Part shown: piece by piece, positions 1-64,000 of the stretch
Layout of the letters: the number at the start of each line of letters is the position of its first letter
Numbering within the stretch: position 1 is the first letter of the stretch
Program-made: the position numbers and the translations under genes
The notes under the pieces: generated by a model
Told to the model about the DNA's origin: nothing
Databases searched by the model: none
The model's input: only the letters and a program-made list of their open reading frames with translations
Source of the DNA: Lineus longissimus
Taxonomy: Eukaryota; Nemertea; Pilidiophora; Heteronemertea; Lineidae
Assembly (NCBI RefSeq): GCF_910592395.1
Contig: NC_088308.1
Location: 22,457,501 to 22,521,500 of the forward strand
Direction of reading: 5' to 3'
DNA: 64,000 nt

Positions 1-608
1 GGATAGCTAGGAATTATTCTTTTGTTTTATGACACTCGGATATGAAAAACAATGTTGAACTGGTGTAACTTTTATAAAAAGTTGCAGCCCTTTTGGGAAG
101 AACGCATGTCGTTTGAAGAACGTATGACATTATTACATGAGATAATTTCAGGAAATGCGCTCTTTTCAGTTCTTCGTACTAACGCTAGGTATTCTGGGTT
201 TTCCTAACTTGGACTTCCTGAACGATAACCCCATTTCATCACTATGTGAGACATGGCTCGATTTCTACGAAACCAGAGACGAAATTTCCCTTGAGAGTAG
301 GACGCATTTGACTGACTAAGAACTGTTTTCATCAAAACTGCTGAACAGGGTAAGTTTAAGACTTTACTCTTCCAACGATCATTCCTTTCTAGACATGTAG
401 ACTAATGACAATCACGACTACTTTTCAGTTATCTCTCTGTCTTAGTCTCTGTCTTAGTCTCATTTCCTCTTATATCATATACGCACGACATTCATCAACT
501 ATCTTGCTTGATCCTTAAACTGCCTACATGTAATTTAATACAGACAAGGTCACTGGCTTTGGCTTGAATTGCTAATTTAGAGGGTTGACCATAGGCACCA
601 TCATGACC

Positions 609-1561
609 CAAGGAGGATACCGCGGTGACGTCATATCACGTGATCCCGACCCATATTAGTGATCGCTATGGCCAATCAGATTCAGTCTACTGACAGCACC
701 AGCACTGAACACATCTTCACGTCTCACTGTCTGGTGCGCTCCTGTACACAAAAACACCAATAGACATGAAATATTGCAATACCTAGTATGGATTCTTCCT
801 GTGTAGAATAAAATTTACAGAGCAGATTAACTTCCACGAATAAAAAAGACGTTTGGCGTGGCCAAAGTGCGGAAATAATGGGAAATAATGTCTCCGCTAA
901 AATACACTACGAAATACACTAGGCAATGCACTACGCGATACACGGTAGAGATGCAGTTGAGTTTGTTATTGTTTTGACTTAGAAGCCCGCCCATATCATA
1001 ATATATTCATGTATTCATGAAGTATGAACTCATTTCTGTCCCATACAACTCTAAGAACAGTCAATTTCTCCTTAAATCATCACCGAAACCGCGATATCCG
1101 CAGGAAGATTTCGTTCTAGTGTCCGAAAATGCATGATCTTACAGGGGCGCTAACTCGACAAATAGAGGGGATCTATGGGGATCTATGCGAGTTTTAGGTA
1201 TTACAGGTCTCGAACTTGTAAAATCTGTAAACATGCCTCCAAATCCCATTATGATAATGAAGAGATTGCCCCATATCTGGGAGACTGTTTTGAAACCATC
1301 GCTAATTTTGGAAGATCGGTGCCGGCTATTTGGTTTAAAAAACCCTATTTTTCCCCATCAAAACAGCACTTTTCATTATTCAAATGATAGCTTATTGTCT
1401 GAAGATTTATTTCATAGCAGAAAAGTACTAATAACTCTGATTTGATGCGAAAAATCTAACTTTTTTGATGACTTGATTTTCCCTTGGCCGTGGATCGAGT
1501 TTGTTTACAATATGCAGCGCCATCTTGGAAAAGCCGTGACGTCACCGCGGTATCCTCCTTG
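609..1561. mobile_element. Non-autonomous DNA transposon with 25-bp terminal inverted repeats and 9-bp target duplication
   Basis: The ends are perfect inverted repeats of 25 bp, starting CAAGGAGGATACCGCGG at 609 and ending with its reverse complement at 1561. The 9-bp word ATCATGACC flanks both ends (600-608 and 1562-1570), the mark of a target-site duplication. No transposase frame is visible in the 953-bp interior; the two short frames at 1175-1445 overlap each other and resemble nothing known to me. A 9-bp duplication fits Mutator-like elements; an 8-bp hAT-type duplication with one chance match cannot be excluded. Confidence 0.85.
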
Positions 1562-2040
1562 ATCATGACCCTTTATTTAGCAATTAGCACTGTCTCAATA
1601 AGTTCAAGGGTGGTGTTCGGCCTATTGCGGGTTTATCATATATAGTCCACGTGGTCCAGAGTATAGTCCATGCAAGACATGCAGAGAGATGTTACAACGA
1701 CGATATACTTATGCTAACTAACTTTATTCATCACAGGCTTTACAGGTAGAAAAGTCCGAAAAGGGGAAGTAAACACGATTGGTTAAGAAAGTACCGAAAG
1801 GAGTCAATCCAAATATGGCCTGACAGGAGGCGGAGCTTATATGCTCAGTAATTAAGTGTATGATGGAAGGTGCGTCGGCACAGGTGGGAGTCTCAGTTCT
1901 CCCACAATTGACATTTTCATTGTTTTGAAAGGGTTCTAATTGTTTCAGGATTTCAACTTCTAGAAAATAGAGGTGGGTCTATATGGTTAACACCATGATG
2001 CTTGATTGTGACAACTGGTATGGATAGGGTCTGGGCTTAA

Positions 2041-2096
2041 ATGTGGTGGTGGTGGTTGTGGTGGTGGTGGTTGTGGTGGTGGTGGGGGTAGGGACT
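2041..2096. repeat. GGT-rich microsatellite
   Basis: About five imperfect (GGTGGTGGT)-type blocks interrupted by TGT. On the minus strand this gives an artefactual His/Asn-rich frame. Confidence 0.8.
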
Positions 2097-2551
2097 GGGC
2101 AGGTTCAAGGGATGTAGTGGACCAGATATAGGTATGGTGTAGCTGCAGGGTCTACCCTCCTCAGTGGTGTGATGGTTATCTCTTAATGACAACCCGCGCC
2201 TGTCATCACCTTTCCTTCTACAATCCCCACAGTAGAGGGAATGCTTGCGCAATTGTTGCTAAGTTGGGGGGGGGGGGGCAGGGGGTATAAGTTATTTGCT
2301 ATATCTAGAAAATGATACTTTTACTTGATATTTTGTTGTTTTATGGTTGTACTACAATATTTGATTTCACTTACACACCTGATAGTGTGGTAATAAAAAA
2401 CCATGACTCATTCTTTTGCTATTGAATGTGTTATTCATGATTAGGCAAGAATAGCAGTGGGTGTCTGGCGAATTGCCAATGTCCAAATCTGGAAAACCCA
2501 GCTCAAGATTTTTCCCTCGATTTGTATCAAAATTGTTCAGTGGACTAGGGA

Positions 2552-2690
2552 CCTGTGAACAGCGACTGTGAACAGCGACTGTGAACAGCGACTGTGAACA
2601 GCGACTGTGAACAGCGACTGTGAACAGCGACTGTGAACAGCGACTGTGAACAGCGACTGTGAACAGCGATTGTGAACAGTGACCAGTGAC
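2552..2690. repeat. 13-bp minisatellite
   Basis: About 11 tandem copies of CTGTGAACAGCGA, almost identical, with decay only at the last two copies. The short frame on the minus strand (Ser/Leu/Val/His repeats) is a by-product of the repeat. Confidence 0.9.
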
Positions 2691-5030
2691 AGTGAAGCAA
2701 CAATTTTGGTGATAGAGTTCCTCATTAACTAAATCGCAAGTGTCAAAAGCATAACGGGCGAGGGTTAAGCTTTTTTAGGAAGGGTTATAGTCATGGCATG
2801 GCTGATTATTGCTGCCCTTCCCCCAAAGCCGTACATTATCATTCAATGCCATTTGAAAAACAATGGCACAGGCCAACTCAAATCTATTCAGTTGAATGAG
2901 GATATGATGCTTCATAGTGTAGGCACTAGACTACATATATGACGTAGGCCTATGCAAATTTCTCAACATTGATCTGACCTTCATAGTCTGAGTTAATCGG
3001 GGACACTTTCCAAATTCCGAGGGTCATCTCAAAGTCGTTTCAGGGTTTGACTACGTTGGGCAGGCTGGTACTGTTAGGTAGATTTTGTAGCCAGCCAAAA
3101 AATTGTTAAAGGGACATTTTGGGCGTTGGATTTACCTGGCCAGGAGGATGATTCGCCTGCTTGCCACTAGACACCACCACATTCAGTATCACACTTTAGG
3201 GGGAAACGCTTAAATCTGCTTCTGACATGTACATATAGCATCTTAAAATGCCACTTTAGACTTGTAAAACATAATTTTCAAAAACTTCATTAATCAGGAT
3301 GATGGGGGGGTATATACCCCCCCCCCCCATGCCCAAATAATGGGTAGTCCCCCCCCCAGCGCCCCTCTGTATGAAACCCTGGTTATATACTGTATATTGT
3401 TTTCATGTGTCCAAGTTCATTGATTACACTATTGATTCTTGTCATTTGATTATTTTGATTATGATATCACACTTTATGTTATTGTGTTCCTTGAGAAGAT
3501 CCCCTGATATTCTTATCAGCGCAGGAATTTACGTTGAATAGACTGATAATGGGTCAGTGGAACAGGATTTGATATGCGTACTCATACTCAGGAAGTGTTA
3601 TTCACAAATTCGAAAGTATTGTACTCAAGTATAGTTTCTACCGGTGTTTTAACATGGTCGTGGAGGATTGATGTTAGGAAGTGTAAGTTGATTTCCTCTC
3701 CATTTCTCATCACCAATTCATTTGTGTTGGGTTGAAATGTGCATATTTACCGTATTTGATATTTCTCTCATTCAACACCCCTTTTGACGACTTACAATCC
3801 GCAATGCAGTCGGCAGAAGTTTCAACAAAATATCCAGATTTTGCAACCAGTTACGCATGTGCATGAATAAGTCTACCTTGGTTAATGTGGCTCGGTGACC
3901 TTGCATTGTGCTTGGTTCTTTCAATCCGCAAGCATAACCAGATACACAATCTGGAAATTTTGTTCCAACTTCTGCTGACCGAGGAAAGTGTTGATTCAAA
4001 GGCCACAAGAGGTGTACAGCACATCTGTTTTCAGGAATTCTGTTGGAAAGTTTAAGATACTACATGTAGCTTTGTTAGACTTTGCTCCCCGCTGTCCTGA
4101 AGCTAGCCAATAGAAGTGTGGATGCAGTCAAGGAATGTGTGATAACTTCAGCTCCCCGCCCCTACACTGCCCAATGCTTCCCGTCTCAGTTGTCCATGAT
4201 CAGCTGAGTGCTAGTCCTACGGCCCTCTTGTTTCAGATGCTGTTCCTTACTTCGCTTTTTTGCATTATTTCAACTTGAACCATGGTCCATGCAGTGCTAT
4301 TCTTGCCCTTTAAGTTTTATAAGGTTAAAAAATGTCAAACCGCAGATTGCTTGGACAATTTGAGGTTAAAAGTGGGGCATCATTGTGCAAACACGACTTC
4401 ATTCTGCTGACAATATTCAGATATCAAACTGCTCCAAAGTTTCATTGACAATAACTTGGCCTATAATAATCATCTCCTACTTATCTAGCAACTCCATTTC
4501 TGGTTGTTCCCAGAGACGTGAAAGAGGTTAAATGTGGGACCCAAGCCAGCACTTGGTTGGGTACACCGTTGGTAATTGCTGGTGGTCTAGGAATGCTGAC
4601 ACTTTTAGTTTTAGTATTGCAGTGGTGTATCTGTCCATACAACAGCGATGCTGCATGTAGAACGTAATTACATGTTTGGAAATATTCAAATTCAACTACA
4701 AATCAAACATTTTTTTTAAAACATGTGTTTACATTGAGCTCATGGGGAACTTTGGAGAAGGTTGGCGATTGCAAATTTTGGAGATGTCAATTTTTTTGTT
4801 TCGAAATTAACGATAAATTACTCACCCACATAAGAGTATTGATGAAAGTCTAATTGATGCAGTTGTTAAGCCAAAGTCCTATCTGGTGAACTGATGAGCA
4901 GTGGATGAGTGATTCAGCACTCCCACAACTAGGTTGGCTTAGTTCATTCTGCGTTTCATAATTTCCCCATTGCATATTGGTTCAGGTTGGCACAGCATTT
5001 TAACGCAGACGTTCGGCTTTATTTCTTTCA

Positions 5031-5076
5031 GTTCCCTATTGTGAATACTACCAAGGTTTAGACACGTGATTTGATA
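5031..5076 (+). other. 5' UTR segment of the LRR-death-domain gene
   Basis: Lies between a polypyrimidine-AG acceptor ending at 5030 and the first in-frame ATG (5077). An in-frame TAG at 5059-5061 blocks any longer coding start. A second ATG at 5089 sits in a better context (GCCATGG), so translation may begin there, four codons later. Confidence 0.6.
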
Positions 5077-8000
5077 ATGCCCACAGCCATGGAGGAGGTG
5101 TACATTGGAATGCTGGGGCTGACCGACTCCATCCCGGTCTACGACGCAAACCAGAACCGAATCAAGAGAGAAATCGTGAAAATCTTAAACGCACAAGGGA
5201 ATGAACTCGGGCCGTGTTTAAGGGAATTTCACATCTTCACAACATTGGTGGAGTTGGATTTGATGGGTAATAAGTTGGTTGATGCCGACTTGGAAACGCT
5301 GCATGTTTCTTGTAGTTTGCGCTCGTTGAACTTGTCCAATAATGACTTACATGAGGTGCCGTTGGATGTGGAAAATGGTTTGAAGAACTTGACCAAGGTT
5401 ATTCTTCAAGGAAACCCAAACCTTAACATACCCAAGTGCATCCAGAATCTTTGTGGACTGAAGAAATTGAAACATCTTGACCTGTCACACACGAAAATCT
5501 CGACAATTCCTGAAGACGTTCGTAAGATTCAGACCATTGAGGAGTTGAATATTAGCGATACGACGATTCTCGAAGGGGAAATCCCAGCTGGCGTGTTCTC
5601 TCTGAAGAACCTGAAGGTTCTTATCACGAATGAGGCATTTGGACGTTATGAAGGAAACCAACTTGAGGAATTATTCGAGGATCAGATTCTTGATAACATG
5701 GCCATCCAACCGACAGACGAGGGGAAGATACTCTGGAAGTACAGCCGTGGACACGCTCTTAAGTTGATGAAAAAAGTCAAGAAGATGGAGCTGAAGAGAC
5801 AGTGGCCTGATGAGGGAAGCAAGGTCCTCGAGCTGTGGTTGAATTCCAGCATGCTCGGAGGCCTTGGAGAGAAAGGCGTGGACGATTTGTTCAAGAACAT
5901 GCGGAACATTCATGGTTTTCAGCAAATCACGCTCCTCTCCTTGTGCACTAATGATCTGTACCAAATTCCAAACCTGAGACACTTTGACAACATACGTCAG
6001 CTTGGGTTGTGTCGGAACAACCTTTGGGCGATCCCAGCCCACGTTCTCTCACTGCCCAACTTGACAAACTTGTATATAACAGACAACCAAATTGAGAAGC
6101 TAATCTTCAATACCGACGATTTCCCTATGCTGAACGAGTTGCATCTTCAAGGGAATCCAATATGTCGGGATTATGATGCCGCAGAGGCTTGCTTGGAGAG
6201 TAGGAAAAATCTGAAGCAATCCCAGTGTGCTATTCAGGGCCTGAAGGAAGTCATGATTAGGGGGTCCAATCTGCCTAGGGCTGAAACAGATGAATGTGAG
6301 GTAGGGGCGAACATATAGTTTTTCATCTAAGATCATTGTCCTGCAGTCATCTCTATCCTGACTGAATCTTAGTTTCTGAGCTGGTATGATTCTCCCATCG
6401 ACTCTGTATATCCTTGTCCTTAGTTTCAAATCTTGACACTTGACCCTTGGTTTCTGTCTTCCCTAAAAAGAAATAGAAATGCACAATGCCCTAGTACAAG
6501 TATCACTTGCTGGAACTCAGTATATACTTGTTTACTGTCCACACAACAGCAGGGAATGCTGACACTTTTAACCGAGCTTATGGGCTTATCGGTGATGTGT
6601 GCAAGGGGAGGAGCATGCATCTGACCCTGGCATTGGAGGATGCTTCCCCCCCAAAAAAACCGTAGCACGTCTTTCCCATCCTGTTGATCTCATTCTTAGA
6701 ACCATCACTTCCTTTCTTCTCTACTTATCTTCAATATTCCAAGCTGTTGTATACATTGTTGCACTTCCTCCTCTAAATGCATATTTCCTGCAGTTTATAT
6801 ATAAGGCATCATTCAATATATGTCTCTCTTTAATATAATTACTTCTATGAGGCAAAGCTGTCATGGATATTTCTGCACATATGACATATGGACATTACTA
6901 TGTTACAGTAGGCTCGTTTACTTATCAAACCCATCATGCCCATTGCATCAAACTATGTTTTCAATGTCTCTTATGCTCGCAAGTCGAACTATTCCAACTG
7001 TGAACTTTTCTGTAGCATATTGCGGCTTTAAGTATTGAGTTGAATTATTTGAACTTTTTCCTAACAAACATCCTATTCTTATTTGTGATAATTTCAAATT
7101 ACAGGAGCAGTGTGCACTCTCGATAGGGATATCAACCATGTTAAGTCCGAAAAGATTAAATTTAAGTCAAACTACACTTTTATATCTAATACTAATACTA
7201 ATTTCCTCCTTTTGTTTCTAATTGCTATTTCCTACTTTTATCATTTTAGGCCACTGAAGGAAATTCCATGCACCCTGGCACCATGTATCCAGAAGGACCA
7301 TCAGGCCACTTTCCTTCTCAGTACCCAAATCCTGCCATCCAGTACCCCAGGCCACAGGGTTATCCACAGACACCCTATGGTAAGCATCCTTTTACATTTT
7401 AAAAACTATTGTGTTGAGAGCTGAGCGTCAATTAGGACACAGATTAGCTCCATAAACGATATTGGGCAATTGCAATGTAAGTAGGAGGAAACCTGATGTG
7501 GCGGCGGAAACCTACACTATACTGAAGAGAGTCGCCCTCGCTATCACATGAGTGTACCGGAACCAACCGGAATCAAATCCCGGACCTCGGCGGTGACAGC
7601 GCTGATATCAACGGTTTATCAGGGGAAATCATCATTACATCCAACCCCCATGAAACAGTTTTCATGGTGGTCGATACATGTAGCTCTAAACTAGCAAGGG
7701 CAAATGAATGTTATGTTTGTCTGGATTTTCAGGTGTACAAGGATATGGCCCTCCACCATTGGGAACTCCACCCTCTCAGAGACATCCTCAGCCATGCGTA
7801 CCATCGTCTCAGGTGAGTACTGTACAGAGAAATGAAGGGTTAGTTCATAACGAAGATTACTGAGCAATTCCCACTAAAACGACATTTTCAATATGAGCCA
7901 CCTCGTCTGTGCTAAAACATCATGTAGAATTGATTTGGTTGAAGTAGTACAGTCTTTTTGACCTTTACTTTCTCTTCCACTCGCAGGACCTCGACGAAGC

Positions 8001-9399
8001 AGGCATTTTCAAGGTCCTCGATGCTTCATATGTTGAAGACATCGATGGTGTCACCGAGCGAAATCTACGGCCCAAGATTGAGACATCTGATGCCTGGCAA
8101 GAAATTGCTGATGAATTGGGCATGACTCGAGATGAGAAGGATCTGTTGTTTACGGATTCTAAGAAGGAGCAACACAAGACGTTGATGTGGCTCCTGTTGA
8201 GGAAATGGGAGGCAGCTGACAAGTCATTGGGGTCTCTCTATCGTCTGCTCATTCTGAAGGGATATAAACAAGTCGCACGCATTCTGAAAGATGGGGTCGT
8301 GGATAATTTGCAAGCCAAGGGAGAATTGAAGAAGCGACTGGGTGAGAAAGCGCTGGACGTTGTACCACAGAGTTCACCTCATGTATTTATCCCTGCACAA
8401 GGCGCCAACCCGTATGACTCCCAGGTTCCACAGGCAGGACAGTACGCATACCAACCTGGTCCACAACCAACCGCTATGTACGAAGCATCTGGTTACCCTA
8501 CGTACCAACAAAGGGTTCCTCAGTACCAGGATCCTCGGCAAGGTTACCAAGGCCTTCCCCAGTCGACGTACCCTGCTTACCGAGCCAGTCCCCCTCCTTC
8601 ATACAGTATGCTCGATGACACTAGGTCTCGTCGGACAAGTCAACCAGACTCAAGTTTCGGGACTCTTCCGTCAGATTACAAGCTTCCCGACATGACAGCT
8701 CTAAACATCTCAAATCAGACTTCATACCAGTCTTCCCAAGTGGGCCAGCCTGGCAACTACCCCCAAAGTAGGCAAATGCCTTCACAGGAATATACCGTAG
8801 ACTATTTTGGTAAGAGGCCATCAGCTGGAAGCATAAGCAGTCTGCCGGCTACAGAGAATCAGAATTTGTCTGGTTCACCGAGACCCCAACATAGACATTC
8901 AGTTGATAATACGGCTTCCTCCTTATCTGCTACGGAGGTAAAACAGGTTCCCTTTCGTGAGCAAGAATCTCTGCAGCAAATTCAAGCTCCGGCTGCTATG
9001 CAAGCCCAAGGCATGCAGGGTCAACCTCTAGTGTCGTACACTGGGCAAGCAGCTGGTCAGCCGAGACCTACGGCCATGCAGCCAGCTGGCCCCTCTCAAA
9101 ATGCATACCAGACTGAGAGGAGAGGGTCAGAAGAGTCTGACCGCGTACCTTGCCAGAGTGATGACCCAAGCATGATCCCTCCACCAGTGATGGACTATCT
9201 AGGCGCACCCCAGCAATCCTCCATGCGGCGTTCAGTGGGTAGCTACCCGACAATGACCGACACCCAGGAGCCTGGAATGACAGATGAGACAATGTACAGG
9301 AAGGTATTAGTCAGTGCGAGCTCTACTGAAACAGAGCCCGCAGGTTTCTCTGATGAGGCTGTGTTAAGGAAGCAATTGTCCCTTCATAAGGATAGTTAA
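5077..9399 (+). CDS. Leucine-rich-repeat / death-domain protein with Pro-Tyr-Gln-rich tail (4 exons)
   Basis: Exons 5077-6300, 7250-7379, 7733-7812 and 7987-9399; phases fit (0, 1, 0) and all introns are GT-AG, giving 948 residues. Residues about 57-185 and 283-365 hold roughly nine LRRs (e.g. LRSLNLSNNDLHEVP, LKHLDLSHTKISTIP, IRQLGLCRNNLWAIP), split by a charged insert. Exons 2-3 encode a P/Y/Q/G-rich linker. A death domain spans about 500-585, with the typical AWQEIADELG helix (W515) and LLLRKWEAAD. The remaining ~370 residues are low-complexity P/Q/S/Y with a PPSY (PPxY, WW-domain ligand) at 681-684. LRR plus death domain suggests an intracellular scaffold in innate-immune or apoptotic signalling, broadly like PIDD, but no ZU5 domain is present. 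The partner is unknown. If intron 1 of the coding region is retained, a TAG at 6316-6318 ends a 413-residue LRR-only form. Confidence 0.85.
7430..7620. repeat. Possible SINE fragment in intron 3
   Basis: Has a stretch GGAATCAAATCCCGGACC resembling a tRNA-type B box followed by GCGGTGACAGCGCTG, and is more GC-rich than its surroundings. No clear A box or poly-A tail; identity uncertain. Confidence 0.35.
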
Positions 9400-10199
9400 A
9401 TCATTAGTATTAATAGTGCATAATGGATGAATAGGTAAACAGGGTGGAGGTCAATTGTGATTAGGACTGTTCACTGTGATCAACTGTGTGGGGTTTATAA
9501 ATGGAATGTCTTCAAGTAGGCAGTGCTGCTCATAGCAGTTGTAGGCCAGATTGATACTGCCTCTGATTAACATAGACCAAATGAGTCATCTGTGAGTGTG
9601 ATCAGTACAGAAAATTAATCTCTCTAAAAAGGACAATGTCAGTCAAAAGAGGTGTCCTAGAAGACAGGTTTTGCTTCATTGTCGACTCACTTCATACTTG
9701 AGTCATTCGCATATGATCGGATTTGTATAGGCTTTAATGTAATGAGGACATCCCCTACTTATCTATGATCTAGGTTACTGCTGTCTCATGAAAGCATTGT
9801 ATGTATCTGGTACTTATGGATATTTTGAGAATTGAGAGCTTTGGCTATATATATCTCATGTACTTGTAGCTTGACTCCAAAGTTCGAGAACTTAGGATAA
9901 GAATCTGGTCTTTCAGTTTAAATATTGTAAATAATTAGGTTAATATTTATGAATGGGTACTTGTGTATATGTTCTGTAGTAGGATATGAGTCAGTCAGTC
10001 TGGACTGGTTGTGATAGTGTATTGTTTGTGGTATAAAGTGTTCCTGGTCAACTACTTAGAAATCTGCAGTCACCTAATATTGGAAAGGTCAGAGTATTTT
10101 ACAATTCTTTGGATAGCGTTTATGTGGATAGGGGGTGTGGCAATCAAGAGGATAGAAGGAACCTTCATTATATCTGGAACAAAGGTGCGGGTTCCAAGT

Positions 10200-10335
10200 G
10201 TGTGTACCAGACACATGCCCCCCCCCCCCCCCCCAATTCGTGAAAATCTTTGAAATTGACAATGGAGTTTTGAACTGGAGCAGAAATTTTTATGAGAAAT
10301 GCAGTGCCTTTTTCTGGCTCCTGGCTCTGCCACTG
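10200..10335 (-). repeat. Dispersed repeat, copy 1 (related to 24080-24210)
   Basis: Its reverse complement shares words such as CCAGGAGCCAGAAAAAG and TGTCAATTTCAAAGATT, in the same order, with 24080-24210. Two copies in opposite orientation on the + strand show it is an interspersed element; class not determined. Confidence 0.65.
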
Positions 10336-10505
10336 AGAAGACATGTGGAATGTTTTATCTATAGTGTTACCAAATGCCTTTCAATCAAATTTGAGATTTG
10401 AAATTGCATTTGAGATTATGATTCTATAAATATGCATTAGATATAACTTTCAACGATGCTGTTGTGTTCACCAATATGGATATACATGTACTCTATTGGT
10501 CAATT

Positions 10506-10565
10506 TTCATCACATCGATGAGTCTGGTTACTGTTCATCACATCGATGAGTCTGGTTACTGTTCA
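10506..10565. repeat. 28-bp tandem duplication
   Basis: Two identical head-to-tail copies starting TTCATCACATCGATGAG, inside the 3' UTR of the LRR-death-domain gene. Confidence 0.95.
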
Positions 10566-11246
10566 GTGGCAATGTTTATCTCTAATAACTTGTGACTCAT
10601 TGGTAAATAATGTACACAAGTGAAATAACATAAGGTGTTTGATTTCACCTGGTGACATTCAAGCTTTCCTTGATTGACTTGAGAATGATGACAAACGCTA
10701 ACATTTTAGACTGCTTGTGATGTTTTGGAATTCCCCAGTCAGAAATTCCCCGATTCTTCCACTTTGCCAGGTGCATACTGGGTCAAGTTGAAATGTCTAT
10801 TAATACAAATGGCCTTCGAAATCAATTACAAGACAGATGACCCAGGCCCACTGACAATAGACACAATTTAGCAAATATCATGTGAAATTAGGGAATTTCC
10901 AAAAACAGAAACCCCTATGATTTTTCTCATGATTTAAGTGCTATATTTATTTCTGTGTCACTACGTTGTATGAAGAGGGATATAATGTAATATAATGTAA
11001 TAACCTCTAGGCCTATGAAGGCCTAATACCCTGTATTGTAGAGCCTACTGAGTGTGGTAAAGTTTATTCTGCATGGTTTGGCCAGGGAGGTGTATTACAA
11101 CTCCCTCCGTAAAAATATGATTGGTTTGACAAAAGTGTACTTTAGTTCTGTCTAGAATTTATATACAGTTCATGTAACATAGAGACCGTCTGCTGGGGAC
11201 CTTAATAATATCACTTTAGGACTGTTGTATATATTGTACATAGAGA

Positions 11247-11252
11247 AATAAA
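11247..11252 (+). terminator. Polyadenylation signal AATAAA
   Basis: Canonical hexamer 1.85 kb after the stop of the LRR-death-domain gene, in AT-rich context. Confidence 0.5.
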
Positions 11253-11270
11253 CTTTAATTGTAAATGTAC

Positions 11271-12204
11271 ATTGAAATCACCTGTGATTCTTATTTATTC
11301 ATTAAAGCAGAGCTGCCTGAAGAAAAAATCCACCCTGCAGCCTTGGCCCGTGATAGATCCCATTTATATGAAGAACAAGTTTGTTTAGGAGAGATTTCGT
11401 ACAAAGACACTTTCAATATCCAGGAGTATTTTGGAACTACAGCTTACCCTGTGGTTTCTTGCTTTGTATAGCTTTGGAGAAAACATTTGGGCGCTAGGGC
11501 CATAGACATTGCCGAAAAACATGTTTCATGCAGGTTTAGGCTGAAAAATGGGGTTCTGCCCCCCTCGAAGAGCCTACTGCCCTCCCCCAGGACCAAAAAG
11601 ATGGACACAGCCCCGTAGCTAACTCTCATAGACTGCCTCGGGATCGAATCTAACTGAGAATAGGGGAATGTTCCAACTCAAATGAGATGACAAGTGTTCA
11701 TTGTCATCAACTCTTGTTGACCATCTTCTGAACTTTTCATACAATTGGCATTTCAACCCAGTAGCCATCCAGTCCATCTCCCCTTCCTTTTGGGTGACCC
11801 GTGTCCCAAGACGACACACCAGGAGGTGCCATCTAACATTTCCTACCCAAACTGATCTGTGAGCGGAACGGTTTGTACAGATTAACTGAACACAGGGAAT
11901 CAATCACCTGTCGACTTAATGATCAAGTCGGCATTTAATGGTGAAATATATCATTTTCCTCTCAGTGTCGGATACAATAAATAACCCAGCAACGAAAATA
12001 ATATGTACGTTGCTTGTCACTGACATGAAGCAGGACGGATGTCAATTGTGATATGGACTGTAAATGGGCTTTTAAGGTGCCAATGGGGTTGAGGAAAATG
12101 AGGTTGTGCGTCAAATAAGTCAGCAGATCTGACTGTCTCTAAGGGGTTATAAGCTGCCGCAAAAGTTTAAAGAGATTCAATAAAGAAAATAACGAGACCA
12201 AAAA
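11271..12204. other. Convergent intergenic spacer
   Basis: Between the inferred 3' ends of two convergent genes. Short open frames here (e.g. 11265-11471 +, 11619-11903 -) lack splice context or recognisable similarity. Contains a TIR-like word (GTCAATTGTGATATGGACTG, about 12041-12060) of the MITE family at 43381-43553. Confidence 0.4.
12179..12184 (+). terminator. Second candidate + strand polyadenylation signal
   Basis: AATAAA only about 40 bp from the minus-strand signal at 12223-12228. If used, the two convergent transcripts would nearly abut or overlap. Confidence 0.3.
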
Positions 12205-12222
12205 GATTTTAATTAATAGTGA

Positions 12223-12228
12223 TTTATT
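12223..12228 (-). terminator. Candidate polyadenylation signal of the ABCA gene
   Basis: TTTATT on the + strand (AATAAA on the minus strand). It implies a 3' UTR near 3.4 kb; other signals inside the UTR could be used instead. Confidence 0.35.
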
Positions 12229-15200
12229 ATTATACAAAATAATGTTTTCACATCATTCTGGTCATGATCCACGATTCTTTTACAAAATATTCCCCATGTC
12301 GCAACATGTACAATAGGAACAACACAGTCATAAACATCTGTCCACGCATATAATACTTGCATTGTCATTTACATATTATCAAAAAGCCATATTGTTTGGA
12401 CGTTATCCAAAAAAGATTAATTTTGGAAAACATCATGCCTATTTCTTTTGCCTTTTTATGGTCATTATGTTGCCTTAGATAAAGAGGACGGGTAAATAGT
12501 CCTTTACGGCTGAAGGTGAAGGTCACCTGATAATTGTACTCTCACAACGTGTCTATTAAAGACCGAATCAGTCGGCCCCAAATTAAAGTTATGAGAACAC
12601 TGCTTTTCTGATTTTTCTGCGTGTGATTTGAGACTTTATACTGCAAACCATAAAATTTCCGAGGGTGTAAACTTGATTCAAAATCAAGACTGCAAAAATT
12701 TGACCTTTGAGGTCGGAGACATTACAGAACAGGCACGATGTTTTCCTGATTTTGGTGACAGGTGACATATAAAATCAAGAAGCATTTTAAGGCACGTTGG
12801 ATTAGTGTAGTCTAATCCAATCTTACTTTGCTATTGTGCAGTACACTGTGCAAAGTGTCAATGCTGAATAGTGGGAATAAGTGCATTATTTTTGTAAAGT
12901 GTACATCTAACAGAATGAAGTTTTGGTTCACAGAATGAAAATGAAATTTAACAAAACTTGTTTATAGAGCTAATACTTTCCAATCTGCAGCTGACACTTA
13001 ATTTACATGTAACTCAATATATTTTTTCACAGCAGATGACAACAACTAAATCCTGAAATCAACAAAAGTAATCAAGGTTGAAAGTTATCAAGGTTGAACA
13101 TTTCATTATAGATCAATATCAGATTTTTTATCCACATGTATATTCTCTAAATAGCAAAATCAGTTCCTGTCTATATAATCTTTCCAAATTGTGGGGTTTT
13201 TTTCAAATTCGATATTACTAACACACTGATGAACAAGATGAACAATGAATACTACATGATGAACAATGAACATTGCAGATTATACCAAATGAACATTAGC
13301 AGTTGAAATTATAATAACAGGACCAGCCTGTTCTAGTCAAAAGTGTGTGCCAAATAACCCTCGGGAGTGGGGTCGTTGCTGGCACACAGTGACAAAAGGC
13401 CTAATTGTTGATTACAGTCGACAGCGAAAGACTTTAAGTTGGCACAAATATTTTACCATGATTATGGCCGTTTATCCTAAGAATGAACAACATATTTCAA
13501 AAATCATGCAGACAAACTGTCTGAATCCACAAAAACAAAGGAACGACAGACTAAGCTTTGAAATATGCAACATATTTTTTGTCATGATTTTGATAATTTT
13601 TATTCTCATATTTTGAAATAATAACTGAGATGTTGATAGACATCAGTTAAAACCATATACATGTAGTTTCTTTGAGTATAGTTCAAATATTTTTGTTCGG
13701 CACAGACTACATGTATCTTTTTTCTTTGAAGCTCACTACATTGTTGAGCTGTGTGGCATCTTAACAATACACAATACACAATTCAAGCTGAAATGTTATA
13801 CGCAGCTACCTGAATGTGTTAATTCAAAGTAAACATTAATCAAAATCTCGAAGTATAATTAGAAGAATCTAATATTTATTTACATGTGAACAAAGTGAAA
13901 TGATCTAAATAAATTTTGAAATATCTAGCAAAATATTTTACACATTAATACTACGAATGTAAATCATGGGAAAAGTTGAGTATATAGAACATGAAAACAT
14001 ACATAATATGAGATCAGTGAAGAATGCTTATAATCACCTCCTCCCCCTTCCCCAGGTAAATAATCAGGCTCCTAGCATTTGATTCCAAGCTGATTGTGAA
14101 AGCAGGCTCAAAGATTTCTCGGGAGCATCTCGTTAAGTGAAAACGTCTAGTAAAGTATGTTATCACAGACATAGCGGTAAAACGTACTACAATGTGGTTC
14201 CGTCAATTATATCAGAAGAAACGACGTATGACTCAATCAAATATTTTGTTCATCAAACATTTTTTTATTATGATTGACTGCAACAAATGGCTCAAATCTT
14301 AGTTCTGGCAAATATGATTCAGGGTTTATTTTCATCTTTTTAAAGAATACTTTTTTGAATAGGCAAATTTAGTCCATTTTGGCAGTAAATACATGTACAG
14401 TCAATGTGTCATTCTAGCGTGCGCCATATTTTTCTTAATAAGTACAGTACCGTATTTTCCGGCGTATGACCCGCGGCTTTTTGCCCTCAAACAGGCCCAA
14501 AAAGTAGGGGTGCGGGTAATACAAAGGTGCGGGTCTTGCATGGATTCTGAGAGGGATAAGCCCCAACCCCAAAGAAAAAAAAGGGGACCAAACTGGTTAC
14601 TTGATAAGGATTTATGTCCATCGTTTTCGCATTGTTTTCAACCAACATTTCCGCCATGATCGCATAGTTTGTGATGTCTCCGCTAGGGAAAATAGTTACG
14701 GCCATGCTGGAATTGATCCACTTTGGTTAACAATTAAAAAAAACATGGCGGTTCTAGGATGTCAACATCAATGAATGGCTTACTATTTTTGGAGAATGCG
14801 GGTCTTGGAGCAGTGCGGGTCATAATCAGGTGCGGGTCTTGCGTGGCTTTAGGTAATGGTCAAAGGGGGTGCGGGTCATAGGGCAGTGCGGGGGATAATC
14901 CGGAAAATACGGTACTTTAATCTTCAGTTAAATCATTTGAAAACACATGAATTCTTGAGGCAAAATGAAAGAACAATTAGACACTCTGAATCATTGCTAG
15001 CAATGTGTTGCTAAGCGCTCATGTACATTAATCCCTGGCACCATGGATGACATCTGGTGCAGAAATCTCCCATGCACATTTTCACATATGCTTTTCCCAA
15101 AGTCATTACTGGGCCAAGGTTGAGTCCAATTGTTTGCACACCAGGTCATTATTTAACCCTCTTTATTTTAATCTCAATCACAGTATAAATTGTTAAGTTG

Positions 15201-15665
15201 AACCATGAAATGAAGATTGATTTAAACCAGATGCCACAGAAGTGAAAAATTTAAGAGGTTTCAAATGAGAACAGATTTAGCCAAGTTGATTTCGGGTGGT
15301 CATAATTACCGGTCTCAGTGTTTGACAGCAGACGACAGAGGAAACCGAGAACTTACTGACCATCTCTCAGTTTGTAGTTATCAGTAATGTAGAAACTAAC
15401 ACTGCATGATTCAACCTAACCTGACATGAATAAATAATATTGATACCTTTAGATATAAACATAAATAAAAAGCTTGCATTGTCTATTAGCTTGTGTTTGA
15501 ACGACCACAAGCGGAATTACAAGAAGCAGGGCTTCTTCATCAAGTCGAATACTTCTATAAATCTGGAATCCAAACTTTTCAAGTTTTTCCATTGATCATG
15601 AACTAAAATCATGTCAATTTCAGCAGTCTTTGATTCCAACACCATCACAGCCAATGCGTACAGTC
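12229..15665 (-). other. Probable 3' UTR of the ABCA gene
   Basis: AT-rich, no conserved coding frame after the stop at 15666-15668. It carries the 473-bp inverted-repeat element at 14445-14917. The true extent depends on which poly(A) signal is used. Confidence 0.4.
14445..14917. mobile_element. pogo/Tigger-like MITE
   Basis: Starts CAGTACCGTATTTTCCGG and ends with its near-perfect reverse complement; about 30 bp of TIR with a few mismatches. TA flanks both sides (14443-14444, 14918-14919). The CAGTA terminus and TA target are typical of pogo-type elements. The interior has repeated GTGCGGGTC words and no transposase. Confidence 0.75.
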
Positions 15666-18430
15666 CTATAACTTTGTTGATTTCTCGTCGAGTACAATGC
15701 CGGAATGACCAGTGATATTTTTATCGTACTGCGACGCACTCATGTTGTCGTACATTTGATTCTCGTAACCCTTTGGATCGTTGTATTCCATGCCTCTCAT
15801 TGGCCGAGAGTTCGTGGCATAAAGACTGTTGTCGAACGCAGCGGATTGAAATACATCATTTTGTTTCGTCTCGATGTCACTTTGGGAATCATCATCGATG
15901 ACGCCATCATCTTGATCTTGCGAGAAGTTCACGAACACCTAGATATTGGAAAAGATAGGTCAATTTTTTCTATCTCACAAACACCAAGTACACAGTGATG
16001 ACCACTCATTGGAAAGCTCGTGATGAGCAGAGTATGATCGTATGATGATTTGTGTCAGGATAAAGCTTTCCTTTGATCAATGACACATTTTCTAACATGT
16101 TCTCAAAATAAGGCTAATTCAGCTTACCTGGTCAAGGGTTGTTTGGTTGACTGAGTAGTCTTCCACCCCAAGGATATGTCTCTCATCCTCCATTAAGGCG
16201 AAGATATTGGGAAGTTGGGACATATTGGAGGGGATATTGAACACCAGCAATTGGAAATGTTGGTCCTGAAACGAATATGACATGAAATTCTGAATATATT
16301 GTACTTCTGACCTTCACACCCCTTACTTATATAGAATGAAGGGGTCTCTCTGTCAGTCAGTTACATAGGGTGTGGAATGAAGGGTGACTCTTTCAATCAG
16401 TTCCATTTAGGAGGTATGCTCTGACTTCTTGAACAATTACACCAACAAGAATGTATACAAAATATTTCAGCACAAATCAAGCCCATGCTCACTGAAAACT
16501 TACCTTTAGGACGGCACCGGGGAATCTACTCTGAACAAACTCAGTAACCTCTAGCGGACTTGCCTTCTCTGAGAGGCGGACAGTGAGCGTGTAACCCTCC
16601 CCAAACCTGGAAGGTGAAAATCGAATGTCGAAATAGAAAATAGGAAAACTCTGAGGGAAAATCAGTAAGATGACTCTCATTATTTGTTGAAAGGCCGTGC
16701 AGAAATATGGTGGTGGTGAAAGCATTACACAGCAGAACCTCCCTTAGCAGACACCTCTTGATTAAGGAAACCCTCTCTATTAAGGACACCCTCTCTATTA
16801 AGGACACTAGTTGTGGACCCAAATTGGTTGTTTCCATTCGATTGGACCACTCAAATCAGGACACTGGTATCCTTAATCATTGTTGATACAGAAGTTCTAC
16901 TGTACATGTAGCCTCAAGTTCCTTCAAACACAAGCCATCCCAGACTTGTTTTGATCTGAAAGATTTCACATATCGTAGAAAACGGTGTTTCTTGATCTCT
17001 GTTTCCAGAAACACTACTTGAGTTTTCCAACGGCATGCTGAACACTTACTTGGATCGGAGATGCTGCGGGCTTCCCAAACATCTGAACTGACCATTCACC
17101 ATGATGGCTATCCTCGTACAAAGGAATTCACACTCGTCCATCTTGTGGGACGTGAACACAATGGAGCGATCGTCGTGAATCACATCCATCAATGCGTTCC
17201 AGACATATCGTCGCATCTGGGGGTCCATACCAGCAGTGGGCTCGTCCTGCAAGCAAACAGAGATCGTCAAATCAAAAGAATATTTGAAAACTTTGTGAGC
17301 AAACACATATGAAAGTGGAGTTGTGTGATTTTAGGAGGGCCGGCATATTCTAATTGTCAATAAGAAGAAGAAGTCTGACCCAAATTGACACCTAACTCTA
17401 GTGGTATACAACAAAATTATTCTTTAGCGAAATCTGAAGAATAAGTATGACGATCATAAAAGGCATTTATGCACAGATTTTCTTACCAAGAGTACAAGTT
17501 GTGGGTCACCGATCATAGCAATCGCTATGGATAGTCTCCGCCTCATACCGCCGCTGTAAGTCGAGACGACCTTCTTCACACAGTCTTGGAGGTGAAGCAT
17601 ATTGACCAGGTCTTTGATAACCTAAAAAAGAATGGAAGCGTATCTGTAGAATCTGTCTTTTCGCCATACTAACAGGGGAAATGATGTTTTTCAATATGCA
17701 GGGAATGGTCCAAGATTACGTTTCAGATTCGGGATAGAGGAAAACTCAAGCAAATGGGGATGGAGGAGCTAAATTAATAGCAGACTTACCCTGTCTGCAT
17801 CTGGGCCACTGATCCCCTTCAATCTGGTGTAACAGCGCAGGAGTTCACCGCCCGTCAACTGCCGATCTAACGCGTCAAACTGCGGGCAATAGCCGACATT
17901 TGATGAAAGGTTTGACGTGCAGTGTGTGATGTTCTTGCGGAAGAGACGGGCTTTGCCACTAGAGGGAGGCACTTCACCGGTCAGCATCTTGAATGTGGTC
18001 GTCTTGCCGGCACCATTGAGACCAAGCAGACCGAAGCACTGGAAACAAATTGTGTGTATAATAAGTAATTTCGGTAATGATTCCAAAAAATGTCAATCGC
18101 CATCTTAACTAGAAACTGTATTTAAAACAGGGTCATAAGCCATTGTGAATCTAGGTATTAACTTTCCCTGCTAGATACATCATCGCAGCGATGCACCAAC
18201 AAAGTTAGCACCACTTGTTGATTTCAAATAATTCAAAAGAACTTACATCTCCCCTCGGTATCCCAAGACTGACATGATCGACGGCTCTGACTGAGTGCAT
18301 GCCGCTGCGGTAGTACTTCGAGAGTCCCTTGACCACCAGCATGTCATCTTTAGCGCCACCTGTCATCACGCGCTTTGTCTCTTGAACGACGTCATCATCT
18401 TCTTCGTCACCGTGGGTTACAGATCTTGAA
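15666..18430 (-). CDS. ABCA block: NBD2 and C-terminal tail
   Basis: Exons 18247-18430, 17790-18038, 17487-17621, 17050-17246, 16504-16606, 16128-16265 and 15666-15938. Walker A is [11 protein letters not shown]-loop YCPQFDAL, signature [12 protein letters not shown], Walker [14 protein letters not shown] (split by an intron) and H-loop [10 protein letters not shown], so the second ATP site looks functional. The regulatory segment ends with [18 protein letters not shown], nearly identical to the ABCA1 C-terminal signature. The last exon adds an acidic tail with many Asp/Asn residues that ends in T-K-L, a possible class I PDZ ligand; ABCA1 also ends in a PDZ ligand, though of different sequence. 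Confidence 0.93.
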
Positions 18431-21400
18431 CTAGGAGGAAAAGGCACTTTGATATAATACAATCCGTGGTAAGGAATTCTAGGGGGGAGGGGGCATTGCC
18501 AGAGAAGGGTGTTCTCAAAAGTTACTGAATTTTCACGATTCAGAGATTCATGCTGAAAAGTTTTTCTGGTCCATATCAAAGAAAAGAAAAGGCGGGCAAT
18601 GCTGATAAAATATCTGTGTCAGCATCATTTTAGGTGGTCAATCCGGTTATCGCAAACTGACAAATTTTAAAATACAGCCTTTATATCTGATTCAAAAAAC
18701 TCCAACACTCTATACTCACCCATTTGAACAGCATTCGCAAGTCGTCTCCATCCATATTGTGATGAGCAAGAAGACGACACCCTGAATACCGAGAGCGACG
18801 AAATGCCAGCCCAGCATCTCGAACGAGAACGGACTCTTGTAGACGTCTTCATTATACGGTTCAAAAATATCGGCCAGGATCTGGTTACGAGCGAGCTTGA
18901 TGAAGCCGTCGCCAAGTGCGAAGGATGGTGAGGCAAGGAAGATGTACTCGATGTAGTATAAGGCAGTCTTCACAATCTGCAACCAAGAAATTCACAATTT
19001 TTCAATGCCATTCGCCATCCAATTTCTTTCAAGAATCACGACAGTGGAAGAAAATTTAGCCATTGTTATACTTTATATGGTCAGTGAAGCATATATCTTT
19101 ATCACCTCTGTTCATATTAAGCTTGACAGTAATAAGTCAGGAACGGATCCCCATTTTGCGAGTTGTTGCCAGAAGGCTATCATTGCTATTTTCTGCTGCG
19201 CCACTCCCCATCCATGTCGTGTCCGCTGTTGCCAAATTTATGAGTTGCCCCGATTATATAGCAGCACCTTTTCAAAAAAGATTCTGTGCAAAAGAATGCA
19301 CCTGCATCAAAAGCTTACAGCACTTACCGGGCTTGCAGTGACAAAAGTTCCTAACAAGAATGTACACAGCGTCAAGGTGATTCCAATGAACAGAAGGAGG
19401 ATGAAACTGGTCATGAAAGCTGAGCTGGCATCCTTAAACGTGCGCACCATCATGTAACAGAATGGAGTGGCGGCCCAACTAAAACAAAAGAGCACAAAAA
19501 TCCATTAGGACTTTATACTTTGAAAAAAAACCTACATGTATTTGTTTTAAATACAAAAATGTGTTCTCTTAAACAATGTATTATGACACTGGGCATCCCA
19601 AGGGCTTTTAATTGATTCCCAATATTTCATACTCACAAATCAAGACCTCTTTCATCTCTGAACTCATAAAAATTAATGTGATATAGGGCATTTCAACAAC
19701 GTGCAAATCACGTACATGTGGTCATTGATCTTCAGGTGAGCATTCATATATCTTACAGGGGTTTTAGGAAATCTTCAAGAGGACACTTTCCTATTACCAT
19801 AGCTGGATAGGACCAATTTTAATAGTTCCCAGGTACATTTTGTCTACAAGTATGTCTACATTGAAACCATAAAACATAAACTTACCCAAAGAGAATCATG
19901 AGTACCACAGATGCTTGGAGGTTCTGCCTGGCCACGTAGATTGGGATATCGAAGCCATACATGATGCCCGCCGCGACACCTACAGGGATCGCGAACATCA
20001 ACTGAAAGGATTGGTTGAATATTAACTTGAAATTAAATACTTGTTCCAATTAAAAAACAGTTTTTGCTATTTATTTATAAAACTCATGACGTTGTAAGAA
20101 TTCTCAGCCTTTCAAGTGTTTCTGCCTAAACTTTAACACGTACCATATCCCAGAAAATGGAGGTCAGCCAGTACAAGACAGGGCCTATACCGTAGACGAA
20201 CTGGAGTCGCTTCTCCTGGTTCAGATTCTCGGCAACCGGGTAGATGATGAGGCTGGCTGGGATGAAGCAGAACGCCACTAGGATGACAATGGATGTGCCA
20301 AGATGGGACGCCCTCTGGAGACTGGAAAGATGAGCAGAATACGTTATTAAGGCCTATGTCGTTAAATATTTGAAATTTTTAATTGAGGTTTTAAAATTTC
20401 AAATTGTGTAAATATATACCGAATGTTAATTTCAACAATGCCGTTATGCAGAGAGGTATCATTTACTATGAATACAAAGTTTCGGCAACGAATACCGCGC
20501 ATATTAAAATGCTACCCCACCCCCGGAGGAGGAATACTCCCTTGAGAAAAATCACCTCCAAGTGCTGAGCGAACGCTAAAGAAGAAGTCGTCAGGGGAAT
20601 TGTTAGAAATATACATACATGGTTTCAGCACTCAGCTGTTCCGTGGTGAGTGGAAGAGGATGATTGTAGACTGTGATACCTAAACAAAGACAAGGTCACG
20701 AAACATTTAAATAAGGATTGTTGCAAGTAGAGCATGGGCACACATGTTTGTAAGCTGTTCATTTAACGCAACAATGAAAATGATGCAATTAAAGTAATGA
20801 CTAATAATTTGCCCCTAAGGGTGGTTTTTGCAGCCTGACCCCCTGGTAACACCAATGCACATTACACAACCTGTCAGACTTCATGCAGACAACTTAAGTT
20901 CCAACGTTTCGATCCTTACCATATTCTGAAGGGTCTTGCCCGAGAATTTCCTTGGCATACTTCCTCTGCACCGCATTGCTCAGGCCGTTCACGTATGATG
21001 GCAGGCTGTGGATTCCTCGATTATTAAACCAGACGGTCGCAGTCTGGTCCTGAGCGGCCGCCGATTGGGTGTTTCCAAATTCCCAGCCACCAAACCTGAA
21101 ACAACAGTGAAGTGTCTTTGTCAGAGACAAAAGGATATACCTCACACTGTGTTAGGCTTTACCGTAAACCATGAAATTTTCATATGAATTTTCCCACGAA
21201 AGTACTGTCAAGTGCTAACACAAGAAACCAGCATTGTCATGCAATAACCATTAAATTTCAGCACCCAACGCAATATTGACATGAAGTCTACCACCAACTG
21301 AAAATGATGAGCACATCGTGAAGATGTCACAGTTTGCAGTAGAGTGAATGAAAATGACTCGTCACAAATTACAGAGACCATCAATCAGTGTGAAATACTT

Positions 21401-24400
21401 ACAATCTGAACAACTACAAATTATTTAAAGACCAGTGCTTGCATTATCCCTCCATCAATTAACCCAAAGGAAAATTTAGGCATGCAAAATTTTGGGATCT
21501 TTTCAGTAAATATCCATTGATCATGTATAAAAATGTATACCTGTCATTGGGGAAATCTTGATATGTCCTGAGGATCCAGTCAGTAATGTTGTAACTGTCG
21601 AGCTTGAACATGGTCTCCGACGAGTTCATCGTTTTCCTTGGTGGTGGGTAACCTTCTGCGTATGCCGGGCACACCTGTCTCGCACCGTCACATTTGCAGC
21701 TCGGTGGGTTCTTGTACTGGTCTTTTTGCGCTTGCGTCAGGATCGGCGTGGTGAACGGCGGTGAGACAGTTTGATTGAGGCACACCGCTATTTCCCTGCA
21801 ATGGAAATGAATTCGTTTAAGGATCTGTATGACCCGAAATCTGACAGATTTATCATGCTATTCTAATCATAATCCCATTAATGACATCACCGAGCCGTTT
21901 TCCATTACCCAGATTATTTGACAACGCTGGCAATGACGTAATTGCATCATGCTATCGGGTTGGCATAAAGTCTGATCTACAGTCCAGATCACAATTGACA
22001 TCCCTTTAATTTGGCATATTTGGCATAAAGTCTGATCTACAGTCCAGATCACAATTGACATCCCTTTAATTGCATCAGTGGTGGGTGTCACCGACGTGCT
22101 ATACCCAGTGCATAGGCTGCACGTAATCTATGTGTCAATTGTGCCCGTGGACTGTAAGCTGCACTAAGGACTAGGAGGCAAAGTGTTTCCCGCACCAGAA
22201 ATTCTGCGAAATAAGAAAAGCGAACATTAGGCATCTTTCAACTACACGTATCTTAATGTTGAAATACAACTCTCTCCCTGTCTCTTTGCGTGAGCTTGCG
22301 GACACCAATGCATTTTAAAAAACGCCTAAAAACTCAGCTTTTTATAAAATGTTTTAGTAATGTCTAGTCAACTTTTTTATCAAAAATGTCAAAAATTGTA
22401 TTTTATAATGTACTAAATCTACTTCTTCTATTTCTGTCACTTATTTTACGTCTTTATATATATATATTATCTTTTGTAAAGTGCTGAGGAAATGATGATT
22501 TTATTCGTTATTGTAGAACTCTTATTTAATAAATATTAATATTATTATTATTATTATTATTATTATTGTGAAACGGTCAAATGCTTCAGAAAAACAGTTT
22601 ATTAGTGAAAACAGAGAAGAAGTATTATATTGATGGGAGTATATACTTTAAAGGGTACTGTACATACGATACAAAGGACATAAGTATAATGGCATGCAAT
22701 AATCAGAAATATCAAAATTATGATTTTTATGTCAAAATTGACAAACAAGATAGCGAAATGTTTAAGAAAATTCATGCAATAGTTAGGATGCAGCTAATTT
22801 AGAAATATAATAAGTCTTCTCCTGAACTCGATATTTGGGATTCGAGTGTCGAAATGAACTTTTGAATGGAACAAAAAGCAGGGACATGCTGTAACACTCA
22901 ACTTGAGGTAGGTTTGAAGGAAATACGAGAGCAATCGTGAAAATGAGAGCGATTTTCAAGATTTCTGTACATCTTGGACAGAAAAGCAGGCCGTCTATGC
23001 AGGTTGCCTATAGCCTGAATACACAATTTAGAAGCAGGTGTCAACAAAGTTTGCAAATAAAGCATGAAAAGCAATTTTCGGCAAATTCGCTTCTTAAATA
23101 TGTGAGATGGTGAGTTTCTGATTGTGTTACCTCGAAGCTAGTTCCTCCTTTCTCTGTCTGTCCCTATACCAGACACTAAAAAATTGGCGAGAAATTAGCA
23201 AAAAATACCAACAAGCCATATGGTTCAAAATACAAAAAAAAAACTTGTAATCAAAACCCAATGCAGAACATGCGGTGAATAAGTAATAGTGGAAAATGTT
23301 GATCATCGTGAAGTTATAGGTGAATGAAAACATGCAATGACTTTGGTAAGTCAGCAAAACATACAAGAGTATTGCATTCCTGAGAGTTACATGCCAAAAG
23401 GGGCTTCAGTGTGTCCCAAAAAGGTATCAATATGCTAAGATTACTGAAAGATGTATTCGCTGATATTCTTTGGTAATATTCATTATTTCAATCGAAAGTT
23501 GTATTTTTTATGAAAATCTCATCAATTCGGAATTCCATTATTTTTAATGTTATCGATGTTTTCATTGTTCTTAACACTTTCCATCAGGGATCATCTATGA
23601 TTTTCTGACCAAAAATATTTCAAAATAAACCATCAGAAACCAGCGCAAAATCAAAAGGACTTCAGCTGGAGGTGGTATTCTTTGTGTTATCTGATTATAA
23701 AACTATGCAGGCCGTCTACGTTTGCAAACAAGGTCAGCTTCGTATGGAAAGAATTTCAAACAAACCAGTACAAAAATTTGGGAAAATTGTGCTATATTAT
23801 CGTAACAACAATATTTTCAGCAAATTAAGCAAATTGACAGATTGTGGGACACCCTGTAGTAACACATTTTACCATTGGCCATATTCTTTTTTAGGGTTAG
23901 TCTCTTTGGAAGTACTGTGAGAGGGGAAAGTGAAGAAATTATAGGAAAGAACAAAAAAGAAATGTAATTGAAACCTGCATTTTGATTGTTCCCCTTAAGC
24001 AAAGCCAGCTGTAAGCACACAATGATGTTAACCCAGCTAAGAAGCACCAATGCCAACACAAATGTTACATCCCTTCTTGCAGAGGCTGTAGATCCAGGAG
24101 CCAGAAAAAGAGGGGGCGACCACTACATCTTTTATCAAAATTCCTCGAGCGTTCAAAAATGTCACTGTCAATTTCAAAGATTATTCATCAGGAATCGGGG
24201 GAGTGCGTCGGATGTACGCTTACAGCTGATTCAATTGCAAAAGGTCCAAATAAACCATTCATCAACACAAATACAATGTGTTAAGGAAAAGAGATGGAAT
24301 GAAGACAAGGCCAAAGACAGTGTTAAGTTGTGATGTTATTTATTGAGTCCCACACACAGTTTACCATTCGCCATTGTCCATTTTAAAATTTCTGTCAACC

Positions 24401-27400
24401 CAGACTGAAACACTGGAAATGGTCAAGGAATTGAGATGCATGTCCAAAATAAAACAGGCGTGGAACAAGGACTTCTAAAGCAATTTTCTTTGTAAATACT
24501 TTAGAGCCAGTTAATTGAGAGCGAAATGTACTAAATAACTAGTCTTCAGCCAAATGTACTAAAATCACAGCAAAATGTACTAAATAACTGGAGTCTTCAG
24601 CAAAATGTTCTTAATAACTGCCGTCTCAAAGTGACTTGTTGAGATAGTTCGATTATACGCCAATTTGTTAATCGTTGAATCAAACACGCAAATTAAGATA
24701 ATCTTACGTGTTAATCAGATCTCTAAACTACAGTACTTACTTGGGTAGTGAGCGGAATCCAGGCATACAATTGGTTGAAATTCCAGGAGGGCCGAGTAAA
24801 CTCTCTGACATCAATTTGTTGAAGTTGATTGGGTTTGAATTCCTTTTTTAATGAAAAATACAAATTACAAATTTGATCACAAACTCCATCAAGGGCCCCT
24901 TTTTGGGATATATCAGGAAATACTAACAAATGTCCTATGATTCCTGGTATCTGCAGCACCCCCTTGATTTTGTTTCTTAAATTTTTTAGTAAGGGGGTAG
25001 AAGTCAAGATTTTTATATTTTATCTCACGGATGCATAAAGCTTGACTTAATTCCAATAAACAACTGTTTCATGATTTCTTAACTAAAAATGGCAAAATCG
25101 TCACAACAGCATCATAAGCTTACTTGTAGAAGACATTTCCTCCATACAGAGCCGGCGTCATCTGTCGGGATCCGGAGTCCCCAACTCCTGGTGATACGGT
25201 GTTGGTCCACATTGCAAAGGCAATAAACAAGCAGGGCAGAATCAGATACGTAATGAAGCCTCGGAGGAAGCGACGATGGTGGTGGAAGCGCTTGACAAAG
25301 AGCGACCAGAACTGGATGAACTTCAGAGCAATGCCGCCCACTTTGAAGACGGTCTTCTTTCGTTGCTGGGTCGAGGTTCCGTTGATGCCATCTGTGCCAC
25401 TGATGCCATTCACCCCATTGATGCCATTTGTTCCATTAGCTCCCTCTGGTGGCTGGGCTGAAATTGAAAAATGTTTACATTTAAAGGGTGTGCCGAAAAA
25501 GCTTGAAGAATGCACTAAACTGATGCGATTATCTGTCAATAAACCAAAGAGTTGAGCACTCTTCAAATATTTTTTCAATCCAACTGTACTTTTAATAGAA
25601 AATATGGGCCAAGAATAATCCGCTTAACGATGTCTGATGGAGTCAGCATGGGGGGGGGGGGGACTGTCTACTACATACCTCCATTGACAGGCGCTGGTGG
25701 CTCCTCAATGCTCAGAGACATGACCCCGTTGTCTGGGGAGGTGCCGTTGGTCTGCTTCATGCTGTGTTGATGATGCATCTCATCGACATTCTCGCGTGTC
25801 AATTGCTTGCCATTGTCAGCCAGGTGGCAAAGACTCAGGAACACCTGAAATATAAATTTTTATCAGAATCAACCAAATTTAGATATCATGATGGAATCCA
25901 CACACAACAAAGGCACGGTGGTGCTGAAGTGTTATTACATACCTCCTCTAGCGTAGTGTCAGACACACCATAAGACGAGATCATCAGGTCATTAGTAAAC
26001 GTGTTGAGGAGGCTGAAGAACTTGTGGTACGTCTCACGCTGGCTGATCGGGAGTAACACGCGCACTTCTGATCCGACTTCTTCCTCGATGTAGGCCCCGG
26101 GTAGTTCTCGGCTGATGAACTCCATAACGGCACCGCTGTCGAATGACTTGACCTGAAGCAGAACATGTGTATTTCATGAGCACATCCTTTTTCAGGAAAT
26201 ACTTAAAGGAGAGCATTGTCATGTAGGACATTAGAATGCAGGAGTTAACCCTGATTTTAGTACAAAGACCCAACAGCACAGTGGCACTATAAATTATAAG
26301 ACAAACCTACCGAATCTGCAGAAGCATCAGGGTCCACTTTCGATTTCGAGATAGTCAGGAGGTAGCCTCGGCCGAACCTGTTCTTCAGGAACATGGATGA
26401 TCCGGTGCACAGGAGTTTGCCCTGGTGCATGACGGCAATCCTGTCTGCAAGAATGTCTGCTTCATCCAAGTGATGGGTGGTCAGCAGGATGGTGCGGCCT
26501 GAAAAATGTAACAATCAAATAATTATATGTTAGCATTGATTAGGAGACAATATACAAGAGGACACACTGAAGTCAAAAGCATCCCCATTAATTTTCTCAT
26601 TTACAGGACTTGCCCAAGCTCACAATATTTCTTTTTCAGGCATCAAATTCACACACGACTGACACCCTAACCAGCATATTCCTGCCCATGAAATATCTGA
26701 TCACCGTACCTTCTTTGTGTTTGGCAATCAGATCCCAGATGTTCCTCCTGGCCGCAGGATCAACGCCAGCCGTCGGCTCATCAAGGATGACTACACGGGA
26801 ACCGCCAACAAAGGCGATGGCGACCGACAGACGTCTTTTCATACCACCCGAGAGGTTACGCACTTTCTCGTTCTTGAAGTGGCGCAGGCCCATTGAGTCC
26901 AGTAGGCTAGAAAGGAGTTAAGAAATGAGTGAGGGAATTTCCAAGTGTTCCCAATTCAGTTGACTACAGAACTGCTTTTGATGCAATCATGCGTTTGTTA
27001 AGAATTTATAAGGTAAGGTTTTGCAGCAGATGTCACAGTCAATTTTCAATCAAAATTTGAAGTCCGTTGTTTGGAAGACTACAGATTAGCTATTTACTCG
27101 CTTAGAAAATTAGTATTGGTATTACACATCCATTGCACTTACCTAGAAATGTCTGCCTTCAGTTTCTTGGCGCTCAAAATGCCTTTGAGCTTGCCAAAGA
27201 ACTTCATGTGTTCCTTCACCGTCATACTGGGAAAAATAGAAAGACAGTAGAATGATGTGCTGATTTTGGAATCTTTTCCTCTGCATTTGCTCTTTAAAAT
27301 AGCCTGATATGGAAAACACTCATGTTTCTAGCCAAGTGATCTATAGGGCCTTTGGCTCTGAATTTGGCCGAGGCAATGTGGATGAGAGACATTTCAATAC

Positions 27401-30400
27401 ATTTGTTGTTAACTAGCCTGGCTTACACTGTTCCTAGGTGCTACAAGAGATTTAGGTTATTCATGCAATGTCACCTGGGAGGGAGGTTTACTCTATCGGA
27501 AGTCCCTTTGTACCTTGTCCCCTACAAAGCTGTTGTCGCTCAGCCTTTGGTCAAGTGGAAAGATACTGTTCACTTGGATAGGCTATTGACGTGATGTTCA
27601 AAAGAAAGGTTAAAGACTTGTTCTACTTACGAATCGAAGAGGACATTGTGTTGAGGGCAGTAGCCAAGCGTTTTGCGAATCTGGCTGTACTCGGTCCAGA
27701 TGCTCTTGCCGTTGATGTAAGCAGAGCCAGATGATGGTGGGAAGATTCCACATAGCATGTTGCTGTAACAAGAAATTTTTAAGCGTCAATTTCTTGAACT
27801 TTGAAGGGGTCAAAAAAATCTGACATATTTTCAAAAATCTAAACCCTTTTGCTGCCTATTGCCATGTAAATGCAGCTTTTTCAATTGTTTACTGAATACT
27901 GTACTCAAAATCTTTGCATATTGCTGCTATAGAGTCAGAATTTTGTATCAACCATAGTATAGACAGGCATCTCTCAATAAAACTCACATCGTGGTTGTTT
28001 TTCCAGCTCCATTCTGTCCAAGCAGGGCAGTGATCTGACCCTCGTAGAAATTCATGGACAGGTTATTGACAGCAACCTTCTTCTTCTTGTACTTCTTGGT
28101 CAGGTGGTGAATGGAGATGCCAACTGGAAGATGGACAGGCTCTGACTCGTTTAGGAAGCTCTCTGGATCTTCTAGAAGAAATGTCAGAATGGGAGATCGT
28201 AAGTCGAAAAGTTTAACACCTTAAATTTCTAGTTTCTTTTTGATAACTTTCATGATTGTCTTGAAATTGACTGAATTGGAAATTATGTTTTTTTAACAGG
28301 AATCCAAATTTTGTACCACCCAGAAATTTATAGTATTTTTAACATTTTACACATTCATGCGGAAAGGGGTAACTTTGAACACCCACCAGAAAGCATTCAT
28401 CTGTCATCTGTCTGTAGTCACGTGTTTAAAGATACCCCATTGACCAAATTAAGCCACCCCATCTGACAGTATTGTTAACGATGCCATCATTTTGTTCTTA
28501 CAAGGATTTTCTTAATAAATAAAAGTTAACTGAGTCATTATTTTGTTGGTTAGCAGATGATACCACAGGTGAGCATTAAATCATTGTTAAGAGTTCAGCA
28601 ATTAATTTGCCTTGTGCTTGCTCGAAAGTCTTATGGTGTGTTCACACTGGATGCGAATTGAAACCGAATTCCGTAGAGCGCTCTCCGGAATACGAATTGA
28701 TTAATCCAGTTTCAGAACGGTCGCGTCACACTGGCCCGAATACGCATTCAAATTGGTTTAAAACGCGCCACACTCAATGCATACTAACGACGCGCCATCT
28801 ATTATTCTTATTATTATTATTTATTAACCTCCCATATGGGAGAATAAAATTTACGAGTACAAAACATATAAGTATATAATATCACAGTATCACACAGTCA
28901 TTATTAACAAGTTAAAATCGCGTAAGGTGCTTGACCATTTCCATCTCCCGGCCATGCCTATTGCCAAAGTTCGGGTCAAAAAGGAGTGTCCTCAGCGAGT
29001 CAACACCACCGTCGCTATTAGCGGAGAATCCCGGCCTCGCCCTCGAAAACGAGGCCAAAACCGGGGAAAACCCCGCCGCGACGATGTTGCTGACCAGCGT
29101 ACCTTTGACCAACGAACCGGCGGCAACATACCTTGCCAGGAAATGGAAATGCAAGTCACGTGCAAGGCAGTTGATTTTTCCCTATTCTATGGCATAACGA
29201 AAAACGATTTGAGTTAATGAGATCATTTAAATACATCAGTTAACTAGTTCGGAGCACTAGTTCCCGCGGTCAAAGGTCACTTTCCATGCGCCGGGCGCAT
29301 GCGCAGTGCGATCGAAAACCTTAATTCATATCAAGCGCGTCACACTTGAAATCTCAATACGGTTTCGTTGATTCGGATGAGCTGATTCGCATTCAATTCG
29401 GTTTAAGAACCGTGTTGGTTAAAGCGGATTGAGATCGGTATGAACCGAATTGAGTGTGACGCCCCAATACGTATCAACGTTTTAATTCGAATTCAATTCG
29501 TGTTAAAACCCCAGTGTGACCACGGCATTATATGCCATGGTCTTACTGCCGAGGTGAGGTCCCCCAGAACTACGGAATAGGGTCCTAGTTTGGAAGGGCC
29601 AGGATACACAAGGAGGCGACGAAACCATGGCAAAATAATTTGAGTGGATAGCATGCAAGATAATGCATGTGTATGGACAAAATGAAAGAATATGTATGTG
29701 TATACATGGACAAAATGCTAGAAAGCACGTAGACAAAACGTCCATGGACAACATGCAAAAAAAGTTGCATGGACACGGTGTAAAAATAAGCATGTACAAA
29801 GAACTTGAATGGACAATATGCAAGAATATAACATGTACATAATAAGCATGTACATACAGAACTTGTGTGGACAACATGCAAGAACATTGCATGTATATAC
29901 AGAAATGTGTGGACAACATGCAAGAATATAGCATGTACACAGAACTTGTATGGACAACATGCGATAGCATGTACATTGTTGTATATACAGAACTTGTATA
30001 CATGGACAACATGCAAGAATATAGCATGTACATTTTTGTATATACAGAACTTAGGTGGACATGTACATAATAATCATGTACATACAGAACTTGTGTGGAC
30101 AACATGCAAGAACATTGCATGTATATACAGAACTTGTGTGGACAACATGCAAGAATATAGCATGTACACAGAACTTGTATGGACAACATGTGATAATATA
30201 GCATGTACATTGTTGTATATACAGAACTTGTGTGGACAACATGCAAGAATATAGCATGTATATACAGAACTTATGTGGACAACATGCAAGAATATAGCAT
30301 GTATATACAGAACTTATGTGGACAACATGCTAGGAATATAGCATGTATACAGAACTTGTAAGCAGGTACAGTAAACTCGAACAGAAAACATGCACAAATA

Positions 30401-33400
30401 AAGGTTTATGAACCTGTTTTGAAATGTGTGCCATTGAATCTTGGAGCATTTGTGTTCAATGCTAGAAGGGAAGAGAGAAATGGCAAATTTAAGAATATGA
30501 CAACACTAACTTAAACCAGAATCGCCATCATTCCCTAAAAAGCTGATTCAACAACTCTTTTCTCTCCACAATTTTAGCAATCATTAGTACTGCATGTAAG
30601 AGCCTACGGAAGAATCGAATTTAACACTTTAATGGAAAGACTGGGCCTTAAACTACATGTAGTTGTTTTTAGCCTATATTTTTCGGATGACCAAAGAAAA
30701 GATATCATTTAAACCAACAAATGTACAGTACTGTCCATAAGTAACTTGCTCACACATAGGTAACATTTGAGCTTGAGCTGAATGCAGCGCAAAACAATGT
30801 TATTACTACACAGAACAGGGTGATCTGGAAAAGAATTGGAACAGGATGACATTACCAATCACCAGGAGGAATATGGAGTGAAACATATCCATATTACATG
30901 CCCTTTGCCACAGAACTTATACTTTGAAATGTACAATTAATTGAATAAAGGAATGAAATTTCATGAAAAGGACTTGAGGGGCTATATACACAGATTTCAA
31001 TTTGGCTCAAACTGGCTCTATCTCCAGTTTTCAGGAAAAAAATATGTTGCAGGCATTTTACTTGGCGGATTTCACAAAAAATTGCAAACATATATTTTTT
31101 CTGAGCCTCTGCTTATCACTCAATAATATCAAAACTAAGTTTTTGATGATATTTATAGTAGAGGTCACTGTTGTTTTCTATAAGGATATGTGAAGGAGAA
31201 GAGACTTTGATAAGGAATATTTTGTGACATTTGTAATACAGTACCCTCATTCACTATCAATCCAGTGGTATGGTCCGTTTCTGGCTCTGTAGGGAATATC
31301 ATCCAGATATTAGATAGGACACATGCACAGAGAGCGAGTGAAAACCTGCTGTGATATTCGGATGATGGCATGCAAACAACAATCAATTGATGAAACAAGC
31401 AAATCACAAACAAATTCAAGGAATGAGACGTTAATCCTAAGGAGGAAATATGGCACATATTCTGAAATTGAAATCACCACTATCGCAGGAAGAGATAACA
31501 TGCATAAATGTGATAAAGCATAAAGCCAGAATACACTCGGCTGGTTTTCAGGTACAAGATAACTGTTTTCGTGACCTCAGAAGCCAGACACATTACTGAA
31601 CTTGTTGTCAAGAGCATGCAATCAAGGCTGAAAACATTTTGACCTTGATAGATTCGTGACACTTCATCTTCAACAGTTGTACACTATTCCCTGAACACGG
31701 CAAAAACAGAACATTTTTTTGTGCTATTTACAACTGGACTCTCATGCAAACTTCCTCCACAAAAAAAAAAACTGATCATGCATCATTCGAAGAGCTGTAA
31801 AAGAACCTACTATACTTCTTCTTTTTCTGCGTGGGACAACACATATTCTGTGCCGTGGGACAACACACATTGTAGCAGAGATACTGGCCTGAAGCAGAAT
31901 TGTAGTGAACGTGAAGACACAGCAAGGAAAATTATTATCCCTTCAACAATATCAGAAAGGAAGTCTCAATACTTGGAGGATGGTGCCAAAGTGTACCTTA
32001 TATGTGTGTGTATCGATGTGTACGACAATAAGATTCCCACTTATCATTTTTCAACAGCAGAAATTGCTTTTTTTATATCTGATTCTGAAATAAGTTTGTG
32101 TCAAAGTTTTCGAGGAAATCAAGCATGGCTATATCAAAGTTAACACACAACACACATTGCAGTACCATGTAAACTGTCGCGCAACATCATACAACAGCAA
32201 GTAGCATTGTCTGTTGATAACATCATCCAGCAATTCCAACCAAACATTTCACAAACATGCACGAATAGAAAAGATGCATGCTTTGAGGATTTGATGCCTT
32301 CATGCAATGTTTCGGCACCTCAACAATTAGCAAAGCAACTTATGTTTTTAAATGGAGAGTTCAAATTAAGAGTCGGGACATCAGAAACTCCACCCAAAAC
32401 TGATGAAAGTGCTATCCATGCCCTAGTTTGAGTCAGATAGGAGAAGTTGTAACACCACTGGTACCAAACAAGAGAAACTCACTGGTACCAATGATTCACC
32501 GGTGCCCAAAGGAACCCCACTGGTACCAATAGGAACTCCACTGGTACCAATAGGAACCAAGGGATCTCCACTTGCACCAACAAAAAACTCCAGTGGCACC
32601 AAAAAGAACTTCATTTGCACCAACAGGAACTCCTCTACTGGTAGCCAAGGAACTCCACTACAGAAAATCCACTGGCACCAACTGGTACAACAAGTTTCAT
32701 ACAATTGGCATGGCTGGAACAAAAACTGGCTCCCTGTCAGATACCTACAGTAGCCTCTTGCTGGAAAACAACTAGATCCCACTAGATTTTTATTGGTTAA
32801 CACTAAATCTCTGTGTTCACACTGAATCAACATTAAAGGTCACAATTGAATATACACTTAGTTCAAATGAAAAAACCTTCACCAAACTACAACCGAAAGA
32901 AAACAGAAACCATTACTTCGCCGGGATAACATCAAGTTTTAGTAAAATGAATCTGCCATCTGCTACAACACCAAGCAATAAGATGTAAAATTTCAGAAAC
33001 TCTGCTAGCAAAAGCAGGGGGATGCAGCCTGAGCAGTTAGTACATGTATTAGAAGAATATGGCTAAGAGTGAGGATCAATGCGTCATCCGAATCTTTCTT
33101 CTTTTAATCTGCTATTTGTGGAAGTAATTCTTTTTTCAGACCTATCAATGACTTATTTGCCATGATTTCATCTACACACCAAAAGTAGAGTCAAGAAACT
33201 AGAAAGCAATCACATTCCATGAATGAATTTGCATCAAGAATGGTTCTTAAGAGTTTAGATCCATAGAAAGAACAGAAATAGAAGATGGATAGAACTCAAA
33301 CTCAACAGGGCTCTCATCTAAAGAAAGCAATGGTAATAGACCAAAAATGTTGATAGAGAAGAGAAAAGACGCAAGATAATGGCCACACAGCATTTTTGCA

Positions 33401-36400
33401 TCCCCCATGGTGTTAATGCTGAGCTGCTGTTAGTGCGACGAAAGACATTGTTTACAAAAAGCATTTATTCTAGTATTCATAATCTAACATGCTAACTATT
33501 TTAGGAATTTTACCTATTTTTGAGGCAAGTGTACTGCTTGTGGATGCCATTGGTGTGAATTCACGATCTGTCTTTTTCAAATGATAGGCAGTTTTCACTG
33601 AAATAATATTCAAGGTGCCATCATTAAATTGGCACCTGTGACACAGAAGTATGCCATACTGATATTTGTCCTAGCCTATTCAACCTTGTCACACCTCTAA
33701 TATCAGTCACCAGCAACGCTCTCAAAAAACTTACATGAAAATGGCCAGGATAATACACGCTTTTGTGTGAATGACTTTAAAGTTGACTCAACCTGTAAGC
33801 GTGCTGATTTCTACATACACTAGTTGAGGCACCATACAGTGCAAAGGTTTCAGAGCATAGCGAAGTTAAAGAAAAGTTGGCCACACTGCAGAGGGGTTTC
33901 AGCTAATCCCTTTGAATCGTTCCCGTTAAAGACTAATGACAATTTACCATGGTTTTTAATAACCCAGCCCTAAATAATGAATCTAACTCCCATGATGCAA
34001 TATCATGGCTTTGATGTTGTTCATCACACAGAAGAACCAAACAATTAAGGAACCTTGGAACATTGTCCAAGTTGGCATTGGTTGCTTAGATGTATGTACC
34101 ACCAATCACACCCTACAGTTAAAAGCAGGATAACACAGCAATTGAATTTGATACCAAATGTTACTGAATAGCCAGAAAATCATTTGTTGTATTTCCGAAT
34201 GTTAACTTACCAAATTGCCAGCAAAGTACATGTATGGACAGAAGATTTTGCATGAAGAATTGAAGAGTAATGGTAATGATATCAATAGCGAGTTTCAGCA
34301 AATCAAAATATTATCTTCTGCAGGACGATATCGATTTTACCAAGAACATGTATGTACATGTATAGTGATTTTACGTATATATGATGTAAGGTAGTTTGCG
34401 GCCTGGCTGAATGTAGAATGGACATGGATACGTCATGCGGTAGAGATTTTTTGATTTGCCGAAACTCGCTAATAATGACAATGAATAAGATGATCCAATC
34501 CGATCAGAGGGCTTGTCGAAATTGTGGTTAAGTCTTAAACACGATAGTAGAAAGTGAAAAATCCAGCAGAAGAACATACCAGCTTCGTTGTCTTCATATA
34601 CGGGGTTCCTGTAGGCATTCTTGATGGTGTACTTGGCCGCCTGGTCCTTCTTTGTGCAGCAGAAACAGCCCCAGTAACGCGGAAGGAATGGGAAATAAAA
34701 CGGTTGCGGCATTCCAAACTTGCCTGAAGTAATCACAAATAAATTTAATTATAGACAGTGTAGAATTTTCTAATATATCTAAGAAATGCTCCCTGTATAA
34801 GATCTCTGAAATTATTTTAAAGCATGATGGCTGAACGTTATTTCAGGACATTCCTAATAAATATTTGCAACAGATTCATATTCCGCTCACCTGGGAAGAC
34901 ATTCCGGACATACCAGCCGATGATGAAGTAGATTGCCCCGTCGATGACCATCATGATGCATGCCCATGAGAACGTGATGATCTCACCAGGGTACACATCG
35001 TAGATATTGTCCCATTGGATGCCGACACCCATCTCCTCGTAACGTGACACGTAACCCGCAGCGAAACTGAACGCTGATGGTGACAACAGTGACTGTGAAA
35101 AACAGGCAATTATAGTTAATAAGAGAGTAAACATTGAACGTTGATATAGTCATTCAAAGAAACTTTTTTAGTTATCTCTCTCATTTATAGTTAAGTCAAA
35201 GAGATCATAATATTTATTATATTAAAAGGACTATTAAGTATATTTATAGCAGCAAAATCTACTTGAAGTGATCAATGACACCTTACATATGATATTCACT
35301 TACTCAGCTTAAATATTTCTCTCGATATGATAACTCTTAGAAATAAAGGTTTTGGGGGTTCAGTCCAAACGAATATGCACCACCTAATGATATTTTGCAA
35401 AACTGAAAACCCCGGAAGGTTTGAGATTTTGGAAACACCGACAGACACTGGTGCCATGAGATACAGCAATATTGTAAGCAAAGGGAAACTACACCATGTT
35501 ACTGAAAGTGCATTAGGCATGTTAGAAACACCACGCCTACTTTTTGAGACCTGAAAGCGGTCCAGGCTTCCTGTCATGTTCCAATTGCAACCCCACATCT
35601 ATTCAAATTCCCCAACAAGTTCCTTTGGCATTATGACATCTAGGAATTAATTTCAGTTCAAGATGACAGAGATGAGACATGAGTCTCTTCTGAAAAAATC
35701 TTTCAGAAACAGCCTGTGATAAGAAAACGCTGAAGATGATGAGCATGCTGATGACAGTTCTAGAAGGGACCAACCACTTTCGTCAAAGGGCCGACTGCAG
35801 CACTGGCAGTGCCAAAAAAATGCTTTCAGGTCAAATAAACTACTGATGATGTGACACATTGTGTATTGCATGACACGTCACGATCAAGTTACAGTCAAGT
35901 TACGACGTTTCTGATGTCACATGTCTCCTGATCAGAAGCTCATTGGACGTGGAGAAACACTTTTTTGTCACTTTTGTGCTGTGACTGCACCTTGAAAACG
36001 AAAGCTACGTCCCATGTAGGATCACTTTCAAAACATGCTCAACTTACTGCTGCGGTTTTGTGTAACCAAGTCAAGTCATACATGAGTGCCGTCACTACAG
36101 TGTATGGGAGGTAACTGAGAACATATACAACCATCCCCACCAATGCCGCCAGATTTGACTTTGTGAAAAATGCAGACGTCATATAGCTGGAAATAAGCAC
36201 GATACAACACGAAAAGATTAAAGCTGTGTTGCCTATTTTGAGTGATCTAGTGACAAGATTATTTACTGTTAACTGCCAAATTTCGCAAATAACCCATAAA
36301 TGTCGATTCAGAAAAATAAAAATCATAAAAAATATATTTGATTTTTAATCTGCCGAAATGAAAATTATGAAAAAATTTTGAAATTTTTGAAATTTTTGAA

Positions 36401-39400
36401 ATTGCTAAAATAAAGGCGCATGAAATTTTTGGCAGTTTACAGCATGTTAAGCATTTGTTATGGAGTTGCAAAGATACAGAGACACGGAGGTGCAACTAAA
36501 GCACTATGTATTAAAGGCCAAGTTTCTTCATTCAAATTTTGAAATTTGATCTTTGTGAACTTGAGATTTTTCAATGATGGGCAAAGAACATGATGAATAT
36601 GATGAATGCAATTTCTTTAATTGCAACTGTCACCACTTACATTTTACCAGTAGACATTCCCTGGTTTCATGACACCACCACAGACAGGTTTTTAAAAACC
36701 ATAAGCTTGCTACATATAAACAATCTCAGCAAACAAACTTGGCCTTTAAGACTACCAAAGAGTTATTCATTAAAGTGGCCCTTTCCTGCTTTGAAAAATA
36801 TCCTTTAAAGGGCAACTCGTGTCAATTTTCACTATATAATGTTTTAGCTGTTTTTGACAAATGACTACGTCACTTTCTCATAAATCGGTAAGGTTTTCGA
36901 ATCGAAATGCATATTTTCTAGAAATTGATGGATTAATCCCGCCCGGACGGCTCACTTCGATGCCATTTTCGTTGATGACGTCACAACATGAACATTTTCG
37001 CGGTCGCGGTGGTTTACATTCAGCGATTTTATACTAAATCTAATCAAAAATGGAAAATTTGAGCTTTACATTTGTGATCAACAATTAAAAACGGACGTAT
37101 TTCTGCAAAGTTGTAAATCACATCATAGTATCACTTTAAGATCTATTTTGTGTGGTGTGAAACCCCTGCCCTCTTTACAGTAGAACCCCTCTATCAAGAA
37201 CACACTTGGGACAGTCCCTTATCATTGTCGTCGCATTTTGCATGGAAGACATTCTGAGGTATTTTGATGATATATTTTATTCAACATGAACAATTTACTA
37301 TTGTTTTAAAGGAGACTATTCACATTATGCATGTTGGAAAAGACCACTTTAAAGCATATTCACCAAAAACCAAAACAATAACCAAAAAAGTTGAGACAAA
37401 TTATGTACAATAAATGAAGCACAAGGTCAAAACCCCAAGTCTGATTTTTCTTATGCAGTATCAGCTAGAGATGATACTTCCTTGAAACTGTTGTGGGGAC
37501 GAAACACGTGACGTGTTTTTTCCCATATAGTGAGTGCAAAAGCAAAACGAACAGGGTTTTGAAACCTTGCCTTCAACTATCCACCTAAAAAGCAACTGCA
37601 CTATATAGGGTGTCTCAAAACCATATGTACATGTACAGTTACTATTCCCACTTACAAAATAATACGCTTCGTTATACCGGCCCGTCATTCCAAGGGCCTC
37701 ATGGAATGTCCAAGGCAAATAGCCAAACATATAGACTATGATGCCAGCCATTGATGCTAAGCTGGCGCGGGTGAAAAATGCACTTATCAAATAGCTGAAA
37801 GAAAGACAAGCAAATGAAAAAAGGCATGCGAACAGATAACAATTTTGCAGTCCTATTTTTGGTATGGTCTATAATTCTGAGAAGTGCAGCTAGTCTTTTT
37901 AAAGGGACTCTATAGCCAACAGCTAAGTAAGCAAGATAAAGTTACACAAAGTGGCCAATAGGGGTTTCTCCCATCTCACAGGACATAGAAACTGTTCAGG
38001 CTTTCACAGGGAATATGTTTAGTGCTGAATCAGGACCCAGTGCCGTACCTATGCATATTAGTCACCCAAAGATGGCCAATTTTAGCCCCTGCTCCTGCCT
38101 ATAGTCCCCCTTTAAGGCTATTTCACTAGCCAGTTTCATTATTAAACACTACCTATGTTCACACTATATCAGTTCCAATTTGCTCCATGATTCCAAATCT
38201 GCAGAATTTGAGGAATTAAGGACATCCGTAGACTGAGGCTGTTTTTCCTACATATTCTAACTGATTTCATCAGTGTACAACCAGTCACTATGATACCACC
38301 CAACTGGCAAGCCTACCTCGAGGGTCATAGCTAAGCTTTTGGTCTCAGTACAAAAGGCTCCTGGGGGCAAAATGACCCTTTTGAACTGATTTGGCCAAAA
38401 TCCTGGTCAAAAACCTATTTTTTGGTGACCTGCTGCTGGCTACACCCCAGCTCCTGTTGCATAGCAAAAATAAAGAAAATAAATGATAAAATGTACGACA
38501 AAGTCGAATTTATCAAAAACTTACCAAAGCATCGTAGTTGAAAACGAAAATGCCACTAGTAGGAGGATCATGAGCAACCAACTGCTGTATGGCAGCAGGT
38601 TCGACAACTTCAAGATGACGATGATGAGGATTGACATGATCACCTGGCTGATCATCGTCGTGAAGAACCACGACAGGAAGTTTACGACGCTGCTCATACC
38701 CATCACTCGCAGGGTCTGAAATGGTAGATTGTGACGCGGTACAGGAGATGACTGGATCAAGACCAGACAAAAACACATAATTATTACTTCATTGTTTCGG
38801 GTCATTTTGAATGAAGAATAAGATACAACTTGATAATTCATTGCGTTTATCCTTTAAAACTTTCAAGCATAAACACACAGGAGACCAAGTACTGCAGGAG
38901 TACATCCAAATATGTCCAAAAACATTCTACCAAATGTTTGATGATGTGTTCACCACCAACAAAAAGCTGTATTGCTCTTTATGCAGCAATGATATTAGAG
39001 AAATTAAAGTAAGTTGAACTGAGGCCTGTCTCATGTGGGTGTTAACCACTCAAAATATACATGTACTCAAGAATTAATAAAGACAAGTCTTTATCAAATT
39101 CTTGATGTATGCTGTGTACCACATCACTGTTATGCGATTTTAAAAAGTTACTTCTGGGAGTAACTGTGATAATCAAAATAGACGAATCAAAATACACTTG
39201 CAAAACACGCCATTCGGAGATTCTGACAATTTACTACCTCGCACAATCCTGTCTCCCGTTCAGATACGATCGCACGGATCATGACGGCAATCTGAACGAA
39301 CCACGCCAACACCATCAACAATGGGAGCAAATAGGTGAAATAGTTAAGGAAGCTGTAGTGAAGAGAAGAAAATGTGTGCGGAGGTTAAATTAGCAAGCTA

Positions 39401-42400
39401 TTACTCTAACTGTGTCACCAAAAGCTGTTGTATTGAGTACAGGGTGCCTCGAAAAATTTGTCAAACATAGTCCAGTTTCCATCGGACAAAAAGGCCTAGA
39501 GTGTTACTGCCCCAAATACAGTCTGACCTCAACATGCATCTTCCCTTTTGAACAATAGTCTTACTATTACATATTCAAGACAAATTTGTTTAAGCTTTTA
39601 TATTTTCGAGTTATTGTTGCAAGAAATGAATTTTCAATTTGTTCGAAATATTTTCGTGACACCCTGTACTAGCTTTTCCTTGAACAAAATAACATGTGCT
39701 TAAATTGAACGAGGTTATAATTAATACCAAAAACAAAACTAAACAGAAATCATGGTAATAATCAACAGCAAGAAAGGCAACCTTACACTGCCCACCACAC
39801 CACACTATGACATGGACTTGGGTGCACTAATGTTTGCTCACTAGGTGGAGCTGAAATTTGGCCCGAACCCTCGGCAAAGTGGATTCATTTTAGCTCCAAC
39901 CTAATAGTGTATGTTAAGACAACCAAAACCTCCAGTTCCGTATCAACTCCTTAACCATAGTTATTTCAAGAATGTGAACAATGTGCAAAAAAATACCGAG
40001 ATTAAAGGGTTTACACGCCAATAACGCGATTTACGGCAGTCAATAGTGATTTCGATTGTACTCCTCTATATTTTTGCAATAAGCTCCTACTGGCTAAAGC
40101 ACTGATTTTAAAGCATCATAACTCATTCAACCCCAGGCTCGAGCAGACAACATCTACTTAAACCACGTTTTCTCAAAAATTATTAAGACAGAGGCGAGAA
40201 AATCTGTGAAGAAGAGTTGAGCATATTAACATTTTAACATCTGAACAAGTTTCTTCATTTTGGAAAGAGCTATGGCAACGCAGGTGAGGTAGTCTTTTCT
40301 TTTGACACCTCTTGTAGTTTCAATCAATATTTGCTGCAGAATAGTTGCCGGGTTGAAGAGATGGCAGTCGCCAAGCGATGGGATTGAATGAGGTTAGAAT
40401 CACTAGGTGTTATTTCCCCTAGAACAATAACAACAAGCTACCTCTTCCATGCCTGACTCTCGATCCTTAACCGCAGAGGCAATGCCAGATGCAATAAATA
40501 TCAACCAGGCCAGGATCATGATCAATTGCAATAAAACGTGTTTGAAACGTCCAAAAAAGCTGAAAAAAATTGCGATAAAATGTAGCAGATCGGCATAATT
40601 TCTCACAAGTCGCAGCAAAAAAGCATGCAGTCGCTGAAAAAAGTAACAAATCATTCATTGGCCCGACTATTTCCATGATTTCCTCAATGTTCTCTCTGGA
40701 TAATACTGGGACCCGCTGATCATATTGATCGTTATGGGCCGGCCTTTCAGCCAAGGAGGGGGGAGTCCACACAAGCTACTCATGTTCCCCACTTGGTGGG
40801 GTCTTTTACTTGCCCTGGCATAGACAACAGAAGCAAGGATCCTCAGTTTTAAGTCTCATTCGAAGGACTGTGAAGAGCCTGGAATTTTTGTTCAAATCTG
40901 CATTATAATGCTGAGGCCATAGCCAAAAGAAGTTGTATCGAAGTACAGAAGGGTAGCCACGTTTCTACATGTACTTGCCTGTCAGAGTTATAACAGGGGT
41001 AAGGGAACTGCTTGACTTTCAGTGACGGTGTTGCAATGGTTTTGCCCACCTGGGCGCTGATGATCGCCTTGTCCACCATGTCTTGTAGCGGGACAAATGC
41101 CCTCATGTAGCGAAGATCACTGGCAAAATCGTCGCCTGGGCCTGACTTGGAATATCTGAAAAGATAAGAAGACTGGGGTCAAATTTAAGAGAAATATTGC
41201 AAGGAACTTTCCAGGTGATTTTAAACAAAAATATATATACACGATGCCATAGCACGGTTTTCATGCAGGCAAATTCCCTGAAATTAGATTTTTATAGTAC
41301 TAAAATCTAATTAATTTAATTAATTAATTTAATTAATTAATTTAATTTTGATTTAATTTAATCTGCCTACACCACAGAATTGTTGAAATCTATTTTCAGT
41401 TGGTATCTACACAATTATAAATTTTCAAATTTGAGTTCAACTTTCGAATTTTTAACAAAAGTTAAATATGCCTTTAAGACTATTTTGACTTACTCTTGGT
41501 ACTTAAGATAGACTGCAGGCGTGTTGTCAATGTCCACTCTGATCTTATACTTGACATGTTTGGGCATGACGTCTGCTGTTCCATTTGGCGAAGCAGCACG
41601 TTTCTTTCTATTTGAGGTACCATCAATGAAAACAAGCGCTAGAATAGAAGAGAGAATGTCACAGAAATGGTAAATGCCCTAGCAGGATAGGCAATGTTCT
41701 GTTTCGGTCGATCAATGATAGTGAGACAACCACATTCATACATGAGCAGACGACATCCAGGCCTTTCAATAACATATGTTTGGTACATGTGAGAGCTTCT
41801 ACTTTTCAAACAAATATGGGAGCTCTTACTATGGTTAAAGTGGCTGCATTGTTTTTTGTGTCGTCATTTGCGTCAGAGATCAGAAAACTACCCTTCCACA
41901 CCTTAAAACATTTAGAAGAAATCTTAGTGCTATTTCCTGCAGCACTTTTCAGTTTTAACGAAGCCAAGAAGTTGATCTTACCCGCCATGACCTTCCTATT
42001 TCTTCCAAGCTCCGCAGAAACTTTCTCGAGTTCTTTTTCATCCTTCACGCCAACGTATCTATCGAGGTCAACGCAGTCGGTGTAGTTGAGCATCATGCTT
42101 GAATAGTACAGCATCTTCTCCAAGTCGTCGGTCTGGACCAAGGAGAAGCTCTCCATCATTTTGATCAACTCGTCTCCTTTCATGCCCAATGCTTCCTCAA
42201 TTGCTCCACTCACGAATGGGTTGGTCAGAGCATCCTGGAAAAGAAGCGACATTCTGGTGAACGTGTACAAAGGGTACAATGGTCAGGAAACTTTTATCGA
42301 CACCCCCCTCCCCCATGAGTAGCATCGCTGACAGAAGCCAATCCTTCCCTCTTTCCTACCTTCAGGGTGTTGATGTTTTCAGTGTTGTTAGTAATAGCAT

Positions 42401-45400
42401 TGAGTCCTCCGCCTTGCTTCACAAACTCCTCCAGCATCATTTTCAAGTCGCCGAGCTCCTCGAATGTGGCATTGGCCTGAAATTGCAAAATATACATAAA
42501 CAATTTGCGTCAAGCCATAAAAGTTTAATGCCGTTCGCCACCGATATAATATTCGCTTTTGAAAATGCCAGATGTCACCACGTGCTGTAAACCCTATTCA
42601 AATCTTGGCATCTCTAAATGAAGAAGAAGAGAAATCTTGTGGACCTGTGACAAACCACTACATGCTTCTTACGTAGGCCTACAGTGCGAATTATAAGCCT
42701 GGAGGAAAATTGTATGGAGCAGTGATACATGGCATTGTGTCCATTTTCTATTTGCTCTAACTAATCATATCAATTCTGACCTGCTTCATAATCTGCCTTG
42801 TCATCGGAGTATCTGGTGAATACGGGATCTTGCCAAGCATCAGCGGTTTGATGTATGCCCAAATGATGGAGCCACCCGGCATTGATCGAATGGTTTTGTA
42901 GATTTCGGCGCACGATTGACCTGAAAGGATTCGATTAGATTACGAATTTAGAGCAAACATAACCACCCAAGTGCTGCAAACCTTTTCTTCCCCAAAAGTT
43001 GTCACAAAGCGCCCTGGTCTAAGCTCATCGGCTTATCAAACCAGAGTTTATTGTCGATTTTTATTTGTAGTATGCAGAGTCTAGGAGCATTACTCATCCT
43101 GGTTCACTGCAAATAATGTGTAGCTGATAATGTCCCAGTTGACACTCAGCTCTCAACTCACAAAATTTCAATTCTAACAGCTGTTCTCATTTATTAAGTC
43201 CAAATAGTTACCTGGCAATTCGTTAAGTTCTTTCTGGTACTGTGGAGACGATGTGTCCGTTTCCCCAATGCTGTCAGCAATTCCAAACTCGTCTTTGAAC
43301 GACATGGCATCGGGGCTGCCACACAACATCTCGCTCATCATAGACATGACGCCAGCTGAAAGTATCATTTTTGACATGTACAGTCCAAGTCACAAATGAC
43401 ATTGGCTTGCTTTGCGTCAGTGACGTGCAAAGTAAGCATGCCAATGACACACCAGTGACACGCTTATCTCCCTATGTTTCGTGTTTAAAACGTCAGGCGA
43501 TGGGTTGCCCGTCAATGACGCGATTTACGGGATTTCAATTGTGATTTGGACTGTAATAATAATAAACTGCATGCTGCAGCTATGGTAGTCAAATGACATC
43601 CCTCAATCGCAATCAGTCCTTTGCATTTGTTTGCAGGTTTTAAAATTGCAATATAAAGGCGATTGATTCCAAAAGTTAACGACAATTACCAAAAAGACAG
43701 AGAGAGAAGTAAAGTAATTTCAAAAGGTGAATGAGGAAACAGATGAAAAGGAAAGTCCTGATTCTATTGGCTGTGATGCTGTGGGAAAAATAGTAGGAAA
43801 TGCAACTGATTCCAAAGGATATGACAATTACAGAGGGAAAACTAGTAATTCCATAAGAAAGGGTTTGAGTAAGTGATCCCCAGGTTGGGGACAGGTATAG
43901 TTTTCTTGCAGGAGCAACTGCGGCGGGAAAATGCCAAGTGGAAACAGACCTTGAGGTATAATGTAAACCCGGAAACGATCGCATACTTTCTTTTTTTCGT
44001 TTTTCTGATATTCGTGAAAATATATGACCACAAAAAAAAAACCAAATTGAATTACCGTTACAAGTTTGTCAACTTAAAGTATGCTAACATTGCAATTTCA
44101 CAAAACCGCGAAATAAAATGGCGGCGAATGTTTCCAGGTATACAGTACAGGCAAACAAGAGGATTAGAAAAGATGAGAAGCAACATGCAAGAGGACACGT
44201 GAAACTCACAAGACTCAGGCTCAGACTCGGGTGCTGTTTCTGAAATGGAAGTTTTAGCTATGAAGCCTAAAAACCAATTCTTACAGTGCGCCTCAAAAAA
44301 GTTTTCCAGATTATCAATCAATCACCTAACTTCATCAGGCCAAGACAATGCTGATTTAACTATAACTATTCACAGTACCATTAGTTGTTCATTTCACTTG
44401 ATCTTCCATTGTGCATTTCTTTGTGTACTAACTTTGAACAAAATCTATTGCACTCAATGCTAGGACTATTATCTGGTAAACAAGCACTATCTACTGCTCC
44501 AAATCTTGCAGTTGAAAACAATCACGCTGAAATTACTGGGCAGCCCCGCAGATGAAACCTTTCTTTCATTTTAACTACCGCCTTGATGTAAGATATACGA
44601 ATTAAGCAAAGCATTTGATTATATAAACTACTGTACTAGCAATTAATGAAGCAACACAAATAAAGTTGGTCCAATACTTACGTTTAGCAGTAGCTGGCCC
44701 GCCTGGCGAAACCTGTCCGCTTGCCTTGCCTGGGATACTGGGCAGAGCTTTGGTGAATTCCGACAGCTCTTGTAGATATTTCTCCAGCTGGTCTGTCAAT
44801 GGTTTCAGTTTCTCCATGGTGTCCTTGATTCCATCCATGCTAACATTTCCCTCCTTGAACAATTGGTCAGCGGTCATGGTCACGTACTGAAGTTGCAAAA
44901 GTGACTCTGTGTAAGTTTATCTCATAAGAAAGAGCTACAAATATGCAATTACTGATAATGTAACAGCAGACCAAAAGGCGGCACTGAGGCATACAGTCCA
45001 TTAAACATCACTTATTACCCTTCATTCCCAACAAATGAAAGAATCTTATTAACTTACCGTTTTGATGAGTTCTCCAATATCCAACTCGACGATCAACTTC
45101 TCCATGACCTCAGCAGTCTTGTTTGCATTCATGGAGCACAGAGCGCTGGTAATGTCACTTGCTTTCACGGTGGACGCTTTGTCCAATGTCATCAGCTTCG
45201 TCAGCTTGACAGGGTCACAGAAGTAGGCCGTGATGTTCTTCTTGACCACGAGTTCCATCTGAAAATGCAGAATGGAACCAATGATTTTCCCCAAGATTCA
45301 ACGGGCTTCACAAATAAACACGCAGGCCAAATTGACCGGTAGGGCCTTGATGCGCTTTACAATGTTCCTTATGTCACGTTATGTATATTTATGTATATTT

Positions 45401-48400
45401 AGTAGGAAAGAATATCTGCAAGTTCCGTGAAAAATCAAACAGAAAAATTTTTCATTTACCTCCAAGAACGAGAAGCTGGAATTGAGAAGAGCCTTGGTCA
45501 CGTCTGGTGTCATTCCAATTTCCTTGATCAGGTAATTAGCAAAGGCTTCGTCATCCTTGATCAAGTCACTCATACGTACTGAAAGACAGGGAGAAAAGTT
45601 ATGGATTAGAAGGATGAAAAACTGTAAACCCCCAAGTTTTTGCACCTCCTCAAAAACTTAACTTCAAACTGGTACAAGAAGATTGAAAACCACAGTTTTT
45701 TTCATTTCAAGAGATTAGGCAAATCACCAATAGAAAATGCATTAGGACAGCAAAGTTCAATGCTTGACACTTACCATTGAACATGAACTTGAAGAGTTTG
45801 AGATCGCGGAGACCATTGGCAAACTTGGCCACGTCTTTCACGAGTTGTTTTGTCTCTGGTGTGGTTGCAAACACTTCAAACTCTCTGATAAGGGCCACAA
45901 GACTGAAAGAGAATAATGGTTGAGATGTAAGAGAGGTCACAACACCTGTCTATCTTCAGCCTATCCAAGCACTTAAAGGGGGACAATCGGCAGGAGCCAG
46001 GTAGGCAATATAAAGTTACACAACAGCACCAATAGGGGTCTTTCCTATCTCACTGTACATCGAGAGTTTTCAGGCTGGTAAAACAATTGTACTGTTTTGG
46101 TGCTGCTGTTTCACATAGGCTTCGATTTCAGATATCTATCAAGCAGCGTAGGTCTTTAGTATTATAAAGCAGCACAAAATAAGTTCCACTTACCTGTCAA
46201 ATATTTTCTCTGGCGTACCGTCCAGCATCAATTCTTGGATCTTGGGAAGCATTTTGATTATCTTGTCAATGTCAAATGGCATCACCATATCCACCAGCTC
46301 AAACAAACTTGAACCGTATCGGACGATGTCAGAAATGTGTACAACAATCTCGTCCAACCAGTCGGATGCAACAACACCTGGATTATTTGATCCGCCAATC
46401 TGAAGTAGAGAAAATTTTACTTTTAAAGGGGCTCGCCATTTGTATTTACTGGTACAGTCCAAGTCACAAATGACATCTGTCCTGCTTCGCGTGATTGATG
46501 CACAACGAACGTGTGATTTGCGCTCCAATGACGCACCAGTGAAGCGCTCTATATCTCTCTCTTTTGCAGATATTATGCATCACCTATCAAAAGAGTAGAC
46601 AAAAAGAACTAGCACTGCAGCCTGTGCAGATTATCAGCTTTATAGGCCATTTGACCTACTTACCACGATAGCAATCTTAGCCAGGTTGAGCCCATTCCTG
46701 AGCTGGGAGATGCTGAAATTCTGGGCCGCCGAACACAGCTGGCTGCTCAGGACAACAAAGTCCAACTTAAAGACTGCGGGCACATTGATGTGTTTTGAAA
46801 GTTCGGCAGGGGAACAAAAGATAGCTTTCATTTCTGCGTCGGAGATATTTTCAAACTTGCTCTGAAATAGAAAACACCCGCATTTTCATTCAATTGTGTC
46901 ATTGTGGGTATGAACACACACAGCGTCTGCGGACATCTCGGCGTAAAATTCTAAATGCGGAGCAAGGCCCTGACTGATGAAAGTGAACACTCAAAAGCAT
47001 AACAAGTTGGAAAGATAAAACCTACCACGTCCAAGTTGATTGTTGACTGGAGGATGATGTTGACCATTTCTGGTGTGACTTTAGCAATGTTCAGCAGGGT
47101 GTCGGTTATATTCATGTCCTTCTTGAAGATATCCATTATCTTCATAGCAACTGGAATAAAATTTGGTAGACTTATATAGCATTTTACGAAGACTTACAGC
47201 CAAAAGGTCCCACTATCGTGGAGAGTGGAGCATACTAAAAGAGACACTACTGTTAGTAAGACACCATACTCGGGGTAGCGTGGTGACACAATGGTTGAGC
47301 CTCATCCTTGTGGGAGATCAAAACAATGACCACTTACCAGGCTGTTGTCGCAAGATTCCGCTGATGACTGCGTCAATGATGGCGCCAACCTCACTAGAGT
47401 TCGTATTGAAGAGGTCCTCGTTTATGACGGTCTGGAACTCCAACATCAGGCTGAAGAAGCTGAAGAGACACAGGAGAATACCATGAGTATCCATTCGTCA
47501 TTTATGCCCAATTGAAATTACTGTTACCGGGTTGTCAAAATGCTGAGTTAGATGTTTGCAAAAGTTTCAATTTAACAAAACCACGGAAAAAAATGGCCCA
47601 AATATTTCTGGGTTTTCAGCAGGTTCCGACTTAAAACTTACCCTTGGACATCCTTGATTGATGCAAAGTTCTTTGTAAAGAAATCTTCCACGCATTTCGT
47701 AATCTTCTGATTGTTCTGCACGCCGTTTAAGAGCAGTTTATCAAATGTTTCATAGATGGAGTTGCCTGCATTAATTGACCGACTGCACTGGAATGACTCG
47801 GTGATCTCACCATTGAAGACTTTCATCACCTGAAATGCAACTCATGGCTTAGTTTTTGAAGTCAGAGCAATTTAGAATTGATTGTACTTTTGGTGCTACT
47901 ACAGTGGGCAACTGGCACTACTAGTTGGCACCTGGTGATAATACAGTGGGCACCCCATACTACTACAGTGGGCACCCCATACTACTACAGTGGGCACCTG
48001 GTGATAATACAGTGGGCACCCCGTACTACTACAGTGGGCACCTGGTGATAATACAGTGGGCACCCCGTACTACTACAGTGGGCACCTGGTGATAATACAG
48101 TGGGCACCCCGTACTACTACAGTGGGCACCTGGTGATAATACAGTGGGCACCCCATACTACTACAGTGGGCACCTGGTGATAATACAGTGGGCACCCCAT
48201 ACTACTACAGTGGGCACCTGGTGATAATACAGTGGGCACCCCATACTACTACAGTGGGCACCTGGTGTTACTACAGTGGGCACCATGGGGGTCTATTGGC
48301 CGAGCGACTCCATCTTCGAACAGAGAGAAGTTCATCACATGTTGTTCAAGTTTCTTGGACCAGACCCCTCCTTTATGATAGTCAAACACATTCTGTTCTT

Positions 48401-51400
48401 TCAAACACATTCTGTTCTTTCAAACACATTCTGTTCTTTCAAACACATTCTGTTCTTTCAAACACATTCTGTTCTTTCAAACACATTCTGTTCTTTAAAG
48501 TATAAATCACATAATTTACCAAGTTTTGGAAGAAATAAAATCAAATGAAAAACTTACCTTTGTAATGCTCTGAACAATGTTCATATCAGCGAACTTCCTC
48601 AAAACATTTGTGATGCTTGATCCTTGGGCCGTGCATATCTCGGGCTCTAGTCCCACCAGGCCCTTGAGCAAGTCACTTGCCACCTCCATTCCAAGTTGAA
48701 TAGTCACGTCAAATGGTCTGGCCTCCTTGAACCAAGCCTCATTCAGTAAAGCTTGCGTTGCGTCACACATTCGGCCGAAGCTAACAAATAGAAATTAAAG
48801 GGTACATCATCGTTATCATCATCATGATCAATTTGGCTCTGTGACCCACACTTGGGCCTTCACCATGCCACAACATAATGTTAATTAGACTTGGTGAAAA
48901 TGGTGTTTAGATTAAGTGCCATGACTGTTGGGCACCAGAAGGCATTACTGGCCTTGAGACTTCATCTTTCAGTAAGGGAAGGAGAGCACTTGTCAGTCCC
49001 AAGGATGTCCTCAATAGAGAGGTTCTACTGTACAATGATATTACCACTTACTTTGTCGAAGACTGCTGTAACATCACAGCGAGGGCAGTCTCAATTGTTC
49101 GGAAATATTTCTGAAATTCGGCACTGGTGTCACCAGGAATGAAAATGGTCATAAGATTTATGCTCTGTACGAATGTGCGAATCTGCGTGACGAAGTATTC
49201 GAATGGATTTTTATCCATTGGCGTGGTGGGGTTGGTGCCAGTGAGACGTTCAATCTGAAAAACGCAATATTAATTTTCAATTAGCCTACTGTAAACTTTA
49301 AAGGGGTATACCCTTCGTATTGACTGGAAAAGTGAAATACAGTTATAAACAATGCTAGTGTAATTGAAATGGTCCATCTTATTTACCTCTTTGACAAGAG
49401 ACTCGATGTTCAACAGTGACATGAATTGCTGTAATCCTAACTTGTTGTTCTTGAAGGACGCACACATCACTTGCTGCAGTTTGGCCGCATCCATTGAGGC
49501 AGGATACTGGAAGGTGGCGCTGAAGAGCGTGGCGTTGCAGAAGTACTCCTCAGCTTTGTTACCCGCTTGGAGCAACTCGAGGTACTAGAAGAGAAAGAAC
49601 ATATCAGCATTGAGTATTGTCCTCTTTGTGATAAATTCTGCCCTGTAAAGTTATACATTTTTTAACTTCATTAGTTTTAACAATGTAATGATACATACTT
49701 GGTATTAAGTAAAGTGACAATAAACTGACCTTTATCATAATCAGAAACACTTTTGACGATTCGAGACCCTCTAGCAAATTGTTTGTCTTTTCAGAAATGT
49801 CCCCCAATGCAGGAATGAATGGATGAAATTCCCCCTTTTTTTTACCTCCTGCCACTGTACGTCTCCAGCCGATACCTGGGGATCCCCAGGAAACACTTCT
49901 CCCCAGACCTTAGGGATTGCCCAGGGGCGTAAGATGTGATGACAGTGACTTTTTTCATTAGAGTCCTCAAGAACAACTGATTCTAAATGCGTACCTTTCG
50001 TGGCTCGACAACAGCGGTGAGAAACTCTGCAATATTGGCCTGGGAGATGTTTTGGGACAACGCATTTACTACCGCATCCTTATTCGGGAACAGATTCACC
50101 AGTTGTAGTTGCTTGCCACCATCTGAAAGGATAAACATTCCTTAGTCTTCATTACGTTTCTTAAAGTGAATTTTATATGATGAATACCATGGCCATCCCG
50201 CACCTAAGTCTGTATCAAAGCTATAATGCATCATCAAGTCTTTTGCGAGGAAGTGGTGTAGAGCTAGACCTTTAACTTGTTGTGAAACTCATGTAGACCT
50301 AGACCTTTAACTTGTTGTGAAACTCATGTAGAACTAGACATTTAACTTGTTGTGAAACTCATGTAGAACTAGACCTTTAACTTGTTGTGAAACTCATGCA
50401 GAGCTAGACCTTTAACTTGTTGTGAAACTCATGAAGAGCTAGACCTTCAACTTGTTGTGAAACTCATGTAGAGCTAGACCTTTAACTTGTTGTGAAACTC
50501 ATGTAGAGCTAGACCTTTAACTTGTTGTGAAACTCATGTAGGCCTAGACCTTTAACTTGTTGTGAAACTCATGTAGAGCTAGACCTTTAACTTGTTGTGA
50601 AACTCATGTAGAGCCAGACCTTTAACTTGTTGTGAAACTCATGTAGAGCTAAACCTTTAACTTGTTGTGAAACTCATGTAGAGCTAGACCTTTAACTTGT
50701 TGTGAAACTCATGTAGAACTAGGCCTTTACTCTTACCCTGGAGTTTGCCAAGCATTGTGTTGATGTATTCGGTAAATGTAGCAAACTCCTGCATGTATTT
50801 CTTCATCAGGTTCCAGAACTGCTGGTCACGGAGGAGAGGATCCATGAAGTTCAACAAGCTGAGGGTCCTGGAGGAATAGAAGAATTTCACGATGAAAGCT
50901 ACATCGGGACGATAGCCGCTAGGATAGACAAGAGGATAGCATCCTGAGTATGTCAGTACACAAATCAAATCCTGTGTATTCTGCCTCGGTTTTGGTCTAC
51001 ATTTTAGCTCCACCCTCGCGGTTTTGGTGCAACAACCAATACGGACAGTGAGGTATCAATTCCTTAAACCAAAAAGAAATTGAAAACTTACTGTGTTGTG
51101 ATTCCACTCTCGAGACTCTTTACGAATGCCTCCATCAGAGGTTTCCAGTAACTCTCATTGAAGCCAGGAATGAAACCAGGAGGAAGCTTCTGCACGTTTT
51201 TGAAAATCTCGGCGAGTTTCTTCAGGTCCCCCTCCATTTTTACCCAGTTGGCACTGGGCGTTGTTGGTAACACCGGCATAGTTGCATTCATCACAAGAAC
51301 CATCTGGAGCTGTAAGAAGACCATTTTATTGCGCATGCTACTATATATTTGTTTGGAAATTTTAAAGATTTTTGCCCAAATATTCATTTAGTAGCCTACC

Positions 51401-54400
51401 CTCTCATGTGAGCAGTTGTCGAATGCTACTGCGGTTGGTCACATGAGCACTCAGGAAACTGGAGTAGCATCAGTGAAAAGCAGAAGACATGCGAGGATTT
51501 GTTCAAGAATTAAATGCACCGGTATAGTTCTGGTGTATTCAGAATTGATAAGCAATTGAGCGTACCTTTGATGCGAGGTTGATTATTTCTCCTTGGCTGA
51601 TGTTCGCGCTCAACAAACCGTTAACCCATTGCGAGCCGTTCTTGTTGCACATGGCTCCACTCATGCTGGCCACGTCTAGGTAGGCGGGCGCATTGATCAG
51701 TTTGCGGAGGGCGGCCTCATTGCAAACCAGAGACTTAATGACGGGGTATCCGGAGAGTAACATGAACTGAAATGGAAACATGTCAAAGTAACATACAAGG
51801 ACATCAAAACGATAGATAACGGGCGATATGAATAAAGTCTAATAAATAGTTTCTCTTCAAATTTGACCAAGTTTACCCTCACCACTCAGTTCCAATATTG
51901 AAACCTGATGAAGTAACTCAGTCAGTGTGTTTCCAGTACTTACCTGGGGCGGTATCATAAAGTTGAATGTTAGCGCCAGGTTCTCGACTGTGTTCGTCGA
52001 CCACATGTTTTGAAAGAACGTATCGAGCGCCGTTGAGTTGGTCAGGAATTTCTCCAAGTCGAAGCCTTGGGCGGCCATAAATTCCAGGTTTTTGACGATG
52101 GAACTGATTTGCAGCTGCAGCATGACCATGAATCCGCCCATGCTCTGGTCCAGGGAGTTCAACATTGGGCCGAAGGTGGACACCAAGGACAGTAGTCTAA
52201 AAGTGGAAATATTTCATTATTAAAACATTATTTTTAAGAAGTAGGTTCAGTAAGATAATTAGCAAAGCAATTCCCTTGTTCGGCAACTACCGCCCTCAAT
52301 TCAAAAGAGTCAAATTTCCCACCGACAGCCCCAGTATTAAGGAGCCCAGACTGACCACATTCCCTTCAATCATATTGATTACAACAGGCTTATCCCTTAC
52401 TCAGGGCTTAACATTTTGGGCCCTGGCATACAGGAATCAAAACGAAAGTTCATTTACCTCGAAGGGTCCATTTTTCCCAATTCCTTCATGATGACATCAA
52501 AGTCAAGACCAGTCATGTTGAAAAGATTCTGGAGATCGGCACCAACTGTGGGTGGAACTTTGATGAGCTGGGCCAGCAGTTTATAGAACTTGTCGCTGTT
52601 TGTAACGATGTCGGTGAAATTGAAGGGCTTGGGTTGGGTTAGCTGGAAAAGGACGAGTTATTAAGAATGAGAACACTGGTGTTCCCTTAATCACAGTGTT
52701 CATTGTTAACAAATATGGTATTACTGTAGCCGGGTGGTTCTTTCTCGAGCTGGTGTTTACTCTCATGCAATCTCCATCGAATTTCCATAGCAACACACAT
52801 TCAGTCTCACTTCAAAGATGCCAGCATTGGTCCTATCTCTGAGTGGGGCGCCATGCCCTGATTTCTGGATATATCACTGCTCTACTTACCCCAGCCATTA
52901 ACTCATCAATCCTGAACTCATCCTTTAGCTCCTCCAGAATAGCAGTCGTGTTGGTACAGAGCTGGTTCTTGATGTACTGCTTGAGATTTCCTGTATAGTT
53001 TGCCGGCAGCTGTAGTAGGTCTGCGGCACTGCAGAGGGCGCCCTCAATTGTCATGCTCTTGTTGTTGACTGCTTGGATCAATGCCATCAACTGGAATAAG
53101 AAGAGCATTAACATACATAAGATTCAGATTTGATCAACCAAAGTAGCCACAACTGACGTGCTCAGAGCACACAGGATATAAGTGCAATTTTGAAAATAAG
53201 CAAAATATGGATTAAGTTTTTGGTTTTGGCCCCCTGGTGGCCAAGTTGAGAACCACACCTGACTTGCCTATGGCGACAAATAATGTGACAGGTGAAGTTA
53301 AGTGACTTGCGTATGGTGAACTGTTTTAAATAGATATGAACCAACTAACATAATTTTGACCCACCTTGTCAGGTTTGATTTCAGCATTGAGTGCTACAAT
53401 GACATCTTCTGTTTTCAGCTGCGCCTCCAGCAAGGAGCGGATCGATGTCATGTTACGGAAGAGAGAATCCAAAGTCAATGGTTGCGCTGGAAAGCAAAGT
53501 AAACATTAGAATAATTCTTCACCCGCATTTGCCCTAAATTAGTAGTGGAGTCTCACTGGGAATGTGATAACAATCGTTATAATACAAGACATTTGTATAA
53601 TGGCTTTCCAAGCCTGATCAAGAAGTGGTCATGAAACATAAGTCTTAAGCCGACTTTTGAAAGTGTAAATGTTTGTAGAGAGATTCACATGCAGGGAGAC
53701 CATTCCACAAAAAAGGAGCAGAGGATGAGATAAGTGTAGTAAAGCACCATAGAAGCCCTTTTATTCACACTTCGGAAGATTTGAGAATTATAGCAGGTTA
53801 CACATCAACCAAATCTGGATAAGAATCATGATCCTAGTTTCCACTAGAGCTATGGCATTCAAATAGAAACAGACTTTATTGTAGTTCCTTTCATTAGGTC
53901 CTTTCATCATACTCAAATCAAACTGATGACGTTTATATTGGATATTAGCTACTTACTTGTGAGTTGTGTGAGCCGCTGGTTCAGGTACTCCAAGTAGAAG
54001 TTTGCACCGTAGAGGAATTTCATCATGTCTTGGCTGACAGAGGAGTTTCCCATCATTGTGACCACAGTTTCAAGAAGATTCGCAATACTGAAAACCAGAG
54101 GGAAGCCATCACTAAAGCCCAACAGTATTGTATTGTACTCGCGTGGGAAGGTCTGCCAGATGTATTATATGCGCCGGTCACCGATCCAAAGGTTGACCGC
54201 ACTCAACGTTGCTTAACTTCCACTCTGGGGCCAACGCGCCAACCACTGGGCCATAAAGGAATTCCCTCATGGCCGGCGGGTTAAGACGTGCCATATACCT
54301 GGGGGTACTATACAAGTATAGAATTCATCTCGAGCAAAAACACTATGCTCGGCTTCCTTGTGGATTTACCATGGTGAAAATGAGACAGATTTTCCCTAAG

Positions 54401-57400
54401 GGATTACATTCCATAAGTACATGTAGTGTAGGATCTTTTTCTCAGCAAAACAATTAAGTAAATCAAGAATATTACTTTGGAAATACATGTAGATTTCTAA
54501 ACGTACTTTTGGTAATTATTGGCTCCCAGACTCGAATTCAACATCATTTGGAACCAGTTCTCAAATATTGGCCCGAGCTGCTGCGATGTGTTTAGGAAGT
54601 TTAGGATACTGCTGTCCAAGACGCCGGGCTCAGATGAGATCAATTGCATGAAGGTCTTGACGAGGTCGTAAGAATTCATGACGGTCGACGTCCAGTTGAG
54701 AGTGATTGGTCCTTGGATCTTTGACTGGAAAATAGAAGCAGATTATTTGCATTTATGATAGTTTCAAATATAACTGTCATATTATATCTTAGCATAGAGA
54801 CTTGAAGACGTCAAATTGCAACGAATAGAAAGAAAAATTGAGCACTGCAGACTTACCCATTGCACGAACTTCTGTATATCAAACTCTCGCGACAGTTCCT
54901 CTAACAAGATGGTCACATTGACATTGCAGATGGCTTTCTGTAGCTGGTCTATGCTGACACCTACGCTGGGTGAAAGGCTGAAATACTGGCTCAGACTGTT
55001 GGACGACTGGCAGAGTTGCTGGTCTAAGTCCGGCTGGCTGAGTAGAGCAAATAGCTGAAAGGGAAATACGAATGACGAATATGGCCTCTGCAAAAGGGGG
55101 GGGGAGAAGCCAGAAGGACTTTGCACACAAAGATCGTCTTCACACACAAAGGGTTAACATTCACGATTAAACTGCCCTTCAAGTTTCAAGGCACGAATGA
55201 TCGGCGACATTGTTTGCCAAAGCCCCTAATTTCCAAATGACAAATTCTTGAAATAAGAGTCAGAATTGATCTACCTTGTCCGTGTTGACCGTTGATGAAA
55301 GCAAAGCCTCGATCATGGCCGCATCGAGGTTCAGCACAGATCTTAGTAGTTCCTTGGTCCTGTTTGCGTTCTTCAGGATCTTCTCAAGCGTGATAGGCTG
55401 GCCTCCTGAAATTGAAAGAGATATTAGCGGATCGGGTCATCCTAAACAGGGTTCACCAGCGCCCACCAGGTCTAAAGTCATCAAAATAGAATCTAATGGG
55501 CATGAATGAAATAAGAAGGACTTTTCCCACATTTCCTGAACATTTCAAGATATTTGCACTTAAGATGAGAGCATCCAACAACCCGGTTACAGCCATCTTG
55601 GGTTCCACTTGAAGGAAGTGATTGGACTTCCCAAGTCAAAGTCAATGGAGGCTTGTGGTTTTGGATAACATCTCCCTTACCAAAGAGCGTTCATCCACTT
55701 GGGCACGAAGGTGCAGTTGATCCCACAGGTGTGAAGGGCAAAACATCCTGGAAGCAACAACTCATAAATTGGGATTCTTGCCCAACTGAATAGTCAGGAA
55801 TGACAGGCAGGGCACCGAAATGGCACTTCCAGCAACATCATTGATGTCACAAATAACTAGGTGGTCAGTGCAACCGATTAGCTTCGCGCAAAGAAACTGG
55901 TTTGTTCTTACCTGTGAATGCAACAAGCCTGTCCTTGATGACCTTCACAAAGTAGTCATAACTCTTGATGACAAACAGGAACTCTTGAGCAGTGGTGTCA
56001 TTCTTGGGTAGCAGCATTGGCAGAATGCTGTCAAGGGTCGCACCAATCCTGTAAGGAGAGTCAAAGGTATAGCAATTTTTGCGATGACAATTTTGCTGAA
56101 GTTGACTAGTATAACAAATGACAGGTGGGTCTATACTTACGAAGCAACGATACTGTCGACGGTGGGGTTGGCATACACAAGTCCGGCCTGCTCCAACTTC
56201 ATTACCCATTCAGTAAAGTTCCCAGTATACATGAAGAACTCCTGGACTGTAGGCAGCTTGATCGTGTTGGCTAACGTCATGAAGTTTTGAACAAGATGCT
56301 GGGCGTTCCTCAAGGTGGTCGTCCAGTTGAACGGGGCAGTGTAGTTTGGTCCAATCTTAGAGATCTGAAATCAAATGGAATTAATCAGGAACAGTAAAGT
56401 GTCACGATTTAAGATTAACAGCCAAGTAAATTCACTGAATTTTAGTCAGCTGCAATAAAGTTGGCACTTCACCGATGTATTAGTAAAATAAAATTAATCA
56501 AATAATCAATATTCAATAAGAAATTACACAAACCTCAGCCACGATTGCAGGATAGTTAATCTCCATCATCAGTTGTTGTAGAAGCACAGTTTCGTTGAAT
56601 GAACAGATGGTGGCAGCACTGCTCGGCTGCGACGAGTTCTTGACGGCGTCACATAGGAACTGCTTCAGGTCATTTGTTGTCTGGATCTGTGCAGCCTATG
56701 AGAAGACGGAATAGAATCGATTAAGCGTTTTACTTTTAGACAAAAATCACACCTATAGTTGGAATCTTTGGGCCAACAATTGCGCCTGAAGGCAGAATCT
56801 GTATTTTTCATCCCACAAATAAGCAAGTTTAATACACGTACAATAATTTACTTACCAAAAATGGATTGACCTTTTCCAACAGAACGGGGGTCAAAGCAAA
56901 CGTTGACGTTAGAAGCTTATGAACCTGGGGAGAGTTCTTGAACAGGTCTTTTATTGTCATGTTTGATGCTGTAAGAAAAGTACATATATTTTAATAGATT
57001 TGCAAGGAATGGAATGCAGAAACCCAATCAAGTTTCAACCCTCAATACCAATATCAATATCATGTCTCAATTAGCTGCTGAAATCATGTCCTTTATAGAG
57101 AGGTTCTGCTGTACTCGATTCCTTCGAATTTTGCCTTACCAGGTATATCCTTGATTTTATTATTCATCACATCCACAACAATGTTGATAACATTCAGATA
57201 ACCCTTAATAGTCCTCCAAATCGGGGTGTTCTCAAGCATAGCAGTCGCTTGTTCGAGAATTTTGGCAAACCTACAAAAACAGAAATAAAGTCAAACATCT
57301 AAGTGGAACTGAGAGTTCTGGTCTAATGTTGGGACTAACTATCCATACATCACTAATAGAACAGACACTGACCCCTGACCGCTGACATAAAATGCTCGTG

Positions 57401-60400
57401 ACTTTAAGTAAGCCGCTTTACTTTAATAGCCAAGTGCTTTAAATATGATGCAAAAACTTGATACTTTAAACCGCCAAATGTTTACCTCGAGTTCTTCTCC
57501 ATGGTAGAGACAGTGCCATTAAGCCAACCAGCCCAACCACATTAGCACACAACAGATGTTCTCAAGGCCAAATAGAGAAGAATTAAGGAGCTGCTGAGAA
57601 TAAAATTATTGCCACTTACGTCGCTGTTTCCAGAGGTGGTAGTGACGCCACAAACGCCATGATCGTCTGATCCATGTTCGCGGAAAAGTTGAAATATTTC
57701 ATGAGATCTTTTTCGTTGAAAATCACGCCAGACGCTCCGGTGAACTTGTTGATGTTTGCCATCAGTTGTTGGATTGTTGACGAAATGCTGGCAAAGTCGA
57801 TGTTTGTGGAGGGAGACTTGAGTGCCATCTGGATCTAAAATGTTATTTAAAAGGTTATGTAATGTTCAAAAGTTAATGTTTGATTTCTTATAAGGCGCTC
57901 TCCCAAGGATAAGTCTGACCCACATCACTTCGTCTCACAGAGTTTGGGGGGAGTAGCTACAATTTGGAATGCTCCATTGAAAGTTTCAAGAGCCGCAGTA
58001 AATGCCTACCTCACTGATGAGCTTTGAATAGCTGAATTCCTTCTCCAACTCGGCCAGAAGCAGCGTAGCATTGATGCCGCAGAAGGCCTGTTTGACCAGC
58101 ATAACGTTGACAGTCGAATGGAATGTGAAATACTGCTTAAGCAAGCCCTCGTCACACGCGATTTTCTCCAGGACAGGAATTGCTGCAGGTCCTTGTGAAA
58201 CGAGTGGAACCAACTGAAATGAAATTTGTTGCAACTTAATTCGTTGTGGTGAAATCTTCAGCAAAAAAACAAGGAGTTAATAGGAGATGAGAGCGAGTTT
58301 CAAGAGAGAATTCCGTAATTCCCCACTTAGATGCCCCCACTATCTTAAATACAAAACTTTGTGTTGGCTCATACCTTTTCAACACTCATAACTGAGGATA
58401 GGATTCCCGAGACGAATGTTGGTCCAAGTCCAAAAGTCACGTCCATAATGTCTTTCAGGCGCTGGCTGTCCTTGAATAGTCCACCGATATTAACCTGTCC
58501 GTTGGTGACCGTCACTTGTGACAGCAACGAGTTGGTGAAATCCAATATGGCTTTTGTGATCTGGTAGGCCTGCAGTGTGATGTTCATGGCTTCAGTTCCC
58601 TGCAGAGGGGCTAAAGCGCCGAGAAGAAGGGGCTGGAACTGCGACAGAAGTCCAGCGATATCCATAGACTCTGCCAACTGGGTCGTTCGGTTTACATATG
58701 CCATTATCGCTGGGCTGTACTTAGTTAAGTCGAATAGAGCCAGGAGGGTTGGGTCAAGTGTTGGAGGCTTCTGGACCAGTGATGCGATCAGTTCAATCAG
58801 TTGTTTGCTTTCGAACATGGCACTTGTCCAGTTGACGTAAGTATTTGGATTGGTCATTGTTGTGTTAACCTGAAAGTTAACCAACAAAACATTACAGAAT
58901 ATCCACTCAACAGATTAGGGGACTAACTTATTTATTAAAGCCAATAAAGTTGTTGGCTATTCATAACCGTAATAGTCCCAAAATGTCATAATGTTATATT
59001 TTGCCCCGACAGTTCGTATTCTTGCAAATGTTAAGATAAGGCAGACGAGACTATCATCATGAAGCACTTTTCTTCCTTGAAATTGTTTGGTACCTGAGTG
59101 GTTGTGGAACAGGCTCATTCTAGTGAGTTATGACAATGAAGGAGTAGAGAGGAGCTGATACCTAGTTGTGGGGGAATTCCTTCAGGTGAGCTTTTAGATA
59201 TGAAATGGAATGAAGCAAAGAATTAGGTTTGAAGTTACTCACCAGCACAAGGAGTTCACTCAGCTTGATCTCATCCTGAAGCTGCTGCATGAGGATGGTG
59301 ATATTAAGTTTGCACATCATGGACTGGATGCTGGATAGGTCTAGAGTGGCACCACTAGGTGGCGTGAGGAAGTCCAGGCCGGATGCGCAGATCGACTTTA
59401 ATGGGTCCTGGGATGCAATCAATTGAATCAGCTTATCGGACTGCACACTTGACAGAAGCAATGCTTCTACTGTCTTCACGTCCAAGCCAAATGTTGCCTG
59501 GATGATCATCTGGACCTGCGTTGCGTTGTTGAAAAGTGTATTCAGCGTGATCGGTCGACCTCCGAACTGGATCAGGCGATCCTTGACAAGCTTGACCATG
59601 AACTCGTATGCCTTGATGATGGTTGGTAGCACTGGCCCAAGACTGTTTGCCAGCATTGGAGTGATACTCTCCATTGTGCTGCCGATGATGTTTATCAGTG
59701 CGTCATCCAGTTGCAATGGCTGTGACGTGAACTGGAGCCACTGTTGCTCCCACTCAGTCATATTGCCCGTGTAGTTGAAGAACTGGCCTAAAGTAGGCAG
59801 CTTGGTAGTGGCGGCAAGGGTTGCAAAGTTGGTGGCCAAGGTTTGCATATTGAGAATGGTCGTGGTCAAGTTGAATGGAGTTGGCGAAGGTTGCATGGAC
59901 GAAATAGTTACAATCTCGGCATAGATCCTGTCGTAGTTGATTTCAAGCTTCAGCTCCTTAATCACTGCAGTCAGGTTCGCCTTACACAGCGACTCGTGTA
60001 TTGCTGTAACATTCACGTTGGTGAACTTGAGGGCGTCTCCGCATAGAGCCGTCTGCAGGGATTCTGTGTCATTTGTGGACAAAATCTTCGCGATATCAAC
60101 TTGGGCTGACATGATTCCGTTGACGAGCTGCGGGGCCGATGCAAACAATTTGCGGAGGTACGTCTTGAGAGTGGTCGAATCCTTTAGGAGAGAGTCCAGG
60201 GTGAGATTAGAACCAATCAGACTTGAAACCTTCTTGTTGAGGACGTCTGCTACCGTGTTGATAAGGATAAGGTACGACTTGGTTTGGTTCCAGAACGCCT
60301 CCTTCTCAATCAATGGCATTATCTGCTCAAGCATTCGTGTGAATGTCTCCACCTCAAGTTTGGGCAGATTTGCCACCAACTGAAGCATGGATTTGTCCAG

Positions 60401-63400
60401 GGCAGCAGTCATGTTTATTGGCTTGAAAAGGTCAATCTGGTTGAAGGTCAGACCGGTGACATTCGTAAAGGTCATGAGTTTCGCCACGAGACTTTCAGAT
60501 GCTTGCAGATAATTCATTATGTTGATGTTGTAGGTTCCATTGTTGACTTGAGCAATCTGTAACATTTAAGACATAACAGTGATTTTAGGGGCGACGTGGT
60601 CTAGCGCAAGGATGACCCATAACCAAACCTGATAGTATGACACCTGTAACTAACTGACACTTCTTTGTGATCTTGGGCAAATCACCTTACTTGTCCTTTG
60701 AATGAGATGTAAAACACAAATTTCTTTGTACCTGCTGTTAAATGAGCTAGAGATTATTTCATGAGAAAATATCACTGCAGGCAAAAGAAGCATGTGTCAT
60801 AAGACAAATATGTACCAAATCGGTGCCCAATTCTAGTGGCACAGAACAAAAGCCCCAGCTAATTGCATATATCGACCAGAAGATTATCTACAGTACCCAA
60901 AACACAAACCTTTTGCATGAGAGACGCGATGTTAAATTCTCTCTGGATTTCTGCCAGGATCGCGGTTTCGTTGAAGCCGCAGAAAGCATTTTTGACCATT
61001 GTGGCATTGAGGGATGGTGAGATGTAGAAATACCGATTCAACTGAGCTTCACTGCACACTAGGTTTTTGAAGAAGGTATCCGGGGCTTGGATGGCATTCA
61101 CCATGAGCGGAACAATCTGCAGAGGAATATGTTTTTTTTAAACATGTAAATTCAAATGGTTAGAGGCTTAATAAAAAAGTTAAAGCGGTTGAGTATTATT
61201 CAACTCTGAGCTGATTCCCTATCCACTTGCATCAACAGATAACAATAAGTTTTTCCATCCTCCATGATGACCTGTCGTGATTACTAGTGGCTTAACCAAT
61301 ACAGTGTGTATATCAAAAAAAAGAAAGATGTACTTTCGGTAGAGGTTCAATAATTGCCACAAAATTTATTGATTGACTCAAATTCCCTAGGAAACTGCTG
61401 CCAAGTCATCTATCATTTCTTAAAGGACTCTGCCATTTGTTAAAAGTTTAGTAAATACCATTTCAAAATGAAGAAAAATATTTGACTTACCATGTCAACT
61501 TTGATCTGAGTTGAGAGCAATCCATTGGCAAGGTCATTTGAGAATCCGAAGGTCACCTTCAGAATGTCCTTGAGTTTATCAGCATTGCCAAATAGCGACA
61601 TCAACTCCAACTTGCCATCTGTCACTTGGAGACGTCCGAGGATCGTGTTGACGTATTCCGCGATGACGAACCCCATGCTATAGACAGGTTGGAGCTGGTT
61701 CCAAATGTCGCTTCCCTGAAGAGCAGTCATCATAACCTCAATCAACTTATGATAGCTCTTCATATCTTCTAAATTGATGTTCTTCATGAATTGATCAAAA
61801 ACAGCCTTGAAAGCATTTTCGTCAAGATTCACTTTAAATGTTGGAGGATTCTTGATAAGGTTATCCAGTAGGGTTGTAAACTCGGCTGAGTTTGTCAGAA
61901 GTTCCGTCCAGTTCACCGACTTGATTTGGTTTTGGGTCGCCATTGTGATTGCCATGATGAATTGGTTCATGTGGAATCCCGTCATAATCTCAGCCCGCAT
62001 GGTCGTTATATTGACACTGCACATGATTCGCTGGATTTCCTGAGCATCGACTTTGACGCTCGCAGGGACCGTGATAGCGGATGCTAGTCCAGTTGTCGGG
62101 TCGCACAGCGCCGCTAACGAATCATTAGCCACAGCAAACGCCATCAGTTTCGCAGGATCAAGGAATGTCGTGTAGAGTGCTGACTCCATGACATCCGTAG
62201 ACAGATTCAAGCTCAATTTCACCAAGTCCTTCAACTGCGGAACATTCTGGACAATATCGTACAAAGTAATCGACATTCCTGGACCGATAAGTTTCATATT
62301 ATCATTGGCCATTTTGATCATGGTATTCAGAACGCCGAAGAACGCAAGCGCGTTAGAATCATTTTCAAACAGCGGGATCATATTCACGAACGTTTTCATA
62401 ACCGTTTGGAAGATGTCCTGTGAAGTGTTCATTGAGGCGGCATAATTAGTGAACGTCGCAATCCACTGTGTTCCGTTTGTCCATTTTGGGAGTTGAACCT
62501 CAGGTTTATTCTTTACCCACTTGTCGATTTGTTGGTAAAGTTGGTAGAACTTCAAGCCGGTCATTGTCCAGTTCGCGGGGGAAACGTTCTTTCCCTGAGG
62601 AAGGCAAAAAAACATGGTTAAGAATAGCTTTACAAGCTCGATGGAATGCAACTGATTCGTATATCAGATCTATGTGCAGACATTCAGTGGGTGACTCTGC
62701 GGTGATGTTTTCAACAACTGAAAGAACTACTTTACTTGTGACTCTGCACAAGTCACTTGGCTTGAGTGCCTTATCATTTGAAAGGGCTGGAATTGCTCCT
62801 AATCCGAAACCCTCTAATGGTAAGACTGGAAATGCCAACCGGGCTGTAAGTTTCAATCTCGTTGGAACTTAAATTCCTCCAATTTGAGCACAAAATGATA
62901 ACAATTAATCTCAGGTTAAGCTAAACAGGAGGTTGTCGTCTGTATTTTTTCGATGGTATAGGGTCCTACAAGTACTGGCCTAGATGACAAAGACCACAAA
63001 AGAACAACATAGACAAACTTACAGCGGCAATGATGTCTTGGATGTTGAACTCCGCCTGCGCTTCCTCCATCAGCGTGGCAATGTTGATCTTACAGAATTC
63101 TTCCTTCAAAGCGGTCAAATTGGCATTGGATCCAGCAGGAACACCGAAATACTGGGTGACGTCCGACATGGGATGACACAACTTCAGGAAAGCCACGGTG
63201 ATATTTTTCTCCATTGTGAGATTCCAAAACTGAAAGAGATTAATCATTTTCTAAAAGACAATATTCGAACAATCGACCATCTCGATTACCGCTCCCCTGA
63301 TTCCCAGAATTAAAGACGTATTAGACTTCAGGAGACTTTAATCAACACTATTACAGGGTGCTACAAATTCTATCACCATCTCCTTCTTCTGCTTTTTCCC

Positions 63401-63730
63401 TTTGTTGGGTGCCGTAGCAGTTGGTCACCAATTATGGTAATGGCCAATAGCCACCATCTGGGAGCTAGGGGTTTACCCTAAGGTAACAAGCAATCACTTG
63501 TCATATTTATTGCTTCCAAATTTGGTTGACAATTAGGCAACTCGAAAAAAATCTGATTTGATATGACTTGCATTCTACGATGAAACTCATTGATTGCAAT
63601 GTTGATCTTACCATAGGCATCTGCATCGAGTATGTAAGCACGTCAAATAAATATGGTGCATTATCAAGGTACATGAACAGTTTTTTCAGCTCTGGTGACT
63701 TGAACAGGTCCGACAGGACGATATGAGTCT
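15666..63730 (-). CDS. Giant ABCA-subfamily ABC transporter, ABCA12/ABCA13-like (5' end outside window)
   Basis: 72 coding positions (74 exons counting two alternative pairs) were placed by splice sites and phase; they sum to 14,732 nt, exactly two leading bases plus 4,909 residues and the stop at 15666. Transcript order: extracellular repeat array, ABCA1-like membrane-proximal ECD1, TMD1, NBD1, linker, TMD2 with ECD2, NBD2, tail. Both NBDs carry Walker A, Q-loop, signature, Walker B and H-loop. Family knowledge: ABCA proteins are full-length transporters or floppases that move lipids, with ECDs forming a hydrophobic conduit; substrates here are unknown. Length and the huge ECD1 match ABCA12/13 (human ABCA13 is about 5,058 residues) rather than ABCA1 (2,261), though the core can be aligned with ABCA1 throughout. 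The first membrane helix and start lie beyond 64000. Exon lists are in the block entries. Confidence 0.93.
16727..16906. repeat. MITE-like repeat (CAGTAGAACCTCTCTAT family)
   Basis: Intronic. Left end ACAGCAGAACCTCCC, right end the inverse of ACAGTAGAACTTCT, with an internal direct duplication of CCCTCTCTATTAAGGACA. Fragments of the same family lie at about 37175-37215, 49009-49035 and 57090-57115. Confidence 0.5.
18720..25457 (-). CDS. ABCA block: TMD2 and second extracellular domain
   Basis: Exons 25124-25457, 24741-24842, 21541-21795, 20920-21095, 20619-20679, 20144-20321, 19886-20001, 19328-19478 and 18720-18976. TM7 is [20 protein letters not shown]2 matches ABCA1 closely: a Cys-rich stretch ([11 protein letters not shown]), then [18 protein letters not shown] and [18 protein letters not shown]8-TM12 follow, with the family loop [16 protein letters not shown] between TM8 and TM9. 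Exon 24741-24842 has a weak acceptor (AT-rich before AG), but its 102-nt length and phase fit exactly and its [10 protein letters not shown] aligns with ABCA1 ECD2. Intron 21796-24740 is 2.9 kb and filled with repeats. Confidence 0.9.
21961..22154. mobile_element. Small TA-flanked MITE with duplicated left arm
   Basis: The 60-bp segment 21961-22020 is repeated at 22021, identical for at least 50 bp. The second copy begins an element CAGTCCAGATCACAATTGAC (22040) that ends with GTGGACTG at 22154, flanked by TA on both sides. Same family as 43381-43553. Confidence 0.6.
22250..22567 (+). mobile_element. 3' end of a CR1/L2-type LINE with (ATT)n tail
   Basis: Conceptual translation across frames gives [20 protein letters not shown]-like text ending KTQLF, the usual C-terminus of non-LTR reverse transcriptases of this group. 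An AT-rich 3' tail and a run of ATT triplets (22535-22567) follow. Frameshifted and dead. Confidence 0.55.
23403..23862. repeat. Candidate MITE with CAGNGTGTCCCA ends
   Basis: Left end TTCAGTGTGTCCCAAAAA, right end the inverse of TACAGGGTGTCCCACAATC; intronic, AT-rich interior, no coding potential. Ends resemble the element at 39440-39666. Confidence 0.45.
24080..24210 (+). repeat. Dispersed repeat, copy 2 (related to 10200-10335)
   Basis: Shares ordered words (CCAGGAGCCAGAAAAAG, TGTCAATTTCAAAGATT) with the reverse complement of 10200-10335. Intronic in the ABCA gene. Confidence 0.6.
25378..25844 (-). CDS. ABCA block: R-like linker with collagen-like G-X-N triplets
   Basis: Exon 25679-25844 plus the start of exon 25124-25457. 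After NBD1 comes a polar His/Gln/Asn-rich stretch ([15 protein letters not shown]), an acidic/Pro segment, then seven consecutive Gly-X-X triplets, mostly G-I/T/V-N (25378-25443), before basic residues and TM7. By topology this lies in the cytoplasm between the two halves, so it is not an extracellular collagen helix. The underlying DNA is an imperfect 9-bp repeat, which suggests recent slippage growth. Confidence 0.8.
25943..28171 (-). CDS. ABCA block: NBD1
   Basis: Exons 27988-28171, 27631-27762, 27143-27226, 26710-26906, 26311-26498 and 25943-26152, all phase-consistent. Walker [11 protein letters not shown] (split by an intron inside the Ile codon), Q-loop [10 protein letters not shown], signature [11 protein letters not shown], Walker [15 protein letters not shown] and H-loop [11 protein letters not shown] are all intact. 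The following exon, ending [10 protein letters not shown], is the regulatory segment after NBD1. Confidence 0.94.
28631..29527. mobile_element. Candidate non-autonomous DNA element with imperfect inverted ends
   Basis: Left edge reads GGTGTGTTCACACTGG and the right edge, inverted, GCCGTGGTCACACTGG. Both arms contain several CGAATTCAATTCG-like inverted words. The centre is GC-rich. No transposase and no certain target duplication. Confidence 0.5.
29640..30365. repeat. 43-bp minisatellite
   Basis: Tandem, variable copies of a unit containing TGGACAACATGCAAGAATAT and GCATGTATATACAGAACTTG. Copies are most regular in 29860-30340 and decay to the left. Confidence 0.9.
32458..32650. repeat. 21-bp minisatellite
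   Basis: Tandem copies of AGGAACTCCACTGGTACCAAT with substitutions; being a multiple of three, it stays open in some frames and mimics a Val/Pro/Gly-Thr protein. Confidence 0.85.
34580..41155 (-). CDS. ABCA block: TMD1 (TM2-TM6) with two alternative exon pairs
   Basis: Shared exons: 40979-41155 (ends [10 protein letters not shown], the conserved approach to TM2), 38525-38715 (TM3-TM4, starting TLRVMGM and ending LLPYSSW...TTML), 34891-35092 (SLLSPSAF...GIQWDN and TM6) and 34580-34723 ([10 protein letters not shown], into the linker before NBD1). Between them lie two duplicated exon pairs: TM2 (40442-40559 or 39238-39352) and TM5 (37656-37794 or 36048-36186). Every junction is in phase with either member of each pair. 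Alignment with ABCA1 is continuous. The donor after 40979 is GC rather than GT. Confidence 0.92.
36048..36186 (-). CDS. Alternative TM5 exon A (ABCA TMD1)
   Basis: 139 nt, phase 2 in and 0 out. Begins with the last base of a Cys codon, then [17 protein letters not shown] and SYLPYTVV. Acceptor TTATTTCCAG and donor GCA|GTAAGT are strong. It has exactly the length and phases of exon 37656-37794 and is about 37% identical to it (17/46, ungapped). Matches the ABCA1 stretch between TM4 and TM5. Confidence 0.88.
36804..37140. repeat. Possible MITE between the two TM5 exons
   Basis: Starts CTTTAAAGGGCAACTC and ends ATAGTATCACTTTAAG, a weak inverted pair. GC-richer core with CGGTCGCGGTGG. Lies in the intron separating the alternative exons. 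Confidence 0.35.
37656..37794 (-). CDS. Alternative TM5 exon B (ABCA TMD1)
   Basis: 139 nt, phase 2 in and 0 out; [17 protein letters not shown] and [10 protein letters not shown]. Acceptor CTTTCTTTCAG and donor TTT|GTAAGT are strong. Both TM5 exons keep the SAFFT, G..VY and YLP positions typical of the family, so neither looks like a pseudo-exon. Including both (278 nt) or neither would shift the frame of everything downstream. Confidence 0.88.
37899..38116. mobile_element. Short MITE with AAAGGGGGACTATAG ends
   Basis: Left end TAAAGGGACTCTATAG and right end the inverse of CTTAAAGGGGGACTATAGG. A related copy with the same internal order (TAAAGTTACAC, CAATAGGGG, CTATCTCAC) lies at about 45970-46110. 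Confidence 0.6.
39238..39352 (-). CDS. Alternative TM2 exon A (ABCA TMD1)
   Basis: 115 nt, phase 2 in and 0 out; encodes [18 protein letters not shown] then ERETGLCE. Acceptor TTCACTACAG, donor GAG|GTAGTA. About 42% identical (16 of 38) to exon 40442-40559 and aligned with ABCA1 TM2 (MPLFMTLAWIYSVAVI). Confidence 0.87.
39440..39666. mobile_element. Tc1/mariner-type MITE between the two TM2 exons
   Basis: Starts CAGGGTGCCTCGAAAAA and ends with the inverse of CAGGGTGTCACGAAAA; TA flanks both ends (39438-39439, 39667-39668). 227 bp, non-coding. Confidence 0.65.
40442..40559 (-). CDS. Alternative TM2 exon B (ABCA TMD1)
   Basis: 118 nt, phase 2 in and 0 out; encodes [18 protein letters not shown] then DRESGMEE. 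Acceptor AATTTTTTTCAG, donor GAG|GTAGCT. One codon longer than exon 39238-39352. Joint inclusion or joint skipping shifts the frame. Confidence 0.87.
40973..40979 (-). other. Non-canonical GC splice donor
   Basis: The exon ends ...TCTGACAG and is followed by GCAAGT. CAG|GCAAGT is the standard GC-AG donor consensus. The GT four bases further on would break the frame, and cutting at GC gives the correct phase 2 for both TM2 exons. Confidence 0.8.
41494..44886 (-). CDS. ABCA block: ABCA1-like membrane-proximal ECD1
   Basis: Exons 44682-44886, 44210-44239, 43212-43355, 42781-42920, 42360-42476, 41982-42234 and 41494-41638. After the repeats comes a Pro/Gly-rich spacer ([18 protein letters not shown]), an acidic 30-nt microexon, and then sequence aligning with ABCA1: [20 protein letters not shown], a helical stretch, and VFIDG...[14 protein letters not shown]. 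This is the most conserved part of ECD1, so the orthologous core starts here. All phases close exactly. Confidence 0.9.
43381..43553. mobile_element. TA-flanked MITE (CAGTCCAAGTCACAAATGA family)
   Basis: Starts CAGTCCAAGTCACAAATGA and ends with the inverse of CAGTCCAAATCACAATTGA; TA on both sides. 173 bp. Relatives: 22040-22154, a left arm at about 46454, and a right arm near 12041-12060. Confidence 0.7.
44210..44239 (-). CDS. 30-nt acidic microexon of the ABCA gene
   Basis: Lies between TTTCAG and GTGAGT; encodes TAPESEPES, with phase 1 on both sides, so it can be skipped without a frameshift. Its size and location in a Pro/Gly/Ser spacer make it a candidate optional exon. Confidence 0.7.
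45058..58213 (-). CDS. Intron-rich part of the ABCA repeat array (U6 d to U14)
   Basis: Exons by unit: U6 d 58010-58213. U7 57620-57834, 57140-57270, 56856-56968, 56534-56695. U8 56141-56364, 55912-56048, 55275-55405, 54857-55054. U9 54507-54724, 53957-54087, 53365-53486, 52890-53090. U10 52458-52642, 51944-52196 (b and c fused), 51566-51766. U11 51092-51309, 50737-50867, 49995-50122, 49387-49584. U12 49052-49254, 48558-48780 (b and c modules largely missing). U13 47642-47829, 47338-47459, 47026-47150, 46664-46861. U14 46194-46399, 45775-45902, 45460-45578, 45058-45258. Exon 47338-47459 has a second in-frame acceptor nine bases downstream (start 47450), which would drop three residues. U12 is the only degenerate unit. 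Confidence 0.88.
45058..63730 (-). CDS. ABCA block: tandem-repeat array of ECD1 (13 units plus partial ends)
   Basis: About 2,890 residues made of a ~225-residue unit with modules a-b-c-d. Where separate, the exons have fixed phases: a 0-2 (185-224 nt), b 2-1 (122-137), c 1-0 (113-131), d 0-0 (162-207). Module b has predicted helices ending 'VxxILGxLxG'; c follows with LxxLFxN...; d has an invariant Cys pair (e.g. SLVCNEAAL...GAMCNKN). N-x-S/T sequons are dense, as expected for an extracellular protein. Units in transcript order: U1 63730-63023 (c, d), U2-U3 62594-60910, U4-U5 60556-59243, U6 58869-58010, U7 57834-56534, U8 56364-54857, U9 54724-52890, U10 52642-51566, U11 51309-49387, U12 49254-48558, U13 47829-46664, U14 46399-45058. 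The function of the repeats is unknown to me. Confidence 0.88.
46454..46565. repeat. Partial MITE copy
   Basis: Begins TACAGTCCAAGTCACAAATGAC like 43381-43553 and contains related words (GACGCACCAGTGAAGCGCT), but the right inverted end is missing. Confidence 0.5.
47890..48290. repeat. 44-bp minisatellite
   Basis: Tandem units alternating CAGTGGGCACCTGGTGATAA and CAGTGGGCACCCCRTACTAC, about eight copies, in the intron between U13 a and U12 exons. Copies are nearly identical, so length variation is likely. Confidence 0.93.
48383..48497. repeat. 19-bp minisatellite
   Basis: Six near-perfect copies of CAAACACATTCTGTTCTTT, 61 bp before the exon ending at 48558 (downstream of its donor on the minus strand). 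Confidence 0.93.
50258..50725. repeat. 35-bp minisatellite ending beside an exon
   Basis: About 13 copies of a unit with AGAGCTAGACCTTTAACTTG and TTGTGAAACTCATGT. The array stops only about 10 bp from the donor of exon 50737-50867, so the intron is largely repeat. Confidence 0.93.
53600..53720 (-). mobile_element. Remnant of a CR1/L2-type LINE reverse transcriptase end
   Basis: The minus strand reads [20 protein letters not shown], resembling the WNxLP...SLxxFK motif near the end of these ORFs, then stops. Intronic. Confidence 0.4.
54126..54290 (-). mobile_element. SINE with tRNA-like and 5S-rRNA-like segments
   Basis: On the minus strand, TGGCCCAGTGGTTGGCGCG (54235-54253) resembles a tRNA A-box region. 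It is followed by GAAGTTAAGCAACGTTGAGT and CTTTGGATCGGTGACC, which match the 5S rRNA internal promoter (AAGTTAAGC...GGATGGGTGACC). The 5' and 3' parts of 5S are absent, so this is a SINE or pseudogene and not a working 5S gene. It lies in a U9 intron, in the same sense as the ABCA transcript. Confidence 0.7.
58375..63730 (-). CDS. Intron-poor part of the ABCA repeat array (U1 to U6)
   Basis: Exons 63612-63730 (c of U1), 63023-63229 (d of U1), 61491-62594 (1,104 nt: all of U2 plus a-b-c of U3), 60910-61116 (d of U3), 59243-60556 (1,314 nt: all of U4 and U5) and 58375-58869 (495 nt: a-b-c of U6). All large exons are phase 0-0. Inside them the a-b-c-d order and the Cys pairs (TALCGDAL...ESLCKAN; SICASGL...MMCKLN) are kept, but the introns at the usual module borders are absent. 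Human ABCA13 is likewise known for very large ECD1 exons. Confidence 0.9.
60588..60720 (+). mobile_element. tRNA-type SINE with conserved CORE/MIR-like 3' domain
   Basis: Begins GGGGCGACGTGGTCTAGCGC (A-box-like). Further on, TGTGATCTTGGGCAAATCAC followed by GAGATGTAAAA closely resembles the domain shared by MIR-type and other ancient SINEs (TGTGACCTTGGGCAAGTCAC...TGTAAAATG). It sits in the intron between U3 d and U4, antisense to the ABCA gene. Confidence 0.6.
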
Positions 63731-63784
63731 CTGAAAGAATACAACAATTACGTTACGGTACAAGAAGAAACTGTAAACCTCCAA

Positions 63785-64000
63785 CGCAGTAAGAGGCCGA
63801 ACATTTGCAGTAAGAGGCCGAACATTTGCAGTAAGAGGCAAGAATACTTGCAGTAAGAGGCCAGAACACTTGCAGTGAGAGGCCGAAACACTTGCAGTAA
63901 GAGGCCAAACATTTGCAGTAAGAGGCCGAACATTTGCAGTAAGAGGCCGAACATTTGCAGTAAGAGGGCAGAACACCTGCAGTGAGAGGCCGAACATTTG
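63785..64000. repeat. 21-bp minisatellite running off the window
   Basis: At least ten copies of CAGTAAGAGGCCGAACATTTG with variants (AGAACACTTG, CAAGAATACTTG). Being a multiple of three, it gives open minus-strand frames (LLQMFG / LTANVRP repeats). No splice context was seen, so treated as intronic. Confidence 0.9.

Follow-up and report, generated by a model that had tools for sequence, protein, structure and literature searches.

Predicted mutually exclusive exons for two membrane helices, TM2 and TM5, in an ABCA13-like gene of the nemertean Lineus longissimus

Introduction

Does an ABCA lipid-transporter gene of Lineus longissimus exchange its fifth membrane helix by alternative splicing, and is TM5 the only helix concerned? 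We address both questions in a 64,000-nucleotide stretch of genomic DNA (hereafter the window), for which an original prediction had described duplicated TM5 exons. In the solved structures of ABCA4, TMs 1, 2 and 5 support the acyl chains of the substrate, its phosphate sits on Arg653 of TM2, and TM5 together with TM11 forms the contact between the two transporter halves (PMC8219669, PMC8501128, PMC7932691). ABCA13-type pumps have been called the least understood in the family (PMC13161189).

Results

Gene and domain layout

The minus strand of the window encodes an ABCA13-like gene of the ABCA lipid-transporter family, and the host of the exons studied here is, as read from its sequence, a giant member of this type. 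Long coding stretches precede TM2 and reach the right edge of the window, with TM1 lying outside it. The features relevant to the analysis are as follows, with the supporting evidence in brackets.

40979..41155, minus strand: upstream exon common to all forms, end of ECD1, YPCYNSD (reading frame and splice sites)
40442..40559, minus strand: TM2 exon copy c1, 5', divergent, 118 nt, 39 residues, phase 2 in and 0 out (frame, splice sites, tblastn)
39238..39352, minus strand: TM2 exon copy c2, 3', canonical, 115 nt, 38 residues, phase 2 in and 0 out (frame, splice sites)
38525..38715, minus strand: TM3 and TM4 exon, single, 191 nt, between both pairs (no second copy found in the window)
37656..37794, minus strand: TM5 exon copy A, 5', divergent, 139 nt, phase 2 in and 0 out (frame, splice sites, A-B likeness)
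36048..36186, minus strand: TM5 exon copy B, 3', canonical, 139 nt, phase 2 in and 0 out (frame, splice sites, A-B likeness)
34891..35092, minus strand: downstream exon common to all forms, after TM5, TM6, 202 nt (alignment to solved ABCA transporters)
26710..28171, minus strand: NBD1 exons, 28171-27988, about 27762-27642, 27226-27143 and 26906-26710 (PF00005 on 26711-26905)
17050..18478, minus strand: NBD2 exons, 18478-18247, 18038-17790, 17621-17487 and 17246-17050 (likeness to NBD1 exons and reading)

Two nucleotide-binding domains are present, NBD1 identified via PF00005 and NBD2 via reading and its resemblance to the NBD1 exons (tblastn E 1e-6 to 1e-8); the last NBD2 exon by itself matched 0 Pfam families. 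The ABCA-type membrane domain PF12698 scored 78.3 bits with c2-B and 68.8 bits with c1-A, both above the cut-off of 31.6 bits. In searches of PDB sequences, TM2-TM6 of the spliced piece matched ABCA1, ABCA4, ABCA7 and ABCA3, with residues 2-180 of the query corresponding to ABCA4 645-823 at equal lengths, and the doubled exons map onto TM2 and TM5 of the solved transporters. Alignment to all four proteins was obtained with either TM5 copy, and the TM5 label of the original prediction therefore stands. The fold and helix order of the gene are the same as in the solved structures of ABCA4 and ABCA1, from which it differs in what appears to be a giant first extracellular domain and in its duplicate exons for TM2 and TM5. 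The exon at 40979..41155 ends in a donor of the GC type (AG/gcaagt), which in our model is the donor that preserves the frame.

The TM5 exon pair

The two predicted 139-nt exons are found at 37794-37656 and 36186-36048 on the minus strand, and their expected spacing of about 1.5 kb corresponds to an intron of 1469 nt. The equal phases claimed for them were borne out in both copies, as was the protein identity of about 37% (17/46 residues; 58/139 bases), and A and B match each other at E 2e-9 when each is searched against the whole window. Other claims survived in part. The splice sites were described as strong; the acceptors end in ctttctttcag in A and cttatttccag in B, and the donor, gtaagt in both, is ordinary, ranking 8th and 11th weakest of 26. 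The motif SAFFT...G...VY...YLP was said to be kept in both copies; the likeness between them lies in the first 34 residues.

Comparison with a set of 170 homologous proteins indicates which copy is the family-like one. In the TM5 segment, B is nearer in 106/170 homologues and A in 38/170, and A scores 39.6 on the TM5 family profile, under the homologues' 5th percentile of 52.3 (n=170). Of the 20 homologues examined, 19 have a local match to A, which extends as far as residue 28 to 41 of 47.

The TM2 exon pair

The earlier reading is partly supported: it identified family and helix correctly and its frame argument was upheld, but its scope proved too narrow, as the TM2 exon is doubled just upstream. 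The TM2 copies share 17/38 residues (45%), c1 finds c2 at a tblastn E of 5.5e-6, and an intron of 1089 nt separates them. Their donors are the weakest (c2) and second weakest (c1) of the 26. The TM2 segment of c2 is nearer than that of c1 to 168/170 homologues, with c1 nearer in 2/170, and c1 has Gln where 166/170 have the TM2 proline. On the TM2 family profile c1 scores 33.8, under all 170 homologues (minimum 37.0), and c2 scores 49.1, slightly under their 5th percentile of 51.1. In both pairs, judged by family comparison, the 5' copies (c1, A) are the divergent ones and the 3' copies (c2, B) the canonical ones. Since 38/170 homologues are nearer A and 2/170 nearer c1, helices resembling A or c1 may also occur in other proteins.

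A search of the window with 29 exon models, which covered TM7, TM10 and the final exon in part, gave c1/c2 and A/B as the sole clear tandem pairs. In this search the TM3-4, TM6 and NBD1 exons showed no tandem duplicate, and neither did the TM8 or TM11 exon, although exons of 19-34 residues might conceal a diverged copy.

Frame logic and intron pairing

Only 4 of the 16 splice combinations stay open (c1-A, c1-B, c2-A and c2-B), each with one copy per pair, and the remaining 12 run into a stop. Splicing in both copies or neither shifts the frame and leads to a stop, as had been predicted for TM5. Both pairs consist of neighbouring homologous exons with matching phases. The within-pair introns (1089 and 1469 nt) are not too short to splice, and clashing spliceosome types were not seen among the within-pair sites, which are GT-AG as judged by these dinucleotides alone.

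Inverted-repeat pairs in the introns numbered 7 and 3 (10 in total), counted without a control. One 18-nt inverted repeat, 39746-39763 with 40665-40682, would on pairing place c1 in the loop and is noted as a lead only. Intron-intron pairing was compared with shuffles for 3 of 6 intron pairs and showed no excess in any of the three, with 17/60, 59/60 and 13/59 shuffles pairing as low as the real introns; whole-intron duplexes are a weak test. A search of the whole window with Rfam at gathering scores returned 0 matches.

Homologues and trees

The closest relative among the matches listed is Tubulanus polymorphus LOC141904723 (48% over the region searched). Its record, isoform X2 of 5377 residues, is likewise ABCA13-like with a long N-terminal part, but has one TM2 and one TM5 where the Lineus gene has two of each. 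Isoform-specific records, or records at the identity expected of the own species, did not occur among the best 120 of 1219 protein matches or a further 48 and 4 (best identity 48%). No long homologue with both copies was seen in the protein database, which merges entries at 90% identity and would thereby conceal alternative isoforms of a 5000-residue protein. In a TM5 tree of 46 columns, A and B as one clade were not rejected (AU p 0.40), and in a TM2 tree of 39 columns c1 and c2 come out as sisters with support of 36/70.

Discussion

The gene holds two tandem exon pairs, and we consider it likely that a transcript takes exactly one copy from each and that four pumps differing in lipid-contacting helices result. 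Because TM2 is doubled in the same way as TM5, we are probably dealing with two sites and four isoforms rather than one TM5 swap, and as TMs 1, 2 and 5 hold lipid in ABCA4, splicing would likely swap two of the helices that contact it. In the RNA, the copies of each pair would replace one another, with exclusion enforced at least through incompatible phases, and transcripts with double or zero inclusion would meet a stop and presumably be destroyed by nonsense-mediated decay. That the two TM2 copies own the two weakest donors was counted in favour of the pairs being in use. The c2+B form would then be the standard pump; the other two copies, c1 and A, may retune lipid head-group preference and gating. 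A basic run in c1, RFKH, lies near the place of ABCA4 Arg653, where c2 has Tyr, and c1 would on this ground prefer anionic head groups.

The main competing explanation, which we regard as unlikely, is that c1 and A, formerly alternative exons, are duplicates in decay that splicing now skips or seldom uses, which would leave c2+B as the sole working form. Of the four copies these two are least like the family; in c1 the TM2 proline is lost and the donor is the second weakest of 26. The codon usage of both is weak: all four copies fall below the 21 further exons tested, and c1, A and B do not exceed the 95th percentile found for open intron stretches. Yet canonical B is equally weak in codon usage and canonical c2 has the weakest donor of all, and c1 and A have kept their frames open and preserve their GT-AG sites, their phases and the core motifs. 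Decay would require two exons to degenerate in step with both still open. Codon positions 1-2 are more identical than position 3 (TM5 p 0.0007, TM2 p 0.049, pooled 0.0002), with the third positions of the TM5 pair at chance level (10/46 identical) and positions 1-2 above it. When the canonical copy was left to drift neutrally in simulation, an open frame with the observed family score was reached in 0 of 4000 runs at 0.5, 0.72 and 1.0 substitutions/site. Codon-position identity and simulated drift argue against long-dead copies; at 0.25 substitutions/site, 7/4000 (TM5) and 29/4000 (TM2) neutral copies matched those observed, which leaves room for recent decay.

Alternatively, the second copies might serve mainly as an off switch, with regulated wrong splicing leading to a stop and to decay that lowers pump output, the proteins themselves differing little. 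The stop met in 12 of 16 combinations would suit such a role, but it has no need of a conserved second protein sequence, and both pairs keep protein-level likeness; we think it quite improbable. Least credible of all is an artefact of misassembly or of two interleaved gene copies, for which nothing speaks beyond the mere presence of second copies: residue identities of 37% and 45% are far too low for split haplotypes, the TM3-4, TM6 and NBD1 exons were found without a tandem second copy, and exon order and strand fit one gene.

For the preferred reading of two exon pairs in use, the nearest precedent found is in the ABCC genes. Tandem duplicated exons substitute for each other in human ABCC9, Drosophila mrp and C. 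elegans mrp-1, with a separate, unrelated origin in each lineage (PMC9741552), a paper whose main text does not contain the word ABCA. As here, these are ABC transporters with homologous tandem exons, the swap in our case being a prediction; they belong to subfamily C, whereas the Lineus gene encodes an ABCA lipid pump with two separate helices doubled. We found no described case of mutually exclusive exons in an ABCA gene in the open-licence literature searched, in line with the original prediction. 'Mutually exclusive exons' in the oyster paper PMC11988029 appears as an rMATS category, and the spider-mite ABC survey PMC3724490 has 0 occurrences of terms for mutually exclusive or alternative splicing. 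If the exon pairs are used as proposed, this would be, within the literature searched, the first instance of a transporter, and of a lipid pump, in which two separate helices that contact the substrate are exchanged in combination. Several mutually exclusive exon clusters within a single gene are known from muscle myosin heavy chain genes, which resemble the present gene in this respect but encode a motor protein.

A further-reaching idea, which we advance tentatively and at somewhat less than even confidence, is that this ABCA gene retools its lipid path. TM2 and TM5, which together with TM1 would hold the lipid in the first half of the pump, would each be drawn from two versions, and the four resulting pumps would differ in head-group preference and in gating, with deployment probably by tissue or stage. 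Two natural versions of TM2 and of TM5 in an otherwise identical protein would offer a ready-made experiment with four matched pumps, in which comparing lipid preference, direction and ATPase activity could reveal which helix sets what. If true, lipid pumps would join ion channels and ABCC transporters in the use of exon swapping.

Results

Two pairs of tandemly duplicated exons lie in the membrane-helix region of an ABCA transporter gene that runs on the minus strand from the window's right edge down to about 15,900. The original prediction of tandem, mutually exclusive TM5 exons was borne out as to the exons, since two 139-nt copies lie exactly where it placed them, with GT-AG sites and phase 2 in, 0 out. 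The copies (A, 5', and B, 3') share 17/46 residues and 58/139 bases, and each retrieves the other from the window at E 2e-9. Reading the intron upstream of the first-known TM2 exon revealed a second TM2 exon, giving 5' and 3' copies (c1 and c2) that are identical at 17 of 38 residues with one residue inserted (tblastn E 5.5e-6).

Paired exons, in transcript order
40559-40442, minus strand: c1, 5' TM2 copy, 118 nt, phase 2 in, 0 out
39352-39238, minus strand: c2, 3' TM2 copy, 115 nt, phase 2 in, 0 out
37794-37656, minus strand: A, 5' TM5 copy, 139 nt, phase 2 in, 0 out
36186-36048, minus strand: B, 3' TM5 copy, 139 nt, phase 2 in, 0 out

When 29 exon models (the four copies among them) were searched against the window, TM2 and TM5 were the only clear tandem pairs among the best 32 matches listed, aside from NBD1/NBD2 and half-to-half likeness; remaining matches had E values of 0.003 or worse, and the TM3-4 exon between the two pairs is single-copy. 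Membership of the ABCA family is supported by a PF12698 score of the spliced pieces above the Pfam cut-off, by matches of TM2-TM6 to PDB entries of ABCA1, ABCA4, ABCA7 and ABCA3, and by NBD1 and NBD2 exons downstream of the membrane-helix exons. Long coding stretches upstream of TM2 represent a giant first extracellular domain, with TM1 beyond the window. The closest record among the matches listed is a nemertean protein of 5377 residues (Tubulanus polymorphus, 48% identity over the region searched), and other long relatives (3188 to 5025 residues) occur in a hemichordate, octopus, snail, scallop, crinoid and horseshoe crab; we call the gene ABCA13-like because of its protein size and this kinship. 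The source animal is probably a spiralian.

The extracellular domain (42000-64000, minus strand) carries a loosely repeated two-Cys motif, with 11 regular-expression matches vs. 5 on the whole plus strand and 5 to 12 in the first 3800 residues of several long relatives; no Pfam family was found in two of its large exons. An adjoining plus-strand gene (5062-6318 and 7948-9399) combines a stretch coding for leucine-rich repeats (PF13855, 63 bits) with a long open stretch in which no Pfam family was found. Long open stretches at 29503-30270 and 63686-64000 in the ORF list are simple tandem repeats, e.g., PLTANVRPLTANV.

Frame logic was examined by building 16 splice combinations with none, one or both copies at each site. 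Only c1-A, c1-B, c2-A and c2-B stay open into NBD1; the other 12 meet a stop. The between-copy introns measure 1089 nt (TM2) and 1469 nt (TM5), with GT-AG sites within both pairs, and steric exclusion needs introns shorter than these. Of six intron pairs, three were tested for base pairing, and in none of these did it go beyond that of shuffles. We infer that incompatible phase and decay of wrongly spliced products, together with a regulator, would be the best supported means of exclusion.

Among 26 of the gene's donors scored by a leave-one-out profile (three of the 29 exon models fell outside this set), the two weakest were those of c2 and c1, while A ranked 8th and B 11th; weak TM2 donors would suit regulated choice at this site. 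The exon preceding the TM2 pair has a GC donor (AG|gcaagt, 40977-40979), the frame-keeping donor in the gene model; GC-AG introns are often alternatively spliced. Two 18-nt intron stretches (39746-39763 and 40665-40682), 89% complementary and found without a control, would loop out c1 and offer a lead as a candidate regulatory structure. The c1-c2 intron also contains a 20-nt inverted repeat (39436-39455 and 39651-39670, 90% complementary) around 195 nt, perhaps a small transposon.

Discussion

By sequence comparison with 170 homologues, the 3' copy is the canonical one and the 5' copy the divergent one in both pairs. For TM2, c2 was closer in 168 homologues and c1 in 2; for TM5, 106 homologues were closer to B, 38 were closer to A and the others tied. 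A TM2 proline kept in 166/170 homologues is Gln in c1, and the end of A bears little resemblance to the aligned homologues shown. B is 49% identical to the Tubulanus TM5 vs. 37% to A, which fits either an early duplication or rapid evolution of A, two histories that short trees do not separate.

Recent decay of the 5' copies is a less likely alternative. The c1 profile score lies under those of all 170 homologues and that of A under their 5th percentile, in a family profile made from these same, mostly vertebrate, proteins; canonical c2 also scores just under the 5th percentile. Codon usage is weaker in all four copies, canonical B and c2 included, than in the 21 other exons of the gene that were tested, and in c1, A and B it lies no higher than the 95th percentile for intron stretches that are open, a comparison that speaks neither for nor against decay. 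Against prolonged decay stands the pattern of identity by codon position, with 20, 27 and 10 of 46 at positions 1, 2 and 3 for A vs. B and 18, 26 and 15 of 38 for c1 vs. c2 (positions 1-2 above position 3: TM5 p 0.0007, TM2 p 0.049, pooled p 0.0002). Third positions at chance level indicate that the TM5 copies are old, and since protein likeness persists nonetheless, free drift of either copy over most of the time since duplication is unlikely. Neutral drift was also simulated from the canonical copy: with divergence set to 0.5, 0.72 or 1.0 substitutions per site, 0/4000 copies in each case stayed open and matched the family score of A or c1, whereas 7/4000 (TM5) and 29/4000 (TM2) did so at 0.25.

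Tandem exon swaps are well known. Among ABC transporters they are described for ABCC9, mrp and mrp-1 (PMC9741552). The present case shares exon swapping with these genes and differs in being predicted from sequence, in an ABCA pump and at two lipid-contacting helices, and this combination would be what is new; no ABCA case was found in the open-licence literature searched.

That both doubled helices contact lipid was noticed post hoc, after the pairs were found. Passages on ABCA4 (PMC8219669, PMC8501128, PMC7932691) describe substrate acyl chains held by TMs 1/2/5 and the substrate phosphate by Arg653 (TM2) and Arg587 (ECD1), phospholipid chains resting on TMs 1/2/5/11, and a narrow contact between the resting halves that TM5 and TM11 form; a mild Stargardt variant at Cys764 of TM5 is said there to reduce substrate affinity (PMC8501128). 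Counting by position along an equal-length match (query 2-180 to ABCA4 645-823), the Arg653 position is Tyr in c2, and at the Cys764 position copies B and A carry Val and Ala, respectively. One alignment gives His in c1 at the Arg653 position, within a basic run RFKH, with Lys in Tubulanus and Arg in an ABCA1-like record; the c1 residue is uncertain because a second alignment puts the one-residue insertion elsewhere. From the ABCA4 contacts and the residues at these two positions we propose, by analogy, that a transcript taking one TM2 copy and one TM5 copy would yield up to four pump versions, in which the TM2 copies would retune head-group choice and the TM5 copies gating.
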